Part shown: positions 1-64,000 of the stretch, in pieces
How the letters are laid out: each line of letters begins with the position of its first letter
How positions within the stretch are numbered: the first letter of the stretch is position 1
Origin: Pedobacter psychrophilus
Lineage (GTDB): Bacteria; Bacteroidota; Bacteroidia; Sphingobacteriales; Sphingobacteriaceae
Reading direction: 5' to 3'
Assembly: GCF_001652725.1 (NCBI RefSeq)
Contig: NZ_LWHJ01000011.1
Coordinates: 310,001-374,000, forward strand
DNA: 64,000 bases
Notes under the pieces: generated by a model
Told to the model about the DNA's origin: nothing
The model's database searches: none
What the model saw: the letters and a program-made list of their open reading frames with translations, nothing else
Translations under genes and position numbers: made by a program

Positions 1-1329
1 CATTTCTGTAAGGCCAAAATTCATGAATCCTCTACCGTTTCCTGGACTTTTAACAGTAACATCATACCAAAGTGTAGCTTCTGATTTCCATATTTTATTT
101 CTTTGATGTACACCGTAAGCATTTAATGAAATAATTATAAATGCAGAACAAATAATGGCATACTTGATTAAACTATTTTTATTGATTTTCTCTTCATACT
201 TAATTAAGAATAATCCAATACAGGTTACCACACTCAAGGCTAATCCTACAAAGGCAAAAAACATTCTATGATCATTTGTTACTTCTGCAAAAGGAGCAAT
301 AGAGGTAGGTAATAAAGAAGCGCCAAACCATATTAAACCAAACGCAATAGGTTTAGTAGTTATGTTTTTAGATGTTTTTATAATTGCGATAACATAAGCT
401 ACCATAAATAATAGCCCAAGAATGATACGCTCGTCAAATAAATTCTTGAATACTGCCCAATCACTATCAGCGCTTAAGTTTAGAGGTAAAAAGAAACTGA
501 TAAAATAATGCAACCATATGTAGGTTTGTGTAAGCAAATAATCAAATAAAGGATTACTGATACCAGGAATGGATTTTACCGCTGAAAGTGTATAAATCTG
601 AGTAGCTACAACTACTATGGTTAGCGGTAATAATTTTACTATGGTATTTATGATATGTTTAAAATTTGCGGCTTTAAACAAATCTTGAATTGATAAATTT
701 TTCTCAAATAATAAGATGTAAAAAAACATGACGATTACCAATACCAAAACAGTTTCTTTGGCAAAAACCCCGATAAATGCAGGGATGATATATAAATAAT
801 ATTTTCTTTTTTGAGGGTAAGCGATGTAAATCAGAAAAGAAGCTACGATGCATAACGTTGATAATACATCCGATCTAGAGATGACATAATTAATGGTTTC
901 GGCATTTGCGGTGTGCAATAAAAACCATGCTGTCCCGAAAATCGCGATATAGGAAGTCCATTGATGAGAAATAGATTTTTGCAGCAAAATCTTATACATA
1001 AAAAACATGATTACGCCCAAAACTATAAACCAAATGAAAGTGGAAAGATGAAAGTAAAATGGATCTAGACTATTTCCTAATTTATAATCAATAGCTAAAG
1101 TTGTGGTAACCAAAGGTCTTAATCCCCAATGGTCTGGATCAACACTAAACATTTTTGGATCATGAAAAAATGCAGGGATGTTGCTGATGTTTCTAATGAA
1201 TAAATTTTCTTCAATCGTATGCCAATCATCAAAGTGAAAACCATTTTGAAAATGATTTGAATAAGCAACAATTAAAACAATTAAAGTAAGTAAAGAAAGG
1301 ATAATTATATTTCTATCGATTTTATTCAT
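1..1329 (-). CDS. TMTC-like multi-spanning membrane protein, C-terminus cut by window edge
   Basis: The reading frame is open from the ATG at 1329 to the window edge (443 codons) with no stop, so this is a partial gene. The N-terminus has one membrane segment followed by a loop containing FHFDDWHTIEEN, which resembles the conserved first-loop DD motif of TMTC/GT-C type glycosyltransferases. About ten further hydrophobic segments follow. The last visible residues (GRGFMNFGLTEM) look like the start of TPR repeats, as in TMTC-type proteins. It lies 14 bases downstream of a DUF2304 gene and a GT2 gene on the same strand, a context that suggests transfer of lipid-linked sugars to surface molecules. 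The sugar and acceptor cannot be read from the sequence. The fold class is inferred. Confidence 0.7.
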   Translation of the reverse strand, partial: MNKIDRNIIILSLLTLIVLIVAYSNHFQNGFHFDDWHTIEENLFIRNISNIPAFFHDPKMFSVDPDHWGLRPLVTTTLAIDYKLGNSLDPFYFHLSTFIWFIVLGVIMFFMYKILLQKSISHQWTSYIAIFGTAWFLLHTANAETINYVISRSDVLSTLCIVASFLIYIAYPQKRKYYLYIIPAFIGVFAKETVLVLVIVMFFYILLFEKNLSIQDLFKAANFKHIINTIVKLLPLTIVVVATQIYTLSAVKSIPGISNPLFDYLLTQTYIWLHYFISFFLPLNLSADSDWAVFKNLFDERIILGLLFMVAYVIAIIKTSKNITTKPIAFGLIWFGASLLPTSIAPFAEVTNDHRMFFAFVGLALSVVTCIGLFLIKYEEKINKNSLIKYAIICSAFIIISLNAYGVHQRNKIWKSEATLWYDVTVKSPGNGRGFMNFGLTEM

Positions 1330-1343
1330 GAGGGCATAAAATA

Positions 1344-1685
1344 TTAAATGTCGTTTTCAAGTTTTTGCTTTAGCTGAGCGATTTGCTGAGCCATACTTTT
1401 ATTTTGCTTTTGAAGTTTTGATGCAACCACACTAAGGTGTAATAGGTAAATAATTACCACAAACATACAGGCGGTAAAAATCAGGTTTGGAGGTTCTACA
1501 ACACCAAATAATTTTGAAACTATAGCTAATCCATCTCTCCAGAAAGAAAATATAACAAGAACCAAAGTACTGATGCACCATACAATGGAATATTCTTCTC
1601 TTAGTTTTCCTTTTATAATTAACCTGGAAATGTATAGCAATAATGCGATGGTTACAAAAATTGTAATTATTTGAATTCTATTCAT
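1344..1685 (-). CDS. DUF2304 family small membrane protein
   Basis: A 113-residue protein with three hydrophobic segments (about 4-24, 33-48 and 68-88) and a short C-terminal coiled coil (about 90-110, QKQNKSMAQQIAQLKQKL). Length and topology match DUF2304 proteins, which are typically encoded next to polyprenyl-phosphate glycosyltransferases. It starts 3 bases after the GT2 stop and is probably translated from the same message. Its likely role is as a membrane accessory subunit of that glycosyltransferase; this is inferred from context. Confidence 0.8.
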   Translation of the reverse strand: MNRIQIITIFVTIALLLYISRLIIKGKLREEYSIVWCISTLVLVIFSFWRDGLAIVSKLFGVVEPPNLIFTACMFVVIIYLLHLSVVASKLQKQNKSMAQQIAQLKQKLENDI

Positions 1686-1688
1686 GAT

Positions 1689-2399
1689 TTAGATTTTTCT
1701 GATGGAAGTAAAAAACATGGCTATAGTTACCTTGATACAATAATATAGAGAATTTAGACTGTTTATCGATGATTTCCCGCCTTGTCTTTGCTCCATAAGA
1801 ATTGGAACCTCTTTTATTTTTAACCCAGCTTTTGAAAATAAGATGAGAGATTCTGGTTCTGGATAATCATCTGGATAATGCTGAATACTAATTTTCATCG
1901 CTTCCCTATCAAATAGCCTAAATCCAGAGGTGCTATCGTATATTTTTTGTCCAGTTATAATCCTATTTATCCAATGAAAATAACTAATACCTAATCTTCT
2001 GGTAAAAGAAGATTGAAATCCTTTTTTTTCTATAAATCTAGATCCAATAATAATATTTGCATGGGTTTCAGCTTTATAAGAGATAATCTTAGGTATCTCA
2101 GAGGCAGGATGTTGTCCGTCCCCATCAAGTTGAATAGCAAAATCAAAATTATTTTCATAGGCGTAAATTAACCCCGATTGTACCGCACCACCAATCCCTA
2201 AATTAATGGGTAAGTCTAACATTTTTACATTTTGAGATTTAACAACCTCTTTTGTTTTATCTGTAGAACAATCATTTACCACCAAAATATCCAAAAAATA
2301 AAATTCAGGAATTTTTAAGTTTCTAAGGTCTTTTAAAACATTAGTTATGGAAGCTTCTTCATTATAACATGGAATTACGACTAAAACCTTTTTATTCAT
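1689..2399 (-). CDS. Family 2 glycosyltransferase (dolichyl-phosphate mannose synthase-like)
   Basis: A 236-residue GT-A enzyme. The N-terminal nucleotide-sugar motif PCYNEE is at 10-15, VVNDCSTD at about 40-47, and the metal-binding DGD at 92-94 within QLDGDGQHP. GSRF and the STSGFRLFD region follow. There is no clear C-terminal membrane pair, so it belongs to the short DPMS/PgaC-like class that transfers sugar from a nucleotide donor to polyprenyl phosphate. It is the first gene of the operon with DUF2304 and the TMTC-like protein. Together they would make and use a lipid-linked sugar donor at the inner membrane. The donor sugar is unknown. Confidence 0.88.
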   Translation of the reverse strand: MNKKVLVVIPCYNEEASITNVLKDLRNLKIPEFYFLDILVVNDCSTDKTKEVVKSQNVKMLDLPINLGIGGAVQSGLIYAYENNFDFAIQLDGDGQHPASEIPKIISYKAETHANIIIGSRFIEKKGFQSSFTRRLGISYFHWINRIITGQKIYDSTSGFRLFDREAMKISIQHYPDDYPEPESLILFSKAGLKIKEVPILMEQRQGGKSSINSLNSLYYCIKVTIAMFFTSIRKI

Positions 2400-2579
2400 A
2401 ATTGGAAGTGCGAATTAATTATAAATCTCATTTTTATCACACCTTAAAAATATTCATTATTTAGAAATTTAATTAATTGTTCAAATCTAATCAATGATAA
2501 TAAATTTTGATTTAAATATTTCTTTAGAATCAATTTTACGTTTAATATTTTAAATGGATACTTCTATTTGGATTTTCTA

Positions 2580-3803
2580 TTATTTGGATAATGGTGGCAA
2601 ATAATCCATCGGTACACTATCTGCAATTTTCTCCCAAGCCCAGGTTCCTTCAAAAAGTAAAGATTTGGGATTAAAAATTGCGCCATTAGCGTAAAAATAA
2701 ACTGGTCTAATCAATAAATTTAAAAGCGACAATTGATGGTCTTTAAATTTTTCTAATCGAGGAATACCAGCTTTAAAACTATTTCCCATTGCAATATCTG
2801 GTTTTTCATTTTGATATTCTACGGTTAAAATATTTTGAAAATTTATGTATTTGACATTTTTGTTTTGTTGATGAACCAGTGTATCTGCTAAAATCTCTTC
2901 TCCTTTAAAAATGATGATTTGCCTGGAAACTCTACCTTTTCCAATCCAAAAATTTAAAGAATCTTGATATTCTTTTTTGTTTGGATAGTAATCTATTTCA
3001 TGTTTAAACTGTTTAATTTTTTCTTTAATGAGACTATCGGGCAAACGGTTTTTATTTTCCTGTTTAACTAACTCATAAATATTAAAACCCTCTTTTTGCG
3101 AATTATTTAAATACAAAGATTTAAAAAAATGTTGGGGAGAACCGTTGTATGATGCTAATCTTGCTTCTGCCCATTTTAATTTTTTGCTATCACTTCCTTC
3201 TAAATCTTTGTAATATGGGTAACCTTCATAGTAAACTATGTTTGTTTTATAATCTAGCTGAAAGTTTTTTATCAGATATTTTATTTCATAGCCAAGTGCT
3301 TTGTTTTCTATAATTAAAAGCTCGCTACAATCAACATTTAGCACACGTTCTTCTTTGTTATATTCTACATTTAAAACACTAGGATTTAATAATTTGCATT
3401 TTGCAGAGTTTGGTGTAGTTCCTAAAAAGAAATCTTTAAAAATATTAATATAGTTTTCACGATTTGGGTCAGGACGTACAACAACCTCATTTAAGGCAAT
3501 GGTACTTTCTTCGAGGGAAACAGCAATTGATAAATTTTTATCAACTACAGTTAAGTTTTTAGTAAAAGGTTTATAACCAACAGCTTTAATCAATATATCA
3601 AAATTGCCAACAGGTAAATTTAGGTTAAAATACCCTTCAGCATTTGTAGAAGTGGCAATTTTATAACCACTTATAAATACACCTGTACCCGGTAAAACTT
3701 CCCCCTTTTTATCAGTTACTTTTCCAGATAGTGAATACTTTTGTTGCGCAATAGATATAAATGGCAAAAAAGAAATGAGTAGAAAGGAAAAATATAATTT
3801 CAT
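2580..3803 (-). CDS. Carboxypeptidase-regulatory-like domain protein, secreted
   Basis: A 407-residue protein with a signal peptide (about 1-19, ending SIAQ). An N-terminal CarboxypepD_reg-like beta-sandwich spans about 23-110 (YSLSGKVTDKKGE... LNEVVV), the domain that also begins TonB-dependent receptors. There is no plug or barrel after it. Residues 115-400 form an uncharacterised Bacteroidota domain with a conserved FFLGTTPNSAKC region and an ALGYEIKYL segment. It probably acts in the periplasm or at the outer membrane surface. It stands alone, with 180 bases to the GT2 operon and 44 to the next gene. A second, unrelated-length protein with the same N-terminal domain lies at 38352-39236. 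No function is assigned. Confidence 0.75.
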   Translation of the reverse strand: MKLYFSFLLISFLPFISIAQQKYSLSGKVTDKKGEVLPGTGVFISGYKIATSTNAEGYFNLNLPVGNFDILIKAVGYKPFTKNLTVVDKNLSIAVSLEESTIALNEVVVRPDPNRENYINIFKDFFLGTTPNSAKCKLLNPSVLNVEYNKEERVLNVDCSELLIIENKALGYEIKYLIKNFQLDYKTNIVYYEGYPYYKDLEGSDSKKLKWAEARLASYNGSPQHFFKSLYLNNSQKEGFNIYELVKQENKNRLPDSLIKEKIKQFKHEIDYYPNKKEYQDSLNFWIGKGRVSRQIIIFKGEEILADTLVHQQNKNVKYINFQNILTVEYQNEKPDIAMGNSFKAGIPRLEKFKDHQLSLLNLLIRPVYFYANGAIFNPKSLLFEGTWAWEKIADSVPMDYLPPLSK

Positions 3804-3847
3804 CTTCTCAAATCAACTAATTTTTTTCTTAATAATAGAAGTTCGAA

Positions 3848-4300
3848 TTATTTATTCAGATCTTTTTCCATACAAACGCTGTTTAAAATTCCAACATATT
3901 GCCCATAATTGGGAATCAATTTATAACCATTTTTTTGATAAAGTTTAATTGCCGATTCCTGCTTTTTTCCCGTTTCTAAAACACATTTAGTAAATCCTAG
4001 TTCAGTCGTCCAGTTTTCTAGCTCTTTTAAAATTATAGACGCAACACCCTTTCCTCTATAATCTTCAACAACAAACATCCTTTTAACCTCATAAACTCCT
4101 TTGATATATTCTTTTATCGCTCCGCATCCAATTGGAGTATCTGCATCGTAACAAATAACAACATGTTTAATAAAATCTATTTTATTAAACTGAGCATAAA
4201 AAGAGTGCTCATCACCATCTATTTGATGCAAATATTTGTCTAATAGAATAACCAAACTTTTAAAGTCTTGATGATTTGCGTCTGTTTTTATACAATTCAT
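3848..4300 (-). CDS. GNAT family N-acetyltransferase
   Basis: A 150-residue single-domain GNAT. The acetyl-CoA pyrophosphate loop is visible as VVEDYRGKGVAS (R/Q-x-x-G-x-G/A motif, about residues 77-88), followed by the beta-5/alpha-4 segment CVLETGKKQESAIKLYQKNGY. Length is normal for the family. The substrate is unknown. It lies between the carboxypeptidase-regulatory-like gene and the Hint-domain gene, with 12 bases to the latter on the same strand, so it may be the last gene of the amine oxidase operon, but nothing ties it functionally. Confidence 0.85.
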   Translation of the reverse strand: MNCIKTDANHQDFKSLVILLDKYLHQIDGDEHSFYAQFNKIDFIKHVVICYDADTPIGCGAIKEYIKGVYEVKRMFVVEDYRGKGVASIILKELENWTTELGFTKCVLETGKKQESAIKLYQKNGYKLIPNYGQYVGILNSVCMEKDLNK

Positions 4301-4312
4301 TTTAACCTACAA

Positions 4313-5290
4313 TTATTTTTGTTTTACCATCACACCATTAATCATTAATGTTGTACCAGATTTCGCCTCTATATTATAAACTTTTTGGCTGCCTTCAGTA
4401 AATTGGTTTTGTAAGAGCACTTTAAATTCCTCCATCTTCCCGCTCTTTTCATTTAGGCAATAAACTTTTTCACCAACTTTAATTTCACCTATTTTTTTAT
4501 TACCATCGTTTGTTAACATAGGATGATTTGGTGTAGCTTTTACAGTTTTGGTGGTTAATAAAATTTGATCGTCTTTAATGTTTTCATGAACTAAAACTAA
4601 CTGAGTAACCGCATAGTTCTTGGCATCGTGTACCATCAATTTTTCTACCTTAACAATATTTTTTTGATGAGTTTTTGTATCAATGCTAATTACTTCATCT
4701 CCAGATTTTATTTCTTTAAGCATTTTTGTTCCGCCATTTTTCATGCTTACTAATTGTTCGCCAGGAAAACAAATATCATTGCCATAAGTAGCATGTTCAT
4801 CTAGAGTTTTACCACCATTAATATTTTTATATTGCTGATAAGCCAATTCTCTCGAAAGCACATAAGAAAGTTTTAAGACAAAGTTAGATTCTATTTTATC
4901 TATCGCATGTATATCTTCAAAATATTGGTTCCAAACCTTTCCATCGGCAGTGAAGTTGGGTACTAATGCTTTATATACCTTTGCTTTTTCATTGGTATAA
5001 AAAACCATTAAACCTAGTTCTTGCATCCCATCTTTTGCTACCAGTTTATATAAATCTATGCGTTTTTTTAAACCATCATCGCCAGTGATAAAAACAGGCT
5101 TCTTTGCTTCGTATCTGTCTAATATATAAGCGTTTTCAAATTTAACATAGGTATCATTGTCTAAATTCTCAATAATAAAATTTTTAGCCTTTTGATATTC
5201 ATCTAATGTAATTGGCCTCGGATTAATGCTTTGAGCAACAGCAGAAATTGTTATAAAAGTAATCAGCAAAAAAGTAAAAATAGGTTTCAT
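4313..5290 (-). CDS. Secreted protein with C-terminal Hint (hedgehog/intein) domain
   Basis: The start was set at the ATG at 5290, where a signal peptide begins (KPIFTFLLITFITISAVAQ), rather than an upstream codon that overlaps the aminotransferase; this gives 325 residues. Residues 20-170 are an unrecognised domain. From 174 the sequence has hallmarks of a Hint domain: a Cys nucleophile in CFPGEQL (C174), the G-D-E-V-I-S loop, the block B-like TPNHPM (H256), and a final beta-strand pair VYNIEAKSG...MINGVMVK. The protein ends directly after this pair, without the usual His-Asn and downstream extein, so any cleavage would resemble hedgehog-type or hydrolytic release of the N-terminal part. It follows two Tat-exported enzymes on the same strand (17-base gap). 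Confidence 0.72.
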   Translation of the reverse strand: MKPIFTFLLITFITISAVAQSINPRPITLDEYQKAKNFIIENLDNDTYVKFENAYILDRYEAKKPVFITGDDGLKKRIDLYKLVAKDGMQELGLMVFYTNEKAKVYKALVPNFTADGKVWNQYFEDIHAIDKIESNFVLKLSYVLSRELAYQQYKNINGGKTLDEHATYGNDICFPGEQLVSMKNGGTKMLKEIKSGDEVISIDTKTHQKNIVKVEKLMVHDAKNYAVTQLVLVHENIKDDQILLTTKTVKATPNHPMLTNDGNKKIGEIKVGEKVYCLNEKSGKMEEFKVLLQNQFTEGSQKVYNIEAKSGTTLMINGVMVKQK

Positions 5291-5306
5291 ATATAAAGTA
5301 TATAAT

Positions 5307-6482
5307 TTAAGAAATTTGTTTAAAAGCATCAGCGAAAGCTTGCATTTCAGGCAGCGTTCCTATGCTTACCCGGCAAAAATGTTGGTTTTTAAATTCCCAG
5401 TTTCTCACACTAACCCCACGCTTCATCATTTCGCCGACAAACTTTTTACCTTCCATTTTTATTGGAAACATTACAAAATTTGCAGCTGATGGAATATAAT
5501 TATAACCCTCGTTTTTTAATGTTTTGTATAAAAATTCTTTTGAAGCAAAAGTCTTTTGTTTAGCATCATCTAAAAATTCTCTGTCTTGATAAGAAGCAAT
5601 TGCCGCCATTAAGGAAGTTGCCGAAACAGACATTGCTCCATTTGTATATCTTCCCAATGTTTCGATCATTTCTGGTTGTGCAATAGCATATCCAACTCTT
5701 AAGCCCGCAAAGCCATATAATTTAGAGAAAGTACGAGCAACAATAACATTTTGTCCCTTTTTTATAGCAGATATTAATGTTACCGATTGTGGATCTTCTA
5801 GATAATCAATATATGCCTCATCAATAAATACAGGCACTTTGGTAGATACACGTTCTACAAAATCTTTTAATTTTTGGGTATCAACTACTGTAGCGGTTGG
5901 GTTATTTGGATTGCAAATGTAAACTAGCTTAGTTTGGTCATTTACCTTTTTCTCCATGGCATCCAAATCTAGTTTAAACTCGGCAGTCAAAGGCACTTGT
6001 ATAATTTCTGCACCATAGTCCTCGGCGGTAGAAGGCAAATCGGCATAACTAGGGTCTCCTGTAATTATGTTTCCGCCTTCTTTGGTAAAATGCATTGCGG
6101 CAGCTCTAAGTATGGGACTACTTCCTGCATCAACCATAATTTGTTCTGGTTTTACACCTTCAAAAATTGCTATTTTGTTAAAAAGCTCTTTAAAATTAGA
6201 GAACGGATATTGGTAACTTTTATCCATAGCTTCTACAATTGCTTTTTTAGCTTTCGCTGATGGTCCAAAAGGATTTTCATTTGCGGATAACCGAGCTTTA
6301 ATTTCAGGAGGCAATCCCGCAACTACAGATTGCTCCGACTCAAAGAAAATTTTCTTAGATGCTACTTTTACAGTTTTTGATTTTGCTAAAGCAGAAGTAA
6401 TAGAGCTAGAGAAAAAAGTTATTCCCCCAGCAATAAAAGCACTAGATTTTATCCAGTTACGCCTGTTGATTGAGTTTGCCAT
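5307..6482 (-). CDS. Tat-exported PLP-dependent aminotransferase (histidinol-phosphate aminotransferase-like)
   Basis: A 391-residue fold-type I aminotransferase. The N-terminus has a twin-arginine signal (NRRNWIKSS at 6-14, then a hydrophobic stretch to about 33), so the folded holoenzyme would be exported to the periplasm. The enzyme core includes SANENPFGPS (substrate N-terminal loop), CNPNNPT, and the PLP lysine K254 in TFSKLYGFAGLRVGY, as in HisC-like class I/II enzymes. An export signal is not expected for histidine biosynthesis, so the symbol hisC is not used. It lies 69 bases downstream of a Tat-exported amine oxidase and 16 bases upstream of the Hint gene. A joint role in periplasmic amine or amino acid turnover is an inference. 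Confidence 0.85.
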   Translation of the reverse strand: MANSINRRNWIKSSAFIAGGITFFSSSITSALAKSKTVKVASKKIFFESEQSVVAGLPPEIKARLSANENPFGPSAKAKKAIVEAMDKSYQYPFSNFKELFNKIAIFEGVKPEQIMVDAGSSPILRAAAMHFTKEGGNIITGDPSYADLPSTAEDYGAEIIQVPLTAEFKLDLDAMEKKVNDQTKLVYICNPNNPTATVVDTQKLKDFVERVSTKVPVFIDEAYIDYLEDPQSVTLISAIKKGQNVIVARTFSKLYGFAGLRVGYAIAQPEMIETLGRYTNGAMSVSATSLMAAIASYQDREFLDDAKQKTFASKEFLYKTLKNEGYNYIPSAANFVMFPIKMEGKKFVGEMMKRGVSVRNWEFKNQHFCRVSIGTLPEMQAFADAFKQIS

Positions 6483-6551
6483 ATATTTTAGTTTAGTTTT
6501 TTATCATTGTTTTAAAATTTATTTGAGAATCATTAAATGCCGAATTCATTT

Positions 6552-8138
6552 TCAATCTTCTGCTTTTTTGTAAACTTCATTTCGTTCATTTACTCTATTA
6601 TTTATATCCATTACTACACTTCTTGCAGACTCAAATGCACCTGCCATCCATGCGTTTAAATAGGTCATATGCTCCCCAGCAAAATAAACTTGCTTTTCTG
6701 GTTTTAAAAGTGGTTTGTAAATACTTTCTCTAGTTTCTGAACTGTATAATGCCCAGCCTCCTAAATTATAAGGTGTTTTGTGCCAACTAACAGAAAATGA
6801 GTTTTCAAATTCTTTTGGATATTGAGGATGTATCAATGCTCCTTTTTCTAGTGCTAATTTTTCTCTATCACTATAAGAAAGAGCACCAACTTCTATAGCT
6901 TTATCGTTAAAATTATAGTAACCTAAAAGCACTCCTTTTTTTGAATGATAATCATTAGATGGATAAAAAATTTGTGTCAGTTGATTATTTGTGTGGGTGA
7001 TTCCTCCATAAATTTGTTCGTCTTCCTCCCAAAACCTTCGCTTAAACTGCAAACCAATTTTCCCTGTGTTTATGTAAGATGCATAATCAATTGCCCTACT
7101 TATATTTGAAGAAAAATTATGTTCTAAATTGCTTAAAACTTTAAGCGGTATGGTGCAAATGCAAATGTCTGCTTCTATTTCATGCAGACCTTTACCATCT
7201 TTATAAACCACTTTAACACTGTTTTCAAGATTTTTGATACTGGTTACCTCTGCACTTTTTTTAATTAAATTCCCAACTTTAGCTTCTAATGCCGATGCAA
7301 TTTTATCCATACCACCAACCGCCTGGAACATGGTCATTTGTAATTCGTAAGTATATTCTGCAACATTATAAAAATCGGGATCTGCTAATCCAGAAGATAG
7401 AATATCCGCTAAAGGAAAAGCATTACCAATTGTGCCAGATTGATTACTGGCAGAAGGCGGATTTACATAACCTCTTCTGGCAGATGCTTTATAAAGATTG
7501 TCAATATCTAATCCACCCTCGGCCCTTAAATATTCTAACACTTTTTCTACATCATCTTTGCTTAAATCTAAATCAAGTTTATCCTGACTAATAGACTTAT
7601 AAAGAAGTTCGCTCATGTAGCCTCGCATATCATTATGCACTTCCCTGGTTTTAATTTTTTTATTGGATAAAGGGCCTTTACCCTCAGCAAAATAATAAGA
7701 ACCCTCGTTTACATTATTATAAATTTGCAAAGGCACATTTAATTCCTTGCAATATTGTAAGGTCAGTTGGTGATGATGGGGAATGCGGCTTGGACCTGCA
7801 TTAAAATATTGTCCTTCATCAAATTTTGAAATTTGCTTTGGGCTATCAATTTCTTGGTTATTACTGTCTTTTCTTACGCTCCAGCAACGTCCACCAGTTC
7901 TATCTCTTGCTTCTAAAATAGTACAATCATAACCTAATTTTTGAAGTTCATAAGCAGCAGTCATTCCGCAAAGTCCCGCCCCTAAAATCAATATTTTTTT
8001 TCCTTTTAAGTTTGTTTTAGGCTCAAATGAATAAGCAGGTGCAGCTTTTAGCATGCCTAAAGCCATCAATGCGGGGTAAGTACCACCTAAAAGCATTCCG
8101 CTTTTACTTAAAAAATTTCTTCTACTTAAGTTTTTCAA
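6552..8138 (-). CDS. Tat-exported flavin monoamine oxidase / L-amino acid oxidase family
   Basis: A 528-residue FAD-dependent oxidase. The frame has a stop just upstream, so the start is the TTG at 8138; it gives a twin-arginine signal SRRNFLSKSG (5-14). The dinucleotide-binding motif GAGLCG is at 53-58, followed by LEARDRTGGRCWS (FAD ribose and GG-R motif). The C-terminal FAD clamp is VYFAGEHMTYLNAWMAGA, typical of MAO/LAAO enzymes. It would oxidise a primary amine or amino acid in the periplasm, yielding an imine and hydrogen peroxide. It is the first gene of a same-strand run with the aminotransferase and the Hint protein. The substrate is unknown. Confidence 0.88.
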   Translation of the reverse strand: MKNLSRRNFLSKSGMLLGGTYPALMALGMLKAAPAYSFEPKTNLKGKKILILGAGLCGMTAAYELQKLGYDCTILEARDRTGGRCWSVRKDSNNQEIDSPKQISKFDEGQYFNAGPSRIPHHHQLTLQYCKELNVPLQIYNNVNEGSYYFAEGKGPLSNKKIKTREVHNDMRGYMSELLYKSISQDKLDLDLSKDDVEKVLEYLRAEGGLDIDNLYKASARRGYVNPPSASNQSGTIGNAFPLADILSSGLADPDFYNVAEYTYELQMTMFQAVGGMDKIASALEAKVGNLIKKSAEVTSIKNLENSVKVVYKDGKGLHEIEADICICTIPLKVLSNLEHNFSSNISRAIDYASYINTGKIGLQFKRRFWEEDEQIYGGITHTNNQLTQIFYPSNDYHSKKGVLLGYYNFNDKAIEVGALSYSDREKLALEKGALIHPQYPKEFENSFSVSWHKTPYNLGGWALYSSETRESIYKPLLKPEKQVYFAGEHMTYLNAWMAGAFESARSVVMDINNRVNERNEVYKKAED

Positions 8139-8398
8139 TATTTTTTACATATTTCAACATTAAATGTATGTTTTTTTTATCATTTTAATAAGTAATGAAG
8201 ATAATATTTGATTTTTTCTCTATAAAACTTTAATATTTGATTTATTACGTAAGAATTTCTGTCGATTTTTCATATTATTTAAACTAATTAGAGATTAGGT
8301 TTTAATTTGAAGCTTTGTTATTGATTTTTTGATGAGATTCTGTTTGATCAATAATTGATATTGGCATTTTATGGAATAACAATTGTAATTGTGCACCT

Positions 8399-9313
8399 AT
8401 GAATTCATTGGATATTGAACATCAATTAAATCAGGAAGAAAAAATTGCGATTGTTACAGGAGCAAATTCTGGTTTAGGTTTTGAAACCACAAAAGGTTTA
8501 GCAAAAAACGGTTTTACGGTTATTATGGCTTGTAGAGATTTAGATAAAGCTCATAAGGCATATACTGAAATAAAAAAAGAAGTTTCAGATGCAGATCTGA
8601 AAATTATTCAAATTGATACTTCATCATTAAAATCCGTTAAGGCTTTCGCCGATGAATTTTTAAAGCATTATCAAAAATTAGATTTATTGATTAACAATGC
8701 CGGTATAATGGTTCCACCATATTCATTAACTGAAGATGGCTTTGAAAGTCAGTTTGGGACTAACTATTTAGGGCACTTTTTGTTAACCGGATTATTAATG
8801 CCGGCCTTAGAAAATTCTGAGAAAGCTAGAGTTGTTACGCTTAGTAGCATTGCACATAAAAGAGGAAAGATAGATTTTGAAGATTTACAGTTTAAAAAGC
8901 GTAATTACAAAAAATGGGAAGCTTACGGTCAAAGTAAGTTGGCTTGTTTGATGTTTGCCTACGAATTGGATAGAAGGTTAAAAGCTAAAGGTTCTAAAAT
9001 TATATCAGTTGCATCACACCCTGGAGTTTCTTTAACTAATTTATGGAATCATATGCCATGGGGATTTAGTTTGCTTAGCCCAATATTTGATTTATTTATT
9101 AGCCAAAGTGCAGAAAATGGGGCAAAACCAACGCTAATGGCTTCATTGGATAAAAGCGTTAGTGGAGGTGAATATTTTGGCCCAACTGGATTTAATGAAA
9201 TGAAAGGTGATCCCGGTAAGGTTGATAGTACTCCACTTTCAAAAAATAAGGAAATTGCTAAAAAATTATGGTCAGTTTCTGAAGAATTAACGGGTATAAA
9301 TTATTTGGATTAG
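8399..9313 (+). CDS. Short-chain dehydrogenase/reductase (retinol dehydrogenase-like SDR)
   Basis: A 304-residue SDR. TGANSGLG (20-27) is the classical cofactor motif and ACRDL follows beta-2. NNAGIMVPP marks beta-4, and the catalytic Ser lies in VTLSSIAHKRG with YxxxK at Y176/K180 (AYGQSKLA). The long segment before the Tyr and the C-terminal region resemble the WWOX/retinol dehydrogenase branch of SDRs. It is transcribed alone, divergent from the amine oxidase across 260 AT-rich bases. The substrate is unknown. Confidence 0.88.
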   Translation: MNSLDIEHQLNQEEKIAIVTGANSGLGFETTKGLAKNGFTVIMACRDLDKAHKAYTEIKKEVSDADLKIIQIDTSSLKSVKAFADEFLKHYQKLDLLINNAGIMVPPYSLTEDGFESQFGTNYLGHFLLTGLLMPALENSEKARVVTLSSIAHKRGKIDFEDLQFKKRNYKKWEAYGQSKLACLMFAYELDRRLKAKGSKIISVASHPGVSLTNLWNHMPWGFSLLSPIFDLFISQSAENGAKPTLMASLDKSVSGGEYFGPTGFNEMKGDPGKVDSTPLSKNKEIAKKLWSVSEELTGINYLD

Positions 9314-9523
9314 TAAATTTAGGATGGTGGAAAAGGCTTATCTAATTCAGATTAAAAAATAAAAGTTATGATATTTATGTTGAGCATTTTCAAAATAAGT
9401 TTTAATTAATAATTATCCAGCAATTATAATCGTAACAATTAATAACATTTGTTTTAAACATAATTGAGACCTTGGTATAATGTTTGGTTTAAATTTAGCG
9501 TTGTATTAAACTACCATCTAGCC

Positions 9524-9931
9524 ATGAAAAAGATTAACAGAATATTGCCTTTACTTTTTCTCATTTTGATATCGCTCAGCATTAGCTCTTTTGTAAACAT
9601 TAAACATCAACAAAAAGAAGATTCTATTTTAGGTAAGTGGGAAGAAGAAAGTAGTGTTAGAACTATTGAAATCTATAAATCAGGAGATGAATATTTTGGT
9701 AAAATACTGACCAATAAACATCAAGATGAAGACCAATTAACTCCCGGAACAATTATGATGGATGGTTTTGTTTTTAATAAAGATGAGGATAATTGGCAGG
9801 GAAAAGTTGTTATCCCTTCGAAGGATATGGTTTTAAATGGTAAGATAATTTTAGAAAATGAAAATCAAATAAAATCTTTTGCTAAAATTGCCTTTATAAG
9901 TAAGTCTAAAATCTGGAATAGGATAAAGTAA
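9524..9931 (+). CDS. DUF2147 family secreted protein
   Basis: The start was placed at the ATG at 9524, which begins a clean signal peptide (KKINRILPLLFLILISLSISSF); an upstream TTG-like extension adds only non-signal residues. This gives 135 residues. ILGKWEEES, the strand pair EIYKSGDEYFGKI and the closing KIWNRIK match the DUF2147 beta-barrel-like fold, predicted to be periplasmic. It is slightly shorter than usual (family near 140-150) but has both conserved ends. It ends 4 bases before the converging DUF58 gene. The function of the family is unknown. Confidence 0.75.
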   Translation: MKKINRILPLLFLILISLSISSFVNIKHQQKEDSILGKWEEESSVRTIEIYKSGDEYFGKILTNKHQDEDQLTPGTIMMDGFVFNKDEDNWQGKVVIPSKDMVLNGKIILENENQIKSFAKIAFISKSKIWNRIK

Positions 9932-9935
9932 GTAT

Positions 9936-11276
9936 TTACAATTTCTGTGAGCTCTTTAACCTTAAATAAGCGTTAATACTATTTACTGTCAAATTTTGTG
10001 GAGTGGTTAAAATAGAGGTTATTCCGTGTTGATTTAATTCTTTAACAATCTGCCTTTTTTCGTTTACAAATTGCTCTGCAATGGTTTTAAAATATACATC
10101 CTGTGTATTCTTAGTTTCTAAATTTAGGGAATTAGTAATTTCTGTGTTTTCAAAAAACACAACCAATAAAAGATGAAAACGAGCAATTTTTTTTAGATAC
10201 GGCAATTGTCTTCTCATGGCGCTCAAGCTTTCAAAGTTGGTGAAGAAAACCAATAAACTACGTTGCTTTATTTTTTTCCTAATGGTAATGTAAAGCTGTT
10301 CTGAATTTAATTCTAAGTAGCGAGTTTTCTCTTTGTAAAGCACCTCTAAAATTTTTGTAATATGAGCAGGTTTTCTATCAGAAAGAACAAGCGCACCTTC
10401 TTTTTCAGCCATAGAAATTATTCCCGCTTTATCTTCTTTTAAAAGTGCAATGTTACTTAAAGCCAAAGTTGCGTTAATTGCATAGTCTAATAAACTCAAC
10501 CCTTCAAAAGGACTTTGCATATTTCTAGATTTATCTATGATGCAATAGATATGTTGAGATTTTTCATCGATATAATTATTAAGCATTAAATCGCCTTTAC
10601 GGGCAGTTGCTTTCCAATTAATATGTCGATAATCATCACCAACAACGTAATTTTTTATCTGTTCAAACTCACTACTATTCCCAATTTTTCTGATTTTTTT
10701 AACACCAATTTCTGTTAATTTATTAGAAATAGCCATCAACTCATATCTTCTCATTTGCAAATAAGAAGGATAAACAGCAACTTCCTTTTCAGCATTAAAA
10801 CTGTACCTACGTTCTACTAATTTAATTGCAGAAGAAACAAATATCCTTAAATCGCCAAACGCATAAATCCCTCTTTTTACAGGTTTTATATAATAATCTA
10901 AATTTTGTTTCTCTAAAGGTTTCAGGTTTAGTTTATAACTAAAATCCCTAATCTGAAATTGAATAGGCAATTCATCCAAAACATTTACACTAACAGCAAA
11001 CGGATAATTATTTTGTACCCAAATATATACTGGGTTATCATCTCCATTGCTTAATCTTGGTCCTAAAATCCGCTCTGCATTTATATTGTTTTTTCTAAAT
11101 AGGATAAAGGTATCTAATAAAAGAATGCTGATTAAGATTCCAAAAGCGAAATAAGGCAAATCGCTAAAGCTAGAAAATATGAAACTTAAGATAAATAAAA
11201 ATACCACAACACCCATTAGGATATAAAACCTAGCAGTTAATGTAAATGATAGATAAAAGTTTTTAATAGGTTTCAA
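9936..11276 (-). CDS. DUF58 domain protein (MoxR-associated)
   Basis: A 446-residue protein with two N-terminal membrane segments (about 13-55) and a C-terminal DUF58 domain related to von Willebrand A folds. The diagnostic motif GDDYRHINWKATARKGDL lies near residues 215-232. The start is the TTG at 11276; the MoxR stop codon is the immediately preceding in-frame codon, so no upstream start exists and translation is probably coupled. It is the last gene of the operon running down from SpoIIM. DUF58 and MoxR proteins are thought to work together in assembling or maintaining membrane complexes. Confidence 0.9.
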   Translation of the reverse strand: MKPIKNFYLSFTLTARFYILMGVVVFLFILSFIFSSFSDLPYFAFGILISILLLDTFILFRKNNINAERILGPRLSNGDDNPVYIWVQNNYPFAVSVNVLDELPIQFQIRDFSYKLNLKPLEKQNLDYYIKPVKRGIYAFGDLRIFVSSAIKLVERRYSFNAEKEVAVYPSYLQMRRYELMAISNKLTEIGVKKIRKIGNSSEFEQIKNYVVGDDYRHINWKATARKGDLMLNNYIDEKSQHIYCIIDKSRNMQSPFEGLSLLDYAINATLALSNIALLKEDKAGIISMAEKEGALVLSDRKPAHITKILEVLYKEKTRYLELNSEQLYITIRKKIKQRSLLVFFTNFESLSAMRRQLPYLKKIARFHLLLVVFFENTEITNSLNLETKNTQDVYFKTIAEQFVNEKRQIVKELNQHGITSILTTPQNLTVNSINAYLRLKSSQKL

Positions 11277-12266
11277 TTAACGTGGAACTTCTATTTTATT
11301 AATAATCTGTTTAATCACATCATCTGTAGTAATACCTTCCATTTCTTTATCTGGAGTAAGCATAATACGATGTCTAAGTACATGTGGAGCAACAAAAATT
11401 ATATCATCTGGCGTAACAAAATCTCGTCCGTTCACAGCAGCTGCAGCTTTTGCCGAAGAAATAACAGCTAACGAAGCTCTTGGAGAAGCGCCTAAATAAA
11501 GTGATTTATTATTTCGGGTTTCGTGGATAATACTTGCTACAAAAGCTAACAATTTATCTTCTACATGTAAATCACGAATGATGGTTCGGGCATTTAAAAT
11601 ATCCTCAATTTTTAAAACAGCATCAATTTTATTTAAATCTAAAATCCGATTTCCTTTATGCAAATTTTGTAAAATGAGGGTTTCCTCTTCTTGAGTTGGA
11701 TAGCCAACTTCAATCTTAAACAAAAAGCGGTCTAACTGTGCTTCTGGCAAACGATAGGTTCCTTCTTGTTCTATTGGGTTTTGTGTAGCAATTACCATAA
11801 AAGGAGCTTCTAAATGATAGGTTTGCCCATCAAATGTAATCTGCCTTTCTTCCATGGCTTCAAAAAGTGCTGCCTGGGTTTTTGCCGGAGCTCTATTTAT
11901 CTCATCAATTAAGATGATATTCCCAAAAATTGGACCTTGCTTAAATTCAAATTCTGCTCTTTGTGGATGAAAAACACTTGTTCCTAGTACATCTGATGGC
12001 ATTAAATCTGGTGTAAACTGAATTCTAGAGAATTTTGCAGCAACACTTTTCGCCATTAATTTTGCCATCAAAGTTTTTGCGACTCCCGGTACACCTTCAA
12101 TTAAAACATGTCCGTCGGCCAGTAAGCCGATAATTAACAAGTCTAAAACCTGTTGTTGACCAACAATTATTTTAGAAACAGAGTTGCGCAGTTGTTCTAC
12201 CGCATTCTTTATTTCGCTTAAATTGGTTCTGTTATTTTGATTTTCTTCTTCGGGATTATGCTGCAT
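11277..12266 (-). CDS. MoxR family AAA+ ATPase
   Basis: A 329-residue AAA_3 ATPase. Walker A is GVPGVAKT (58-65), Walker B is ILIDEINRAP, and the MoxR-typical sequences EERQITFDGQTY, ATQNPIEQEGTYRLPEAQLDRF and GASPRASLAV (sensor 2 region) are all present. MoxR ATPases act as chaperone-like remodelers, usually with DUF58 and VWA proteins. Its 5' end overlaps the DUF4350 gene by 11 bases and its stop abuts the DUF58 start. The length is typical and no key residue appears lost. Confidence 0.95.
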   Translation of the reverse strand: MQHNPEEENQNNRTNLSEIKNAVEQLRNSVSKIIVGQQQVLDLLIIGLLADGHVLIEGVPGVAKTLMAKLMAKSVAAKFSRIQFTPDLMPSDVLGTSVFHPQRAEFEFKQGPIFGNIILIDEINRAPAKTQAALFEAMEERQITFDGQTYHLEAPFMVIATQNPIEQEGTYRLPEAQLDRFLFKIEVGYPTQEEETLILQNLHKGNRILDLNKIDAVLKIEDILNARTIIRDLHVEDKLLAFVASIIHETRNNKSLYLGASPRASLAVISSAKAAAAVNGRDFVTPDDIIFVAPHVLRHRIMLTPDKEMEGITTDDVIKQIINKIEVPR

Positions 12267-13419
12267 TTTTATAAAATTTATCTATCAAATTAGAGATTTT
12301 TATCAGCTCTAATTCACTGATTTGTTTAATTGATTTTATTTTTTCTGATGCTTTTAAAATATTTATAATTTCAGAATCTTCAATACCAGATTTTGCCGAT
12401 AATGATTTGACAAACTCTTCTTTATTTATCAAATTGATTCTATATCTGTTTCTTACAAACTCAAAAAAATGGTTAATTTTTTTTACTCCTAATTGCTGAT
12501 GATTTTTTTGTTGATAATAAATTTGAGAAATAGTTTTAACAAAATTTAAGCTATTGTTCTTTAAGGGAATTATAATTGGAATCGCTTTTTGCCTTCTTTT
12601 GATATTTAAAACTATATAAACTAACAAAGTAAATAAAGCCAAATAATAAGCCCACTTTAAAGCTGGGAATTTTATAAAAGCGCTTAATAAGCCATTTTCT
12701 GGGTTTAAATCTCTTAGATAATAATCATCAAAAATTAAAGGTTTTTGCTTTGGTAAATAGGATAGCATTATTGCCGAAGCTAATCTTGTGCTATCATTTA
12801 AAAGACAATAATTACTAAATATTAAGGGATTTGGGCTTATAAAGATATTTCCTTTTTGTTGGGGTATTTTGATAAAATTAGGTTGATTTATCTCATTTGT
12901 AGAAAGAACACTAGTCTGCTTATTTTTGATTTTATAAAGATAAAGTCCAGCGGTTCCTCTTTTAAAATTAAAAGTTTTATCCTTTAAAGCTGGGTTAGTA
13001 AATTCTACTTCGGCATCCTCAAAAGAAGAACTTGCAGCAACTTCAAACTTTAAACCTTTAGTTATGGTATTACTAAATTGATAAGCAGATAAGAAAATAT
13101 TATTACCAGCTTTAGCAAGCTTTATTAGCTGTATATAATCTGTTTTAGTAAAATTAATAGTTTTGCCAATGATTAAAATATTATGATTTTTTAGGCTGTC
13201 TTTTGCAAACAAATTATAAATATCCTTATTGTTATTGATGATTTTCTCATCAAAAATTTGATATAAATTTTGATGCAATACGTAGGTCCCAAACGGAATT
13301 TTATCGTTCTTATTTAGCGTATCAGTCCAATCTACTTGCTTAGGTTTATTAATAATTGCGATAACAGTTATCAATATTAAAACCACAATTACACCTATAT
13401 AAAGTTTAAATCCTTTCAT
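12256..13419 (-). CDS. DUF4350 domain membrane protein
   Basis: A 387-residue protein with an N-terminal membrane anchor (about 6-24), a periplasmic DUF4350-like domain (roughly 35-225) and a second membrane segment near 250-270 (WAYYLALFTLLVYIVL), followed by a cytoplasmic tail of about 110 residues. This topology and the position between DUF4129 and MoxR match DUF4350 proteins of Bacteroidota. It overlaps the preceding DUF4129 gene by 4 bases and MoxR by 11. The molecular function is unknown. Confidence 0.8.
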   Translation of the reverse strand: MKGFKLYIGVIVVLILITVIAIINKPKQVDWTDTLNKNDKIPFGTYVLHQNLYQIFDEKIINNNKDIYNLFAKDSLKNHNILIIGKTINFTKTDYIQLIKLAKAGNNIFLSAYQFSNTITKGLKFEVAASSSFEDAEVEFTNPALKDKTFNFKRGTAGLYLYKIKNKQTSVLSTNEINQPNFIKIPQQKGNIFISPNPLIFSNYCLLNDSTRLASAIMLSYLPKQKPLIFDDYYLRDLNPENGLLSAFIKFPALKWAYYLALFTLLVYIVLNIKRRQKAIPIIIPLKNNSLNFVKTISQIYYQQKNHQQLGVKKINHFFEFVRNRYRINLINKEEFVKSLSAKSGIEDSEIINILKASEKIKSIKQISELELIKISNLIDKFYKNAA

Positions 13420-14120
13420 TTTATTTGTTCTTGAAAAGATGAAAACTCTTGCTGAGCATCAGAAAAATCGGTTTGGTTTAAATCGAAATTTCCATACCAA
13501 GCAAATTCAAATTGTAAAGTTAAACGGCCAAACTGCTCACGCATATTTTGGTCTTTAAGTTCTCTTAAATATTGAGAATTGGTTTTACTGGCATCCCAAA
13601 CAATATAATTTTTACCGCTTAATTCTTTTAATGATTTTAAGTATAATAACCTCAAAGCCAATCTATAATTAGCATTTGAAATGGCTTTTTTTATTTCTTC
13701 ATCAAAATTTAATTCGTTAATATTCTCGATTTTATTATAATAAAAATCCGGATTATTTGTAGCTGTTCCGCTAAGAAAAGACGCATTATCCATCTGTAAA
13801 ACTTTATAGATTACAAAACCAATACATGCTATCCCTAAAATTATAAGAACACTTTGCCTGCCGGTACTTGTGCTTTCATCAAATAATAGTTTTCTAAAAA
13901 AGTACCAAACAAAATTCCAAAACCTTTGCCACAAACTTGCGGTTTCTGCAACAATATCTTCACGATAATCAAAATCTGGAATTTTTTTTAGACTATCAAT
14001 CTTAGCATTATTAAAAGTCCTGATAGTTATAGCTTTAGGCTCAATTATCAGCATTTTGGCTTTCGCCGATGAAAAAGCAATTAATAGAAAATATAAAAAA
14101 AAGATGATTTTTTTAGCCAA
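13416..14120 (-). CDS. DUF4129 domain membrane protein
   Basis: A 234-residue protein: signal-like N-terminus (1-21), one membrane segment near 90-110 (VLIILGIACIGFVIYKVL), and a C-terminal DUF4129 domain with ANYRLALRLLYLKSLKEL and the closing FEFAWYGNFDLN region. The start is the TTG at 14120; a TGA 15 bases upstream blocks any longer version. It is separated by only 2 bases from the preceding membrane gene. DUF4129 proteins are found with transglutaminase or MoxR/DUF58 systems; the role here is inferred from the operon only. Confidence 0.82.
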   Translation of the reverse strand: MAKKIIFFLYFLLIAFSSAKAKMLIIEPKAITIRTFNNAKIDSLKKIPDFDYREDIVAETASLWQRFWNFVWYFFRKLLFDESTSTGRQSVLIILGIACIGFVIYKVLQMDNASFLSGTATNNPDFYYNKIENINELNFDEEIKKAISNANYRLALRLLYLKSLKELSGKNYIVWDASKTNSQYLRELKDQNMREQFGRLTLQFEFAWYGNFDLNQTDFSDAQQEFSSFQEQIK

Positions 14121-14122
14121 AA

Positions 14123-15001
14123 TTAATACTCCTCATCTTTAGATTTAATTTGTTTGTTTTCTAATCCTACAGAGTTAATTCTTTCTAACAAGCCTTCACT
14201 TTCTTTTTTCTCTACTAAACTAAAAAATAAAAGAGATACTCCTATAATTGGTATTAATATTAAAAACTGAGCTAAAGAAGTTAATACGCTTTTTATAACA
14301 AGTACGTAAAAGGGTAAATTAAAATCGGGTAAAAATAATGTAGCTCCAGAACCTGCTATGGTAACAGGCAGAATAATGGCCATTGCACAGGCATAATATA
14401 CGATGGTTAAAATAATTAAAGTTCCAAAAGACATCCACCAATTTTCTTTAATCAATTTAAACCCTCTACTAAATGAATAAGATATATCTCCGTTTTCTAA
14501 AACGATTGCACTTAACGCTATACTTAATATTGGCCATAAATAAAAGAAAGGTAAAACACACATTACAAGTCCAGCAATTAAAAAAATGACCGCTAAAAAA
14601 TTAGCCCACAAAAAACGTAATGCATAGTATTTACTATAGCTCCAAACTTCTTCTAAAGTTGGTGTTTCTCTCTTTTTTTCTACATATATATTTATGTAAG
14701 CATAAGTAGATAGAGAAATTACATAAAAAGTTGCAAAAGAAAATAACCCAACTAAAATATTCCCTTGTATCGACCTGCTCAAAACAGCACTATTATATTG
14801 CCCTTCATAAAGGCTTACCGTTTTTTGCATGTAGTAAAGGTTAATTGATGAAAAAATAATACTGGCAAGAATAAAAAGGGAAGAAATAATGAAAACCGAT
14901 TTTAATAATGGCTTATAATTTTGTTTAATGAAAACGAATGTATCATTAATTATTTCTCCGAAATCTCGGACTTGTCTAAATTCAATTTTTGGTTGTTCCA
15001 T
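14123..15001 (-). CDS. Polytopic membrane protein of the MoxR/SpoIIM operon
   Basis: A 292-residue protein with about six hydrophobic segments. It starts with FRQVRDFGEIINDTFVFIKQNYKPLLKS, the pattern of Bacteroidota membrane proteins in this operon position, which are related to the glycerophosphodiester phosphodiesterase membrane-domain group. No enzymatic domain is present. It overlaps the SpoIIM gene by 20 bases and precedes DUF4129 by 2. It is probably a membrane component of the same complex; its activity is unknown. Confidence 0.7.
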   Translation of the reverse strand: MEQPKIEFRQVRDFGEIINDTFVFIKQNYKPLLKSVFIISSLFILASIIFSSINLYYMQKTVSLYEGQYNSAVLSRSIQGNILVGLFSFATFYVISLSTYAYINIYVEKKRETPTLEEVWSYSKYYALRFLWANFLAVIFLIAGLVMCVLPFFYLWPILSIALSAIVLENGDISYSFSRGFKLIKENWWMSFGTLIILTIVYYACAMAIILPVTIAGSGATLFLPDFNLPFYVLVIKSVLTSLAQFLILIPIIGVSLLFFSLVEKKESEGLLERINSVGLENKQIKSKDEEY

Positions 15002-15944
15002 TATTTGCTTTAAAATAAATTTTTTTAGGTTGTATAATTGTATACCAAATGATAAATAATGCAGAAATGATAAGTACGCTTAAACTTAAATAAATTGGCA
15101 TAGCAGTATGGCGAGTAATAAACCCTTCAATAAACGCAGCTATTAAAAATAGCGGAACCAATCCAATAGCTATTTTAATTGAGTTTTTTGATCCCATTAA
15201 AATGGAGGTTTTGCGAGGTAAAGTGCCAGGAAATAAAATGCTATTTCCTAAAATTAATCCGGCTGCGCCAGCTATTACGATTGATGAAATTTCTAATGTA
15301 CCATGTAGCCATATGGTTAAAACGGATGCCCAACCTAAACCTTTACTAAAGAAAAAATATTGAAAAGAACCTAACATAATTCCGTTTCTAAATAAAACGA
15401 TTACTGTCCCAAAAGAAAATATAATCCCCGCAATAAAAGTATAAAACGCCACCCTAATATTATTTAAAGCAATTTGGACAAACATTTCCATTTCTCCGGC
15501 TTGTTTATAAACTGCAAAAGGATCGCCTTTGGCTATGTTTTCATTGGTCATGTTTATATAACCATCTCCCATAACTAAGCGAACAAAATTATCATCAAAT
15601 TTTGCAGAAGCAGCTCCAATAACAACAGCAACTATAAAAAATAGAAAAGAATAAAGTAATTGTTTTCTATATTGATAAAAAAGTAATGGGAGCTCAGTTT
15701 TCCAAAAAGTTACAATTCTGCTTTTGCTCTCTTTTTTGTTTTTATAAATTGATTGATGAAAGCCTGATGTTATTCCATTTAAATATTTTGTGGTAGAAGA
15801 ATTAGGATAAAATGTTTTAGAATAAGCTAAATCATCTGTTAGCTCAATATATTTTTCTGCTAATTCATCTGTATTTTGAGGTTGCTTTTGCTCAAAGTCT
15901 TTCCACTTTTGAGCATTCCTTTTCACAAATAAAGCTTCCTTCAT
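14982..15944 (-). CDS. SpoIIM-like (DUF95) membrane protein
   Basis: A 320-residue membrane protein with a cytoplasmic N-terminus (about 1-95) and five or six membrane segments. LALNNIRVAFYTF-like sequence, LFRNGIMLGSF and WLHGTLEISSIVIAGAAG are the conserved core motifs of SpoIIM/DUF95. In Bacteroidota this gene is regularly paired with an RDD gene on the opposite strand, as here (72 bases between starts). It is the first gene of the operon ending with DUF58. It is a homologue by domain only; no sporulation role is implied. Confidence 0.88.
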   Translation of the reverse strand: MKEALFVKRNAQKWKDFEQKQPQNTDELAEKYIELTDDLAYSKTFYPNSSTTKYLNGITSGFHQSIYKNKKESKSRIVTFWKTELPLLFYQYRKQLLYSFLFFIVAVVIGAASAKFDDNFVRLVMGDGYINMTNENIAKGDPFAVYKQAGEMEMFVQIALNNIRVAFYTFIAGIIFSFGTVIVLFRNGIMLGSFQYFFFSKGLGWASVLTIWLHGTLEISSIVIAGAAGLILGNSILFPGTLPRKTSILMGSKNSIKIAIGLVPLFLIAAFIEGFITRHTAMPIYLSLSVLIISALFIIWYTIIQPKKIYFKANNGTTKN

Positions 15945-16004
15945 ATATTTTGGTAGATTGACGCAATTAAATTAATCAGAAATTTAAAAATATCAAATCA
16001 ATTT

Positions 16005-16012
16005 TATATTTG
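16005..16012 (+). promoter_or_regulatory. Bacteroidota -7 box (TATATTTG) directly before the RDD start codon
   Basis: This matches the TAnnTTTG consensus and ends four bases before the ATG at 16017. If used, transcription would start at or next to the start codon, giving a leaderless message. No TTTG -33 box is visible 19 bases upstream, so the call rests on the -7 element alone. Confidence 0.4.
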
Positions 16013-16016
16013 CGTT

Positions 16017-16742
16017 ATGAATACGATAAAAATTTCTACCACTCAAAACATAGATATTGATTTTGAAATTGCAGGACTAGCTGAAAGAATCTGGGCTAGG
16101 ATGATTGATATTGGGATTTTTATAGCTATCTTTTTTTTGTACTTAGCGTTAGGTATAGGAGGTATTGGGGGAAGTAAATTACATTTTGTTATGGTGGTTA
16201 TAATAATTATCGCTATGGTTTATCCTTTTGTTATGGAAGTTTTCTTTAATGGACAAAGCATCGGCAAAAAAGCTTTAAAAATAAAAGTGATTAGTTTAGA
16301 TGGTGAAAGACCAACTTTAGGCCAATATGCGATTAGATGGATAGCGAGATTAATTGATTTTACTGTTACTGGTGGTGCAGTTGGTTTAGTCTTGGTTGCA
16401 ATTACAGACAAAAACCAGAGATTAGGAGATTTACTGGCAAATACTTCTGTTGTGAAAACTCAACCTCGTACAACATTTGAAGATTTATATTTTACACAAC
16501 CAACAGAAGAAACTTATGAACCTGTTTTTTCAGAAGCACAAAATTTATCTACCGAAGATGTTTACCTAATGAATGAGGTTTTAAAAACTTATCGCAAAAC
16601 ATTCAATATTGAGTTAGTAAATAAATTAGAAATTAAAATGAGGAGTAAATATCAAATTACAAACAATAAGAAAACTCAGACTGGTTTTTTAACTACAATT
16701 CTTAAAGATTATAATCATTTCCAATCTAATTTAGCAGATTAG
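16017..16742 (+). CDS. RDD family membrane protein
   Basis: A 241-residue protein whose N-terminal 160 residues form the RDD domain: AERIWARMIDIGIF (first Arg and Asp), FNGQSIGKKALKIKV, and RWIARLIDF / DKNQRLGDLLANT, which carry the conserved R, D and D. Three to four membrane segments are evident. The C-terminal 80 residues are soluble and charged. It is divergent from the SpoIIM operon, a common Bacteroidota arrangement, so it probably belongs to the same functional unit. Its stop overlaps the converging DUF2752 stop by 4 bases. Confidence 0.9.
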   Translation: MNTIKISTTQNIDIDFEIAGLAERIWARMIDIGIFIAIFFLYLALGIGGIGGSKLHFVMVVIIIIAMVYPFVMEVFFNGQSIGKKALKIKVISLDGERPTLGQYAIRWIARLIDFTVTGGAVGLVLVAITDKNQRLGDLLANTSVVKTQPRTTFEDLYFTQPTEETYEPVFSEAQNLSTEDVYLMNEVLKTYRKTFNIELVNKLEIKMRSKYQITNNKKTQTGFLTTILKDYNHFQSNLAD

Positions 16743-17026
16743 TTCATTATCATCAAAAGGATTTTAATCATATAATTTATCCCGATTAGGAATAAATTGA
16801 AAGGTAATATCCATCTTTTCAAAAAATTATTCATCTGCAATAATCCCGTTATATCAAGAAGATAAATTAAAGAGGTTATTATAATTAGAGACATTGGCGG
16901 ATATAATTGCCAACTCTCTAAAAAATCTCCTTCGAATAAGGATAAAACTGAACGTTGAAATCCACAACCTGGACAATCTAAATTTGTTATTTTTTTAAAT
17001 AGACAAGGAAGCAGAAAACCAGACAT
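16739..17026 (-). CDS. DUF2752 small membrane protein
   Basis: A 95-residue protein with the DUF2752 signature CPGCGFQRSVLSL near residues 18-30 and two hydrophobic segments (about 46-62 and 71-94). The first part (SGFLLPCLFKKITNLD) resembles the family N-terminus. It is a stand-alone gene converging on RDD with a 4-base overlap. The CxxCG...R motif is conserved but its role is unknown. Confidence 0.82.
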   Translation of the reverse strand: MSGFLLPCLFKKITNLDCPGCGFQRSVLSLFEGDFLESWQLYPPMSLIIITSLIYLLDITGLLQMNNFLKRWILPFNLFLIGINYMIKILLMIMN

Positions 17027-17197
17027 TTAATAAATGTATAGAATTAACATTAATTTATAATGCTAAGAAGCACTTAATTTTTATGATTGTCAACTTGTTT
17101 AATTAGAAACAAAACTGCGTTTGCTAATTTTCTAAATTACATCTATCAAAAACTAACAAAGAGCAACTTGTAAAACGAAATCAAAAGATTATCAATC

Positions 17198-17881
17198 TCA
17201 GTTAAGCTTTTTTTCAAGAGTGCTAAATATTAAATCAACCAAAAAATTTCTTACGTGTTTTATGTTTTTTTCATTACCAAAATCAGTTAAAGAGGGTAGG
17301 TTATTCATAAAAAAATCTTGGTAATGTGCCATTTCTATCATGGTTGTGGCTAAAGATCTTGGATAAACATAACCTGGATTATATTCTATAAAAATCTGAC
17401 TAATGCGGCTACAAAGATTTTTATAAGGCATAAATAACTGCTCTTTATTATCCTCAGAAACATGTTTTGTTAAATAAACTTTTGAAGATTCTGAAATGAT
17501 AATCTCGTGTAAATCTTCTAAATCAATATCCTGACGGGCATGGTTAGTATCTAATTGCCACGTTAAAATTTGTATGGTAACCTTGATTTTTTTTTCGGCA
17601 TCTGTTAAATTATTGGTGTTAAACATTACTTGATAATCTAACCAGTGCCAATACCACGATACAATATAATTTAATAGCCTTAATTTATTCTCAAAATACC
17701 TATAAATTGTTGCTTCTGTAGTTCCAGTTTCTTCAGCTAATTTTTTAAATGTAAACAACTCAAATCCAATCTTTCTGATTAAGCTTATTCCATTAGAAAT
17801 TATTTTTTTCCCAATTTCGCTATGATCTGGATCTTTCAGATAAAGCTTTTCGTTCATTTTAGGATGTAATTGCCATTCCAT
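17198..17881 (-). CDS. TetR/AcrR family transcriptional regulator
   Basis: A 227-residue regulator. The N-terminal helix-turn-helix spans about 20-66: ISLIRKIGFELFTFKKLAEE, then TTEATIYRYFENK, the TetR recognition helix. The C-terminal ligand/dimer domain is not similar to a named subgroup by eye. It is divergent from the ABC/HlyD/TolC exporter operon across 124 bases that hold a small palindrome (17946-17958), so it probably represses that operon and itself. The inducer is unknown. Confidence 0.9.
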   Translation of the reverse strand: MEWQLHPKMNEKLYLKDPDHSEIGKKIISNGISLIRKIGFELFTFKKLAEETGTTEATIYRYFENKLRLLNYIVSWYWHWLDYQVMFNTNNLTDAEKKIKVTIQILTWQLDTNHARQDIDLEDLHEIIISESSKVYLTKHVSEDNKEQLFMPYKNLCSRISQIFIEYNPGYVYPRSLATTMIEMAHYQDFFMNNLPSLTDFGNEKNIKHVRNFLVDLIFSTLEKKLN

Positions 17882-17945
17882 AGTTGATGTATTTACGCAA
17901 ATATAAAATAAACAGTCATAAAAATATCATTTACTTTTATTTATG

Positions 17946-17958
17946 ATAGTAATACTAT
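17946..17958. promoter_or_regulatory. Candidate TetR operator (ATAGT-AAT-ACTAT)
   Basis: A perfect 5-base inverted repeat around a 3-base centre sits midway between the divergent TetR and exporter start codons. A second, wider inverted repeat (TCATAAA at 17916-17922 with TTTATGA at 17940-17946) overlaps its left end. Placement close to a -7 box at 17978 suits repression. AT-rich DNA makes short palindromes common, so the call is tentative. Confidence 0.35.
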
Positions 17959-17977
17959 TATTTATAATGTAAATCAA

Positions 17978-17985
17978 TACATTTG
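17978..17985 (+). promoter_or_regulatory. Candidate -7 box (TACATTTG) for the exporter operon
   Basis: This exact TAnnTTTG match ends 20 bases before the ABC gene ATG at 18006, so the predicted message would have a leader of roughly 15 bases. No good -33 TTTG is seen at 19 bases upstream. It lies 20 bases from the palindrome proposed as the TetR operator. Confidence 0.4.
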
Positions 17986-18005
17986 TTAATGCTATACTTA
18001 TAAAT

Positions 18006-19679
18006 ATGATAAAGACCAACTCATTAAGAGGCGCAATTAGGAAGCTATTCCAATTAATTAATCTCGAAAAAACGGAGATTAAAAACATCTATATCTATGC
18101 GGTTTTAAATGGGGCTATAATTCTATCTCTTCCTTTGGGCATACAAGCAATCATAAACTTGATGTTTGGCGCAACCGTTAGCACATCACTAATTGTGATG
18201 ATTACTTTGGTTGTACTTGGAGTGTTAATGAACGGTGTTTTTCAGATCAAACAGATGCGTGTGATTGAGAGTTTACAGCAGCGTATTTTTACTCGGTTAA
18301 CTTTTGGATACGCCTATCGCATACCTAAAATAAACTTACAAAGCATTGATAGATATTACCTTCCAGAATTGGTCAATCGATTTTTTGATACCGCAACTTT
18401 GCAAAAAGGCCTTTCTAAGTTACTATTAGATTTACCAACTGCCACTATCCAGGTTCTATTTGGGATTATATTACTAGGGTTTTACCATCCGGTATTTATC
18501 TTATTTGGAATACTATTATTGGCTTTAGGAATTGTGATTTTTTATTTAAGTAGCTCCAAAGGCTTTCATTCTAGTTTAGAAGAATCTGATTATAAATATC
18601 AGGTAGCTTATTGGCTAGAGGAAATGAGTAGGTGTATTAAAACTTTTAAATTTAACCAGCAAACGGATCTGCACCTAAAAAAAACCAACAGTTTAGTATC
18701 AGGATATATTACATCAAGAAATAAACATTTTGCGGTTTTAATATTCCAGTATAGGGTAATTATCGGCTTTAAAGTGATTGTTACGGCAGCAATGCTTGTT
18801 CTTGGAGCTTTTTTATTTATAAATCAAATTATCAATTTAGGGCAATTTATAGCAACGGAAATCATCATCATCACTATTATAAATGCTATGGAAAAGCTTA
18901 TAATTAGTTTAGAAGTTGTATATGATGTTTTAACAGCGCTGGAAAAAATTAATAAAGTATTAGAAAAACCTCAGGATAATGAGGAAGATGCACTTATTGA
19001 TTTAAATAATTGGGAAAGCACTAAAGGGATTAATGTTGTTGCTAAAAATTTAAGTTTTGGCTTTGAAGGCGAAAACCTAATTTTAAACAATGTTAATTTC
19101 TCTATCAATGCTGGTGAAAAGATATGTATTAAAGGTATCCCTGCTTCTGGAAAATCTACTTTAATTAACACTTTAACGGGTATGTGGCCAAATTATAATG
19201 GTAAACTAACTATAAACAATATACCACTGCGTAACTTATCCCCAACTGTTTTACATCAGGAAATAGCTTTTTATCTTTCAGAAGATGAGCTATTTTATGG
19301 TACCTTATTAGAGAACATAACACTTGGCCAAAAAAATGTAGATTTTAATGAGCTTCAAGAGATTATAGAATTAGTAGGCTTAAGTGAATTTGTATCTAAC
19401 AAAAGAAAAGGATTAGATATTATTATAGATCCGCAGGGTAAAAAATTATCATACAACATTGCACAAAAAATATTATTAGCAAGATGTTTTTATAAAAAGC
19501 CTTCACTTCTTCTTATAGAGGATGGTTGGATGTACATTGATGAAGATTCTAAAAACAGGATTATCAATTATATTACATCAAAAAACAATTTATTTACCCT
19601 AATTGCAATTAGTGATGATGAGGATTTTATGGCAAAATGTGATAGAACTTACCTAATTGAAAAAGGCACTATTATTTAA
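18006..19679 (+). CDS. ABC exporter, fused permease/ATPase with degenerate nucleotide-binding domain
   Basis: A 557-residue type I exporter half-transporter without an N-terminal peptidase domain. Membrane domain about 25-315; ATPase domain about 330-557. Walker A is intact (GIPASGKST, 377-385). Most other catalytic motifs differ from consensus: the Q-loop Gln position is S425, the signature reads LSYNIAQ (481-487) instead of LSGGQ, Walker B ends IED (E505-D506, acidic residues in swapped order), and the H-loop His position is D537. The gene is followed by HlyD and TolC genes and preceded by a divergent TetR, so it is the inner membrane part of a tripartite exporter. It may bind ATP but hydrolyse it poorly, or work by an altered mechanism. 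The cargo is unknown. Confidence 0.88.
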   Translation: MIKTNSLRGAIRKLFQLINLEKTEIKNIYIYAVLNGAIILSLPLGIQAIINLMFGATVSTSLIVMITLVVLGVLMNGVFQIKQMRVIESLQQRIFTRLTFGYAYRIPKINLQSIDRYYLPELVNRFFDTATLQKGLSKLLLDLPTATIQVLFGIILLGFYHPVFILFGILLLALGIVIFYLSSSKGFHSSLEESDYKYQVAYWLEEMSRCIKTFKFNQQTDLHLKKTNSLVSGYITSRNKHFAVLIFQYRVIIGFKVIVTAAMLVLGAFLFINQIINLGQFIATEIIIITIINAMEKLIISLEVVYDVLTALEKINKVLEKPQDNEEDALIDLNNWESTKGINVVAKNLSFGFEGENLILNNVNFSINAGEKICIKGIPASGKSTLINTLTGMWPNYNGKLTINNIPLRNLSPTVLHQEIAFYLSEDELFYGTLLENITLGQKNVDFNELQEIIELVGLSEFVSNKRKGLDIIIDPQGKKLSYNIAQKILLARCFYKKPSLLLIEDGWMYIDEDSKNRIINYITSKNNLFTLIAISDDEDFMAKCDRTYLIEKGTII

Positions 19680-19688
19680 ATAGAGATT

Positions 19689-21032
19689 ATGTTTTTACAA
19701 AAAAATATAAACACAGATAAAATGATGCAGTTTGATGCTTTTGCAGAAGTAATCAAACAGCGTAAATCAAACAGCTTGGTTAAAATATTTCTTGTTGCAA
19801 CCGGATTGTGTGTAATTGTGTTGTTGTTGCCATGGACGCAAAACATAAAATCAAAAGGAGTGGTTTCTACTTTAAGCCCAAACCAAAGACCACAACAAAT
19901 CAATAGTATTATAGCTGGCAGAATAGAAAAATGGTATATCCAGGATGGGCAAAAGGTAAAAAAAGGTGATACTTTATTACAGATTAGTGAGGTAAAAGAA
20001 GAATATTTAGATGCTGATTTGCTGAGCAGAGTTAATGATCAGATAGATGCAAAAAGTGATGCAATGAATTTTTACTCTCAAAAGGCAAATACAGCTAAAC
20101 AACAACAAAATGCATTAAACCAATCATTAACCTTTAAACTAGAGCAAACTAAAAATAAGCTTAAACAATATACCCTACAAGTGCAATCTGACAGTATAAG
20201 TTATATAGCAGCAAATAATCAATATAAAATATCTGTAGAGCAGTTAAATAGGCAGGAAAAACTTTTTGAAGCAGGCTTAAAATCATTGACAGATTTTGAA
20301 CAAAAACAACAATACTTACAAGAAGCTTTAGCGAAAAAAATAAGTACTGAAAACAAATTCTATAATAGTAAAAACGAATTGCTAAACATCAAGTTAGATT
20401 TATTAGCATCGCAACAAGAATATTTCGAGAAAATTTCTAAAACAGATGGGGATAGGTTCACGGCATTATCCCAAGTTTCTGCAACGGAAGGTGAGGTTTC
20501 TAAACTTAAAAACCAATTTGCTAATTATAAAAAAAGACAAGGTTTTTACATCATAACGGCTCCTCAGGATGGACAAATAATGAGATCTATTAAAGCAGGT
20601 ATTGGTGAAACTGTTAAAGAGGGAGAACAATTGATGCAAATTGTTCCAGTTATATTTGAACCAGCTGTAGAAATGTTTATTAACCCTTTAGATTTTGCTT
20701 TAATTAGTATTGGAGAGAAGGTTCAGATTCAGTTTGATGGTTTCCCTGCAATAGTTTTTTCTGGGTGGCCTGCGGCATCTTATGGAATATTTGAAGGTAA
20801 GGTGGCAGCAGTTGATCAATCTATAACTCCAACTGGCCAATTTAGAGTTTGGGTAACACCTTCTAAAACAGCAAAATGGCCTAAGCAAATTAGATTTGGT
20901 TCTGGTACACAAAATATAACTTTGTTGAAGGATGTACCTTTAGGCTACGAGTTGTGGCGACAAATAAATGGCTTTCCTCCCGATTTTTATCAAGCTCCAA
21001 AAAATAACAAAACAGATAAGGATGAAAAGTAA
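19689..21032 (+). CDS. HlyD-family membrane fusion protein
   Basis: A 447-residue adaptor with an N-terminal membrane segment (about 33-52), a biotinyl/lipoyl-like half motif GQKVKKGDTLLQISE (about 94-108), a long coiled-coil hairpin (about 120-270, rich in K, Q and N), and the second lipoyl half with ITAPQDGQI...GETVKEGEQLMQI. The C-terminal beta-barrel includes VQIQFDGFPAIVFSGW. It lies 9 bases after the ABC gene and overlaps the TolC gene by 11, so all three are co-translated. It would bridge the ABC exporter to the outer membrane channel. Confidence 0.92.
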   Translation: MFLQKNINTDKMMQFDAFAEVIKQRKSNSLVKIFLVATGLCVIVLLLPWTQNIKSKGVVSTLSPNQRPQQINSIIAGRIEKWYIQDGQKVKKGDTLLQISEVKEEYLDADLLSRVNDQIDAKSDAMNFYSQKANTAKQQQNALNQSLTFKLEQTKNKLKQYTLQVQSDSISYIAANNQYKISVEQLNRQEKLFEAGLKSLTDFEQKQQYLQEALAKKISTENKFYNSKNELLNIKLDLLASQQEYFEKISKTDGDRFTALSQVSATEGEVSKLKNQFANYKKRQGFYIITAPQDGQIMRSIKAGIGETVKEGEQLMQIVPVIFEPAVEMFINPLDFALISIGEKVQIQFDGFPAIVFSGWPAASYGIFEGKVAAVDQSITPTGQFRVWVTPSKTAKWPKQIRFGSGTQNITLLKDVPLGYELWRQINGFPPDFYQAPKNNKTDKDEK

Positions 21033-22413
21033 AATATTTTGCGTCTTTCTTTTCTTGATTTTTGTAAGTATTGCTAATGCTCAAAGTTTACAAGATACTT
21101 TGACGTATACCAATTTCTTATCCATTGTAAAACAATTTCATCCTGTAGTACAACAGGCTAATTTATTAAACAATTTAGCCCGAGCCAAAAGAACTAAGGC
21201 ACTTGGAGGCTTTGATCCAAAATTTGAAGCTGGTTTTGATCAAAAATATTTTGATGGTACAGAATATTATACATTTTTAACACCTCAATTAAAACTGCCT
21301 TTATGGTATGGGATAGAATTAAAAGGTTCTTATTCTCAGGCAGAGGGAGCTTACATCAACCCTGAAAATAAAATACCTACAGAAGGTTTAGGTTTTGCAG
21401 GCATTAGCTTTGAATTAGGTAAAGGTTTGTTAATGGATGAAAGGAGAGCGGCAATCCAACAAGCGGCTATATTTACTCAATCAACTACAAACGAACAGAT
21501 AAGGATTTTAAACGATTTATTTTTAGATGCAGGTTCTCAATATATTGACTGGCAAAATAAATATAAGATCATTAAAGTTTACGAGGATGCTTTAGAATTA
21601 GCTAAAGTTAGATTTGAGGCTGTTAAGATTGGTTATCAAAATGGCGATAAACCAGCAATTGATACGGTAGAGGCAATCTTAATTGTAAAGCAAAGAGAAA
21701 CTTCATTACAGCAAGCTAACTTAGAGTGGCAATCAAGCAAATTTATGTTAAGTAATTATTTATGGTTAGCCAATAACCAAGCTGTGGACCCAAATAAGTT
21801 GACTATCTTACCACAAGATACGCTTGTTTTTCCTGTCGTGATTAATAATGCAATTGAAAATAACCCAAAATTTTTAAGCTATGATTTTAAATTGAGAGAT
21901 TTAAATGTAGAGCGCAGACTAAAGGCAGAAGAGCTAAAACCGCAACTTAATTTACAGCTGGGCGTTTTAAACCAAGGGACTTCCTTACTAAGAAATATCA
22001 ATTCTAATTATTGGCAAAACAACAACAAGGTAAATATTGGTTTTTCATTTCCACTAACTTTTGCGAAAGCAAGAGGAGATTTAGCTGAGACCAAAATAAA
22101 GATCAGACAAACAGAACTAGAACGAGATTTTTTTGGAATTGAGTTACAAAATAAGATAAGACAAAATAATTTTGAGATCTTAACACTTCAAAATCAATTA
22201 ATCATATTAAACCAAACTTATCTATCTTCTTTACAGCTTTTAAGAGGGGAAGAATTGAAATTTAAACTCGGAGAAAGCTCATTGTTTCTCATAAATTCTA
22301 GAGAGAGTAAACTAATTGAGGTAAAAGAGAAAACATTAAATACCGAATTGAAATTAGAAAAATCAAAAATCAAGAGTTTATGGCTTTCTGGTACGCTACA
22401 TCAAAATATTTAA
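21022..22413 (+). CDS. TolC-family outer membrane efflux protein
   Basis: The start was set at the ATG at 21022, which begins a signal peptide (KSKIFCVFLFLIFVSIANAQ); it overlaps the HlyD gene by 11 bases. The 463-residue product is mostly alpha-helical with two repeats of long amphipathic helices, as in TolC/OEP proteins (YTNFLSIVKQFHPVVQQANL at the start of the first repeat, and the second near ENNPKFLSYDFKLRDL). It forms the outer membrane exit duct of this exporter. It converges on the MscS gene with a 4-base stop overlap. Confidence 0.9.
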   Translation: MKSKIFCVFLFLIFVSIANAQSLQDTLTYTNFLSIVKQFHPVVQQANLLNNLARAKRTKALGGFDPKFEAGFDQKYFDGTEYYTFLTPQLKLPLWYGIELKGSYSQAEGAYINPENKIPTEGLGFAGISFELGKGLLMDERRAAIQQAAIFTQSTTNEQIRILNDLFLDAGSQYIDWQNKYKIIKVYEDALELAKVRFEAVKIGYQNGDKPAIDTVEAILIVKQRETSLQQANLEWQSSKFMLSNYLWLANNQAVDPNKLTILPQDTLVFPVVINNAIENNPKFLSYDFKLRDLNVERRLKAEELKPQLNLQLGVLNQGTSLLRNINSNYWQNNNKVNIGFSFPLTFAKARGDLAETKIKIRQTELERDFFGIELQNKIRQNNFEILTLQNQLIILNQTYLSSLQLLRGEELKFKLGESSLFLINSRESKLIEVKEKTLNTELKLEKSKIKSLWLSGTLHQNI

Positions 22414-23231
22414 TCTTTTTGCTGAAATAAATGCACATCTCTTTGTGGAAATGGAATTGAAATTCCTTCCTTATCAAAAGCCTTTTTAACTTCTTCTATT
22501 TTAGATAAATAAACGTCCCAAAAATCAGCATTGCCTACTAATGCCCTACAACGAATATTTACTGAGCTATCTCCTAAACTATCAACATAAATATATGGAG
22601 TTTCCCTATCTAAAATACGTTCGTCTGCATATACTACGTCTTTAATAATTTGTTTTGCCTTATCGATATCATCATTATATCCAATCCCAAAAACCCATTG
22701 CATTTTACGGGCAGGTTCTGTACTATAGTTGATGATTTTGTTATTATATAGATTACCGTTAGGCAAAATGATGGTTTTGTTATCGTAAGTTTTTAAAATG
22801 GTATGAAATATTTGGATTTCAGAAATAGAAGCTATTTCTCCTTGGGCTTCAATTACATCACCAACTTTAAAAGGTTTAAAAACTAAGATAAGAACGCCGC
22901 CAGCAAAATTTGATAAACTACCTTGTAAGGCCAATCCAATTGCCAAACCTGCAGCACCTAAAACCGCAATAAAAGAGGTCATTTCTATCCCTAAAGTGGA
23001 TAAAATACTAAATACCAATAATATTAATAAGCCATTATGAATAAGACTTTTTAAGAAAACCGTTAAAGATGGATCTATGTTTTTCTTAATGAGTAATCTC
23101 TCAAATGCCTTAGATAAAAATTTAACAATTTGCCAACCGATAAATGCGACAAGAATTGCTTTTAGTAAAGTAATGCCGAAATCTGCACCTTTAGTTGCTA
23201 AAAATACTTTTGCTTGTTCTATATAATCCAT
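22410..23231 (-). CDS. MscS-family small-conductance mechanosensitive channel
   Basis: A 273-residue MscS-type protein with three membrane segments. The pore helix TM3 is visible as AVLGAAGLAIGLALQGSLSNFAGGVLILVFKPF, shown here in parts: the Ala/Gly-packed stretch AAGLAIGLALQGSLSN and the VFKPFKVGD junction to the beta domain are family signatures. The C-terminal beta domain (ILPNGNLYNNKIINYST) follows. It would release solutes on hypo-osmotic shock at the inner membrane. It is transcribed alone. Confidence 0.93.
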   Translation of the reverse strand: MDYIEQAKVFLATKGADFGITLLKAILVAFIGWQIVKFLSKAFERLLIKKNIDPSLTVFLKSLIHNGLLILLVFSILSTLGIEMTSFIAVLGAAGLAIGLALQGSLSNFAGGVLILVFKPFKVGDVIEAQGEIASISEIQIFHTILKTYDNKTIILPNGNLYNNKIINYSTEPARKMQWVFGIGYNDDIDKAKQIIKDVVYADERILDRETPYIYVDSLGDSSVNIRCRALVGNADFWDVYLSKIEEVKKAFDKEGISIPFPQRDVHLFQQKD

Positions 23232-23306
23232 ACTTGTATTTCTCTGATTTTGGATAGATGATACGAAAAATCATTTGGAAATTAAAATCCATTTAAATAA
23301 AGTGCT

Positions 23307-24491
23307 TTAAACACCAGAAATGGCATCTAAAATAACTTTACAAGAAAATTCTATTTCTTCATTTGTGATGATGAGCGGAGGTGCAATACGCATCGCGGTA
23401 TCACAATGTAAAAACCAATCTATGATCACACCATTTTCTACACATTTTTTACTGATTGCCTCTACCTGTTTAAAAGAATCTAACTGAATGCAAAGCATTA
23501 AACCCATTCCTCTTACTTCTTTTATTTTTGGATGAATTAATAGAGACCTAAAGAGTTTTTCTTTTTCAGGGACATCTGCAAATAAATTTTCTCTAATTAT
23601 CGTATTTAAAGTGGCTAAACCAGCAGCACAACTTACCGGATGTCCGCCAAAAGTAGTAATATGACCTAAAATTGGATTGTCTTTTAAAACATCCATTATT
23701 TTTTTTGAGGAGATAAAAGCACCAATTGGCATTCCACCGCCCATTCCTTTGGCTAATAATAAAATATCAGGAATAACGCCAAAATTTTCAAAAGCAAACA
23801 TTTTTCCGGTTCTTCCAAAGCCAGTTTGAATCTCATCAAAAATTAGAAGTGTTCCGGTTTCATTACATTTTTTTCGGAGTGCTTGTAGATATTCTTTATC
23901 AGGAACTCTTATGCCGGCTTCACCTTGTATGGTTTCTAAAATTACCGCAGCAGTTTGATTAGTTATAATTTCTAAATCTGCATAAGTATTGATATCAGTA
24001 AAACTAATATCTGGCAGCAACGGACGATAACCTTGTTTATATTCTTCGTTTCCCATAACGCTTAAAGCGCCATGCGTACTGCCATGGTAGGAGTGGTGGA
24101 AAGCAACTATATGAGAACGATTGGTATATTTCTTAGCTAATTTTAATGCTCCTTCTGTGGCTTCTGCGCCAGAATTTGTAAAATAAACTGACGATAAATT
24201 TTGGGGTAAAACCGAGGCTAGCTTTTGCGCAAATAAAACTTGCGGAGCTTGTACATACTCTCCATAAACAGTCACATGCAAATATTTATCAACTTGATCT
24301 TTTATAGCTTTAACCACATTTGGATTTCTATGACCCAAATTACTAACTGCAAAACCAGAAACTAAATCCAAATATTTTTTTCCTGATGGATCATATAAAT
24401 AACAACCTTCAGCTTTTTCAATTTCTAAAAGTCGTGGAAAATCTGAAGTTTGAGCAGTATTTAAAAGGAATAATTGTTTGTGACTTAACAT
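23307..24491 (-). CDS. Class III aminotransferase (aspartate/acetylornithine aminotransferase family)
   Basis: A 394-residue fold-type I class III (omega) aminotransferase. Motifs: SGAEATEGALKLAKKYT (phosphate-binding), FHHSYHGSTHG, IFDEIQTGFGRTG with the conserved Asp, and the PLP-lysine region LLLAKGMGGGMPIGAF. Size and motifs fit the acetylornithine/ornithine/4-aminobutyrate group. The absence of arginine biosynthesis neighbours makes argD unsafe. It is a single gene with a -7 box five bases before its ATG. Confidence 0.9.
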   Translation of the reverse strand: MLSHKQLFLLNTAQTSDFPRLLEIEKAEGCYLYDPSGKKYLDLVSGFAVSNLGHRNPNVVKAIKDQVDKYLHVTVYGEYVQAPQVLFAQKLASVLPQNLSSVYFTNSGAEATEGALKLAKKYTNRSHIVAFHHSYHGSTHGALSVMGNEEYKQGYRPLLPDISFTDINTYADLEIITNQTAAVILETIQGEAGIRVPDKEYLQALRKKCNETGTLLIFDEIQTGFGRTGKMFAFENFGVIPDILLLAKGMGGGMPIGAFISSKKIMDVLKDNPILGHITTFGGHPVSCAAGLATLNTIIRENLFADVPEKEKLFRSLLIHPKIKEVRGMGLMLCIQLDSFKQVEAISKKCVENGVIIDWFLHCDTAMRIAPPLIITNEEIEFSCKVILDAISGV

Positions 24492-24496
24492 TATGA

Positions 24497-24504
24497 CAAA
24501 GATA
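24497..24504 (-). promoter_or_regulatory. -7 box (TATCTTTG on the minus strand) abutting the aminotransferase start
   Basis: TATCTTTG ends five bases before the ATG at 24491. If functional, the message would be leaderless or have a leader of only a few bases. There is no matching -33 element 19 bases upstream. Confidence 0.35.
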
Positions 24505-24535
24505 ATTTAATTTAGAATAAGGGATTATAGAGTTT

Positions 24536-24543
24536 TATTTTTG
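24536..24543 (+). promoter_or_regulatory. Candidate -7 box (TATTTTTG) for the zeta-kinase module
   Basis: This exact TAnnTTTG match lies 30 bases upstream of the ATG at 24574. It is divergent from the aminotransferase promoter in the same 82-base gap. The T-run makes a chance match plausible. Confidence 0.3.
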
Positions 24544-24573
24544 TTGCGTAAGAAATAAAATGTAATTTTAATT

Positions 24574-24801
24574 ATGGCAGCAAAACTAGTAGATGAGGAT
24601 AACGTTCCTTTTGAGGAAATTCTTAAGGCCGTATCGGAAAATTCTGAAAAGGTTTTGAGAGTCTTAGACGCCATGAATTTAGGAAGATCAATAGTTAAGC
24701 CTGATGGTGTTTATAGAATTTTCGCTGATGGAACTGAAAAAAAAGTAGCCTCTGGGGATTTTCCTGATAAAAAGTTAAAAAAGTTAACTTTTCAATTATA
24801 G
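24574..24801 (+). CDS. Small protein paired with a zeta-type kinase (possible antitoxin)
   Basis: A 75-residue soluble protein that I do not recognise by family. It has a predicted helical N-terminal half (FEEILKAVSENSEKVLRVLDAMNLG) and a basic C-terminal part rich in Lys. Its stop TAG overlaps the GTG start of the next gene by one base, so the two are translationally coupled. Small gene first, kinase second, with overlap, is the layout of many toxin-antitoxin pairs. It is not similar by eye to the epsilon antitoxin, so an antitoxin role is only inferred from position. Confidence 0.6.
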   Translation: MAAKLVDEDNVPFEEILKAVSENSEKVLRVLDAMNLGRSIVKPDGVYRIFADGTEKKVASGDFPDKKLKKLTFQL

Positions 24802-25541
24802 TGGCAAAACCAAAACTTAGGATTTTCGCAGGTCCAAATGGTTCTGGAAAATCAACTTTGTTTGATGCTATAAAAGATGTTTATTTCTCCACACAAATTT
24901 TCATAAATGCAGACTTATTAGAATCTCAATTCAAAAAAAATAATTTTATTGATTTATCCGATTATAACCTAATAGTTTCAAATGAGGATTTTGTTTCTTT
25001 TGTTATTAATCACGGGATTTACGAAAAAGCTGGATTTGATCTGTCTTCATGGAACTTAAAAGTTAATAAAAACGTGATTGTCAAAATTGATAATCAGAAC
25101 CCTATCATTTATAATTCTTATCATTTCGCAATAATCTCTGATTTTCTAAGGATAAGTTTAATCAATCAAAAAATATCTTTTTCTTTTGAAACTGTTTTTT
25201 CACATCCTTCTAAATTAAATTTGATAAGGATGGCAAAGGATAATGGCTATAAAATTTATATATATTTTATTGGTACTAACTCTCCTATAATTAATCAAGA
25301 AAGAATTGATGACCGTGTGAAAAAAGGAGGACATCCTGTTTCTAGGACAAAAATATCGGATAGATATTTTAGAACAATGGATTTACTTTATGAAATGATT
25401 ATGATTGCTGATGAAGCTTACTTATGGGATAATTCTAAATTAGAACATAAATATATTGGTTCAAAAATTAATACTAGCATCAATTTCATAGATGATATAA
25501 TTCCGATTTGGATAGACAAATATTTAGTTAAGAAACTCTAA
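24801..25541 (+). CDS. Zeta-toxin-like P-loop kinase
   Basis: A 246-residue P-loop protein starting at a GTG that overlaps the upstream stop. Walker A is GPNGSGKST (11-19). FINADLL (about residues 34-40) is the zeta-like second motif with Asn-Ala-Asp. FSFETVFSH follows, and the Arg-rich segment ERIDDRVKKGGHPV...KISDRYFR is typical of zeta toxin and UDP-N-acetylglucosamine kinase-type proteins. Zeta toxins phosphorylate UDP-GlcNAc and block wall synthesis. The pairing with a 75-residue partner suggests a toxin-antitoxin or phage-defence role. Other possibilities are a housekeeping nucleotide-sugar or small-molecule kinase. Confidence 0.78.
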   Translation: MAKPKLRIFAGPNGSGKSTLFDAIKDVYFSTQIFINADLLESQFKKNNFIDLSDYNLIVSNEDFVSFVINHGIYEKAGFDLSSWNLKVNKNVIVKIDNQNPIIYNSYHFAIISDFLRISLINQKISFSFETVFSHPSKLNLIRMAKDNGYKIYIYFIGTNSPIINQERIDDRVKKGGHPVSRTKISDRYFRTMDLLYEMIMIADEAYLWDNSKLEHKYIGSKINTSINFIDDIIPIWIDKYLVKKL

Positions 25542-25587
25542 TTCATTTTTCCTAATACCTTTTAAATAATTCCTTCTTATTTTTCAA

Positions 25588-25595
25588 TAAATTTG
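25588..25595 (+). promoter_or_regulatory. -7 box (TAAATTTG) just upstream of the radical SAM gene
   Basis: This exact TAnnTTTG match ends 7 bases before the TTG start codon at 25603. Its first three bases are the in-frame stop that fixes the start. It predicts a nearly leaderless message. Confidence 0.35.
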
Positions 25596-25602
25596 TTCCC
25601 AC

Positions 25603-27795
25603 TTGAAAGATATACTTTTAATCACTCCGCCTTTTACGCAATTAAATACGCCTTATCCTGCAACGGCTTATTTAAAAGGTTTTTTAAATACAAAAAACAT
25701 CAGTTCTTTTCAGATGGATTTAGGAATGGAAGTGATATTAGAAATTTTTTCTAAGCAAGGATTGGTTAATGTGTTTGATTTTGCTGCGAATAAAAATCAA
25801 ATCATAACTGATAATGCCAAGCGTATCTATGCTTTAAAAGAAGATTATCTCCAAAATATTGATCAAGTTATTTCATTTTTACAGGGAAAAAACCAAACGT
25901 TTGCAAGACAAATTTGCATAGATGATTTTTTACCTCAAGCTTCTCGTTTCCAATCTTTGGATGATCTAGAATGGGCTTTTGGTAATATGGGAATTCAGGA
26001 TAAAGCGAAATATTTAGCTACTTTATTTTTAGAAGATATTTCTGATTTTATCATAGAATGTGTAGACTCAAATTTTGGCTTTAGCCGATATGCTGAACGT
26101 TTAGGCAGAAGCGCCAATGCATTTGATGAGTTATATTATGCGCTTTCTGATGATTTAAGCTATATCGATAAAATTACTTTAGAACTTTTGGATCAAACAA
26201 TACAAAAAGTAAATCCAAAGTTGATTTGTTTTTCCGTCCCGTTTCCTGGCAATTTATATAGCTCTTTTAGGTGCGCTCAACTCATCAAAAATAAATTTCC
26301 GGGTATAAAAACTGCAATGGGCGGTGGTTTTCCAAATACCGAATTAAGGAGTTTGAAAGATAAAAGAGTTTTCGAGTTTTTTGATTATATCACTTTGGAT
26401 GATGGAGAACTGCCAATTGAGTTGTTGTATACAAATATTACAACATCAAACGAAGAATATAAACTATATAAAAGAACTTTTTTGTTAGATAAGGGAAACG
26501 TTTTTTACAATAACCTATCGTTAAGAAAAGACTATCAACAAAAGGATTTAGGAACGCCAGATTATTCTGATTTACAACTAGCCAATTACATTTCAGTCAT
26601 TGAAATTGCAAATCCAATGCATAGTTTATGGAGCGACGGACGTTGGAATAAACTTACCATGGCGCATGGTTGCTATTGGGGGAAATGTACCTTTTGCGAT
26701 GTTTCTTTAGATTACATAAAATTGTATGAGCCTGTTGCAGCGAGTTTGCTGGTAGATAGGATGGAAGAAATAATTGCTCAAACTCATGAAAACGGATTTC
26801 ATTTTGTAGATGAAGCAGCTCCACCTGCTTTAATGAAAGCTTTAGCCATAGAAATCATCAAAAGAAAAGTAAAAGTTACATGGTGGACAAACATTCGCTT
26901 TGAAAAAAGTTTCACAAAAGATCTTTGCATTTTATTAAAAAATTCTGGTTGTATTGCAGTTTCTGGAGGCTTAGAAGTTGCATCTGATAGATTATTAGCA
27001 TTGATACAAAAAGGAGTAACCGTAGAGCAGGTCGCAAAAGTGACCAACCACTTTACTGAAACTGGGATTATGGTACATGCTTATTTGATGTATGGTTATC
27101 CTACCCAAACCATTCAAGAAACTGTTGATAGCCTAGAAATGGTGCGCCAAATGTTTGAGTTGGGGATATTGCAATCCGGATTTTGGCATCAATTTGCATT
27201 AACGGCTCATAGTCCAGTTGGCTTAAGTCCAGCGGAATATGGAATTATACCTGAACAAAAATCTATTTCTTTTGCCCATAATGATATTCAGTTTAAAGAT
27301 AAAACGGGTATAGATCATGATAAATTTAGTTTCGGTTTAAAAAAATCATTGTTTAATTATATGCATGGGATATGTTTTGATTTCCCGTTACAAGAATGGT
27401 TCGATTTCAAAATCCCTAAAACTACTGTTAAGCCAGACTTTATAAAAAAAGCTTTAGAATTTGATGTTACTTTTTCCGAGAAAGGAACTACAAGAATAAT
27501 TTGGTTAGGCAATAAACCAACGTCAAATGTGTTTACAAAATCTAAAAAAGGAAACTCCTGGGAAATGATGCAATTGGTTTTTCAGGATAGAAAAAATAGT
27601 TTCGAAATTTCTTTAGATAAGGATAATGGAAATTGGTTATTAAAAACGTTGGATAAAATTAATATCCATCAAAAAGAAACGCTATTATTTAATCAGCTTA
27701 AAGCCGATTACGAAACAACAAATGAAAATTTCGAGCTTTTTTGGTATTCTAAACCTATGAAAACTTTAAAAGAAAATGGATTGCTGGTTTTGTAA
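25603..27795 (+). CDS. B12-binding-type radical SAM protein with CX4CX2C cluster motif
   Basis: A 730-residue protein. The frame is closed by a TAA at 25588 and the first in-frame ATG is some 30 codons in, after the conserved LLITPPFTQLNTPYPAT, so the start is the TTG at 25603. The N-terminal part resembles a cobalamin-binding Rossmann domain (PKLICFSVPFPGNLYSS, GGGFPNTELRS). The radical SAM domain has C357-YWGK-C362-TF-C365, so the cluster motif is CX4CX2C instead of the usual CX3CX2C. GGLEVASDRLL and LMYGYPTQT are SAM-core motifs. There is a C-terminal extension of about 170 residues. The reaction and substrate are unknown. The gene is alone and converges on rodA. Confidence 0.82.
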   Translation: MKDILLITPPFTQLNTPYPATAYLKGFLNTKNISSFQMDLGMEVILEIFSKQGLVNVFDFAANKNQIITDNAKRIYALKEDYLQNIDQVISFLQGKNQTFARQICIDDFLPQASRFQSLDDLEWAFGNMGIQDKAKYLATLFLEDISDFIIECVDSNFGFSRYAERLGRSANAFDELYYALSDDLSYIDKITLELLDQTIQKVNPKLICFSVPFPGNLYSSFRCAQLIKNKFPGIKTAMGGGFPNTELRSLKDKRVFEFFDYITLDDGELPIELLYTNITTSNEEYKLYKRTFLLDKGNVFYNNLSLRKDYQQKDLGTPDYSDLQLANYISVIEIANPMHSLWSDGRWNKLTMAHGCYWGKCTFCDVSLDYIKLYEPVAASLLVDRMEEIIAQTHENGFHFVDEAAPPALMKALAIEIIKRKVKVTWWTNIRFEKSFTKDLCILLKNSGCIAVSGGLEVASDRLLALIQKGVTVEQVAKVTNHFTETGIMVHAYLMYGYPTQTIQETVDSLEMVRQMFELGILQSGFWHQFALTAHSPVGLSPAEYGIIPEQKSISFAHNDIQFKDKTGIDHDKFSFGLKKSLFNYMHGICFDFPLQEWFDFKIPKTTVKPDFIKKALEFDVTFSEKGTTRIIWLGNKPTSNVFTKSKKGNSWEMMQLVFQDRKNSFEISLDKDNGNWLLKTLDKINIHQKETLLFNQLKADYETTNENFELFWYSKPMKTLKENGLLVL

Positions 27796-27805
27796 TTAAA
27801 AAAAT

Positions 27806-29065
27806 TTAAGAAATTCCCATTCTATTCGAATCAAATTTTAAAAGCGTAAAAAGTAAAATCGTGAAGCTTAAAAGCGATGATCCGCCATAGCTTAAAAATG
27901 GAAGAGGAATCCCGATAACCGGCATTATCCCAATTGTCATAGCTATATTAACAAAAAAATGGCAAAAAATTATACAAGCAACGGCATAACCATAAACTCT
28001 CCCTAAAGATGATCTTTGCCTTTCGGCGAGATGGATAATTCGTAATAAAAGGAATACATAAAGACCAATTACCACAAAACTTCCAATAAAACCCCATTCC
28101 TCACCAACGGTACAAAAAATAAAATCAGTGCTTTGTTCTGGTACAAAATTAAATTTTGTTTGTGTTCCCTGTAAATATCCTTTACCAATTAAACCACCAG
28201 ATCCGATTGCAATTTTAGATTGATTTACGTTATAACCAACTCCTCTAAGATCATTTACCTTTCCTAAAATTAAATCTATTCTAACTTTTTGATGGGGTTT
28301 TAAAATGCTTGTGTATACAAAATCAACACTAAAAATAAAGAGGACCGAGAGTATAAGACCGGAGACAAAAACAGTAATTAAATTTCTATGCTTTCTGAAT
28401 TGATAAATTAGAAATGCAACTATTAAAACTAAACCAATAATGATGTAAAGCTTTGGATACAGCAATGTAAGTACAAATAATAAAACCATTAAAGCACCTC
28501 CAATTAAAAAATATGGAGATAAACCTTCACGATAGAGAACTAAAATGAGAGATATAAAGACCAATGCAGAGCCTGCATCTGGCTGCAAAACAATAAGCAA
28601 AACAGGAAGACCCAAAATTCCTAATGTGGGTAATAATGTTTTTGTGTCAGATAATTTTGTATTCATTACCCCTAAATGTCTGGCCAATAGTAAACTTGTT
28701 GCCCATTTTGCAAATTCTGAAGGTTGTAATCTAAAATTACCTATCGGGATCCAAGCTTGATTTCCTCCAACGTTTCTTCCCACAACCAATACTATTATCA
28801 ATAATAAAATGGTTATACCATAAAATATTGGGGCTAATGTTAAAAAGAATTTAGCATCTAACAATAAAACAATAATGGCGACAATTATTGCAACTATAAT
28901 GTAAATGAGTTGCTTGCCAGAATTACTAGAAATATTAATAAGTGCTTCATCCTCATTATATACTGCAGCATGGATATTAAACCAACCAATAGCTACTAAA
29001 CATAGGTATAAGAAAATGGTTATATAATCTACATTAAAGAAAAAACTTCTGTTTTGGTTGTTCAT
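27806..29065 (-). CDS. rodA: Rod shape-determining peptidoglycan glycosyltransferase RodA
   Basis: A 419-residue SEDS-family membrane protein with ten or more membrane segments. RLQPSEFAKWATSLLLARHLG, QPDAGSALVF and the C-terminal FLSYGGSSLLSFT are SEDS signatures, and the Asp of QPDAGS is the catalytic residue of these polymerases. RodA builds glycan strands for lateral wall growth together with PBP2. It follows mrdA by 3 bases and is the last gene of the elongation operon. Confidence 0.95.
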   Translation of the reverse strand: MNNQNRSFFFNVDYITIFLYLCLVAIGWFNIHAAVYNEDEALINISSNSGKQLIYIIVAIIVAIIVLLLDAKFFLTLAPIFYGITILLLIIVLVVGRNVGGNQAWIPIGNFRLQPSEFAKWATSLLLARHLGVMNTKLSDTKTLLPTLGILGLPVLLIVLQPDAGSALVFISLILVLYREGLSPYFLIGGALMVLLFVLTLLYPKLYIIIGLVLIVAFLIYQFRKHRNLITVFVSGLILSVLFIFSVDFVYTSILKPHQKVRIDLILGKVNDLRGVGYNVNQSKIAIGSGGLIGKGYLQGTQTKFNFVPEQSTDFIFCTVGEEWGFIGSFVVIGLYVFLLLRIIHLAERQRSSLGRVYGYAVACIIFCHFFVNIAMTIGIMPVIGIPLPFLSYGGSSLLSFTILLFTLLKFDSNRMGIS

Positions 29066-29068
29066 TCT

Positions 29069-30994
29069 TTAGTTAATTTTTGGTTTAATAAGGGGTACGG
29101 CATTAACTCTTTTCACCTCGCTTGCAGCAGTACTATCTTTTTTATTGGATGGTTTAAAATATAATTTCTTTTGTCCAGGTAAAAGGTTAGCGTTTAATAA
29201 TCTATCAGTATAATATTTTGGTCTGCTAATAGTGTCTTTCAAATATTTTTCGATCATTAAACTGGCAATTGGTGCACTCCAGGTTGCACCATATCCTGCA
29301 TTTTCTACTACTACTGCTATAGCAATTTTAGGGTTAATTCTTGGGGCAAAAGCTACAAAAACAGAGTGATTTTCTCCATGAGGATTTTGTACGGTTCCTG
29401 TTTTTCCACAAATTTCGATATCGTTAATTTTAGCGTTATATGCGGTTCCATTTGGTGCATTTACCACTCTACTCATTCCTTCTATAACTGCATCAAAATA
29501 TTTCCCTTGGATGCCAGCATCATTCTTTTTAGTATATTCTTCTTTAATTATTTTTTTATCACCCATAGCTTTAATCAAATGTGGCTTATAATAAAACCCA
29601 CGATTTGCTAATATTGCCATCACATTTGCCATTTGTAAAGGGGTAATTCCTAATTCTCCTTGTCCTATTGATAAGGACATATTATAGCTAGAAGTCCATT
29701 TGTCGTTTCTAAATCTTTTGGTATAATAATCTGCAGTTGGTATTAAACCTGGTCTTTCTGCTGGTAAATCAATATCCAAAACATCTCCAATTCCAAATTT
29801 TTTCACCATATTTCTCCACCTTGTATAAGCATTAATAGGTCTCAAACCAGTATGATCAATCATTCTGTTGTAAGTATTCCCATAATAAGTATTGCAAGAT
29901 TCTTCTATGGATTGCTCTAAATTTATGGTTCCATGGACGTGAGTACAACCCATCCATCCATTTCTGCCATATCTATAGCCACCTGGGCAATTAAAATAAG
30001 TTTTCGGATTTATGATTCCCAATTCTTGTGCTACCAAAGCATTGATTACTTTAAATATAGATCCGGGAGGATATTCTGCTTGTATTGGCCTGATAAACAT
30101 GGGTTTAAAAGGATTATTCAATAATTTCATGTAATTATTTCCCCTTTGGCGGCCAACCATCATGTTGGGATCATAACTTGGACTGCTAATAGACGCTAAA
30201 ATTTCTCCCGTAGAAGGTTCTATAGCCACTACACTTCCAATTTTATTTATCATTAGGCTTTCGCCGAACAATTGCAGCTCTTTATCTAATGATGATATTA
30301 GATTATCTCCAGCAACTGCGGTAGAATCATATTTTCCCTCAAAAAAACTTCCTTGTTCGCGGTTGTGTACATCAACCATAATGTTTTTAACACCTCGTTG
30401 TCCTCGCAATAAATCTTCATAAGATTTTTCTATACCTGTTTTACCTATATAATCTCCCTGACCATAAAAATCATCGTATTTTTCAATTTCTTTTTCATTT
30501 ACCTCACCAATATATCCTAAAAATTGTGCTGCAGTAGAATCTGGATAAAACCTAACCGATCTGTTTTGAACGTAAAAGCCATGATATTCAAATAATTTTT
30601 CTTGAAAGGCAGCATAAGTTAAAGCCGATAGCTGTTTTTGAAAAATGGAGGCTTTATATGGAGAATAGTTTTTTGCTTTTTTAAAAGCTTTATCAAAATC
30701 TTGCTTAGAAATTTTTATCAAATTACAAAACTCTAAAGTATCCATTTCTTCTACCTGGCCGGGGATAACCATTAGATCGTAAACGGGTTCATTTTGTACC
30801 AATACCTTCCCATGTCTATCTAAAATAACACCTCTGGCAGGATAAATAATTAGTTTACGTAATACATTATTATCAGCGGAAAGCTTATAACGATCGTCTA
30901 CAACTTGGATATAATATAGCCTGCCCAATAATACAAGGGCAACAAAAATGAATATTCCTTGGATGATATACCTGCGCTTAAAAAAACTGTTCAT
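29069..30994 (-). CDS. mrdA: Penicillin-binding protein 2 (elongation transpeptidase)
   Basis: A 641-residue class B penicillin-binding protein with an N-terminal membrane anchor (about 9-27), a pedestal/dimerisation domain with PARGVILDRHGKVLVQN, and a C-terminal transpeptidase. The active-site motifs are PPGSIFKV (SxxK), ESCNTYY (SxN) and CGKTGT (KTG). It is the partner of RodA, and the gene order mreC-mreD-mrdA-rodA supports this. It overlaps mreD by 4 bases. The C-terminal tail beyond residue 600 is lysine-rich. Confidence 0.95.
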   Translation of the reverse strand: MNSFFKRRYIIQGIFIFVALVLLGRLYYIQVVDDRYKLSADNNVLRKLIIYPARGVILDRHGKVLVQNEPVYDLMVIPGQVEEMDTLEFCNLIKISKQDFDKAFKKAKNYSPYKASIFQKQLSALTYAAFQEKLFEYHGFYVQNRSVRFYPDSTAAQFLGYIGEVNEKEIEKYDDFYGQGDYIGKTGIEKSYEDLLRGQRGVKNIMVDVHNREQGSFFEGKYDSTAVAGDNLISSLDKELQLFGESLMINKIGSVVAIEPSTGEILASISSPSYDPNMMVGRQRGNNYMKLLNNPFKPMFIRPIQAEYPPGSIFKVINALVAQELGIINPKTYFNCPGGYRYGRNGWMGCTHVHGTINLEQSIEESCNTYYGNTYNRMIDHTGLRPINAYTRWRNMVKKFGIGDVLDIDLPAERPGLIPTADYYTKRFRNDKWTSSYNMSLSIGQGELGITPLQMANVMAILANRGFYYKPHLIKAMGDKKIIKEEYTKKNDAGIQGKYFDAVIEGMSRVVNAPNGTAYNAKINDIEICGKTGTVQNPHGENHSVFVAFAPRINPKIAIAVVVENAGYGATWSAPIASLMIEKYLKDTISRPKYYTDRLLNANLLPGQKKLYFKPSNKKDSTAASEVKRVNAVPLIKPKIN

Positions 30995-31506
30995 TTACGC
31001 TCCTTTTTTCTAAAGAATATTAATTCGGCAATAAAAATTAAGATCAATGTAAATAATGAACTGATAAATACCCTACTTAGTGTATTAATTATTTCTGAAA
31101 ATTTAAAAACCTCAAAAGTTAAAAGAAAGAAATGATGTATTAACGTGAGAATAAGGGCATAAAAGAAAAACCATCTAAAACCCATAATTGCTAAAGTTGG
31201 TTCTGGGTCACTATCATAGTTATCTTCTTGTACCGTTACTCTAATAATTACTGTCCTAAAAAAAGCTAAAATAACACAGGCAGTTGCATGTAAACCTAAG
31301 GTATCACTAAATAAATCAACAGAAATTCCTATTAGGAAGGCAAGTGTAAAGAGTAACCAATTTGGTGTTTCAAAAGGTAATAAAAGAACGAATAAAATAT
31401 AAAGATATGGTACGTTAAGACCATAAATTACCATGTTTTTTAATAGAAATACTTGTAGTGCTACAAGTAATATAAAACGAAGAGCATTAGTTAATATCTT
31501 AATCAT
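30991..31506 (-). CDS. mreD: Rod shape-determining protein MreD
   Basis: A 171-residue polytopic membrane protein with five or six hydrophobic segments and FLIGISVDLFSDTLGLHATACVI-type MreD core, of which GISVDLFSDTLG is diagnostic. It overlaps mreC by 8 bases and mrdA by 4. MreD helps to position the elongation complex at the inner membrane. Confidence 0.88.
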   Translation of the reverse strand: MIKILTNALRFILLVALQVFLLKNMVIYGLNVPYLYILFVLLLPFETPNWLLFTLAFLIGISVDLFSDTLGLHATACVILAFFRTVIIRVTVQEDNYDSDPEPTLAIMGFRWFFFYALILTLIHHFFLLTFEVFKFSEIINTLSRVFISSLFTLILIFIAELIFFRKKERK

Positions 31507-32338
31507 TTACACTCTCCTTATTTGCATCTTCTAAGGTTTCTTGTTCTGTTTGATAATTATTTTTAATTACATAAACATATTCAATGGCGTAAAAATTAGT
31601 AGAAAGTTTAACTGAAATATCTAAAAAACTTCCTCCACCCTTTACACCGGCTTTATCTACTATTCCTATTAAAACACCTTTAGGGAAAATAACTCCTAAT
31701 CCAGATGTTACTACCCTAGCTTTTGGCTTTAAATTAAGTTGATTGGGAATATCTGTTAAAGTAACATAATTTGGGTCTTTACCCTCCCAAATTAAAGGTC
31801 CAAAATAAGGAGAACCTTCAATAGATGATGTAATACGGGTGTCTTCATGAAGTATGGATTGAATAGAGGAAAAATTTTTTGTAACATTCCAAACAATACC
31901 CACTATCCCGTTTGGACCAATTACGCCCATTCCTTTTTTAATACCAGCCTTGCTTCCTCTATTGATCGTTAAATAATTGTTTCTTGAGGTGATGCTTTTA
32001 TTAACTACTTCAGATAAAATATATTCGTATTTTACTTTATTAATTGTATCAGTTACTATTTTAGTAACAATGCTATCGTTTAAAAAAGAAGATTTAAGCT
32101 GATTGTGCAGAGAAATATTTTCTTTCGCCAAGCTATCATTAACTAAATTAAGGTTTAGATACTTATTTACGATATTTACTTTCTGATAAATACCTCCAAT
32201 TATTTCATTAGAGCTATTATAAACACTCGCCTTTTGAAAATCATTATTTTTTATTAATAAGGTAATGGAAATCACCAGATAGATAATTAAAAAAAAGAAT
32301 GCATTAAACCTGCTTATGAACCTCCAAAGATTTATCAT
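31499..32338 (-). CDS. mreC: Rod shape-determining protein MreC
   Basis: A 279-residue protein with an N-terminal membrane segment (about 13-30), a coiled coil (about 60-88) and the periplasmic MreC beta-domain: NRGSKAGIKKGMGVIGPNG, VWNVTKNFSSIQSILHEDTRI, VVTSGLG and FPKGVLIGIV are family motifs. It is the first gene of the elongation operon in this window. mreB is normally found directly upstream; here the upstream neighbour is an antiporter gene on the same strand, after 237 bases. Confidence 0.93.
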   Translation of the reverse strand: MINLWRFISRFNAFFFLIIYLVISITLLIKNNDFQKASVYNSSNEIIGGIYQKVNIVNKYLNLNLVNDSLAKENISLHNQLKSSFLNDSIVTKIVTDTINKVKYEYILSEVVNKSITSRNNYLTINRGSKAGIKKGMGVIGPNGIVGIVWNVTKNFSSIQSILHEDTRITSSIEGSPYFGPLIWEGKDPNYVTLTDIPNQLNLKPKARVVTSGLGVIFPKGVLIGIVDKAGVKGGGSFLDISVKLSTNFYAIEYVYVIKNNYQTEQETLEDANKESVND

Positions 32339-32575
32339 CCCTTATATGAAAAATTTGAGGATTTAATAACATTAAAAGTACTATCATTTCTAAAAAAAAA
32401 TTGATTTTTTACAACTAAGATTTGATTTTTAGAAAGTAGAAAAGTGAACTTCATTTAGTGTGCAATGCTTATTTTATTGAAAATAAAAGCAATTTTTAAT
32501 GACTTCAAAGATATAGAAAATAGCTAACAAAGTAAATTTAGCATTCGTTAAATAAAATCGATAATCTGAAAAAAA

Positions 32576-33763
32576 TTATTTTCTTTCAATAACTTCTTCT
32601 TTTTTAGCACCTAGCAAACCTAAACTCATAATGATACTTGTAGACAGGATAATTAAAAATAACAAACCTGTTTCAACACCATTTATTCTCATCTCTTTAG
32701 GTAAATTATAAAATAATAAAATGCTGATTAATCCTCTTGGAGTAATAAAAACAGAAGGAGTTAAAGGTGTTTTTGCAATAAATTTTAAATAAAGTAAACG
32801 TATTAAATACATAGCTACTAATATGAGGAGGCCATATTGTACCAAAGTAAAATCTTTAAACTGGTCTATTATTATTGTAAAGCCAAATATTACAAAGAAA
32901 AACGTACGTATAATAAATGCACTTTCCGCAGATAGTTGATGCAACTGAACCAAATCTTTAGAAAGATTTGGATAAATAAAATATTTTCTAAAAAACGGTA
33001 TTCCAATTTCATCTGCATTATTTAAAAATAGTCCAAACGCTAAAACAATGATTAATGCAGACAAATGGAAACTTTGCCCAATGGCATAAACCAAAACTAA
33101 AATAGATATAATCAAGAAAAATTTGATGTGATGGCTTATTCTACCAATTAAATAAAGTAACAATAAGCAAGAAATGGTTGCAAAAAGAATGATCAATATT
33201 AACTCTATACCTAAATTGGTAAAAGCAGCTACATTATAAGAATCATTACTGATTGCAAAGTTGAAAAGTATTATACCAGCAATATCCGAAAAAGAAGACT
33301 CGTAAATCACAAATTCTCGTTGCAATTTATTAATGCCACTTACCGAAGGAATAGCAATAGCAGAACTAATTATACTGAAAGGTATTGCGTTAATAAAACA
33401 AAGATAATAGGAATAAGAGGTAAGCTCATGAAGGATAAAAGTAATAGCGGCTACGGTCACTAGTAAGATAACAAGAGCAGCAAAAAATGCTTTTTTGATT
33501 AATTTGTTTTTATCGCTATCGTATTTTAAATCTAGTGCACCTTCAAAAACAATTAATATCAATCCTACTGTACCTAATGTTGGTAATATTTTTAAAAAAT
33601 CAAATGTTTCTATGTTAAAATAAGTAACAACTTGTTTAAGACCGATCCCTAAAAAAAGCAATAGTAAAACAGAAGGAATTTTAGTTTTCTTAGAAATCAT
33701 ATCAAACAGGTAAGAGAAAATTACCAGTCCGCAAAGAAGTATTAAAATGGTATATGTAGTCAT
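32576..33763 (-). CDS. Cation:proton antiporter
   Basis: A 395-residue membrane protein with about twelve segments. FEGALDLKYD and the SSAIAIPSVSGINKLQREF... SSFSDIAGIILF region match CPA-family (monovalent cation/proton) exchangers; the Asp in SFSDIAG is in the expected ion-binding place. TPRGLISILLFY near the C-terminus is also typical. The exchanged ion (Na+ or K+) cannot be read. It is probably transcribed alone from the 293-base gap at 33764-34056. Confidence 0.88.
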   Translation of the reverse strand: MTTYTILILLCGLVIFSYLFDMISKKTKIPSVLLLLFLGIGLKQVVTYFNIETFDFLKILPTLGTVGLILIVFEGALDLKYDSDKNKLIKKAFFAALVILLVTVAAITFILHELTSYSYYLCFINAIPFSIISSAIAIPSVSGINKLQREFVIYESSFSDIAGIILFNFAISNDSYNVAAFTNLGIELILIILFATISCLLLLYLIGRISHHIKFFLIISILVLVYAIGQSFHLSALIIVLAFGLFLNNADEIGIPFFRKYFIYPNLSKDLVQLHQLSAESAFIIRTFFFVIFGFTIIIDQFKDFTLVQYGLLILVAMYLIRLLYLKFIAKTPLTPSVFITPRGLISILLFYNLPKEMRINGVETGLLFLIILSTSIIMSLGLLGAKKEEVIERK

Positions 33764-34056
33764 AAAATTGTTTCTACTGCAATCGCTAAGATAAATGAAT
33801 TTTAGGATTATAAAACTTATAAATATTATGGAATTAATCTATTATTAATCAATTACTTATGATTTTGAAAAGTGCCTTAATATAATTTTCTTAAATTTGT
33901 AGCCATTCGGTCAATCTATCAGCAATAATCGCTTCTAATTGTTAATCAAGTTTTTATGATAAAATTATGTTTAGCTGTCGAGTCACAAAGATTCCTTTTA
34001 GTTGATTTTTAAATTGAAATAATATGAGGATTGATATCTGATATAAAAAAATAAAA

Positions 34057-34485
34057 ATGGAGTTTAAGATTATAAATAAAGAAACTGGAGAGGATAAAGA
34101 ATTTACAAATGATGCAATTGCATCATTTTTAGAAATTCATTTAGGGCGATTTGGTGATAAAAAGGAAGATATTTTAAAATGTTTGGACTACGTATTTAAG
34201 AAATGCGGAAATATAACTCTTGGAATTGAGAACAGCCAAATTATTGGAGCAGTTGTAGTAAACGAAACAGGAATGGACGGTTATATTCCGGAGAATATCT
34301 TAGTTTACATTGCGGTTCATGAAAACCAAAGAGGAAAAGGAATGGGTGGCAAGCTGATGAAAAAAGCCATAGATAATGCCAATGGGAGCATTTCTTTACA
34401 TGTAGAGCCGGATAATCCTGCGAAAAAACTATACGAGCGTTTAGGTTTTACCAACAAATACCTAGAAATGCGTTTGCAAAGATGA
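34057..34485 (+). CDS. GNAT acetyltransferase, first gene of the racemase operon
   Basis: A 142-residue GNAT domain with ENQRGKGMGGKLMKKAI (acetyl-CoA loop, about 91-107) and the C-terminal AKKLYERLGFTNKYLEMRL. Its stop overlaps the amidohydrolase start (ATGA, 4 bases), so coupling is tight. It would acetylate an amino group on an amino acid or small peptide. Combination with an M20 deacylase and two PLP racemases suggests acetylated amino acids as intermediates, which is an inference from gene order. Confidence 0.85.
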   Translation: MEFKIINKETGEDKEFTNDAIASFLEIHLGRFGDKKEDILKCLDYVFKKCGNITLGIENSQIIGAVVVNETGMDGYIPENILVYIAVHENQRGKGMGGKLMKKAIDNANGSISLHVEPDNPAKKLYERLGFTNKYLEMRLQR

Positions 34486-35627
34486 ATTCTGTAGTAGAAA
34501 ATTTAAAGTTTATAAGGCAATACCTTCATCAACATCCAGAATTATCTGGTTGTGAGAAAGAAACTGCTGCCTTTATTTTAGAAAAATGCATTCATTTAAA
34601 TACTTCTAAGATTATTAAAAACATAGGAGGATACGGTTTTTTGGTAGTTTTTGATAGCAACATTACTGGAGATTCACTTTTGTTTAGAGCCGAATTAGAT
34701 GGACTGCCTATTCAAGAATGCTCAAATTTACTGTATAAATCAATTTACAGTAACAAAGGACATCAATGTGGGCATGATGGACACATGACTATTTTATTTG
34801 GGCTAGCTCAATATTTATCAAAACATCCAATTTTAAAAGGAAAAGTAAGTCTTCTTTTTCAACCTTCAGAAGAAAATGGAAAAGGGGCTAGGAGTATAAT
34901 TGAGGATGAAAAATTTTCAAGGCTCCATTTTGACGAGGTTTTTGCATTACATAATCTCCCTGGATTTGAAAAACATGCAATAATTGTCAAAGAAAATGCC
35001 TTTACAGCTGCCGTTAAAAGTATGGCGATAAGATTAGAAGGAAAAACTTCTCATGCCGCTGAGCCAGAAAACGGTATTAATCCAGCTTTGGCTGTCGCCG
35101 ATATTTTGCAAATAGTGGAAGCATTAAACTTTAACCAACCTCATCATCAGGATTTTAAATTAGCAACTTTAATACATGTTAATATTGGAAGCTTGGCTTA
35201 TGGCGTTTCTGCTTGCGATGCAGAAATCCATTACACCATTAGGAGTTGGAGTGATGAAAATCTAGAAAATCTGGAATCCGAAATAATCAAAATACTAAAT
35301 GAAGTTGCTGCAAATTATCGGCTTAAAGCCAAATACCATTTTTTAGAACATTTTTATGCAAATATGAATGATAAAGATAGCGTAGACGTAGTTAGAAAAG
35401 CTGCAAAAACTCAAAATCTAACTATTATAGAAAATGATTTTCCTTTTAAATGGGGTGAGGATTTTGGTTTTTTTACAAAAAAATATAAAGGTTGTTTGTT
35501 TGGTTTAGGATCTGGAAAAGACCAACCTGCCTTGCATAATCCTGATTATGATTTTCCGGATGAAATTTTAGAAACTGGAATTAATATTTTTAAAAGTATA
35601 ATTAAGGAGAGATTAAACATAAGCTAA
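34482..35627 (+). CDS. M20 family amidohydrolase (N-acyl amino acid / peptide deacylase)
   Basis: A 381-residue M20D-type metallohydrolase. QYLHQHPELSGCEKETA, FRAELDGLPIQE, the metal motif HQCGHDGHM (Cys and two His), QPSEENGKGA (Glu pair), and KTSHAAEPENGINPA in the dimerisation domain are all present. Family members are hippurate, indole-3-acetyl-amino acid or N-acetyl-amino acid hydrolases. It overlaps GNAT by 4 bases and precedes alanine racemase by 18. The substrate is probably an N-acyl amino acid, not confirmed. Confidence 0.9.
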   Translation: MNSVVENLKFIRQYLHQHPELSGCEKETAAFILEKCIHLNTSKIIKNIGGYGFLVVFDSNITGDSLLFRAELDGLPIQECSNLLYKSIYSNKGHQCGHDGHMTILFGLAQYLSKHPILKGKVSLLFQPSEENGKGARSIIEDEKFSRLHFDEVFALHNLPGFEKHAIIVKENAFTAAVKSMAIRLEGKTSHAAEPENGINPALAVADILQIVEALNFNQPHHQDFKLATLIHVNIGSLAYGVSACDAEIHYTIRSWSDENLENLESEIIKILNEVAANYRLKAKYHFLEHFYANMNDKDSVDVVRKAAKTQNLTIIENDFPFKWGEDFGFFTKKYKGCLFGLGSGKDQPALHNPDYDFPDEILETGINIFKSIIKERLNIS

Positions 35628-35645
35628 CTGCAAAAAAACAATTAA

Positions 35646-36794
35646 ATGTTTGAAACATCATCATTAACTATCAGTAAATCTGCCTATCAAAACAACCTTG
35701 ATTTCATTAGAAAACAATGTAATGATGGAGTGCGGTTTTGCAGCGTGGTTAAAGGAAATGCTTACGGACATGGTTTGGTTCCATTTGTTAGGATGGCTTA
35801 TGATCAAGGTGTGGATTATTTCGCAGTCTATTCATCGGCGGAAGCCTACGAAATAAAAAGTGCATTGCCTAAAGCAGATGTGATTATTATGGGGATGACC
35901 GATGAACCTTCCATGGAATGGGCCATCAATAATGAGGTAGAAATCTTTGTTTTTGATTTTGAGAAATTGGAATTGGCTATAAAAATGGCTCATCAAATTA
36001 ATAAGAAGGTAAATATTCACATTGAGGTGGAAACCGGTATGAACAGAACTGGATTTTTGATTCAAGATTTACCTCATGTATTCTCTATTATTAAAGAAAA
36101 TATCGATTTTAATGAACTAATCGGTTTTACCACTCACTACGCAGGTGCAGAAAGTTTAGTGAATGATTTTAGGGTGAGGGAACAAATAAATCTGTTTGCT
36201 AAAGCGCAAGATATGCTTCATCAATCGGGCTTAAAGCCCAAATATATACATAGCGCTTGCTCTGCAGCCATGATGAATTATCCAGAAACGATTGGCAATT
36301 TGGTGCGTATTGGCATTATGCAATATGGTTTTTGGCCAAATGAAGAAACTTTAATCAGGTTTAATGGAAATAGCAGGGAAAACGACCAAACTTTAAAACG
36401 TTTATTGAGTTGGAAAAGTAAAGTGATGACCTTAAAACCTATTAAAAAAGGCGATTATGTAGGTTATAACACAAGTTTTCAAGCTTACGCCGATATGACT
36501 TTAGCCGTAATTCCGGTTGGTTATGCGTATGGCTATAGCCGAAGTTTAAGTAATAGTGGGAAGGTTTTAATTCATGGTGAAGAAGCGCCAATTTGCGGTA
36601 TAGTAAACATGAATGCACTTTGTGTAGATGTTTCTCACATTCCAAATGTTAAAAAAACTGATGAGGTGGTTTTGATTGGTAATCAAGATAAAAAAACGAT
36701 TTCAGTTGCGTCTTTTGGCGAAATGAGCGACCAACTCAATTATGAATTGCTAACTCGTTTACCTTATGATATCCCTAGAACAATAATAGATTAA
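35646..36794 (+). CDS. Alanine racemase family enzyme
   Basis: A 382-residue fold-type III PLP racemase. The PLP lysine is K36 in VVKGNAYGHG and the catalytic tyrosine is Y297 in GYAYGYSRSLS, so both bases are kept. HIEVETGMNRTGF and VRIGIMQYG are further family motifs. The canonical MD of the active-site loop reads MN here (NMNALCVDV). It is the third gene of the operon and overlaps the next racemase by one base (TAATG). A separate housekeeping alr may exist elsewhere; whether this is the wall enzyme or one of a paralogous set is not known, so no symbol is given. Confidence 0.9.
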   Translation: MFETSSLTISKSAYQNNLDFIRKQCNDGVRFCSVVKGNAYGHGLVPFVRMAYDQGVDYFAVYSSAEAYEIKSALPKADVIIMGMTDEPSMEWAINNEVEIFVFDFEKLELAIKMAHQINKKVNIHIEVETGMNRTGFLIQDLPHVFSIIKENIDFNELIGFTTHYAGAESLVNDFRVREQINLFAKAQDMLHQSGLKPKYIHSACSAAMMNYPETIGNLVRIGIMQYGFWPNEETLIRFNGNSRENDQTLKRLLSWKSKVMTLKPIKKGDYVGYNTSFQAYADMTLAVIPVGYAYGYSRSLSNSGKVLIHGEEAPICGIVNMNALCVDVSHIPNVKKTDEVVLIGNQDKKTISVASFGEMSDQLNYELLTRLPYDIPRTIID

Positions 36795-37864
36795 TGGCAT
36801 TTTTAAAATTATACAAAGACAAACTATCGCATAATTATGCGATGTTAGAAAATTGGTTTTTAGAAAACGGTATTGAATGGGGCGTTGTATCTAAATTATT
36901 GTGTGGCAATAAATTATATCTGCAAGAATTGGTAAAATTGGGCGTAACCGAGTTTCATGATACCAGGATTACCAATTTAAAAATGATTAAAAACGTTGCT
37001 CCAAATGCACAAACAGTTTATATAAAACCTCCCGCAAAAAGAAATATTCCCAGTATTATTAAATATGCAGATGTAAGTTTTAACACTTCTTATACCACCA
37101 TTAAATTATTGAGTGAGGAAGCCGTAAAGCAAAATAAAATCCATAAAATCATCATCATGGTAGAAATGGGCGATTTGCGTGAAGGTGTTGTAGGAGAAAA
37201 ACTACTAGATTTTTACGATCAGGTTATCCATACGCCAAATATCAATATCGTTGGTTTAGGTACAAACCTTAATTGTTTAAACGGGATAATGCCTTCGCAT
37301 GATAAATTAATTCAGTTGAGCCTTTATAAACAATTGATTGAAGCCAAATTTGATATTAAAATTCCTTGGATTTCTGGCGGCACAAGTGTCACCGTTCCTT
37401 TATTGATTAAAGAGCAACTGCCTAAACAAATTAATCATTTTAGAGTAGGAGAGGTGTTGTTTTTTGGTCTCGATTTATTTACCAACCTTACCATTGTTGG
37501 GATGAATAATGATGTTTTTAGGCTTTACGCCGAGATTATCGAACTTTATGAGAAACCAAAAGTGCCAATTGGAGAGCAAGGTTTTAATGTTGTGGGTGAA
37601 ACACCAGAATATCCCAAAGAAGATTACGGAAAACTCTCTTACAGAGCAATTTTAGATATTGGTTTGCTGGATTGTAATCCTCAATATTTAATTCCTGATG
37701 ATGAAAATATCAATATTATTGAGGCCAGTTCTGATATGTTGGTTTTGGATGTTAACCAAAATGAAGCAGGTTATAAAGTAAGCGATTTAATCAGTTTTAA
37801 ATTGAAATATATGGGAGTTTTAGGGATTATGAATTCAAATTATATTGATAAAGTGGTGGTGTAA
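36794..37864 (+). CDS. Alanine/ornithine racemase family PLP enzyme (YhfX/Orr-like)
   Basis: A 356-residue fold-type III PLP enzyme. The PLP lysine is K34 in VVSKLLCGN, followed by EFHDTRITNLKMIK, MVEMGDLREGV and FRVGEVLFFG, as in ornithine racemase and related proteins. It lacks the C-terminal GYxDGY motif of true alanine racemases. It directly overlaps the preceding racemase by one base. Two non-identical racemases in one operon suggest either two substrates or a heteromeric enzyme. The substrate is unknown. Confidence 0.85.
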   Translation: MAFLKLYKDKLSHNYAMLENWFLENGIEWGVVSKLLCGNKLYLQELVKLGVTEFHDTRITNLKMIKNVAPNAQTVYIKPPAKRNIPSIIKYADVSFNTSYTTIKLLSEEAVKQNKIHKIIIMVEMGDLREGVVGEKLLDFYDQVIHTPNINIVGLGTNLNCLNGIMPSHDKLIQLSLYKQLIEAKFDIKIPWISGGTSVTVPLLIKEQLPKQINHFRVGEVLFFGLDLFTNLTIVGMNNDVFRLYAEIIELYEKPKVPIGEQGFNVVGETPEYPKEDYGKLSYRAILDIGLLDCNPQYLIPDDENINIIEASSDMLVLDVNQNEAGYKVSDLISFKLKYMGVLGIMNSNYIDKVVV

Positions 37865-37909
37865 AATTCAAATTGCCAGCTCAATTTCGTATCTATAAAA
37901 GAATAATAT

Positions 37910-37998
37910 GGGCGTTTTAACACGCTTTATGCTATATCTTTTTTTGCAATTGCAATATGGTGAGGGCAAAAAAAGGATGTCGCTTCAATCGTTAACGC
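37910..37998. repeat. Palindromic intergenic repeat (REP-like)
   Basis: Between the racemase operon and the SMR gene lies an 89-base element with ends GGGCGTT and TTAACGC, which pair, and an inner perfect stem of CTTTTTTTGC (37938-37947) with GCAAAAAAAG (37966-37975), loop 18 bases. From memory, the layout and the stretch AAAGGATGTCGCTTCAATC resemble an intergenic repeat family seen in Bacteroidota genomes. No second copy is visible in this window. It may also act as a terminator for either side. Confidence 0.6.
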
Positions 37999-38018
37999 AA
38001 CTTATAGCATCATAATAA

Positions 38019-38348
38019 TTAGCTTTCAGAAACATATTTTAATCCAACAATAGAGCTCACTAGGGTAAATAAAAAGAACAATCGCCAAAAAGTAGCTGGT
38101 TCTTTAAATATAAAAATTCCAACAATTACAGTACCTACTGCACCAATCCCCGTCCAAACGGCATAAGCTGTACCAATTGGTAAAGTTTGGGTAGCTTTTA
38201 CTAGTAATAACATGCTAATTATTAAACAAATTAAAAATCCTGAATACCAAAAATAGGTTTCATTTCTAGAACTTTCTTTTGCTTTTCCTAAGCACAATGC
38301 AAAAGCTGTTTCAAATAAGCCACCAATAATTAATAATATCCAATTCAT
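38019..38348 (-). CDS. Small multidrug resistance (SMR) family transporter, SugE/QacE-like
   Basis: A 109-residue protein with four membrane segments. The conserved membrane Glu is in GGLFETAFALCLG (about E13), and LPIGTAYAVWTGIGAVGTV is the SMR core of helix 3. Such proteins function as dual-topology dimers exporting guanidinium (SugE/Gdx) or cationic drugs (QacE). The subtype cannot be decided by eye. It starts 3 bases after the preceding gene on the same strand. Confidence 0.9.
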   Translation of the reverse strand: MNWILLIIGGLFETAFALCLGKAKESSRNETYFWYSGFLICLIISMLLLVKATQTLPIGTAYAVWTGIGAVGTVIVGIFIFKEPATFWRLFFLFTLVSSIVGLKYVSES

Positions 38349-38351
38349 TTA

Positions 38352-39236
38352 TTAATTATTTAAAGTTAAGCTTATGGCCGGTATTGTATATTGATCTTTA
38401 ATTGGTTTCACCGAATTAATCCCCCATTTACCTCCAAGTTGACGCCATGAATTATCAGAACTATTTGTATAATTTAAACCAATTTTTGGTTGGTAATCCT
38501 CCATAATCCTTTTTGACTTAGTTCCGTTTTTATCAGTAAAAGTTGTTTTATAGGAATAATAATTTGAAGAAATTGCTAACCATTCATAAGCGATAAAAAT
38601 ACCCTCTTTAGGCATCATTATATTTAGATCACTAATATCAATTGTAGATAATTTTTTGCCTTTTTCAACCTCTACTGTAATGTTTTTTTGATTTAAAAGA
38701 GTTGATGGCTTGCCATCATTAGCAGAATAAATACGCAAATTAAATTTTGCAGATTTTAGCTCATTTTTAGTTAATATAGTGATAGATTTTAAAAATTGGT
38801 AGTCATCATAATCTTTAGAATATGGGAAATACCGAGCGAGCAAAAATAATGACCTCATACCGCTACTATGCAACGAATCATATCCTTTGAAAGTGCCAAT
38901 ATTTAATTCTTTTGTGTTTTTTCTGTTATAAACTTTTACTTCATCTAAAACAAAACTTTTGGGCTTTAAACAAACTTCGCCGTTAATATCACCATATTTT
39001 ATTTTCTTTATTTCATATCCTAAAGCATTAAAAACAATTAAATTATTATCGCTTTTAGGAGCATTCAAAATAAAACCCCCAACTTCGTCAGAGTTTATAT
39101 TTATGTTTTCATTTTCAATATAGATACTCGCAAACGCGATTGCATTTTTAGTTTGCTCATTAATAAGTTTACACGTTTTTTGAGAAAATGCTTTAAATTG
39201 AAATAATATTAATATCGCTAAAAGCTTAACTTTCAT
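38352..39236 (-). CDS. Carboxypeptidase-regulatory-like domain protein, secreted
   Basis: A 294-residue protein with a signal peptide (about 1-18, KAFSQ) and a short CarboxypepD_reg-like domain (about 20-105, INEQTKNAIAFASIYIEN... FVLDEVKVYN). The remainder (about 105-294) is a mixed beta domain of unknown function with DSSDNSWRQLGGK-like ends. It probably sits in the periplasm or at the outer membrane. The region upstream holds an 8-base tandem repeat. It is followed by the SMR gene with a 3-base gap; no functional link is evident. Confidence 0.72.
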   Translation of the reverse strand: MKVKLLAILILFQFKAFSQKTCKLINEQTKNAIAFASIYIENENININSDEVGGFILNAPKSDNNLIVFNALGYEIKKIKYGDINGEVCLKPKSFVLDEVKVYNRKNTKELNIGTFKGYDSLHSSGMRSLFLLARYFPYSKDYDDYQFLKSITILTKNELKSAKFNLRIYSANDGKPSTLLNQKNITVEVEKGKKLSTIDISDLNIMMPKEGIFIAYEWLAISSNYYSYKTTFTDKNGTKSKRIMEDYQPKIGLNYTNSSDNSWRQLGGKWGINSVKPIKDQYTIPAISLTLNN

Positions 39237-39282
39237 GTTCTTAATTCAAAATTCTTTCTTTGATTAATTTAAAATTATTTTA

Positions 39283-39306
39283 TTCAATCCTTCAATCCTT
39301 CAATCC
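39283..39306. repeat. Three tandem TTCAATCC units flanked by 13-base direct repeats
   Basis: Perfect 8-base units occupy 39283-39290, 39291-39298 and 39299-39306, followed by a partial fourth. TTAATTCAAAATT occurs at 39241-39253 and again at 39311-39323 on either side. It lies in the 90-base gap between two minus-strand genes. It may be a slippage-prone microsatellite in the leader of the downstream gene. Confidence 0.75.
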
Positions 39307-39326
39307 TTCATTAATTCAAAATTAAC

Positions 39327-40601
39327 TCAATCCAACAAAAAGTCTTCTTCAGTCCCACCGCCCATATTCAACTTAACCACATCTTTCCCTGCTATTCCCT
39401 CCACAGAACCACTAATATGAACCGCATTTAAAAGCACTTTTTCTAATTGTTTCTCCCGAGATTTCCACATTCTTTCCATTGCGTTGCGTTCGCTTTGAAT
39501 ACTCATTTTCATACTCATAAAACCTTCGCTAATGGCATTCCACTGACTAGAAAACTCTGAACTGGTTAAATAATCATAAAGCATATGCATTTTATCGCCA
39601 CGATTTTCCTGAGATTTTGTTGCAGTATAAAGTTTGGTAATTCCATCCCTTAATACAAAAGCTACGGCTTTTAATTCCTCGAAAGAACAAATCCAAACAC
39701 CATCTTTCTCACCAAAACAATCCATTCCTTTAGGGTAACATTGTGTTACAATAACTGCAACATCTGCACCAACGGCAATTTTATCTTTTTTTAATTTTTC
39801 GACCCAATCGCCACCAAAATCTTTAGTTCTTTTACTCTCATAAATAATCTTACCACATTCTTGTCCGCTACCGTTTCTTATAATTTGGATGCAATCTGCT
39901 CCTCGTATTCCTTTTCCTACTTCAGAAATGATATCAAATGGGAAATTGGAAATTAGTAATTCTTCTACAATCAATTCCTGTACTTCACCTTGCAATTGCA
40001 TAGAACCTTGCTCGGCTTTACGCTTCATTTCATCAACTAATTTCTTTTGATCCTCAATCTGTTTTTCGTACTCTTTAAATTTGAGTTGATATTCAGTATC
40101 TTTTATTTGATTTTTTTCAACTTCTTGTTTGCGAATTTGATCTGCTAAATTATGGCGTTCTTCTTGTAATTTACGTTGCATTAAAATTTCCAAATCTGCT
40201 TCTTTATTTTTTAACTCGGCTTCTTTTTTCAAAAATTCTAACTCTTTTTGTCGTGATAGCTTTAGTTTTTCCTCGTTTTCTTTATTAGAGTTTTGAAGAA
40301 TTTGTAATTGGTTCTCAAAATCTGAAGAAATGGATTTCCTTAAACTTTCTTCCATTTCTTTTTGCAATTGTAATTTTTGGGCAGCTATTTTTTGTTCAAA
40401 AACCTGATTCTGTTGTTTTTCTTTACTGATGTATTCTTGTTCCTTTTTCAAAAAGTCTTCATCTTTTTTACGGATTTCGTCGTCTTTTTTCTTTTGGAAC
40501 TCCACCATCTTTTTACGCAATTCATTTTTATATTCTTCTGCCATTACTTCTTCTATAGGGAAAATATGGCTACAACTAGGACATTTAACTTCTGTTGACA
40601 T
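39327..40601 (-). CDS. DUF2130 family protein with long coiled coil
   Basis: A 424-residue protein. One CxxC pair (CPSC, 7-10) opens it. Residues about 25-205 form a charged coiled coil (EEY KNELRKKMVEFQKK and repeats of K/E/Q). The C-terminal DUF2130 domain follows, including KIIYESKRTKDFGGDWVEKLK and DVAVIVTQCYPKGMD, which resembles the core of restriction-endonuclease-like folds (D..ESKR..). No catalytic role is proven. It stands alone and has a -7 box at 40636-40643. Confidence 0.82.
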   Translation of the reverse strand: MSTEVKCPSCSHIFPIEEVMAEEYKNELRKKMVEFQKKKDDEIRKKDEDFLKKEQEYISKEKQQNQVFEQKIAAQKLQLQKEMEESLRKSISSDFENQLQILQNSNKENEEKLKLSRQKELEFLKKEAELKNKEADLEILMQRKLQEERHNLADQIRKQEVEKNQIKDTEYQLKFKEYEKQIEDQKKLVDEMKRKAEQGSMQLQGEVQELIVEELLISNFPFDIISEVGKGIRGADCIQIIRNGSGQECGKIIYESKRTKDFGGDWVEKLKKDKIAVGADVAVIVTQCYPKGMDCFGEKDGVWICSFEELKAVAFVLRDGITKLYTATKSQENRGDKMHMLYDYLTSSEFSSQWNAISEGFMSMKMSIQSERNAMERMWKSREKQLEKVLLNAVHISGSVEGIAGKDVVKLNMGGGTEEDFLLD

Positions 40602-40635
40602 ACGATTGAAAATGAATTTTTTGAAATTGCTAATA

Positions 40636-40643
40636 CAAAGCTA
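40636..40643 (-). promoter_or_regulatory. Candidate -7 box (TAGCTTTG on the minus strand) for the DUF2130 gene
   Basis: This exact TAnnTTTG match ends 34 bases before the start codon at 40601. No -33 TTTG is found at 19 bases. The short predicted leader would be normal for this phylum. Confidence 0.35.
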
Positions 40644-40730
40644 CTAATTCAAAAATGATATTATTTGTTGTAGTTAACTTAAAATATTTTGGGCATTATA
40701 CTTGCTATTTATCAATAAAAAAACACTATC

Positions 40731-41030
40731 ATGATAACAGATAAAATACAAGAAATTAAAGAAACTTTAGAAGGGACTTTATTGAGCGAAGATATAAACT
40801 CGAATATTAGCAAAACAGAAAGAATTCTTTCTATTGCTGGTGGAACTTATATTCTTTTGAAAGGTTTGAGAAATATATTCTCTAGTCCGTTAATTGCAAC
40901 AGGAGAACTAGTTGTTGGTTTTGGATTATTACAAAGAGGCGTTTCTGGATATTGCAGCATTGCCGAAAAGTACAATGAAGAAACTGACGGGCCAGAACCA
41001 ATTTTAGTAGTTACTGAAACCAGTTTATAA
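40731..41030 (+). CDS. DUF2892-like small membrane protein
   Basis: A 99-residue protein. NISKTERILSIAGGTYILLKGL and the two hydrophobic helices (about 33-46 and 52-68) with a GELVVGFGLLQRGVSGYC turn fit the DUF2892/YgaP-type membrane domain. The C-terminal 25 residues are acidic. It stands alone and ends with a strong terminator at 41047. The function is unknown. Confidence 0.7.
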   Translation: MITDKIQEIKETLEGTLLSEDINSNISKTERILSIAGGTYILLKGLRNIFSSPLIATGELVVGFGLLQRGVSGYCSIAEKYNEETDGPEPILVVTETSL

Positions 41031-41046
41031 GTCAATTTTTAACATT

Positions 41047-41084
41047 AAAAAAGGCAATCAAAATTAGATTTGATTGCCTTTTTG
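41047..41084. terminator. Bidirectional terminator between DUF2892 and the T9SS gene
   Basis: AAGGCAATCAAA (41051-41062) pairs perfectly with TTTGATTGCCTT (41069-41080) around the loop ATTAGA, giving a 12-base stem with A and T tracts on either side. It serves the converging genes ending at 41030 (+) and 41105 (-). Confidence 0.9.
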
Positions 41085-41104
41085 TTTATAAGTTTTTAAT
41101 CTTT

Positions 41105-42337
41105 CTATTTTATAAATTTCTGATTGATAGTTTCAGCTTCGGAAGTAAATCTTGCAAAATGAACCCCATTAGATAATGATAAAGGCAATTCAAAACTATT
41201 GAAACCTTTATTTACTTCAACAGAACTTTCAGAAAGTTTTCTTCCTGCAATATCAAAAACCTGTAAAAGTCCTTTAGTTTTATTAGGTGAGGATAATGAT
41301 ATTTTTACGCTTGTTACATTTGCATAAACACTCAACGTAGCAGCATCAATTTTAGAATCTACAGGAATAATTGCAGAACTAGCCGTTTTACCATCATAAT
41401 CATGTTGAACTAATTGATAGTAATTTGTACCCGCATAAGGGTTTTCATCACTAAAAGAATAATCTTTTGAAGATGTAGAAGTTCCTGCACCTTTAATGGT
41501 TCCTATTGAAGTAAATGATTTACCATCTGCAGAACGCAACACATCGTAGAAATCATTATTAGTTTCAGAAGCTGTATTCCAGTTTAACAATATACTTTGA
41601 TTAATAGTTTTACCAGTGAAGGAGGTAAGTTGGATTGGTAGGGTAGTGTATGATGTAAATGAAAAATTATCAATTCCAAGTGCTGCATCATTTCCAGCAT
41701 CATCTACATCAGAAAACCTTAACATAATTTCACTTCCAGCAGGAATGGCTACATTAAAGATTGCGGTTATTGCAGTTTTATTTGCTGCAAGATTACCATC
41801 AATAGCTCCAGTGGTTAAAACTCCAAATTTTGGAGACGTAAAATTTAAAGAAGAAACATTAATCCAAGTTCCTGTTATTAAGTTTGTAATTGGAGAGGAA
41901 GAAACTTGGTAAGAAAAAGATAGAGTTTGTGCAGTAGACCCATCTACTTGTCTCCATTGTTCTCCAGTGTAACTCACAGAAAGAGAATTAATTTGGGCAC
42001 CAGTAGCATTTTTTAACCTTTGTCCGTAATATATTGATCCTGTAGATCCTGATACTAAACTGCCTAATGCCCTTTCTGTTGTAGCTGATGAACCTAAACT
42101 ATATAAATCTCCTGTATTGGCTGAACCTGTTGATGCAGAATAACTGGTTTTAGGATTTGTAGATACTGAAGCAGCATACCAATTCGGAATTGAACCGTTA
42201 TCAGTCCATGTGCTTCCGGTTCCTGATAAAATTAGCCCATTAAAATCTTCGGAATATGTAGTTGAAGGATCAATATTTGTTTGTCCCCAAACAAAAAAAG
42301 GTATCGATATTAATAAAGAAAGTAAGATTTTTTTCAT
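41105..42337 (-). CDS. Secreted protein with T9SS type A sorting domain (PEP/choice-type anchor region)
   Basis: A 410-residue protein with a signal peptide (about 1-18, SIPFFVWGQ). Residues 25-225 form an all-beta domain rich in Thr, Ser and Gly. Residues about 230-330 hold a beta-sandwich module (LPIQLTSFTG... NPYAGTNYYQLVQHDYDGK) common before T9SS tails. The last 75 residues (LQVFDIAGRKLSE... VHFARFTSEAETINQKFIK-type ending) are a type A sorting signal, so it is delivered to the cell surface by T9SS. Its activity is unknown. It shares its C-terminal half with the next gene. Confidence 0.82.
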   Translation of the reverse strand: MKKILLSLLISIPFFVWGQTNIDPSTTYSEDFNGLILSGTGSTWTDNGSIPNWYAASVSTNPKTSYSASTGSANTGDLYSLGSSATTERALGSLVSGSTGSIYYGQRLKNATGAQINSLSVSYTGEQWRQVDGSTAQTLSFSYQVSSSPITNLITGTWINVSSLNFTSPKFGVLTTGAIDGNLAANKTAITAIFNVAIPAGSEIMLRFSDVDDAGNDAALGIDNFSFTSYTTLPIQLTSFTGKTINQSILLNWNTASETNNDFYDVLRSADGKSFTSIGTIKGAGTSTSSKDYSFSDENPYAGTNYYQLVQHDYDGKTASSAIIPVDSKIDAATLSVYANVTSVKISLSSPNKTKGLLQVFDIAGRKLSESSVEVNKGFNSFELPLSLSNGVHFARFTSEAETINQKFIK

Positions 42338-42431
42338 ATAATATATTTAAAAGATTAATAATCTGATAAATATAAAATAAATTATAGATGAAATTTGACG
42401 ATAATAAAAATTTTAACAATTTAATAATAAA

Positions 42432-42464
42432 AAAATCCCTATTATTTAAAATAATAAGGATTTT
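42432..42464 (-). terminator. Terminator downstream of the second T9SS gene
   Basis: Arms at 42432-42446 and 42450-42464 form a 15-base stem with one mismatch and a 3-base loop. On the minus strand the stem is followed by a run of T residues. It lies 16 bases past the stop of the gene ending at 42481. Confidence 0.8.
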
Positions 42465-42480
42465 AATAAATTTTGATTGA

Positions 42481-43983
42481 TTATTTAATGAATTTTTTCA
42501 CTACCGTTTCATTTTCTGTAGTATATCTTACAAAATGTATCCCATCTGGTATAGTTAAAGGAAGAATAAAATCATTGTAGCCTTTATTTACAGATACATT
42601 ATCTTCTGTAATCCTTCTTCCTCCAATGTCAAAAACTTGAAGTTTAGCATTGGTTTGGTTAGGGGATGAAACAAATATTTTAAGCTGGCTACCACCCGCA
42701 TAAACGTTTAATTGAGAATTTGCTAATTTAGAATCTACAGCAACAATTTTAGATACTGAAGACTTCCCATCAAAATCAAATTGAACCAGCCTATAATAAT
42801 TTACTCCTGCATAAGGATTTTCATCTAAAAATGAATATTTTAAAGATGAATTAGACGTTCCTGTGCCATTTAATCTTCCTAAAGAAGAAAATATTTTTCC
42901 GTCTGTAGAGCGTTGGATTTCAAAATATTGGTTGTTTAATTCTGCTGCGGTATTCCAATTTAAAGTAATAGTTTGGTTAGATGATGTACCATCAAATGCA
43001 ATTAAAGTTATTGGTAAAGGAACTAAACTAGTTTGTATATCAAGTTTTACTGGTGTAGTTTGTAAATTTCCATTTAAATCTTCTGCTATAACATAAATGT
43101 CATACGGTGTATTTGCACCTAAACCAGTAACATTTTTTGAAGCATCTGTATTTGCCGTAGGGTTAAAGAATGATCCACTTACTGCAGCAATTCCACCAAC
43201 ATCGTTTTGTCCATCTCTTACTTGTTGGGCGCTTGGAGCGGCATTTCCATCTGGTAAAACAACATAATAAGTATTACCAATTTCATTTATATTAGAAACA
43301 AGATCTAAATTAGTCTGATCTAAATTAGAAACTGTAGGATAATTTGCTGCAAAGGTAGGAGCTATAGCTTCTGTTAAAGTACCCCCAATAGTTAAACCAT
43401 TATTTGCGGTAGATGTTGTTGCAGAATAAAAACCCCATCCACCAGTAGTAGTTTGTCCTGAGGCATAATATCTTAAAGTAATTGTTTGGGTCGAGGGTAC
43501 ATTCTGTATTTCAGTTACTGCACCAATGCTTTGACCAGGTAAATCTACATCTCCAGATGCATCAGATGTATTTACTGGAGCACCAATTAATGTAAAAGTT
43601 GTTCCATCTAGACTATAAGCAAATTGTGAATTTACTCCAGGTGAAGTTACATAACTTGCTGTTCCTCTAAACTTAGCGTTAATACTAGCTAAAGAAAGTT
43701 TAAAACCCGTATTTGCTTTTAAAGTAATTTGAAAATAATCTGTATTGGTTAACGCTATCCCATTATTGCTAAATCCCGTTGTTCTAAAAGAGGCAGCCCC
43801 TGCACTAGCTGGAGCACCGGCGCCACGAGTAATATCACTTACAGTTAAATTTGATACAGTAGTGGTTGCGGGAGCAGTTGATGTGGCGTTTAATGCGTTA
43901 ACATTATAGCCAACAATCGTTTGTGCTTTTGCACTATATCCTAAAGCCAGAATTAATGCAATTGAGAGTAATTTTTTTTTCAT
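42481..43983 (-). CDS. Secreted protein with T9SS type A sorting domain
   Basis: A 500-residue protein with a signal peptide (about 1-20, ALGYSAKAQ). Residues 20-215 are a beta-rich, Ala/Thr/Gly-rich domain; about 215-320 may be a fibronectin-like module; about 325-425 contain the same LPITLIAFDGT... NPYAGVNYYRLVQFDFDGK module as its neighbour. The final residues (AKLQVFDIGGRRITE... VVKKFIK) form the T9SS sorting signal. Function is unknown. The pair probably arose by duplication of the C-terminal half. Confidence 0.82.
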   Translation of the reverse strand: MKKKLLSIALILALGYSAKAQTIVGYNVNALNATSTAPATTTVSNLTVSDITRGAGAPASAGAASFRTTGFSNNGIALTNTDYFQITLKANTGFKLSLASINAKFRGTASYVTSPGVNSQFAYSLDGTTFTLIGAPVNTSDASGDVDLPGQSIGAVTEIQNVPSTQTITLRYYASGQTTTGGWGFYSATTSTANNGLTIGGTLTEAIAPTFAANYPTVSNLDQTNLDLVSNINEIGNTYYVVLPDGNAAPSAQQVRDGQNDVGGIAAVSGSFFNPTANTDASKNVTGLGANTPYDIYVIAEDLNGNLQTTPVKLDIQTSLVPLPITLIAFDGTSSNQTITLNWNTAAELNNQYFEIQRSTDGKIFSSLGRLNGTGTSNSSLKYSFLDENPYAGVNYYRLVQFDFDGKSSVSKIVAVDSKLANSQLNVYAGGSQLKIFVSSPNQTNAKLQVFDIGGRRITEDNVSVNKGYNDFILPLTIPDGIHFVRYTTENETVVKKFIK

Positions 43984-44085
43984 AATAAACGTTAATTAAA
44001 ATTTTAATATTGAATTTTTTCACATAAATCCAACAAGTATGCCTAAAATTTTAAATCCGTTTATAAGAATGAATATGATAGATTT

Positions 44086-44547
44086 TTACCTCAATCTATC
44101 CGCACTTTTTACTAATTTTTCATCTCTTATTACACCTTTTCCTGCTAAAACCAAAAATAATATGGCTACTGAGGTTAAACCAGCACCAATATTGTAATTG
44201 CTGATTTCTAAATTAGTGTTTGCAGCAACTTTTACTGTTTGTGCTATCCAAAAACTAAAAGCAATCATAATCACTACAAAAATATAAATAAGTGTAGCCT
44301 GTTGTTTGCGTTTTTTGTATTGAAAAATCAACAGTAAAGGAACTAACCCTAAAAGTGCCGTTGCAATTGTTAATAGGATAAAAGGCTCTGTTTGTACAAC
44401 TTGATTACTTACAGTTTCATAAACACCTGTGATTTTAATTTGCTTCGCACCATCAACAGTTAGTGTTTGTACAACTGGAAAAATAAATAATCCATAAATA
44501 GCTAAAGAAGCTAAGAAAAGGTAAACGGTTTGAATTCTTTGTATCAT
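44086..44547 (-). CDS. DUF4293 family membrane protein
   Basis: The start was set at the ATG at 44547, which yields the conserved MIQRIQTVYLFLA N-terminus; an upstream ATG would add 16 residues with no family match. The 153-residue product has four hydrophobic segments (about 7-27, 60-80, 90-108 and 120-142), which is the DUF4293 layout of Bacteroidota. It diverges from truA. The function is unknown. Confidence 0.85.
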   Translation of the reverse strand: MIQRIQTVYLFLASLAIYGLFIFPVVQTLTVDGAKQIKITGVYETVSNQVVQTEPFILLTIATALLGLVPLLLIFQYKKRKQQATLIYIFVVIMIAFSFWIAQTVKVAANTNLEISNYNIGAGLTSVAILFLVLAGKGVIRDEKLVKSADRLR

Positions 44548-44667
44548 GATGATAGTTTTTTGTAGAAAGTTAATGGACAAATGGTCGATAGACAATCGTG
44601 TTTTAACTTTCCAGCTACAAACATAAAAATCCTTTCCTTTAATTTCTTTAGAAAAATCATTTTCGGT

Positions 44668-44675
44668 TAAATTTG
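44668..44675 (+). promoter_or_regulatory. -7 box (TAAATTTG) abutting the truA start
   Basis: This exact TAnnTTTG match ends four bases before the TTG start at 44680 and includes the in-frame stop. It predicts a leaderless truA message. No -33 TTTG was found at 19 bases. Confidence 0.4.
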
Positions 44676-44679
44676 CGAC

Positions 44680-45438
44680 TTGGAAATTTTAAATCGTTAT
44701 TTCTTAGAGATTTCATATAAAGGCACTTCATATCATGGTTGGCAAACCCAACCCAATGCAGTTGCTGTTCAAGAAGTTTTAAATAAGGCTCTGGAGATTT
44801 TTTTTAGAAAACCAATAGAGACTTTAGGCTGTGGTAGAACTGATACTGGCGTACATGCCACTCAGTTTTATTTACATTTCGATTTAGAAAATGAATTTTT
44901 AGCAGCCGATTATCTTAATATCATCAAATCTTTAAATGGTTTATTGGCTTATGATATCGCCATAAAAAACATTTTTAAAGTGAAAAGAGATGCACATGCT
45001 AGGTTTGATGCTATTTCTCGTTCTTATCAATATCATATTCATTTCAATAAAAACCCTTTCAAAACGGATACTAGTTGGTTGGTTAGAGATCAATTAGATA
45101 TTATGGCAATGAATCATGCGGCTGCAATTTTAATGCAATACGATGATTTTGGAGCTTTTTGTAAATCCAATGCAGATAACTTTACCAATATTTGCAAAAT
45201 CACAAAAGCCGAGTGGGAAGTAACTGATGAAGGATTAATTTTTCATATTACTGCAAACAGATTTTTAAGAAATATGGTTAGAGCTATTGTGGGAACTTTG
45301 GTTGAGGTTGGTAAAAGAAAATTGAAAACATCAGATTTGCACCTCATCATTCAAAGTCAAAATCGCTCAACTGCTGGAGCATCTGTACCTGCTTGTGGCT
45401 TATTTTTAACATCAGTAATTTATCCGTATATCAAATAA
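44680..45438 (+). CDS. truA: tRNA pseudouridine(38-40) synthase
   Basis: A 252-residue TruA enzyme. The catalytic Asp is D55 in CGRTDTGVHATQ. Further motifs are KGTSYHGWQTQP at the start, ARFDAISRSYQYHI and FLRNMVRAIVGTLVEVG. The frame has a stop at 44668 and no earlier ATG, so the start is the TTG at 44680. It modifies uridines in the tRNA anticodon arm. It abuts the ABC transporter gene (stop at 45438, ATG at 45439) and is probably co-transcribed. Confidence 0.96.
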   Translation: MEILNRYFLEISYKGTSYHGWQTQPNAVAVQEVLNKALEIFFRKPIETLGCGRTDTGVHATQFYLHFDLENEFLAADYLNIIKSLNGLLAYDIAIKNIFKVKRDAHARFDAISRSYQYHIHFNKNPFKTDTSWLVRDQLDIMAMNHAAAILMQYDDFGAFCKSNADNFTNICKITKAEWEVTDEGLIFHITANRFLRNMVRAIVGTLVEVGKRKLKTSDLHLIIQSQNRSTAGASVPACGLFLTSVIYPYIK

Positions 45439-47232
45439 ATGGCAAGCGAAGTAACCGGAAAAACCTACGATTGGGGCTTATTAAAAAGGGTAATGTCTTA
45501 CGCTACACCTTATAAATCTAAGTTTTTTTGGTCAGTATTATTAACATTATCTATTGCAGCAATTGCTCCTGTTAGGCCATTTCTAATTCAAATTACTTTA
45601 GATAAGTTCATCTTTTTTAATGATGCAAGCGGTCTGTTGCAAATGGTTTTACTGATGATTGTTTTGTTGTTGTTTCAAACAGTTATTCAGTATTTTCAAA
45701 CTTTTTTAACCAATTCTTTAGGTCAATCGGTAATTAAAGATTTAAGGATGGATGTATTTAACCATATCACAAAACTCCGCTTAAAATATTTTGATAAAAC
45801 TCCTATTGGTCAGTTAATTACCCGCACCGTTTCTGATCTGGAAACTATTGCAGATATTTTTAGTGAAGGTTTAATTTCTATTATCGGCGACAGTCTAACG
45901 GTTTTAGCGATTATAGGCGTAATGCTTTATCAAGATTGGCGCTTAACGCTAATTATTTTAATTCCGATGCCGTTCTTAATGGTAGCAACTTATGTTTTTA
46001 AAGAAGCTATAAAAGTTGCTTTTCAAGAAGTGCGGACTCAAATCTCATTAATTAACACTTTTTTACAAGAACATATTAGCGGTGTTACCATTATCCAATA
46101 TTTTGCAAGAGAAGATCAAGAATTTAAAAAGTTTAATCACATAAATGAATTACATAGAGATGCTCACATCCGTTCTAATTGGTATTACTCCATATTTTTT
46201 CCGGTCGTAGAAATTATTTCTGCACTTTCTATAGGCTTGTTAGTTTGGTACGGCTCTAAAAGTATTCTAAATAACCAAGTTTCTCCAGGCGTTGTGGTTG
46301 CCTTTATTATGTATGTCAACCTTCTATTTACACCAATTAGGCAATTGGCCGATAAATTTAATACGCTACAAATGGGTATGGTTGGTGCAGATAGGATTTT
46401 CAAAGTTTTAGACACAAAAGAGCAGACATTAAATGCAGGTAAGCTTAAGCCGATAAATTTAAAAGGAGAAATAGCATTTAAAAATGTTTGGTTTTCTTAT
46501 AAACAAACAGATGAAATGCCTAATGATGACGAATGGATTTTAAAAGATATTTCTTTTGAAGTTAAGGAAGGAGAGACCTTAGCTTTAGTTGGAGCAACAG
46601 GAGCCGGAAAATCATCAACTATAAATATTTTAAATCGTTTTTATGAGATTAGTAAAGGTGAGGTAAGCATTGATGGAATTAACATTTCTGATTTAGAACT
46701 GAATTTTCTACGTTCTCAAATTGCTACTGTTTTGCAAGATGTTTTTCTCTTTTCTGATACCATCCAAAACAACATTAGCCTAAATAATCCTGATATTACT
46801 TTAGAAGAAATTATTGCAGCAGCAAAGGATGTGGGGGCTCACGAATTTATTATGCAGTTGCCGGGAGGTTACCAATATGATGTGCAAGAACGTGGAGCAA
46901 CTTTATCAGTTGGGCAGGCACAGTTAATTTCTTTTATAAGAGCATTGGTATATAACCCAAAAATTTTGGTGTTAGACGAGGCAACATCTTCTGTAGACAC
47001 AGAAACAGAGGAATTGATACAGAGGGCAATTGAAAAACTGATGACAGGCAGAACTTCAATTGTAATTGCACACCGTTTATCAACTATCCAAAATGCTGAT
47101 AGAATCATTGTTTTAGAAAAAGGAGAAATGATGGAAATGGGAACGCACCAGGAATTATTGAAGCTAAACGGATATTATAAAAAACTTTATGATTTACAAT
47201 TTAGCTCTGGTGGAATTAATAAAGAGGTTTAA
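45439..47232 (+). CDS. ABC exporter, fused permease/ATPase (canonical)
   Basis: A 597-residue type I exporter half-transporter (MsbA/MdlB-like). The membrane domain is about 25-315. The ATPase domain has Walker A GATGAGKSST (385-394), Q-loop LQDVFLFSDT, signature LSVGQAQ, Walker B LVLDEATSSVDTETE and H-loop IVIAHRLST. All catalytic residues are present, which makes it a useful contrast to the degenerate exporter at 18006. Possible substrates are lipids or drugs. It follows truA with no gap. Confidence 0.93.
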   Translation: MASEVTGKTYDWGLLKRVMSYATPYKSKFFWSVLLTLSIAAIAPVRPFLIQITLDKFIFFNDASGLLQMVLLMIVLLLFQTVIQYFQTFLTNSLGQSVIKDLRMDVFNHITKLRLKYFDKTPIGQLITRTVSDLETIADIFSEGLISIIGDSLTVLAIIGVMLYQDWRLTLIILIPMPFLMVATYVFKEAIKVAFQEVRTQISLINTFLQEHISGVTIIQYFAREDQEFKKFNHINELHRDAHIRSNWYYSIFFPVVEIISALSIGLLVWYGSKSILNNQVSPGVVVAFIMYVNLLFTPIRQLADKFNTLQMGMVGADRIFKVLDTKEQTLNAGKLKPINLKGEIAFKNVWFSYKQTDEMPNDDEWILKDISFEVKEGETLALVGATGAGKSSTINILNRFYEISKGEVSIDGINISDLELNFLRSQIATVLQDVFLFSDTIQNNISLNNPDITLEEIIAAAKDVGAHEFIMQLPGGYQYDVQERGATLSVGQAQLISFIRALVYNPKILVLDEATSSVDTETEELIQRAIEKLMTGRTSIVIAHRLSTIQNADRIIVLEKGEMMEMGTHQELLKLNGYYKKLYDLQFSSGGINKEV

Positions 47233-47266
47233 TAAAATTAGCATTTATTGTAAATGCTAATTTTAT
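47232..47266. terminator. Bidirectional terminator between ABC exporter and Rieske gene
   Basis: A perfect 16-base stem (47232-47247 with 47251-47266) with the 3-base loop TTG; the core AATTAGCATTTA/TAAATGCTAATT is flanked by A/T tracts. It begins at the ABC stop codon and ends just before the converging Rieske stop. Confidence 0.88.
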
Positions 47267-47269
47267 AAA

Positions 47270-47731
47270 TTAAGATATAGTTGCTATAACACTTGTTGAA
47301 GTAACAGTAGTGCTATATATTTTTAATGTTCTGGTAGAACCACCACCTTGTGGTTGAGAAACTACAGTACCATTTTGTTGATATTGAGATGCATGTAAAT
47401 CACATATTATCAGGTTCTGGTTTTGAAACCAATTTAAGTTACCCGCTTGATGAGGGCAAATTGCCTCTGTCGCTACAAATGAAGAAGCAGTATCTCCTGA
47501 AGCAATTCTAAAGAATAAAACATTACTTACTTTGGTTGACGCACCAACTGTTGCTAAACTTGATAAATTAGCAGATACAGTACTTCCTGTGGCTACTGGA
47601 GGATTTGTTACTGGCGGATTTGGGTTACTTGGAGTAGAAGTATCCTTACTTCCACAACTTGCTAAACATGACCCAGCGCAAACTGCAGCAAAGCTAATTC
47701 CCAGTGTTTTTAAAAATTCTTGACGTTCCAT
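47270..47731 (-). CDS. Rieske [2Fe-2S] lipoprotein
   Basis: A 153-residue protein with an N-terminal signal and lipobox LASC (C26), so it is probably anchored to a membrane outside the cytoplasm. A Pro/Thr-rich linker (about 30-50) leads to a small Rieske domain whose cluster ligands are C92-P-H94 and C110-DL-H113. It is smaller than cytochrome bc1 Rieske proteins and resembles secreted Rieske ferredoxins. It follows the DUF5777/YceI genes in the sigma cluster. Its electron partner is unknown. Confidence 0.85.
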   Translation of the reverse strand: MERQEFLKTLGISFAAVCAGSCLASCGSKDTSTPSNPNPPVTNPPVATGSTVSANLSSLATVGASTKVSNVLFFRIASGDTASSFVATEAICPHQAGNLNWFQNQNLIICDLHASQYQQNGTVVSQPQGGGSTRTLKIYSTTVTSTSVIATIS

Positions 47732-47747
47732 ATGATTAAATTTGAGT

Positions 47748-48689
47748 TTAGTATATTTTTGTTTCTATATCTTTATTCTTGTTTTTCTTTTGAAATAACG
47801 CGAAGTTTCTAGATACGGCAAAGCCCCATCTAACCCCCCCATCCCTCCATGATTTTTGAGTATTAGGTATAAAGTTATTTTCTATGATGTAAGATGAATT
47901 TTGGAAGTTCAAACTGAAAATATGCCCACCTGTTTCAATTTCTATCCCGGCACCAAGCGGATTATAAAATGAAGTAGCTAAATCATTCGAACGTCCTAAG
48001 CCTTCAACTAAAATGTAATCAGCTATTAATGAAAAACGTTTATAGAGTTTTAAACGTCCTCCAAATCCAATAGAAAATAAAGAATTTGGATCATTTGCTT
48101 GAGTAGTTTTTGATCTTAACAAAACACTTGGACTTATCAAAAGAGAAAAGTTTTGGGAAACTTTACTAGTAAATATGCTGCTTAAAAAATGTGATGTTCT
48201 ATCGCTTTTATTTGGGAATTCGTTACTATTAAAAGCTGCTCTACTAATAATAGCCGTTTGTGCAAATAAAGTCAGGGAAAAAGGAATTGAATTTTCTTTC
48301 TGTTGGATTAATCGATACTTTGCTAATAAATTGTAAGTCGCATCAACTTTACTTCTCCCAATCCCGATCGTTAATTTATCGGTAAAACCATAATCAAAAC
48401 CAATGTAAACATCTGGTGCTAAATCTAATCCAAAAAGTGTTTTTGCACCTCCAAACTGCCCTCCAATATCTCCAAATCTATGGCTTATCCAAAAAGCTAA
48501 ATCATTTTTTCTTTGTGTTTCATTGGTATTTAATAAAACTAAATGTGTGCTTTTAAAGGTAGCTAGCACAGGCTCATTTAATTTTTGTGGAGTTAAACTG
48601 TTTAAAATAGAATCTGCATCCTGGCTATAACTTGATTGGAAACTGCAGATTAATAGGATAGTAAAAAAAGTAAGTCTCATTGTCTTCAT
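47748..48689 (-). CDS. DUF5777 family beta-barrel protein
   Basis: A 313-residue protein with a signal peptide (SSYSQD cleavage near residue 22). WISHRFGDIGGQFGG and LDLAPDVYIGFDYGFTDKLTIGIGRS match the DUF5777 outer membrane beta-barrel fold. A second ATG three codons downstream (48680) is an alternative start. It lies between YceI and the Rieske gene on the same strand, so it may belong to a redox-related outer membrane complex. The function is unknown. Confidence 0.82.
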   Translation of the reverse strand: MKTMRLTFFTILLICSFQSSYSQDADSILNSLTPQKLNEPVLATFKSTHLVLLNTNETQRKNDLAFWISHRFGDIGGQFGGAKTLFGLDLAPDVYIGFDYGFTDKLTIGIGRSKVDATYNLLAKYRLIQQKENSIPFSLTLFAQTAIISRAAFNSNEFPNKSDRTSHFLSSIFTSKVSQNFSLLISPSVLLRSKTTQANDPNSLFSIGFGGRLKLYKRFSLIADYILVEGLGRSNDLATSFYNPLGAGIEIETGGHIFSLNFQNSSYIIENNFIPNTQKSWRDGGVRWGFAVSRNFALFQKKNKNKDIETKIY

Positions 48690-48701
48690 ATCATGAAATA
48701 T

Positions 48702-49259
48702 TTATTTGTAATTGCCAGAAACTGTAATAGTTATTACTTCAGCTATTTTTTTAAAAACTACGCTTGGTATCTTAATATCGTGATCAGCGCATGCTACATC
48801 AAAACTGCTGTAGATACTAGGTTTGCCATTTTTAATTGTCATTTTTCCTTTTATTGTTCTTTCTTTAGCAACACCATGTATATTTAAAATCCCTTTTGAT
48901 GATACATCATAAACACCATCTTTAGTAAAATCAATATTCTCTAAAATATTTCCTTTAAAAGTTGCGGTAGGATATTTATCACTTTCCATATAACTTTCAT
49001 TAAAATGTTCTTGCATTAAACTTCTAGAAAAAACAAGGCTTTTAATAGGCAGCTGAAAAACAATTTGTTTGGTTTTAGGAACAAGAACAGAAGTCCCACT
49101 GACTGATTGGGCTTTAATATCTTCTAAAGGAGTTGTAGAGAATATTCCCACTTTCATATCCTTGGCAGTGAAATTAGTTTGTCCAAAACATGAGTAAGAA
49201 AGGGATAGAATAATGCCGATTAGAAGATAAATTTTACTTGCTTTTTTTAATAAAACCAT
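48702..49259 (-). CDS. YceI family periplasmic protein
   Basis: A 185-residue protein with a signal peptide (about 1-26, LSLSYSCFGQ) and a YceI lipocalin-like domain: YPTATFKGNILENIDF, LNIHGVAKERTIKGKMT and the C-terminal DHDIKIP are family motifs. YceI proteins bind isoprenoid-type lipids such as quinones. The 5' end overlaps the anti-sigma/barrel gene by 26 bases. It precedes DUF5777 by 12 bases. Confidence 0.88.
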   Translation of the reverse strand: MVLLKKASKIYLLIGIILSLSYSCFGQTNFTAKDMKVGIFSTTPLEDIKAQSVSGTSVLVPKTKQIVFQLPIKSLVFSRSLMQEHFNESYMESDKYPTATFKGNILENIDFTKDGVYDVSSKGILNIHGVAKERTIKGKMTIKNGKPSIYSSFDVACADHDIKIPSVVFKKIAEVITITVSGNYK

Positions 49260-50550
49260 AATTATAAGATAAGTTTAGACCCGTTGATTTTAAGAAGACT
49301 TTTCCTTCTCCTATACCCGCAATAGGTAATTTCACGTAAGGAGTTATTCCTAAATAAGATTGTTTGTCATCAAGTATTTTTAATTTATATGTACCAGAAA
49401 ATTCTATAACTGATAAATAGTGTTGGTTAACATTTTCTTTAATGGAAATTCTATCAGGTCTGTTTAGTATTGGATCATATTGGTAAGTATATTTTTCTTT
49501 AATCATAAAATAACTTGAAGCACCAACGTTAATACTTAGGTTAGATTTTTTGTTTGAATTAATGAGATATGAAGCTCTTAACGGCACTTCTAATACATTA
49601 CAGGACGCCTCAATATTATCTATTTTAAACCTTGGTGCAGTTATAAAATCATATTGTTTGTCAGTTGCGCTATAGTTTTTTGAACCATAAATAAAACCAG
49701 TACTAAACAACCATTTCTTAGAAATTTTTGCGTCAACTAAAACTCCTACAGTTATATTGGTTTTGTCAAAACCAAAGGTTTTTAAACTGTTATTTTCTGA
49801 ACCAATACTCAAAGCAAACCCCCAGTTAACATCTTTTTGTGCAGATTTTAATAATTGTTTTTTAACCTCGGTTGGTTTGTCTTCTTTACTTAATGGAGTT
49901 GTTATTGAATTTTTTTCTGATACAATTTGTACATCAGAATTTTCATTTTTCACATCATTTTGAATTGGGTTGGATGCTATTAATTGAGGTGATATATAGC
50001 TTTCTTTTTCAGTTTTGAAATCGTTGGTGCTAGTTAAAAGATCATCTTGACTAGAGTTTGTATTTATAACGTTAACATTTGCTTTTTTACTTTTAGCGGC
50101 ATTAAAATTAGAACGAGAGAACCTTTGATTTTTATAAGTGTTTGTAAGATTAATACTTTTATTAAAACCTAAATTTTCAGCTATTTTTTTATCTATTATT
50201 AATGTTTTGTTTTTTTGAACTGAAGTTTCCTTTAAAATATTTTTTACTAACGAGCTGCTGTCAGTTAGGTTTATGTTAGCATTTTTTTCTTTTTTTAAAT
50301 CTTCTTGTTTAGCTAATTTATAAGTGTTTTCTTGTATCAAGTCTCTTTTAAGAAAGTAAAATGTACCACCAATAAAAAGGAAAAGTAAAAGAATCAAACT
50401 ACTATTTCTAAAAAAGATTAAACGGTCTTTTCTAGTCAATTTTTTATTCATTAAATCCCAAGCCTGCTCATCAAAATCAGGTTCATCAACATCGTTTAGG
50501 CTTCTATGCCTAAACAAATCATCTAATTTATTGTCTTCTATGTTTTTCAT
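49234..50550 (-). CDS. Anti-sigma-like membrane protein fused to a C-terminal outer-membrane-type beta domain
   Basis: A 438-residue protein. Residues 1-48 are cytoplasmic, charged and contain RSLNDVDEPDFDEQAWDLMNKKL, like the N-termini of Bacteroidota anti-sigma proteins. One membrane segment spans 50-67. A low-complexity periplasmic stretch (about 70-240, rich in N, K and S) follows, then a beta-strand-rich region (about 245-435) resembling an outer membrane beta-barrel. It follows the ECF sigma gene by 13 bases, which suggests it regulates that sigma factor. A single protein spanning both roles is unusual; the barrel assignment is inferred from alternating strands. Confidence 0.75.
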   Translation of the reverse strand: MKNIEDNKLDDLFRHRSLNDVDEPDFDEQAWDLMNKKLTRKDRLIFFRNSSLILLLFLFIGGTFYFLKRDLIQENTYKLAKQEDLKKEKNANINLTDSSSLVKNILKETSVQKNKTLIIDKKIAENLGFNKSINLTNTYKNQRFSRSNFNAAKSKKANVNVINTNSSQDDLLTSTNDFKTEKESYISPQLIASNPIQNDVKNENSDVQIVSEKNSITTPLSKEDKPTEVKKQLLKSAQKDVNWGFALSIGSENNSLKTFGFDKTNITVGVLVDAKISKKWLFSTGFIYGSKNYSATDKQYDFITAPRFKIDNIEASCNVLEVPLRASYLINSNKKSNLSINVGASSYFMIKEKYTYQYDPILNRPDRISIKENVNQHYLSVIEFSGTYKLKILDDKQSYLGITPYVKLPIAGIGEGKVFLKSTGLNLSYNYGFIKKSK

Positions 50551-50563
50551 TTACAGATAATTT

Positions 50564-51103
50564 TCAATGATTTTCGACTTGGAGAATCATTTCTTTTAAT
50601 TGTTGTCTGGCCTTAAATAAATTAGATTTAGAAGTTCCTTCTGATATGGAAAGTTTTTCAGAAATCTCTATGTGAGAAAATCCATCAATTACAAAAAGAT
50701 TAAAAACAGTACGGTAGGCAATTGAAAGTTTTTGTATTAATTTTAATAAATCCTGATATTTTAATCCAGCTAAAATGTTATCCTCTTTACCTTGATCTTC
50801 TATTTTATCTAAGTCTTCCATATTTAATTTTTTAATCTTTTGCCTGTAATGATCAATAGCAGTATTAATCATTATTTTTCCAAGCCATGATTTAAATTCA
50901 TAATTTTCATTGTACAGATGAAGTTTATTATAAACTTTCATAAAACCATCATTTACCATTTCGATAGCCTCATTTTTGTCATTTGAATAGCGCAAGCATA
51001 TCTTTAAAGCATAGCCAAAAAAGTTTTTATATAACTCTTTTTGAGCTAATCTTTTTCGATTTTTACAGTCTTCTAAAAGCTTTAAGAGTTGTGTATTATC
51101 CAA
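50564..51103 (-). CDS. ECF RNA polymerase sigma-70 factor
   Basis: A 179-residue sigma factor. Region 2: YALKICLRYSNDKNEAIEMVNDGFMKVYNKL. Region 4: LSIAYRTVFNLFVIDGFSHIEISEKLSISEGTSKSNLFKARQQLK, of which the helix-turn-helix GFSHIEISEKLSISEGT is diagnostic. The start is the TTG at 51103; an in-frame stop lies four codons upstream and no ATG precedes it. It heads the cluster that runs through the anti-sigma fusion, YceI, DUF5777 and Rieske genes, which are probably its targets. Confidence 0.93.
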   Translation of the reverse strand: MDNTQLLKLLEDCKNRKRLAQKELYKNFFGYALKICLRYSNDKNEAIEMVNDGFMKVYNKLHLYNENYEFKSWLGKIMINTAIDHYRQKIKKLNMEDLDKIEDQGKEDNILAGLKYQDLLKLIQKLSIAYRTVFNLFVIDGFSHIEISEKLSISEGTSKSNLFKARQQLKEMILQVENH

Positions 51104-51475
51104 TGAAATTTGTTATTTATTACGATTACGTTTAATAAATATAATAGGTTGCCTGAGTAAATAAATAAATTTTAAAGAAATGTTTATTTCTAAATAATTA
51201 CCAATGTTATTGATCAGAATAAAAAATTTATTTTTAGGGGAATTAACCATCTTTCTACTCAAAAAAGTAGAGTAATTGCAGTTATATATTTAAGGAATTG
51301 CTGTTTTAATTAAAGTGAAATAACATATGAATAGACGATTCTAATCAATAAACACGATTATTCTCCATTTTTACACTAAGTTGCATTAAATTTGATTTTC
51401 AATTTAGCTCAGACGGTATCAATAAAGTAATAGATTAAATAGAATTTATATATTGCTTTGTAAATCGCTTATCAA
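51104..51475. other. 372-base divergent intergenic region
   Basis: AT-rich spacer between the sigma factor (minus) and symporter (plus) genes. It has a TAAATTTG -7-type box at 51387-51394, about 82 bases before the symporter ATG, and a 6-base hairpin TCTACT/AGTAGA at 51254-51271. No ORF, tRNA or repeat of note was found. The tRNA-like TTAGCTCAGACGGT near 51404 lacks the rest of a cloverleaf. Confidence 0.7.
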
Positions 51476-52738
51476 ATGAAAAAAGTTGTTACTCACCTTA
51501 GTTTTCAAGTTTTAGTTGCTATTATTTTAGGAACTTTTTTCGGTATTTATTTACCACAATATGCCAATTCTGCAAAGCTTTTAAGCCAAACCTTCATCAA
51601 CATGATCACCATGTTTATTGCTCCAATTATTTTTTTCACAATTGTTTTGGGTATAGCCAGTATGGATGATATGAAAAAAGTAGGTAGGGTTGGAGGAAAA
51701 GCCCTTTTATATTTTGAGGTGATTACCACATTTGCGATTATAATTGGATTAATTGTAGCAAACATATTGAAACCCGGCGTCGGAGTAAACATGACTGTTA
51801 CTGATACCTCTCAAATTAAACAATATGAAGATAGTGCTTCACAAATAGAATGGAGCTCTTTTATTACACATATTGTTCCTCATAATATTGTAGAGGCTTT
51901 TGCTAAAGGCGATATTTTACAAATTCTTTTCTTTGCCATATTGTTTGGTTTTGGTTTAACCAAATTAGGTAGTGCGGGTTCTTCTTTAATAGTCACTTTT
52001 GATAAAATAAATAAAGTGCTCTTCAACATGATGAAATTTGTGATGATTTTAGCACCAATTGGGGCCTTTGGAGGAATTGCGTTTACCGTAGGAACATATG
52101 GGCTCTCCTCATTATTGCCTATGGCAAAATTGATGTTTGCAGTTTACTTAACCATGGCACTTTTCATATTTATCATCTTAAACTTGGTATGTAAATTTTA
52201 TAAATTTAGTTTGTGGAGCTATTTAAAATTTATTCGTCAGGAGATTTTAATTGTTTTGGGAACATCTTCATCAGAATCTGTTTTGCCCAGTATGATGGAT
52301 AAGATGGAAATATTTGGTTGTGCAAAACCTGTTGTTGGTTTAGTAATTCCAATGGGGTATTCATTTAATTTAGATGGTACTTCCATTTATCTCTCTATGG
52401 CGGTAATATTCTTAGCTCAAGTTTTTAACATAGAAATGAGTTTAGGAACTCAAATAACCATTATTGGCGTTTTAATGCTCACCTCAAAAGGGGCTGCAGC
52501 AGTAACTGGGGGAGGTTTTATCGTTTTGGCATCTACGCTTACTGCTCTAAGAATTATTCCTGTAGAAGGAATGGCTATTTTGTTAGGTGTAGATCGTTTT
52601 ATGTCTGAAGCAAGGGCAATAACCAATATGATTGGTAATGGAATTGCCGCGGTTGTTATTTCAAAAAGTGAAAATGAGTTTGATCAACTTAAATATGAAA
52701 ATGCAATAAGTCCTCAATTTGACAATAATTTGAATTAA
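51476..52738 (+). CDS. Dicarboxylate/amino acid:cation symporter (DAACS family)
   Basis: A 420-residue transporter of the glutamate/aspartate/dicarboxylate (GltP/DctA) family with eight membrane helices and two hairpins. The serine-rich hairpin GTSSSESVLPSMM, SFNLDGTSIY (NMDGT motif) and DRFMSEARAITNMIGN (Asp and Arg substrate-binding residues) are present. It imports acidic amino acids or C4-dicarboxylates with H+ or Na+. A typical length, with no operon partner. Confidence 0.93.
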   Translation: MKKVVTHLSFQVLVAIILGTFFGIYLPQYANSAKLLSQTFINMITMFIAPIIFFTIVLGIASMDDMKKVGRVGGKALLYFEVITTFAIIIGLIVANILKPGVGVNMTVTDTSQIKQYEDSASQIEWSSFITHIVPHNIVEAFAKGDILQILFFAILFGFGLTKLGSAGSSLIVTFDKINKVLFNMMKFVMILAPIGAFGGIAFTVGTYGLSSLLPMAKLMFAVYLTMALFIFIILNLVCKFYKFSLWSYLKFIRQEILIVLGTSSSESVLPSMMDKMEIFGCAKPVVGLVIPMGYSFNLDGTSIYLSMAVIFLAQVFNIEMSLGTQITIIGVLMLTSKGAAAVTGGGFIVLASTLTALRIIPVEGMAILLGVDRFMSEARAITNMIGNGIAAVVISKSENEFDQLKYENAISPQFDNNLN

Positions 52739-52762
52739 AACTAGCTTATTTTAGTTTTAAGC

Positions 52763-52793
52763 TTTGAGATTCTTATTCATTCTGTTAGCTTTG
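52763..52793 (+). promoter_or_regulatory. Promoter of sucD (TTTG-N19-TAGCTTTG)
   Basis: TTTG at 52763-52766 and TAGCTTTG at 52786-52793 are separated by exactly 19 bases, a full match to the Bacteroidota housekeeping consensus. The predicted transcription start is near 52800, leaving a leader of about 13 bases before the ATG at 52813. Confidence 0.75.
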
Positions 52794-52812
52794 CCATACA
52801 AAAATTTTAAAA

Positions 52813-53685
52813 ATGAGTGTTCTAGTTAATAAAGATTCTAAAGTTATAGTTCAGGGTTTTACGGGTAATGAAGGTACTTATCATGCAACCCAAATGATAG
52901 AGTACGGAACTGACGTTGTTGGTGGCGTTACTCCGGGTAAAGGCGGTCAATTGCATTTGGATAAGCCAGTTTTTAATACTGTAAAAGAAGCTGTAGATAA
53001 AACTGGGGCAGATGTTTCGATAATTTTTGTTCCGCCAGCATTTGCTGCCGATGCAATTATGGAAGCTGCTGAAGCGGGTATTAAAGTGATAGTTTGTATT
53101 ACCGAAGGTATCCCTACTAAGGATATGATTATGGTAAAAGAATATATTTCTGATAGGGATTGCCGTTTAATTGGCCCAAACTGTCCAGGAATTATTACTG
53201 CAGATGAAGCAAAGATTGGTATTATGCCCGGCTTTATTTTCAAGAAAGGTAATGTTGGTGTTGTTTCAAAATCAGGAACTTTAACTTATGAAGCAGTAGA
53301 TCAAGTAGTTAAAGCTGGTTTAGGTATCACTACCGCAATTGGTATTGGCGGTGATCCAATTATTGGAACGCCAACTAAAGAAGCTGTAGAATTATTAATG
53401 AACGATCCAGAAACTCATGGAATTATTATGATTGGTGAGATTGGTGGTAGCATGGAAGCGGAAGCAGCAATGTGGATTAAAGAACATGGTACTAAACCGG
53501 TTGTTGGTTTTATTGCTGGCCAAACTGCGCCTCCGGGACGTAGGATGGGACATGCTGGTGCAATTGTTGGTGGTGCCGATGATACAGCTGCAGCTAAAAT
53601 GAAGATCATGAGAGAATGTGGAATTACCGTGGTAGAATCTCCAGCCGAAATTGGAGCTGCGATGGCAAAATTATTGAAGAAATAA
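52813..53685 (+). CDS. sucD: Succinyl-CoA ligase alpha subunit
   Basis: A 290-residue protein with the CoA-binding domain [14 protein letters not shown]...GGVTPGKGG and the ligase domain with GPNCPGII and the phosphorylated-His segment [10 protein letters not shown]. Length is normal. It forms the alpha subunit of the TCA-cycle enzyme that converts succinyl-CoA to succinate with nucleotide formation. The beta subunit (sucC) is not adjacent: the gene stands alone with its own promoter and terminator. Confidence 0.97.
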
Positions 53686-53711
53686 GCTAGCAACTTTAAT
53701 TAAAAATATAT

Positions 53712-53743
53712 AAAAGTCAACTCCTTCCAAGTTGACTTTTTTT
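53712..53743 (+). terminator. Terminator after sucD
   Basis: AAAAGTCAAC (53712-53721) and GTTGACTTTT (53731-53740) form a perfect 10-base stem with a 9-base loop, followed by three more T. It lies 27 bases past the sucD stop and also faces the converging histidine kinase gene. Confidence 0.9.
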
Positions 53744-53761
53744 GTTTAAAATTTATCCTGA

Positions 53762-55993
53762 CTAAATTGGGATGTATATATTTACCAATGTGCCTTTGTT
53801 AATATTGCTATCAAACTCTACTACACCATTTAATGAAGCAATACGGTCTTTTATATTTCTTATTCCTACACCTTCTTTATCAGCTAATTTAGAAGCATCA
53901 AAACCACTTCCATTATCTTCTATGCTAATGCTGATTTCTTTTTGCTCATTAGCAATTTGGATACTCATTTTATTTGCATTTGCATGCTTTATCACATTTG
54001 TAGTAATTTCCTGTATTACCCTATAAATTACGGTTTCAACTTGTTCGTCTAACTTTTGCTGTAAACCGGTAGTTTCTAAACTTACCTTCAGCATATTTTG
54101 ATCAATTTTTGAAATAAACTCTCTAATTGCTGCTGATAAACCAGCTTTTAATAAAGCATTTGGCATCATTTGATGAGATATAGATCTCATTTCATCATAA
54201 CTTTCATTTACTAAGCCTACAGCATGATCTGCCAACTCTTTTTCTTGTGGATTTTTAAAATCAATTTTTGATACTAAACCGTTCAAGCTTAGTAATGCCG
54301 CAGATAAAGTTTGTCCCACTCCATCATGTAAATCACCAGCTATTCGGCGTCGCTCTCTTTCTTCTGCATCTAATATCTTTCTGGTAGCTATTTCTTGTTG
54401 TATTCGTAATTCCTCCTGCATTTTAGCAGCTGCTTGTATTTTTCTTCTGTTTAAAACGAGGTATGTTATCAATAAAATTAATATTAGACCAACACTTGCT
54501 ATAATTAAGAAAATGTTTTTTTGTTCTAATTCTAATCGCTGGATTTGATTTTTTTGTCTGAGAATTTTAATATTTTGAAGATTTTGCTGGTTTTCTAAAG
54601 ATTTTCTGCTTATCTGATTTTGTTTTGCAATAATTTCTAGTTTTTGATTATCAATAAATAAATTTTGTTTGGTTATATCTAAATTTTGGCTAAATATAGA
54701 TAGAGACTGTAATTTGTTAGTTGTGTTTAATAGCGTAATTTGTTGTTCTTTTTTTTCGGTTTCAAATTTCTTGTTTAATTCATTTATCTGTTTTAAGTTT
54801 TCTGTATTTAAAATAGAATCATTTAAGACAGATAACTTTTTATTGTAGATAAAGGCTTCTTCAAAATCTTTTAGCTTTTCTAAATTATCGACTTTAGCTT
54901 CATAAGCTTTTTTGAGAATCTCTCTAAAATTATTAGCTACAGCAGTATTAATTACTTGTGTAAGTATCTGGTTGGCCTCATTTAATTCATTTAAGTTTGA
55001 GAGTATTTTAGCCTTTACAACTTTAGAACTTAAAATTCCGTTAACGTAGTTTGATTTCTCTAAATTGATTAAGGCTTCTTTTATAGTAGCAAGCGCTTTT
55101 TGGTTTTGGTTATTTTCTAATTCAATTTGGGCAATGTCCGATAGCGTATTACCAATTTGCCTATAATCATTATTAGTATTATAGATCTCTAAGCATTTAT
55201 GTAAATAGTTTAATGCGGTTTCCTGATTACCTTTACCAGAATAAGCCCCAGCTAAAATATTATAGGTTATGGCTACTGAATTATTAAGATTTATATTTTC
55301 ATAATTTATTTTTGCCTTAGAAGAGTAACTAATAGCATCATCATAGTTTTTTCTTTTAAGGTGCATTAAGGCTAATTGTACATAACCGTCTCCAATACCT
55401 TTATAATGTTTTTCCTGCTCAAAAATTTTAATAGCCTGTAATTGATAATTAGTGGCATTAGCATATACACCTTGTTGCCTATAAACATAAGCTATGTTGT
55501 TTAAACAAGTGGCTATTAAAGCTCTATCTTTTGCAGCTTCAGCAAAAATTAAAGACCTTTTGTAATAATCTAAAGCCTTATTGGGTTCACCTTTTTCGAT
55601 AAAGATATTTCCTTGGTTACGTAGAGCAATACTTTTATCCTTGTTAGATTTAGCTTCAATTTCGTAATCAATAAATGTTTTTAATGCTGCATCTAATTTT
55701 CCGGTACTGTAGTAGGCTTGTCCTAAATGATCAAAAGCGGTAAGTTTTTGTCTTAACAAATTAAGTTTCTGCGCATTCTTTATAAGCAACAAGTAATAAT
55801 AAATCGAGGTATCTGGTTTATTCTGAAAATAACTATCAGCAAGTTTTAATTGAAGATTTACATAGTTAGAATCTAACTTTTTTAAGAGGTTTAATTGTTT
55901 TTTATAAGAGGGAGATAGATTGTTTTGTGCAAATGAAGATGATTGAATAAACAGTGCGAAAAATATAAATATTTTTGTAAGTAGTTTATACAT
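53762..55993 (-). CDS. TPR-containing sensor histidine kinase (HisKA_3 type)
   Basis: A 743-residue sensor. It has a signal peptide (about 1-22), 7-8 TPR-like repeats (about 35-385), a coiled coil (about 390-490), one membrane segment (about 493-513) and a cytoplasmic kinase. The HisKA_3 phosphoacceptor is H556 in GDLHDGVGQT, and the ATPase domain shows EITTNVIKHANANK (N-box), DNGSGFD and GVGIRNIKDR. It would sense a signal in the periplasm through TPR protein contacts and phosphorylate a NarL-type response regulator; the nearest candidate is at 58580. It diverges from four small exported genes. Confidence 0.93.
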   Translation of the reverse strand: MYKLLTKIFIFFALFIQSSSFAQNNLSPSYKKQLNLLKKLDSNYVNLQLKLADSYFQNKPDTSIYYYLLLIKNAQKLNLLRQKLTAFDHLGQAYYSTGKLDAALKTFIDYEIEAKSNKDKSIALRNQGNIFIEKGEPNKALDYYKRSLIFAEAAKDRALIATCLNNIAYVYRQQGVYANATNYQLQAIKIFEQEKHYKGIGDGYVQLALMHLKRKNYDDAISYSSKAKINYENINLNNSVAITYNILAGAYSGKGNQETALNYLHKCLEIYNTNNDYRQIGNTLSDIAQIELENNQNQKALATIKEALINLEKSNYVNGILSSKVVKAKILSNLNELNEANQILTQVINTAVANNFREILKKAYEAKVDNLEKLKDFEEAFIYNKKLSVLNDSILNTENLKQINELNKKFETEKKEQQITLLNTTNKLQSLSIFSQNLDITKQNLFIDNQKLEIIAKQNQISRKSLENQQNLQNIKILRQKNQIQRLELEQKNIFLIIASVGLILILLITYLVLNRRKIQAAAKMQEELRIQQEIATRKILDAEERERRRIAGDLHDGVGQTLSAALLSLNGLVSKIDFKNPQEKELADHAVGLVNESYDEMRSISHQMMPNALLKAGLSAAIREFISKIDQNMLKVSLETTGLQQKLDEQVETVIYRVIQEITTNVIKHANANKMSIQIANEQKEISISIEDNGSGFDASKLADKEGVGIRNIKDRIASLNGVVEFDSNINKGTLVNIYIPI

Positions 55994-56172
55994 AAAACGT
56001 TAGTTAAATTTGATTTGCTAAAATTATCTTTAAAGCTTAATATTAATCAATAATTTTAAAATATCTAAATATTTTAAATATTCATATCCGTATTTCCACT
56101 TAGTACAAAACCCGTATTTCAACGGAGGTAGATAAGGCATTGTTCATATTAGTTTTATAAAAAAAAACAACC

Positions 56173-56415
56173 ATGAACAAATTAAAAAAACTACTTACAA
56201 TTTGCTTTATAATTTCAGTAGGAAATTTAATGGCACAAGAGGTAGAGCCTAAAGTTTCCGAAAAAGGTTCCCTAAAAAAAACTAACAAAGTTTATCTTGC
56301 TGATTTTAATTTAACTCAGTACATCCAAATGGCAGCATCTCAAACAGCTGCAGGTGTTGAGACTTTTGCAAAAGTGATTGTCAATTTTGGTGGAGTTGAA
56401 GGAACTGCTTATTAA
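56173..56415 (+). CDS. Small secreted protein of unknown function, possibly truncated
   Basis: An 80-residue protein with a signal peptide (about 1-21, ending LMAQ) and a mature part of about 59 residues. I do not recognise the family. It contains DFNLTQYIQMAASQTAAG. A second frame just after the stop (56400-56489) would continue with 28 plausible helical residues (LNNLIKELLIESS...), so a frameshift here cannot be excluded. It is the first of four exported genes in a row, with an unusually short, AT-rich leader. Confidence 0.55.
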   Translation: MNKLKKLLTICFIISVGNLMAQEVEPKVSEKGSLKKTNKVYLADFNLTQYIQMAASQTAAGVETFAKVIVNFGGVEGTAY

Positions 56416-56611
56416 ATAACCTTATTAAAGAATTACTTATAGAATCATCAAATGAATCTATTCAAGCATTTCAATCAGAATTACAATAAATCAAATCAAT
56501 CTTACTAAAGCTTCATGGTTGAAGAAGGAAGCTTTTGTGAGCTTACCATCGCTCAATAATAGGAGCGGTGGTTATTTAAAGTTTTGTTTCACATTTTTAA
56601 ATCAATTCAAA

Positions 56612-57049
56612 ATGAAAAATTATCTTAAAATTCTAAAAATTTCAATTTTTTCAATATTTCTATTTATTACGATAAATCAAAAAGTGCAAGCTCAAGTCTT
56701 TCCAATCATAATGGCAGACAGCGTAAATAAATTTGGCCCTCCCCAGCAATGCGAAGTTTTTGGGCAATTATTACAAGTAAGAACAAAACTCCTAAAGCAT
56801 TTTGGCACTACCTGTATGTACGAAGTTGAAATTACCAATAAAAGTCAAAAGGATATTAATACTAGAGTTGGATTTACCTCTTTAAATGGAGGTAAGAATG
56901 AAGTATTTGCAGTGAACTCTGCAATGGTAAGACTGAAACCAAATTATTATGCAGTTTATAAGTTAGAAAAGCGAGAGTGTTTGAAAAAGGGTAAAAAGAA
57001 TCCAATCGAAAGCTGTATGACTTGTAATCCTACTTTAGGCTTTCTATAA
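56612..57049 (+). CDS. Small secreted Cys-rich protein of unknown function
   Basis: The start was set at the ATG at 56612, which begins the signal peptide (IFLFITINQKVQAQ); the longer ORF adds residues without signal character. The mature part of about 115 residues has six cysteines, ending with ECLKKGKKNPIESCMTCNP, so disulfides in the periplasm or outside are likely. No family was recognised. It sits in a run of exported genes between a histidine kinase and a response regulator gene. Confidence 0.6.
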   Translation: MKNYLKILKISIFSIFLFITINQKVQAQVFPIIMADSVNKFGPPQQCEVFGQLLQVRTKLLKHFGTTCMYEVEITNKSQKDINTRVGFTSLNGGKNEVFAVNSAMVRLKPNYYAVYKLEKRECLKKGKKNPIESCMTCNPTLGFL

Positions 57050-57080
57050 ATAAAAAAAAATTAATCAAAATAATAAGATT

Positions 57081-57857
57081 ATGAAAAAAATACTACATCA
57101 ATTATTTATCATTTTATTATTGATAAGTACAATAGACACCAGCGCTCAAAGCTTTTCTAAATTGAAAGATAAAAAAGGGGATAATCCTTTTGAGGATGAT
57201 ATTTTTAAAATTTACGGGCGATACACAAGTGTTAATAGCGAATTTACAGAAGACTATAGCGGAATAACCTTTAATGTTGGTTTAAGAAGTGATAAATATG
57301 AAAAGGGAGAAATAAGAACCCGCTATGAAAACCCAACACTTGGCGATTTTATATATGCATTGATTAATATCAGCAGTAAGGTGAAAGATGGCGTTTTAGA
57401 AAAACAAAAATATGATGACCATGCCCATGGCGGTGGATTTTTAGGCTGGTTTCAGGCATATATGAATGTAGTTTCAAAAGATAAGTTATTAATAAGCCCA
57501 GGAATAACTTTAGGGGATTATATTTATGGTTCTACCTATGATAGGCAGCCAGGTGGCCGACAAAAATATGATCCTTATGGTTATTACCTGGCAGGTGGAC
57601 CTGCAATAATGGTAAGTATTTTACCCACTAATAAAATTTGGATAGACGGCTACATAAATTACGATATCGCATTTTTAAAGGTTAAAAATGATTCTGTGGA
57701 TCCAAATTATCAAAAACCTGCATTCCTAACTGTTGGTGCTGATTTAAATACTACCTCAAAATTGTTTGGGGGAATAAGGTTAAATAAATTAATGAATAGT
57801 GGCCCAAATAAAGATGCTTCAAGTAGAATTGATGTTTCTGTGGGATTCTGTTTTTAA
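57081..57857 (+). CDS. Secreted protein, probable outer membrane beta-barrel
   Basis: A 258-residue protein with a signal peptide (about 1-22, IDTSAQ). Alternating beta-strands fill most of the mature part (ITFNVGLRSDKY, LLISPGITLGDYIYGST, YLAGGPAIMVSIL, FLTVGADLNTTSKLFGGIRLN), ending in F (VGFCF), which is typical of outer membrane barrels. It lies 31 bases after the Cys-rich gene. It is a candidate partner or receptor for its small neighbours. Function unknown. Confidence 0.6.
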   Translation: MKKILHQLFIILLLISTIDTSAQSFSKLKDKKGDNPFEDDIFKIYGRYTSVNSEFTEDYSGITFNVGLRSDKYEKGEIRTRYENPTLGDFIYALINISSKVKDGVLEKQKYDDHAHGGGFLGWFQAYMNVVSKDKLLISPGITLGDYIYGSTYDRQPGGRQKYDPYGYYLAGGPAIMVSILPTNKIWIDGYINYDIAFLKVKNDSVDPNYQKPAFLTVGADLNTTSKLFGGIRLNKLMNSGPNKDASSRIDVSVGFCF

Positions 57858-57876
57858 ATCCATAAAATTAAAAATC

Positions 57877-58329
57877 ATGAAAATTTTAAATACAACAGTT
57901 TTATTTCTAGTACTTTCTTTTACCGCTTACAGCCAAAAAGTGAGCTATTATTACACATCTGTAGTGAGTCCCGATAAAACTATAGACTATGTTTTTGGTT
58001 TTTATCCCAGTGTTTCACAATACACAGAAACCAGTGGAGTAAAACCCTATACTTATTTTAAAGCGGCAATTATTAATCAAAAGACAGCTAAAGCATTTGA
58101 TTCAAGAGATGATAAAATCATGATCCTATTGAAATCAGGAAAACTGATAAGAAATTATACTACAAGTGCGCAAACTGGAGATTATGCTGTAAAATACTCC
58201 ACTCAACCCGGGGATACACATGTACAGTATTATTGCTTTGATGGGAGAGTTGATAGGAATGATATAAGTAAAGTGTGGTATATTTTAGGAGATACTCAAA
58301 TATTTGAACTCATTTTTGTAGAACAGTAA
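57877..58329 (+). CDS. Small secreted protein of unknown function
   Basis: The start was set at the ATG at 57877, giving a signal peptide (LNTTVLFLVLSFTAYSQ). The 150-residue product is beta-rich (SYYYTSVVSPDKTIDY, YTYFKAAIINQKTAKAF, TQIFELIFVEQ). I recognise no family. It is the last of four exported genes and is followed by a clear terminator. Confidence 0.6.
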   Translation: MKILNTTVLFLVLSFTAYSQKVSYYYTSVVSPDKTIDYVFGFYPSVSQYTETSGVKPYTYFKAAIINQKTAKAFDSRDDKIMILLKSGKLIRNYTTSAQTGDYAVKYSTQPGDTHVQYYCFDGRVDRNDISKVWYILGDTQIFELIFVEQ

Positions 58330-58382
58330 AATAAAAACTACATCTTATTATTAATAACCAAACTCATTTTTCAAAATTTTTT

Positions 58383-58407
58383 ATGCCACCAAGTGTGGCA
58401 TTTTTTT
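58383..58407 (+). terminator. Terminator after the four exported genes
   Basis: TGCCAC and GTGGCA form a stem with the 5-base loop CAAGT, followed by seven T (58401-58407). It lies about 54 bases past the last stop and isolates this run from the response regulator gene. Confidence 0.88.
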
Positions 58408-58579
58408 ATGTATTAAAATAAACTCCAAATCTTTTACCTTTATCAATAGGAATTAGGCTGTATGTCTTAATAATTTAATTACTAAGATATTACCCCATAT
58501 AAATCCTGATTATTTATACTTACATCATATTTACATTATAAATAGGATGAAGAAGTTTAATATTTAGATAATTGAACCT

Positions 58580-59203
58580 ATGGAGATAAAGGTATTATTG
58601 GTCGATGATCATCCTATATTGTTAGATGGTTTAAGAGGCATTTTAGAAGAAGAAATAGATTTTTCTGTTAAAGGATGCTATGCTAATGGGCATTTTGCTT
58701 TAAGTCATTTAAAAAAAGAACCCATTGATATTTTAATTACTGATTATTCTATGCCAGATATGAATGGTGCTGATTTGGCTAAAGAAGCTCGTTTAATTTC
58801 TCCTAATCTTAAAATTATTGTCCTGAGCATGCATGATGAGCCTCATAAAGTGCAAGAAATAATGAAACTAGAAATTAATGGTTACATTTTAAAAAAATAT
58901 GCTCGACAGGAAATATTAACAGCTATTAATGTTGTTAACGCAGGAGGTAAATTTTGGAGCAATGAGGTTAACCATATTTTGATAAAGGGCCTTGGTTTAA
59001 AAGAAGAAGAATTTACTTTAACTGATCGAGAGATTGAAGTACTCAAACTCATTATTAAAGAAAAGAATAGTAGAGAAATTGCAGGTTTATTGTTTATAAG
59101 TGAGCGTACTGTAGAAACACATCGCAAAAATATGCTAAGGAAAACCCAAAGTAGCTCTACCGTAGGTTTAATTAAATATGCCTATGAACATAAATTCATC
59201 TAG
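58580..59203 (+). CDS. NarL/LuxR family response regulator
   Basis: A 207-residue regulator. The receiver domain has DD at 9-10, the phosphoacceptor D55 in LITDYSMPD, SMHDE and the conserved Lys in YILKKY. The C-terminal LuxR-type helix-turn-helix includes LTDREIEVLKLI and ISERTVETHRKNM. HisKA_3 kinases normally pair with such regulators, so the kinase at 53762-55993 is the likely partner. Transcribed alone. Confidence 0.92.
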   Translation: MEIKVLLVDDHPILLDGLRGILEEEIDFSVKGCYANGHFALSHLKKEPIDILITDYSMPDMNGADLAKEARLISPNLKIIVLSMHDEPHKVQEIMKLEINGYILKKYARQEILTAINVVNAGGKFWSNEVNHILIKGLGLKEEEFTLTDREIEVLKLIIKEKNSREIAGLLFISERTVETHRKNMLRKTQSSSTVGLIKYAYEHKFI

Positions 59204-59225
59204 TTTTATCATCCTTATAAATTAT

Positions 59226-59233
59226 TAGATTTG
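59226..59233 (+). promoter_or_regulatory. Candidate -7 box (TAGATTTG) for the OsmC gene
   Basis: This exact TAnnTTTG match ends 13 bases before the ATG at 59247, giving a very short leader. The -33 position lacks TTTG. AT-rich sequence lowers confidence. Confidence 0.35.
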
Positions 59234-59246
59234 AAAAAATAAAATT

Positions 59247-59654
59247 ATGGCAACTTCAAAAATAATATATAACGGTGGATTAAGAACCACATCAACTCAT
59301 TTACAATCTGGGAAAGAAATTATAACAGATGCGCCAGTTGATAATCAAGGCAAAGGACAAGCTTTTTCTCCAACAGATTTATTAGCAACATCATTAGCAA
59401 ATTGCATGCTTACCATTATGGGTATTGCCGCTAACAATCATGAAATTGATATAGATGGCACAAGCGCAGAAGTTACAAAAGTGATGGCTACAGAACCAAG
59501 AAGGGTTTCTGAAATTCATGTGACCTTTAATTTTCCAAATAAGTCAGTATATTCTGATAAACAAAAAAAAATATTAGAAAATGCGGGTTTAACTTGCCCT
59601 GTTTTTTATAGCCTGCATCCAGATATCAACAAAAAAATTGAATTTGGTTGGTAG
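59247..59654 (+). CDS. OsmC/Ohr family peroxiredoxin-like protein
   Basis: A 135-residue OsmC-fold protein with both redox-active cysteines: one in LANCMLTIMG and one in GLTCPVFYSL. Such proteins reduce organic hydroperoxides, often with dihydrolipoamide. Length and motif positions are typical. It is transcribed alone. Confidence 0.92.
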   Translation: MATSKIIYNGGLRTTSTHLQSGKEIITDAPVDNQGKGQAFSPTDLLATSLANCMLTIMGIAANNHEIDIDGTSAEVTKVMATEPRRVSEIHVTFNFPNKSVYSDKQKKILENAGLTCPVFYSLHPDINKKIEFGW

Positions 59655-59666
59655 ATAAAAAAGTGA

Positions 59667-59722
59667 AGGAAAGAATTTTGAATGGATAAGTATTTAAACA
59701 TTCATTCTTTCCCTCAATTTTA
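59667..59722. terminator. Imperfect terminator between OsmC and the converging fusion gene
   Basis: GGAAAGAATTTTGAATG pairs imperfectly with CATTCATTCTTTCC, and a T-rich run (59718-59731) follows. The stem has a small bulge. It lies between two converging genes and may serve both. Confidence 0.5.
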
Positions 59723-59761
59723 ATTTTTTTTTATGCTATTCCGATTACTTTCTTTTGATTC

Positions 59762-62700
59762 TTAGATCCTGAATCCAAAATTAAAAGAAATCAATTTACT
59801 TTCTCTGGTAAAGCCATAACCGGTGGTCAATAATAATTTGTTAAACAAATTAAGATATATTCCTGGACCAAAACCTTGATGCCAATTTCTATTCTCAACA
59901 AAGTTGTTTTGAACTTTTGCGATGTCATAAAAACCATAAACACCAAAATCTCCTGTAAATACGTAATTTCTAAATGATGATATTGGAAAACGTAATTCAG
60001 TATTTGCAAAATAGGCTGATCTACCAGAAAAACGTTCACTTCTAAAACCTCTTAAATAATTATTATTACCTATGGTATTAGCTTGGTAAAATTTATAATC
60101 ACCAATATTTGTCATTGCACCTAACTTTAATGCCACTGTTAAAGGGAAATTACCATTAGGCGTGGCGTAAAAAGAACCAATTGTACTTAACCGTAAATAT
60201 TTATCGCTTGCTCCCTGTATTTCTGCAAAATACTCTGCTTTATTTTCCCATTTAAATCCTGTTTTAGGCATTTTATTATCATCTAAAAAACTAAAATTCA
60301 GGTAAGATTTCAAACTTAAAAACTTAGCAGGATTGGTATAATTGAATGTTTGGCCGGCTAAAAAATTTGGATCTGAGTAGGAGATAATCCTAAAGTAATC
60401 AAAGCCAGGCCCAATCCCAACTTTAATATCATCACTAATGTGATATTGAAAATAGGTAGCGACATTAATAGTTTCTGACCTCACTCTGTAAAAATCAACA
60501 TCGTCATTAATATTTTGGGTATCATTCCCAATGCCATAAAAGTTAAAAATATACGCAGGTCCAGCATAATTACTTTTAACTACTAAGTCATATTTATGAG
60601 CTAATAAATCATAAAAAGTAGCATTATATTTTGCGAATAAAGCTTTAGTTGTGAGTGAATGCACAACTGAAAACTTTTGATCATAACTATATGGCTGTTT
60701 TCTAAAGCCATAATGCTTTAATGAATATGAAACGCCTAAAAGTGGTCCATCTTTCCCGTTCATATAATCAGCTGTAGGAAAAGGTGATCTTTTATCGTAA
60801 TTGAAATTATCTGGTAAATATTGGTTTACCCATTCTTTATCAGATTTTCTTACTTCTGTATTACTTGCTGTTTTAAATGTGTTTTTAATATTATCGAAAA
60901 GGATTGTTCTACCGTTTTCTGCCTCATCTGCTAAATAATCTTTTTTATCGCCACCTACAATTCTTAATTTAATAGGTTGATCAGATTTTCCTTTAATAAT
61001 TAAGCTATCACTATCGCCCAAAAGGTAAAAATTTAACTCACGTGTATCGTTATTATTAAAAGTTCTATCATAAATCTCTTTATCAATCTCACCTTCCTTT
61101 TTAATTTTGTACATTTTAACTTGTGTACTATCTTTTCCTCTGTTAATTGATAGATATTCATGCTTATCAGAGCCAGAAACGGTAACTTCTTTTGATAAGG
61201 TCTGATAATAGCTTTTTGCAACATCTAATAATTGGTTTCTTCTAGAGATCAATTTTGCAACAATTTCTTCTCCGCTTAAAGCATAAGCTTCTTTTGGCAT
61301 TTTTGATACCGAATTTTTAATCACTTTATCCGTCAGTTGCTTTTGCATTTTTTGAGCTATTGCCATCCAATTTTCGTAAGACAATTCATTCAATAATCTT
61401 CTATCTAAATTTCTTGCCGCAATAGAGAGTTTTGCAGGGTCCTCAATTGTATATCCAAAATTTTGTACATCTGGTATCGCTTTAGTGATAATTTTTGGCA
61501 ATAAACCATCAAATTTTGTAAATACTTGATCCCTGTCCCTTGGAATTGGTTTATAAACAGAACCTTTACCCTTATTTTCAAACTCTGCCCAACGCCATTG
61601 GTCTTCATGTCTATCCCAATCTCCAATTAGCAAATCAAATAATCTGGCTGTTAAAAAACTTTTTTGATCTACGCTGTTATCATTATCTTCTTTTAATTTT
61701 TCATACATGGTTTCTGTACTCACAGCATTCTTTGTATATCCAAATTCTTTAAAGGCAGATAAATCTTCATCAGGTCTTATTTCTATAATCCCAATCCTGC
61801 CTCCAACTTCTTGTAAATAAGGTCCTAGCAAACGAGAGTAAGGCATATAAACCAACTCTGGATTGGTATGAAAAACGCCAATTGCAGTCGCCATTCCTGG
61901 GATTGCTAGTGCGCCAAAAGGATGTGCAGATGATATTTGATCTTGCACAATATCATCTGCAAATGTAGGTCTAAATCCTTCTGGCAATAATGCAGAGGGA
62001 TCTTTATCTACAGTTCTAAATTGATATTGTATTTTATTATTTCCCTGGAATCTTAACGAAGTAGTTTGATTTCCACCACCTAATTGTAATGGTTTTAAGC
62101 CACCAGTATATTTTGTTAAATCTAAATAAGGAATGGTAACCGGAGTTGCCCAAACAGTTCTATAATGCTCCCCAAAAATCTTTTGTTTAGACTTTGAAGC
62201 TTTGTAACGATCTCCTACAGCAACATATTTTGTGCTATCTATATAGTTTTCTTTACTTTCTGCAAGTGTTTCTTTTTTACCAGCAGGTAATGAATATAAT
62301 GGAGAACGATAGATTAATTTACCGGTGCTACCATCTTTAATTGGTTCCCAAAACTCTATCCAACATTGCCCGTTATCATAATAATTTAACCTCGCAAAAC
62401 CTTTAGTCCCATGCCCAAATAAAGCATCATTACCCTTAAATAGGGCACTATTTTTACTTCCCGCACCACTAATTACCTGATGGATATCTTTATAAGGCGT
62501 TAACTGTAAAGCATGTTCATGTCCAGATGCGATAACCAGGTTTTTTTCATCATTAAAAGCCGCCAACAATTTGTTCCTTAAATCCTGGTAATGCTTATTA
62601 GAAATATCTTGTCGCGATAAGCCGTATTGTCTTAATAGTGGATACAAAGATCCTAAACCAGGTAAAGGAATATAAAGATTGTCTCTTACCAAGGTTAATG

Positions 62701-63511
62701 GAAATAAATAATCCAAACCTGTAAAATAACCTCCGTGTTTACCATTAGAAAATAAAGGATGATGTTGAGTGAAAACGATATTTTTACCTTTATTTCTAAT
62801 TAAAATATCTTTTATCTGAGCAATAAGTTGATCCTCGTTTTCTACTGAACAACCTTGTTCATACCTGTCAGACCGGCTAAAGCTGCTTAACCACCATTCG
62901 CTATCTATGGCAATAATTACCAAATTATTGTTCATTTGTATTTCTATTGGACCTGCGCAACCATTACTTGGTAAAAACACATCTGCACTATCCAAATAAT
63001 TTTCTATAAATTCTTCTTCTCTCTTAACTGCTTCAAGTCCGCCAGGGTGGCTTTTGTTCCAATCATGATTACCAGGAATAAAGATTTTTTTACCTTTAAA
63101 ATCCTTTACAATTTTCATTTGTTCGGTAATGTATTTTTCCTTCAATTCTCGGTCAAATGCACCAGGTTCTGGCATTCCATGTTCGTAAATATTATCTCCC
63201 ATAAAAATAACAGCATCTTTAGCACTCGAGGTGATTTTTAATGTAGTATCTGCTTTGTTTTTGGAGATAATTGTATCAGTCTGATACATTTGAGATTGTA
63301 ATAATTTTAAAGTTGGTTCTTGTTGATCAACATCAGGTTTACCTGCATCCCCAATTAAAAAGACAGTATAATCTAAAGAAAGTGTATCCGGATTGTTTGC
63401 TTTTTTCCAATCTCTTTCGCTTTTAGCATAAAAAGGTTTATAAGTTGTACAAGAACAATAAAGGAGACCTACTACAGAAAGTGAGATTAGTTTAGTAAAT
63501 TTATTTTGCAT
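59762..63511 (-). CDS. Purple-acid-phosphatase-type metallophosphoesterase fused to a kinase-like module and an outer membrane barrel
   Basis: A 1249-residue protein. The N-terminus (1-30) is a signal with Cys residues near 19-21 that may give lipidation. Residues about 48-400 are a metallophosphoesterase with PAP-type motifs GDAG (54-57), GDNIY (105-109), GNHD (147-150), THHP-like HHP and GHEH (330-333). Residues about 470-760 have a kinase-like pattern: FRTVDKD as a possible ATP-lobe lysine region, LLIGDWDRHEDQWRW with D633, and PRDRDQVF (657-664), resembling the catalytic D and metal-binding D of Fam20C/HipA-like kinases. The last 320 residues are beta-rich and end in FNFGFRI, resembling the Omp85 barrel. 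The surface location is inferred. It overlaps the propeller gene by 11 bases. Confidence 0.8.
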   Translation of the reverse strand: MQNKFTKLISLSVVGLLYCSCTTYKPFYAKSERDWKKANNPDTLSLDYTVFLIGDAGKPDVDQQEPTLKLLQSQMYQTDTIISKNKADTTLKITSSAKDAVIFMGDNIYEHGMPEPGAFDRELKEKYITEQMKIVKDFKGKKIFIPGNHDWNKSHPGGLEAVKREEEFIENYLDSADVFLPSNGCAGPIEIQMNNNLVIIAIDSEWWLSSFSRSDRYEQGCSVENEDQLIAQIKDILIRNKGKNIVFTQHHPLFSNGKHGGYFTGLDYLFPLTLVRDNLYIPLPGLGSLYPLLRQYGLSRQDISNKHYQDLRNKLLAAFNDEKNLVIASGHEHALQLTPYKDIHQVISGAGSKNSALFKGNDALFGHGTKGFARLNYYDNGQCWIEFWEPIKDGSTGKLIYRSPLYSLPAGKKETLAESKENYIDSTKYVAVGDRYKASKSKQKIFGEHYRTVWATPVTIPYLDLTKYTGGLKPLQLGGGNQTTSLRFQGNNKIQYQFRTVDKDPSALLPEGFRPTFADDIVQDQISSAHPFGALAIPGMATAIGVFHTNPELVYMPYSRLLGPYLQEVGGRIGIIEIRPDEDLSAFKEFGYTKNAVSTETMYEKLKEDNDNSVDQKSFLTARLFDLLIGDWDRHEDQWRWAEFENKGKGSVYKPIPRDRDQVFTKFDGLLPKIITKAIPDVQNFGYTIEDPAKLSIAARNLDRRLLNELSYENWMAIAQKMQKQLTDKVIKNSVSKMPKEAYALSGEEIVAKLISRRNQLLDVAKSYYQTLSKEVTVSGSDKHEYLSINRGKDSTQVKMYKIKKEGEIDKEIYDRTFNNNDTRELNFYLLGDSDSLIIKGKSDQPIKLRIVGGDKKDYLADEAENGRTILFDNIKNTFKTASNTEVRKSDKEWVNQYLPDNFNYDKRSPFPTADYMNGKDGPLLGVSYSLKHYGFRKQPYSYDQKFSVVHSLTTKALFAKYNATFYDLLAHKYDLVVKSNYAGPAYIFNFYGIGNDTQNINDDVDFYRVRSETINVATYFQYHISDDIKVGIGPGFDYFRIISYSDPNFLAGQTFNYTNPAKFLSLKSYLNFSFLDDNKMPKTGFKWENKAEYFAEIQGASDKYLRLSTIGSFYATPNGNFPLTVALKLGAMTNIGDYKFYQANTIGNNNYLRGFRSERFSGRSAYFANTELRFPISSFRNYVFTGDFGVYGFYDIAKVQNNFVENRNWHQGFGPGIYLNLFNKLLLTTGYGFTRESKLISFNFGFRI

Positions 63512-64000
63512 CTAATTTTTTTATTTTAATAATGTTACCGGGATTTTTTCCCCCTTCGTTAGAGATATATAATTCTCCTTTACTATTAAAGGCCATTCCC
63601 TCTGGTTGGTTAAAAGCATTTCCGTGAAACGGAATAATTTGTTTAATACTATCGGCAGAAGCCATAACAATTATAATATTGTTGATGGACGAAAGCACAT
63701 ATAAATCTTTTGTGCCGGGTTTAAATGTAATTGCAGTAGGTTTTAAAATCTCGTTTTGATTTTCATTTCCAACAGCTCTCAAAAATCTTTTGGATATTTC
63801 TGTTAGTTTATCGCCCTTAAAATGATTTTGTATGTTTTTTAATTTAATTTGATAAGCAGGTGTTTTATGGAAAATTTTATCTTTTAAAGAAAAGGAATAA
63901 ATGTTTTTTTGTTCATTTTTTTTATCGTCTTTATCAAAATTTTTGTCCTTAACTGATAATAAAATATTGTTTGAATTTGAGTCGTAATTAATACCCTCAA
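63501..64000 (-). CDS. SdiA-regulated domain beta-propeller protein (5' part cut by window edge)
   Basis: The frame stays open from the stop at 63501 to the window edge; the true start lies beyond 64000. The visible part shows EGINYDSNSNNILLSVKDK and QPEGMAFNSKGELYISNEGG, repeats of NHL/SdiA-regulated propellers. Such proteins are typically secreted and found next to phosphatase genes in Bacteroidota. Its stop overlaps the start of the fusion gene, so the two are co-translated. Ligand unknown. Confidence 0.75.
   Translation of the reverse strand, partial: EGINYDSNSNNILLSVKDKNFDKDDKKNEQKNIYSFSLKDKIFHKTPAYQIKLKNIQNHFKGDKLTEISKRFLRAVGNENQNEILKPTAITFKPGTKDLYVLSSINNIIIVMASADSIKQIIPFHGNAFNQPEGMAFNSKGELYISNEGGKNPGNIIKIKKLDAK

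Follow-up and report, generated by a model that had tools for sequence, protein, structure and literature searches.

Four overlapping or nearly abutting genes of Pedobacter psychrophilus very probably form one conserved functional module, whose core is a gene pair encoding a GNAT-family N-acetyltransferase (GNAT) and an ornithine-racemase-like PLP racemase (ORR), joined by a dependent pair of add-on genes. All four lie on the forward strand of the window, the 64,000-nucleotide stretch of DNA analysed here: GNAT at 34057..34485 (142 aa), the M20D-type amidohydrolase / N-acyl-amino-acid deacylase M20 at 34482..35627 (381 aa), the alanine-racemase-family gene ALR at 35646..36794 (382 aa), and ORR at 36794..37864 (356 aa). 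The ORF coordinates agree with the junctions described in an earlier note on this DNA, in that GNAT and M20 overlap by 4 bases, an 18-base gap separates M20 from ALR, and ALR and ORR overlap by 1 base. A scan of the locus for sigma-70 promoters and terminators returned signals no commoner than in shuffled sequence.

The association extends across the phylum. Among 395 sampled genomes, ORR occurs in 63, GNAT in 62 and both in 61, and all 43 genomes carrying ALR are ORR-positive where about 7 would be expected (a statistic that ignores shared ancestry). Of the 61 mapped loci, 58 have GNAT close to ORR, as do 72 of the 80 named loci, and the genes are clustered on the same strand in many genera, with their order rearranged. 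Distances between ORR proteins track those between GNAT proteins (r=0.80, n=125; 0 of 500 permutations as high, ancestry contributing), and M20 and ALR distances are similarly correlated (r=0.81, n=61), shared species history contributing; both the permutations and the co-occurrence probabilities were computed without correction for shared ancestry. ORR was matched in 71 genomes besides that of the window, and locus regions were taken from 60 of these; the locus map was initially without G138, G316, G319, G337, G346, G459, G467, G498, G538, G546 and G555, and the G538 region was added later, outside the 60-genome locus set. Short fragments and six loci with duplicate ORRs were left out of the residue and distance alignments. 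Each enzyme family is common by itself, which speaks for a chance adjacency of unrelated genes, but clustering, co-occurrence and distance correlation all oppose that reading, which we consider vanishingly improbable; unrelated neighbours are ruled out by co-occurrence, as far as co-occurrence can. The earlier suggestion that the genes belong together thus stands: across the sampled genomes of the phylum, the homologues were not found mostly apart.

Departures from the GNAT-ORR pairing can be enumerated. GNAT is missing from three of the 61 mapped loci (L062, L081 and L103), while whole-genome search shows that the genomes of L062 and L081 do hold it, adjoining ORR in G417 and on another contig in G559. 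Eight of the 80 named loci are without GNAT, and in six of these ORR lies near a contig end; locus L119 has a 436-base gap where GNAT would fit, and L146 holds a gene for an SSS sodium symporter, M20, ALR and ORR, GNAT not being detected. One genome, G275, has GNAT without ORR.

The earlier note treated the four genes as equals, whereas the comparison separates the core pair GNAT-ORR from the added pair M20-ALR and shows that a symporter, absent from this strain, often accompanies them. GNAT and ORR stand alone in 20 of 61 mapped loci and 18 of 80 named loci; M20-ALR has been lost in same-genus relatives, in one of which the last codons of ALR survive as a scar; and in 15 of the 43 ALR-positive genomes ALR is on a different contig or more than 200 kb away. 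The GNAT-ORR pair is the module core, and M20-ALR is a dependent add-on. The SSS symporter often belongs to the module as well, being present in 37 of 61 mapped loci and abutting GNAT in locus L104. In a Pedobacter segetis relative its gene occupies the site corresponding to the intergenic stretch 5' of GNAT (33764..34056, no strand assigned), where no SSS remnant was detected in the present strain (best tblastn E=0.67), and the best SSS match elsewhere in the genome has only 27% identity. In one family, a universal-stress-protein gene lies directly 5' of the module.

GNAT is assigned by profile matches (Pfam PF13508 and PF00583), predicted structure and conservation. It reaches no equivalog profile cut-off, scoring 35.4 bits against the RimI S18-alanine N-acetyltransferase model (TIGR01575; cut-off 86.4 bits), and the nearest folds to its predicted structure (pLDDT 95.0) are NatC/RimI/GCN5-like and tied. 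ORR contains an Ala_racemase_N domain (PF01168), and its PLP lysine, K34, is invariant in 135/135 relatives. Its predicted structure (pLDDT 90.8) adopts the alanine-racemase two-domain fold and matches 4dza with Z 26.7 and rmsd 2.9 over 324 residues; lysine and broad-spectrum racemases are among the top structural matches, tied with alanine racemases, and a sequence search for solved relatives returned none at E<=0.001. The earlier note called ORR an ornithine-type racemase. The ornithine racemase (Orr) model NF040742 is matched over its whole length and the PLP lysine is present, but the score of 322.5 bits is below the 480-bit cut-off. Given that score and the different partner genes, ORR is not classed here as a true clostridial Orr.

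For the remaining assignments of the note (an acetyltransferase, a deacylase, and an alanine racemase with both catalytic bases), family profiles and conserved residues agree. M20 matches Pfam Peptidase_M20 and M20_dimer and exceeds the TIGR01891 amidohydrolase cut-off (211.9 against 153.75 bits), while its score against the N-acetyl-diaminobutanoate deacetylase DoeB2 (NF038260) is 191.1 bits, under the 550-bit cut-off. Nine metal-ligand and active-site positions, which we assigned from general knowledge of the M20 family, are invariant in 63/63 aligned relatives. The closest solved structure is YxeP (1ysj), which we take to be ScmP (UniProt P54955).

ALR contains PF01168 together with PF00842 (Ala_racemase_C) and scores 280.8 bits against TIGR00492 (alr; cut-off 168). 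Its catalytic bases, K36 and Y293, are invariant in 68/68 aligned relatives, and the catalytic Lys and Tyr, an Arg, a Met and the pocket Tyr are conserved as in canonical Alr. After the active-site Met, however, Asn323 replaces the Asp of canonical Alr; the residue is Asn in 68/68 relatives and Asp in all five solved alanine racemase structures compared, this Asp being a feature of canonical enzymes and no formal criterion of the TIGR00492 family. The GYAD motif becomes GYAY in ALR and is mostly GYAH in its relatives. An alanine-racemase domain that retains the Asp is encoded elsewhere in the same genome, in an ORF of 843 aa, a length that we would expect of a Bacteroidota MurF-Alr fusion (the MurF part is assumed), and with this ORF present a housekeeping role of ALR as the wall racemase is unlikely. 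Extra ALR copies in G301, G421 and G406 lie after a gene of 404-408 aa and a 659-661-aa protein; in L197 the former is an ATP-grasp and the latter has no Pfam match, and neither neighbour hints at a substrate.

We hypothesize, tentatively and with a confidence somewhat short of even, that ORR brings the two enantiomers of an amino acid into equilibrium and that GNAT drains one of them, probably D, as the N-acetyl derivative. Judging from family and fold, the substrate of ORR would likeliest be a basic amino acid such as ornithine, lysine or arginine. GNAT would acetylate the amino group of one enantiomer, likelier D, and acetylation would pull the reversible racemisation one way, towards an N-acetyl-D-amino acid that may be a product or a detoxified form. 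Where present, M20-ALR may cleave N-acyl-L-amino acids and racemise a small amino acid such as alanine, widening the range of substrates, and the SSS symporter may import a substrate. The D-specificity attributed to the DgcN-like partner of a related ORR rests on analogy. M20 would not be expected to reverse a D-specific GNAT, because the M20 deacylase ScmP is L-specific and leaves N-acetyl-D-cysteine untouched, according to the part of PMC12757645 considered here. Against this racemase-acetyltransferase model, the fold neighbours of GNAT are mostly peptide or protein acetyltransferases, many of them tied.

The earlier note had supposed that an amino acid is acetylated, racemised and deacetylated in that order. 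PLP racemases bind their substrates as a Schiff base through the alpha-amino group, which must be free. An amino acid acetylated there is no substrate for them, and the order is therefore unlikely for alpha-N-acetylation; side-chain acetylation alone would permit it. In such a route GNAT would acetylate the side chain of ornithine or lysine, leaving the alpha-amine free for PLP chemistry, a racemase would invert the alpha carbon and M20 would deacetylate. We regard this as improbable, since many genomes keep GNAT-ORR without M20, M20D enzymes typically target alpha-N-acyl groups, and two racemases would be redundant. On its side, B. subtilis has gene clusters combining an acetyltransferase with an M20 deacetylase, as described in the part of PMC12757645 drawn upon.

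The module might instead be a scavenging system that draws D-amino acids out of peptidoglycan and N-acyl peptides. In it SSS would handle import, M20 (in other lineages M23 or M15 proteins) would release amino acids, ALR and ORR would make the L forms of alanine and of basic amino acids from their D enantiomers, and GNAT would detoxify surplus only. An M23-family protein is encoded in 19 of 61 mapped loci, the frequent SSS gene would fit, an M15 D-Ala-D-Ala dipeptidase-like gene adjoins the distant ORR of G538, and the alanine-pocket Tyr and Arg are kept in 68/68 ALR relatives. The N-termini of the M23 proteins, however, are without evident signal peptides as judged by eye, so that extracellular wall degradation is unindicated, and the loci with GNAT-ORR only leave the kit without a hydrolase; we consider this scavenging reading possible but doubtful. 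The earlier idea of peptidoglycan or D-peptide recycling accordingly retains weak hints in the M23 and M15-like genes, while nothing was seen in favour of siderophore-part recycling.

Two ORR-positive genomes without GNAT have ORR paired with other genes, and both exceptions are consistent with the racemase-acetyltransferase model. In G351 it occurs with OraE (ornithine aminomutase) and MutL, and this Orr is above the NF040742 cut-off; in G538 it overlaps the gene of a DgcN-like N-acetyltransferase (164.9 bits, under the 480 cut-off). A DUF1611-ORR pair recurs in Vibrio and roseobacters; of 18 plasmid records that hold an ORR relative, 7 carry the pair. L206 alone of the DUF1611 proteins was scanned against NCBIfam. 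The GNAT-linked and DUF1611-linked ORRs form two clades (support 100/100 and 100/99), and DUF1611 had no BLAST match among the ORFs of the 61 mapped and 80 named GNAT-type loci. Because the DUF1611-ORR pair recurs in a separate racemase clade, two unrelated acetyltransferase families pair with the ORR racemase family. GroEL/GroES, Hsp20 or HflKC genes lie close to some DUF1611-ORR pairs.

D-amino acids are plentiful in dead bacterial matter and have roles in walls and signalling, and to our knowledge few Bacteroidota routes for their synthesis or removal have been described; this racemase-acetyltransferase pair, widespread and strictly co-inherited, is a defined, testable candidate for one. 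The second, unrelated acetyltransferase family suggests a principle, namely that acetylation pulls a reversible racemisation. More speculatively, and rather unlikely as we now see it, such pairs would be a general, convergently assembled route from L-amino acids to N-acetyl-D-amino acids, represented by GNAT-ORR in Bacteroidota and relatives and by DgcN-like-ORR in Vibrio and roseobacters. If so, the cell would use the N-acetyl-D-amino acid as a stress solute or export it as a metabolite, in keeping with the symporter and with the universal-stress-protein, GroEL/GroES, Hsp20 or HflKC neighbours.

A search of one open-licence literature library found no described pathway with this gene set, in agreement with the note's remark that it knew of no standard pathway using it, and the known systems resemble it in part. 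ORR shares its fold family and a full-length profile match with the clostridial Orr of the oxidative ornithine pathway, but differs in its score, in having GNAT rather than OraE/MutL as partner, and in its separate clade. The DgcN-DgcA D-glutamate pathway likewise couples an N-acetyltransferase to racemisation, and is linked to the ORR family by the DgcN-like partner in G538 and the DUF1611 proteins of Vibrio and roseobacters. There, acetylation comes first and is followed by the action of DgcA, which belongs to the enolase superfamily, whereas the operon described here has a GNAT and a PLP-dependent racemase, DgcN-like partners occurring at distant ORRs only. The scm, ytn and yha clusters of B. 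subtilis similarly unite acetyltransferase and M20 N-acetylcysteine deacetylase genes, and YxeP is the nearest solved relative of M20, but those clusters contain monooxygenases and the part of PMC12757645 considered mentions no racemase. In the staphylococcal/Salinicoccus dap operon, hydrolase and alanine-racemase-family genes are likewise adjacent, an M20-type hydrolase adjoining an alr2 homologue in the Salinicoccus lysine operon (from the portion of PMC4685198 used here). By this parallel, M20-ALR would be an N-acetyl-diamino-acid deacetylase and epimerase of a diaminopimelate/lysine-type route, GNAT-ORR acting on lysine or ornithine. We hold this to be very improbable: the recurrent partners are not dap genes (a minority of the single neighbours being identified), the module is patchy (63 of 395 genomes), a distribution that would be surprising for lysine synthesis, and M20-ALR here depends on GNAT-ORR.

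The four-gene cluster is conserved. At 34057-37864, four plus-strand genes follow one another with junctions of -4, +18 and -1 bases, the overlapping layout that the earlier note had described: a GNAT acetyltransferase (34057-34485; Pfam and NCBIfam), an M20 amidohydrolase (34482-35627; Pfam, and NCBIfam TIGR01891 above cut-off), an alanine racemase, ALR (35646-36794; Pfam, and NCBIfam TIGR00492 above cut-off), and an ornithine-racemase-like enzyme, ORR (36794-37864), which scores 322.5 bits against NCBIfam NF040742, under the 480-bit cut-off. Both catalytic bases that had been read in ALR are present, K36 and Y293 being invariant in 68/68 relatives; in alignments, the nine presumed catalytic positions of M20 are intact and invariant in 63/63 relatives, and the presumed catalytic K34 of ORR in 135/135. 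Directly upstream, on the opposite strand, lie genes that we take to be RodA, PBP2, MreD and MreC (27806-32338), and genes of the same length adjoin the cluster in same-genus relatives; at 41105-43983, two adjacent secreted proteins have similar C-terminal ends, presumably type IX secretion sorting domains.

Among 395 genomes drawn evenly from the phylum, ORR is present in 63, GNAT in 62 and ALR (counted at E<=1e-60) in 43; GNAT and ORR have 61 genomes in common (hypergeometric 3e-68), and ORR is found in all 43 ALR genomes (2e-42), both values being uncorrected for shared ancestry. For 15 of these 43, ORR and ALR sit on different contigs or are separated by over 200 kb (draft contigs could adjoin), and the dependence of ALR on ORR is therefore not only a matter of linkage. 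ORR is patchy in the family of the window strain (9/201 genomes) and occurs in 8 of 300 genomes of its order. When gene order was compared across relatives, as the earlier note had proposed, order proved variable and membership persistent. In 61 mapped loci (the window and loci from 60 of the 71 genomes available), the genes near ORR are GNAT (58), an SSS sodium symporter (37), M20 (27), ALR (22) and an M23-family protein (19); among 80 named loci (Pedobacter segetis, Flavobacterium, Fulvivirga, Pontibacter, Balneolia and Ignavibacteria MAGs, and others), GNAT is found in 72, and SSS, GNAT, M20, ALR and ORR occur together in 34, two of them with M23 as well. The orders found include SSS-GNAT-M20-ALR-ORR, SSS-GNAT-ORR-M23-M20-ALR and GNAT-ORR-SSS-M20-ALR. 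In one group of lineages, including Balneolia, the M23-family protein (about 200 aa; L060-L081, for example L077:9089-9688) stands between ORR and M20, has no evident signal peptide and resembles the middle of NCBIfam PRK06148 proteins; a cytoplasmic M23 enzyme is unusual.

The core of the module is GNAT-ORR. Three same-genus loci (L046, L047 and L048) carry these two genes only, and in L046 the last ALR codons remain in the 226-base gap, which matches the ALR end and ORR start of the window (36759-36838; blastn 79% over 81 bases, E=1.6e-10); M20-ALR has therefore been lost there. The symporter that adjoins GNAT in P. segetis is absent from the window strain. M20 directly adjoins ALR in 7 of 18 further ALR loci (in one of these seven, L191, ORR is some 8 kb away); the two genes thus frequently move together as a pair. 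Three genomes carry a second ALR copy (L197-L199), placed after a 404-408-aa gene, which in L197 encodes an ATP-grasp protein, and a protein of 659-661 aa, in L197 without a Pfam match; these loci may represent a ligase system that uses a D-amino acid.

The order suggested earlier, acetylation, then racemisation, then deacetylation, fails for alpha-N-acetylation: PLP racemases require a free alpha-amine, and such acetylation therefore cannot come first. On the simplest reading of the fixed racemase-acetyltransferase pair, the racemase would feed an enantiomer to the acetyltransferase, racemisation supplying the one form that acetylation would remove. The predicted ORR structure (pLDDT 90.8) has the two-domain alanine-racemase fold, and its top structural match, the lysine racemase 4dza (Z 26.7, rmsd 2.9 over 324 residues), ties with alanine racemases and broad-spectrum racemases; the GNAT model (pLDDT 95.0) resembles NatC, RimI and GCN5 equally (Z 16.4 to about 15), a fold comparison that gives no substrate clue. 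The closest solved relative of M20 is YxeP, which we take to be the same protein as ScmP, and because that enzyme is L-specific, M20-ALR is best seen as a helper pair, acting on N-acyl-L-amino acids as well as on a small amino acid. ScmP removes the acetyl group from N-acetyl-L-cysteine but does not act on the D enantiomer (PMC12757645).

Residue 323 of ALR is Asn in 68/68 aligned ALRs, and Asp follows the active-site Met in the five solved alanine racemases printed and in the MurF-Alr-type ORF of the same genome. By numbering, without alignment, we equate residue 323 with M. tuberculosis D322. One study found that D322 changed to Asn makes the enzyme about 20-fold slower and cycloserine inactivation 240-fold lower (PMC6744398); because Asn occupies the equated position, this ALR clade may be naturally cycloserine tolerant.

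Two ORR-positive genomes have no such GNAT. G351, whose Orr scores 505.7 bits, above the curated cut-off, shares the clostridial arrangement, in which OraE, with its aminomutase domains, and MutL precede ORR. In G538, ORR overlaps a DUF1611 protein (164.9 bits against the N-acetyltransferase DgcN, under its cut-off of 480), and an M15 D-Ala-D-Ala dipeptidase-like gene comes next. Of 18 plasmid records that carry an ORR relative, seven have DUF1611 directly upstream (four Vibrio, Ruegeria, Phaeobacter and Aliiroseovarius), with 4-base overlaps where the records annotate both genes, the V. cyclitrophicus pair being taken from ORFs; a Persicobacter record has GNAT-M20-ALR-ORR, and the other ten have neither arrangement (Ora-type, Salmonella, rhizobial and further types; of the three Salmonella records, all but H10 and H11 were inspected). 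GNAT-linked and DUF1611-linked racemases form two clades in a tree (support 100/100 and 100/99), and, the two acetyltransferase families being unrelated, the pairing has arisen with two unrelated acetyltransferases. In Vibrio and roseobacter plasmids (L207, L210, L213 and L216), DUF1611-ORR lies a few kb from GroEL/GroES and Hsp20, or HflK/HflC, which suggests stress islands. Longer ORR relatives (595 aa, ORR-like in their N-terminal part; rhizobial and Roseateles loci L218 and L219) neighbour a D-amino acid dehydrogenase, RidA and a 5-guanidino-2-oxopentanoate decarboxylase; the dehydrogenase and decarboxylase point to arginine as substrate in this branch, in what looks like arginine breakdown via D-arginine. 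A Salmonella plasmid (L222) holds another two-racemase set: alanine racemase-like, APC permease, ORR-like and amino acid permease genes.

The product is possibly a compatible solute: stress genes occur near some racemase-acetyltransferase pairs, the SSS superfamily includes proline carriers (NCBIfam matches below cut-off), and N-acetyl-lysines are known solutes (PMC4685198). A search of open-licence full texts turned up no description of this set of genes, of the nesting of its co-occurrence or of a second acetyltransferase partner. Each enzyme family of the module is already known, and we rate the module as belonging to acetylation-coupled D-amino acid metabolism, itself known.

Follow-up and report, generated by a model that had tools for sequence, protein, structure and literature searches.

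What a bacterium would do with a phosphatase, a kinase-like region and an outer membrane barrel in a single polypeptide is the question raised by a gene on the minus strand of the window, by which we mean the whole stretch of 64,000 nucleotides analysed from Pedobacter psychrophilus (Bacteroidota, genome of 4.0 Mb). The open reading frame (59762..63511) starts with ATG and its 1249 aa translation is, judging from sequence and predicted structure, one outer membrane protein joining a purple-acid-type phosphatase, an unnamed protein-kinase-like (PKL) domain and an Omp85 pore (Table 1). The nearest named relative, when comparing the kinase-like domain, is found in Pedobacter puniceum (73% identity).

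Table 1. Features of the phosphatase-kinase-barrel gene and its upstream neighbour; positions are those of the window.
Feature	Position	Strand	Basis
Whole gene; lipoprotein: PAP phosphatase, PKL kinase-like domain, beta-rich linker, Omp85 barrel	59762..63511	-	
Signal peptide and putative lipobox, residues 1-21, LLYCSC	63449..63511	-	sequence; Cys kept in close homologues
Metallophosphoesterase domain, about residues 50-400	62312..63364	-	PF00149; fold match GAP50 3tgh; ligand conservation
PAP motif I GDAG (D55)	63341..63352	-	motif positions and homologue conservation
PAP motif II GDNIY (D106, Y109)	63185..63199	-	motif positions and homologue conservation
PAP motif III GNHD (N148, H149)	63062..63073	-	motif positions and homologue conservation
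PAP motif IV HHP (H250)	62756..62764	-	motif positions and homologue conservation
PAP motif V GHEH (H331, H333)	62513..62524	-	motif positions and homologue conservation
Protein-kinase-like domain, residues 430-800	61112..62224	-	AF2, Foldseek, hhalign to CotH and HipA
Glycine-rich loop GGG 478-480	62072..62080	-	conserved; between model strands 48-54 and 61-66, N-lobe
R499...K503, candidate nucleotide-phosphate-binding basic residues	62003..62017	-	next N-lobe strand; 31/31 and 31/31
Catalytic-loop-like D631-W-D633-R-H-E-D-Q638	61598..61621	-	conservation; hhalign D633 on CotH WD; CtkA E 0.11 (sub-threshold)
Putative metal-binding motif D659-R-D661 (DFG equivalent)	61529..61537	-	31/31 and 31/31; aligned with CotH IPYDYDNTF
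Beta-rich linker, about residues 801-906	60794..61111	-	strands in full model; own profile in nearly all barrel-bearing members
16-strand Omp85 beta-barrel, about residues 907-1249	59762..60793	-	model strands; Foldseek; NCBIfam Omp85_fam
LRGF 1153-1156, Omp85 loop-6 VRGF/Y-type motif	60044..60055	-	L, R, G near-invariant in family alignment
Upstream SdiA-regulated/NHL-type propeller gene, 3' part	63501..63998	-	301 aa in full; runs off window

The motifs given in the preliminary description were all recovered at the exact residues, both in the phosphatase (GDAG at 54, GDNIYEHG at 105, GNHDW at 147, HHP at 250 and GHEH at 330) and in the middle region (FRTVDKD at 498, IGDWDRHED at 629 with D633, and PRDRDQ at 657 with D659 and D661). 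Of the proposed modules two were recovered by profile searches: a Pfam scan of the 1249 aa protein revealed PF00149 at 96–262 (E 6.6e-8, above cut-off) and no other family, and an NCBIfam scan showed Omp85_fam at 1071–1247 (E 3e-16, below the curated cut-off), the kinase-like domain being without a family in either collection. A search of the PDB with the whole protein as a single sequence gave a chance match only. Residue C21 is probably the lipidated cysteine, and a cysteine is found at the lipobox site in close homologues (LYAAC in Pedobacter puniceum, locus L091; HAC in L002; QGC in L093).

The phosphatase part contains D55, D106, Y109, N148, H250, H331 and H333, and of 31 homologues with this architecture, collected without motif bias, 27 have all six metal-ligand positions and Y109 intact. 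GDxxY is the purple acid phosphatase (PAP) type version of motif II. The five motifs with GDxxY, the PF00149 match and the conservation in homologues all uphold the PAP-type phosphatase first proposed for this region. A full-length AF2 model spanning residues 50–1249, of moderate confidence (pLDDT 83, pTM 0.69), matched the PAP-like GAP50 (3tgh) in its phosphatase part when run through Foldseek. Purple acid phosphatases and GAP50 share the same five motifs but differ from the window phosphatase in not being joined to kinase-like and barrel domains.

The same model contains 16 long strands at its C-terminus, for which Foldseek revealed matches to BamA/TamA with E down to 4.6e-9, and this bears out the proposed outer membrane barrel as a 16-strand Omp85 with a loop-6 (V/L)RG(F/Y) motif. 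POTRA domains are found in most, not all, Omp85 subfamilies, and none was found in the Pfam scan of the window protein. Omp85 subfamilies without POTRA, e.g. Metallo, were accepted in a survey from 2014 (PMC4104836).

To address the nature of the middle domain, AF2 was run on residues 425–800 with 71 sequences as input (pLDDT 95.6, pTM 0.93), which covers the region 450–780 for which a kinase fold had been guessed. The order of elements in the model is PKL-like, with an N-lobe sheet, a glycine loop, a helix carrying D524 and a hinge strand with E577, followed by helix 616–629, the D633 loop, two strands and D659/D661. Every one of the 16 Foldseek matches in the PDB with E<=0.001 has a PKL fold, and as far as the descriptions tell this also holds for the remaining ones among the 50 matches listed, so that no non-kinase fold came forward. 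CtkA (3.4e-5), CotH (8.3e-5), PI4KIIa (2.5e-4) and Fam20C (4kqa, 3.9e-4, probability 1.00) were matched, and mTOR, VPS34, JAK2 JH2 and HipT were also among the PKL matches, so that the kinase guess, which had named Fam20C, HipA and CotH, is strongly supported by the fold. The TM-scores against solved kinases are modest (0.27–0.40 by query length, CtkA 0.50 by target), which marks the domain as a remote PKL.

The fold matches are accompanied by similarity at the profile level. When a profile of 161 homologues of the kinase-like domain was compared by hhalign with CotH and HipA profiles built in this analysis, the E values were 0.0011 and 8.1e-4 respectively, with 3.5e-4 for CotH against HipA as reference and 0.13 (phosphatase) and 0.26 (barrel) as controls; the linker gave E 0.006 against the kinase-like domain, a chance or shared-edge match, which places E values of about 1e-3 not far above noise. 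By these profiles the domain appears to lie about as close to CotH and to HipA as CotH lies to HipA. In the CotH alignment IGDWDRH falls on TGMWDNY and IPRDRDQVF on IPYDYDNTF, and a profile search of the PDB with the kinase-like domain gave CtkA over the D633 loop (E 0.11, sub-threshold, amid chance EF-hand matches). Pfam and NCBIfam scans of 71 members of the kinase-like family revealed no family model; sub-cut-off matches to PF08757 (CotH) occurred in three of the 71 (best E 0.014), the window protein had no Pfam match to PF08757 or to PF07804 (HipA/CtkA), and Fam20C gave no sequence match in Pfam or PDB searches. CotH, HipA and Fam20C were consequently rejected as family assignments. The bilobal fold, with a putative catalytic Asp, a metal-binding residue and a DFG-type Asp, suggests instead a new PKL family near CotH, HipA/CtkA and Fam20C, in a new architecture.

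Conservation within this family includes the residues that a kinase would be expected to need. An alignment of 71 sequences contains 7 invariant and about 29 near-invariant columns, among them W632, D633, R634, H635, Q638, D659, R660 and D661. Among the 31 phosphatase-kinase-barrel homologues sampled without motif bias R499, K503, D659 and D661 are found in all and E577 and D633 in 30 each, and thereby the two aspartates that had been singled out, D633 and D661, are indeed conserved (30/31 and 31/31), as are R499 and K503 (31/31 each) in the FRTVDKD stretch proposed to hold the ATP-lobe lysine, their role as a nucleotide-binding basic site being suggested by the order along the chain. In 4 of 77 unbiased members K503, D633 and D661 have been lost together, and this coordinated loss counts in favour of a catalytic role. 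The 80 named loci, which were found with the pattern Dxx[ILV][GSA]DWDRH and hence selected for D633, are excluded from these counts. D524 is conserved alongside R499, K503 and E577 and, reading from the order along the chain, they may pair as phosphate-binding bases and acidic partners.

The gene neighbourhood gives clues to the physiological role. The upstream propeller gene overlaps the phosphatase-kinase-barrel gene by 11 nt, and a propeller gene is located immediately upstream on the same strand in 18 of 59 unbiased and 19 of 79 named loci. PPK1 is found nearby, in several gene orders, in 14/59 unbiased loci, where it involves seven families, and in 18/79 named ones; set against a generous null (2.7% per locus) this proximity has a P of 5e-10 when counted by locus and of 4e-6 when counted by family, the latter using an approximate count by hand of 26 families. 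At most loci the stretch read contains no PPK1, and in the genome of the window PPK1 is located on another contig, not adjacent, so that the polyphosphate link rests on relatives. HD-PycTM proteins occur in 27 of the 59 unbiased loci, and one island (L232) contains, in order, PAP2, HD-PycTM, SixA, PPK1, the kinase-barrel gene, an SdiA-regulated gene, a phosphate-porin-like gene, CotH and PAP2. Ppx/GppA was rejected as a general neighbour, being adjacent once only (L070). In a study of phosphate depletion in Flavobacterium a PPK-like gene and a PF00149 protein were part of the response, none of them identified as belonging to the kinase-like family. The preliminary description had offered phospho-signalling or phosphate turnover, and the neighbouring genes are nearer to the latter; taken from relatives, they suggest phosphate or polyphosphate handling in the envelope.

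The reading we prefer, with a probability of about 0.6 based on sequence and models, is that a periplasm-facing PAP phosphatase and an active PKL phosphotransferase are carried on an Omp85 barrel and take part in phosphate or polyphosphate handling. The kinase-like domain would be an active phosphotransferase with D633 as catalytic base and Q638, D659 and D661 holding the metal-nucleotide, while the phosphatase may dephosphorylate the same envelope substrate or a related one, or provide free phosphate. The barrel would fix the enzymes to the inner face of the membrane, and substrate or product may pass through it. Behind the proposed phosphate role stand the neighbours in relatives, i.e. PPK1, SixA-type and PAP2 phosphatases, HD phosphohydrolase, CotH and a phosphate-selective-porin-like protein. 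Little ATP is expected in the periplasm, which makes the phosphate donor questionable. A distinctly speculative extension would be a bidirectional phospho-enzyme on the inner side of the outer membrane, a single chain that phosphorylates and dephosphorylates an envelope substrate, with a coupling to polyphosphate metabolism and perhaps a non-ATP donor such as polyphosphate.

An active PKL enzyme need not be a protein kinase, and the domain could AMPylate (like SelO), glutamylate (like SidJ) or phosphorylate lipids or glycans of the envelope, for instance lipid A. PI4KIIa ranks among the top fold matches, an outer membrane location would suit envelope substrates, and other PKL families have AMPylation and glutamylation activities, by which a survey of PKLs marks families (PMC9758233). 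However, no substrate-specific feature was found and the sequence does not separate such an enzyme from a protein kinase; we regard it as a possible but rather unlikely alternative.

Somewhat less likely is a pseudokinase, which would control the phosphatase or the barrel through binding of a nucleotide or phospho-ligand, with no transfer of phosphate. This would fit the scarcity of ATP in the periplasm and the glutamine at position 638, found in most members where an asparagine is usual for metal binding (few have N), as well as the existence of degenerate members, some encoded beside an intact paralogue (L031, L032, L128 and L042). Against it, R499, K503, E577, D633, D659 and D661 are all intact in 65 of the 77 unbiased members, the fusions are nearly invariant, and the degenerate members form long branches on the kinase tree.

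The location of the enzymes relative to the membrane bears on a further alternative, a type Vd-like secretion in which the phosphatase-kinase part would be a passenger carried by the barrel to the cell surface, where the preliminary description had placed the activity. N-terminal domains of Omp85 proteins are periplasmic. Fusions of enzymes to Omp85 were first proposed to secrete their passenger, and for the PF00149-Omp85 group Heinz and Lithgow weighed both sides (PMC4104836), but in PlpD, the best-studied fusion of this type, the enzyme domain stays in the periplasm (PMC11116518). After the lipobox C21 the sequence reads TTYKP, lacking an acidic run of the surface-export type, and a lipid anchor fits the inner leaflet. 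Members inspected of each architecture carry a lipobox, signal peptide or membrane anchor, with a lipobox in most barrel-less forms and, in those short forms that were inspected, a membrane anchor or signal at the N-terminus, and the family therefore appears to be exported throughout; that barrel-less members retain their anchors also speaks against the barrel as an exporter. From the Omp85 N-termini, the precedent of PlpD and the lack of an acidic signal after C21 it is likelier that the phosphatase and kinase-like domains face the periplasm, and both the surface location and a secreting barrel are very doubtful.

The kinase-like domain was found in 115 of 297 Bacteroidota genomes (about 40%, whole-domain search) and also in some phyla neighbouring Bacteroidota. 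Together with the near-invariant columns, this spread shows that the middle domain is no chance pattern. Sorted by architecture the distinct homologues, open-ended ORFs included, comprise 86 phosphatase-kinase-linker-barrel, 57 kinase-linker-barrel, 12 kinase-linker and 5 kinase-alone forms, and in a few cases the parts are separate, with kinase, phosphatase and linker-barrel as three consecutive genes (L083/L084) or kinase and linker-barrel as two (L120). The phosphatase, often absent from homologues, appears to have been lost or gained many times, judging from the changes of its label on the kinase tree. A degenerate phosphatase with intact kinase occurs in 9/85 fusions and the reverse in 0/85, the latter count biased downwards by motif-selected loci in the set. 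The kinase-like domain is taken as the core of the family and the phosphatase as accessory, mainly because the former is common to every architecture. That the protein is an ordinary outer membrane phosphatase with a non-catalytic spacer and an incidental kinase match, as its single Pfam family PF00149 might suggest, is highly improbable when the part common to every architecture is this spacer and not the phosphatase, all fold and profile matches are PKL and the acidic residues are the conserved ones. A virulence-associated metallophosphoesterase of Riemerella anatipestifer was considered as a studied homologue and rejected; it appears among the T9SS effectors in a review and is probably a different protein.

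When comparing with known systems, CotH (PF08757) shares the PKL fold, the D-loop followed by IP-x-D-x-D-x-x-F and an extracytoplasmic location, and its gene neighbours the kinase-like gene in some relatives, but the window protein falls outside the PF08757 cut-off, and we know of no CotH fused to a phosphatase or barrel. CtkA, the best fold match, and HipA share a GN-DRH-type loop; however, CtkA is a secreted protein and HipA a cytoplasmic kinase of the toxin type, both are without an envelope anchor, and the similarity is at the profile level only. Fam20C is likewise an extracytoplasmic PKL with a fold match (4kqa), and the intact and dead paralogue pairs in the family recall Fam20C/Fam20A, but it is a eukaryotic secretory-pathway (Golgi casein) protein kinase without a match at the sequence level. 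The patatin-Omp85 proteins PlpD/FplA also place an N-terminal enzyme domain on a 16-strand Omp85 barrel; they have a lipase-type enzyme and POTRA, whereas the window protein has two phospho-enzyme-type domains and no recognised POTRA. There is also the "Metallo" subfamily of Heinz and Lithgow (2014), in which PF00149, termed a metalloprotease by them, is combined with an Omp85 barrel (PMC4104836) and which very probably comprises the same proteins as the fusions described here. A search of the main text of PMC4104836 for "kinase" and "phospho" gave no matches, the kinase-like domain being unmentioned there, and no description of it was found in the literature searched, a scope that excludes many subscription papers. 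Already known, since 2014, is the phosphatase-Omp85 fusion; the kinase-like domain appears to be new.

To our knowledge, kinases are hardly known in the envelope compartment of bacteria. An unnamed extracytoplasmic kinase-like family present in about 40% of the sampled Bacteroidota would rank among the commonest bacterial envelope kinases, and, joined to an Omp85 barrel and a phosphatase, it forms a defined, testable unit. The "Metallo" group of Omp85 proteins is redefined, with the kinase-like domain and not the phosphoesterase as its constant module, and the recurrent neighbourhood of PPK1 suggests a phosphate or polyphosphate physiology at the outer membrane.

Two homologous loci harbour the kinase-like, phosphatase and linker-barrel parts as separate genes, and both sets have ABC exporter, OEP and MgtE genes as neighbours. 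The kinase-like proteins of L033, L039 and L040 are ~425 aa long with a membrane anchor at the N-terminus, and these form a single, long-branched clade.

Among neighbour genes in the 59 loci sampled without motif bias, the HD-PycTM type of protein was present in 27 loci, while seven had a TPR-containing class III cyclase. The phosphate-related cluster of L232 brings together two PKL-fold proteins, the kinase-barrel and CotH. The histidine kinase and response regulator in the window probably form a pair; the three small genes between them gave no confident Pfam match.

Coordinates of the genes and gene sets discussed
Feature	Position	Remark
TPR histidine kinase (HisKA_3)	window 53762-55993	
LuxR-type response regulator	window 58580-59203	
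Split kinase-like / phosphatase / linker-barrel	L083:6051-10097; L084:3838-7793	3 consecutive genes
L232 island	1439-12552	PAP2, HD-PycTM, SixA, PPK1, kinase-barrel, SdiA-regulated, phosphate-porin-like, CotH, PAP2
HD domain + PycTM protein (Pycsar-effector-like)	L071:1508-2701	divergent from operon

In L031, L032, L128 and L042 an intact kinase-like gene adjoins a paralogue with the putative catalytic Asp substituted, by Ser in three of these loci, while the degenerate paralogue of L042 has retained D524 (a conserved acidic residue) as its sole key residue. Such pairs are reminiscent of Fam20C with its pseudokinase partner Fam20A.
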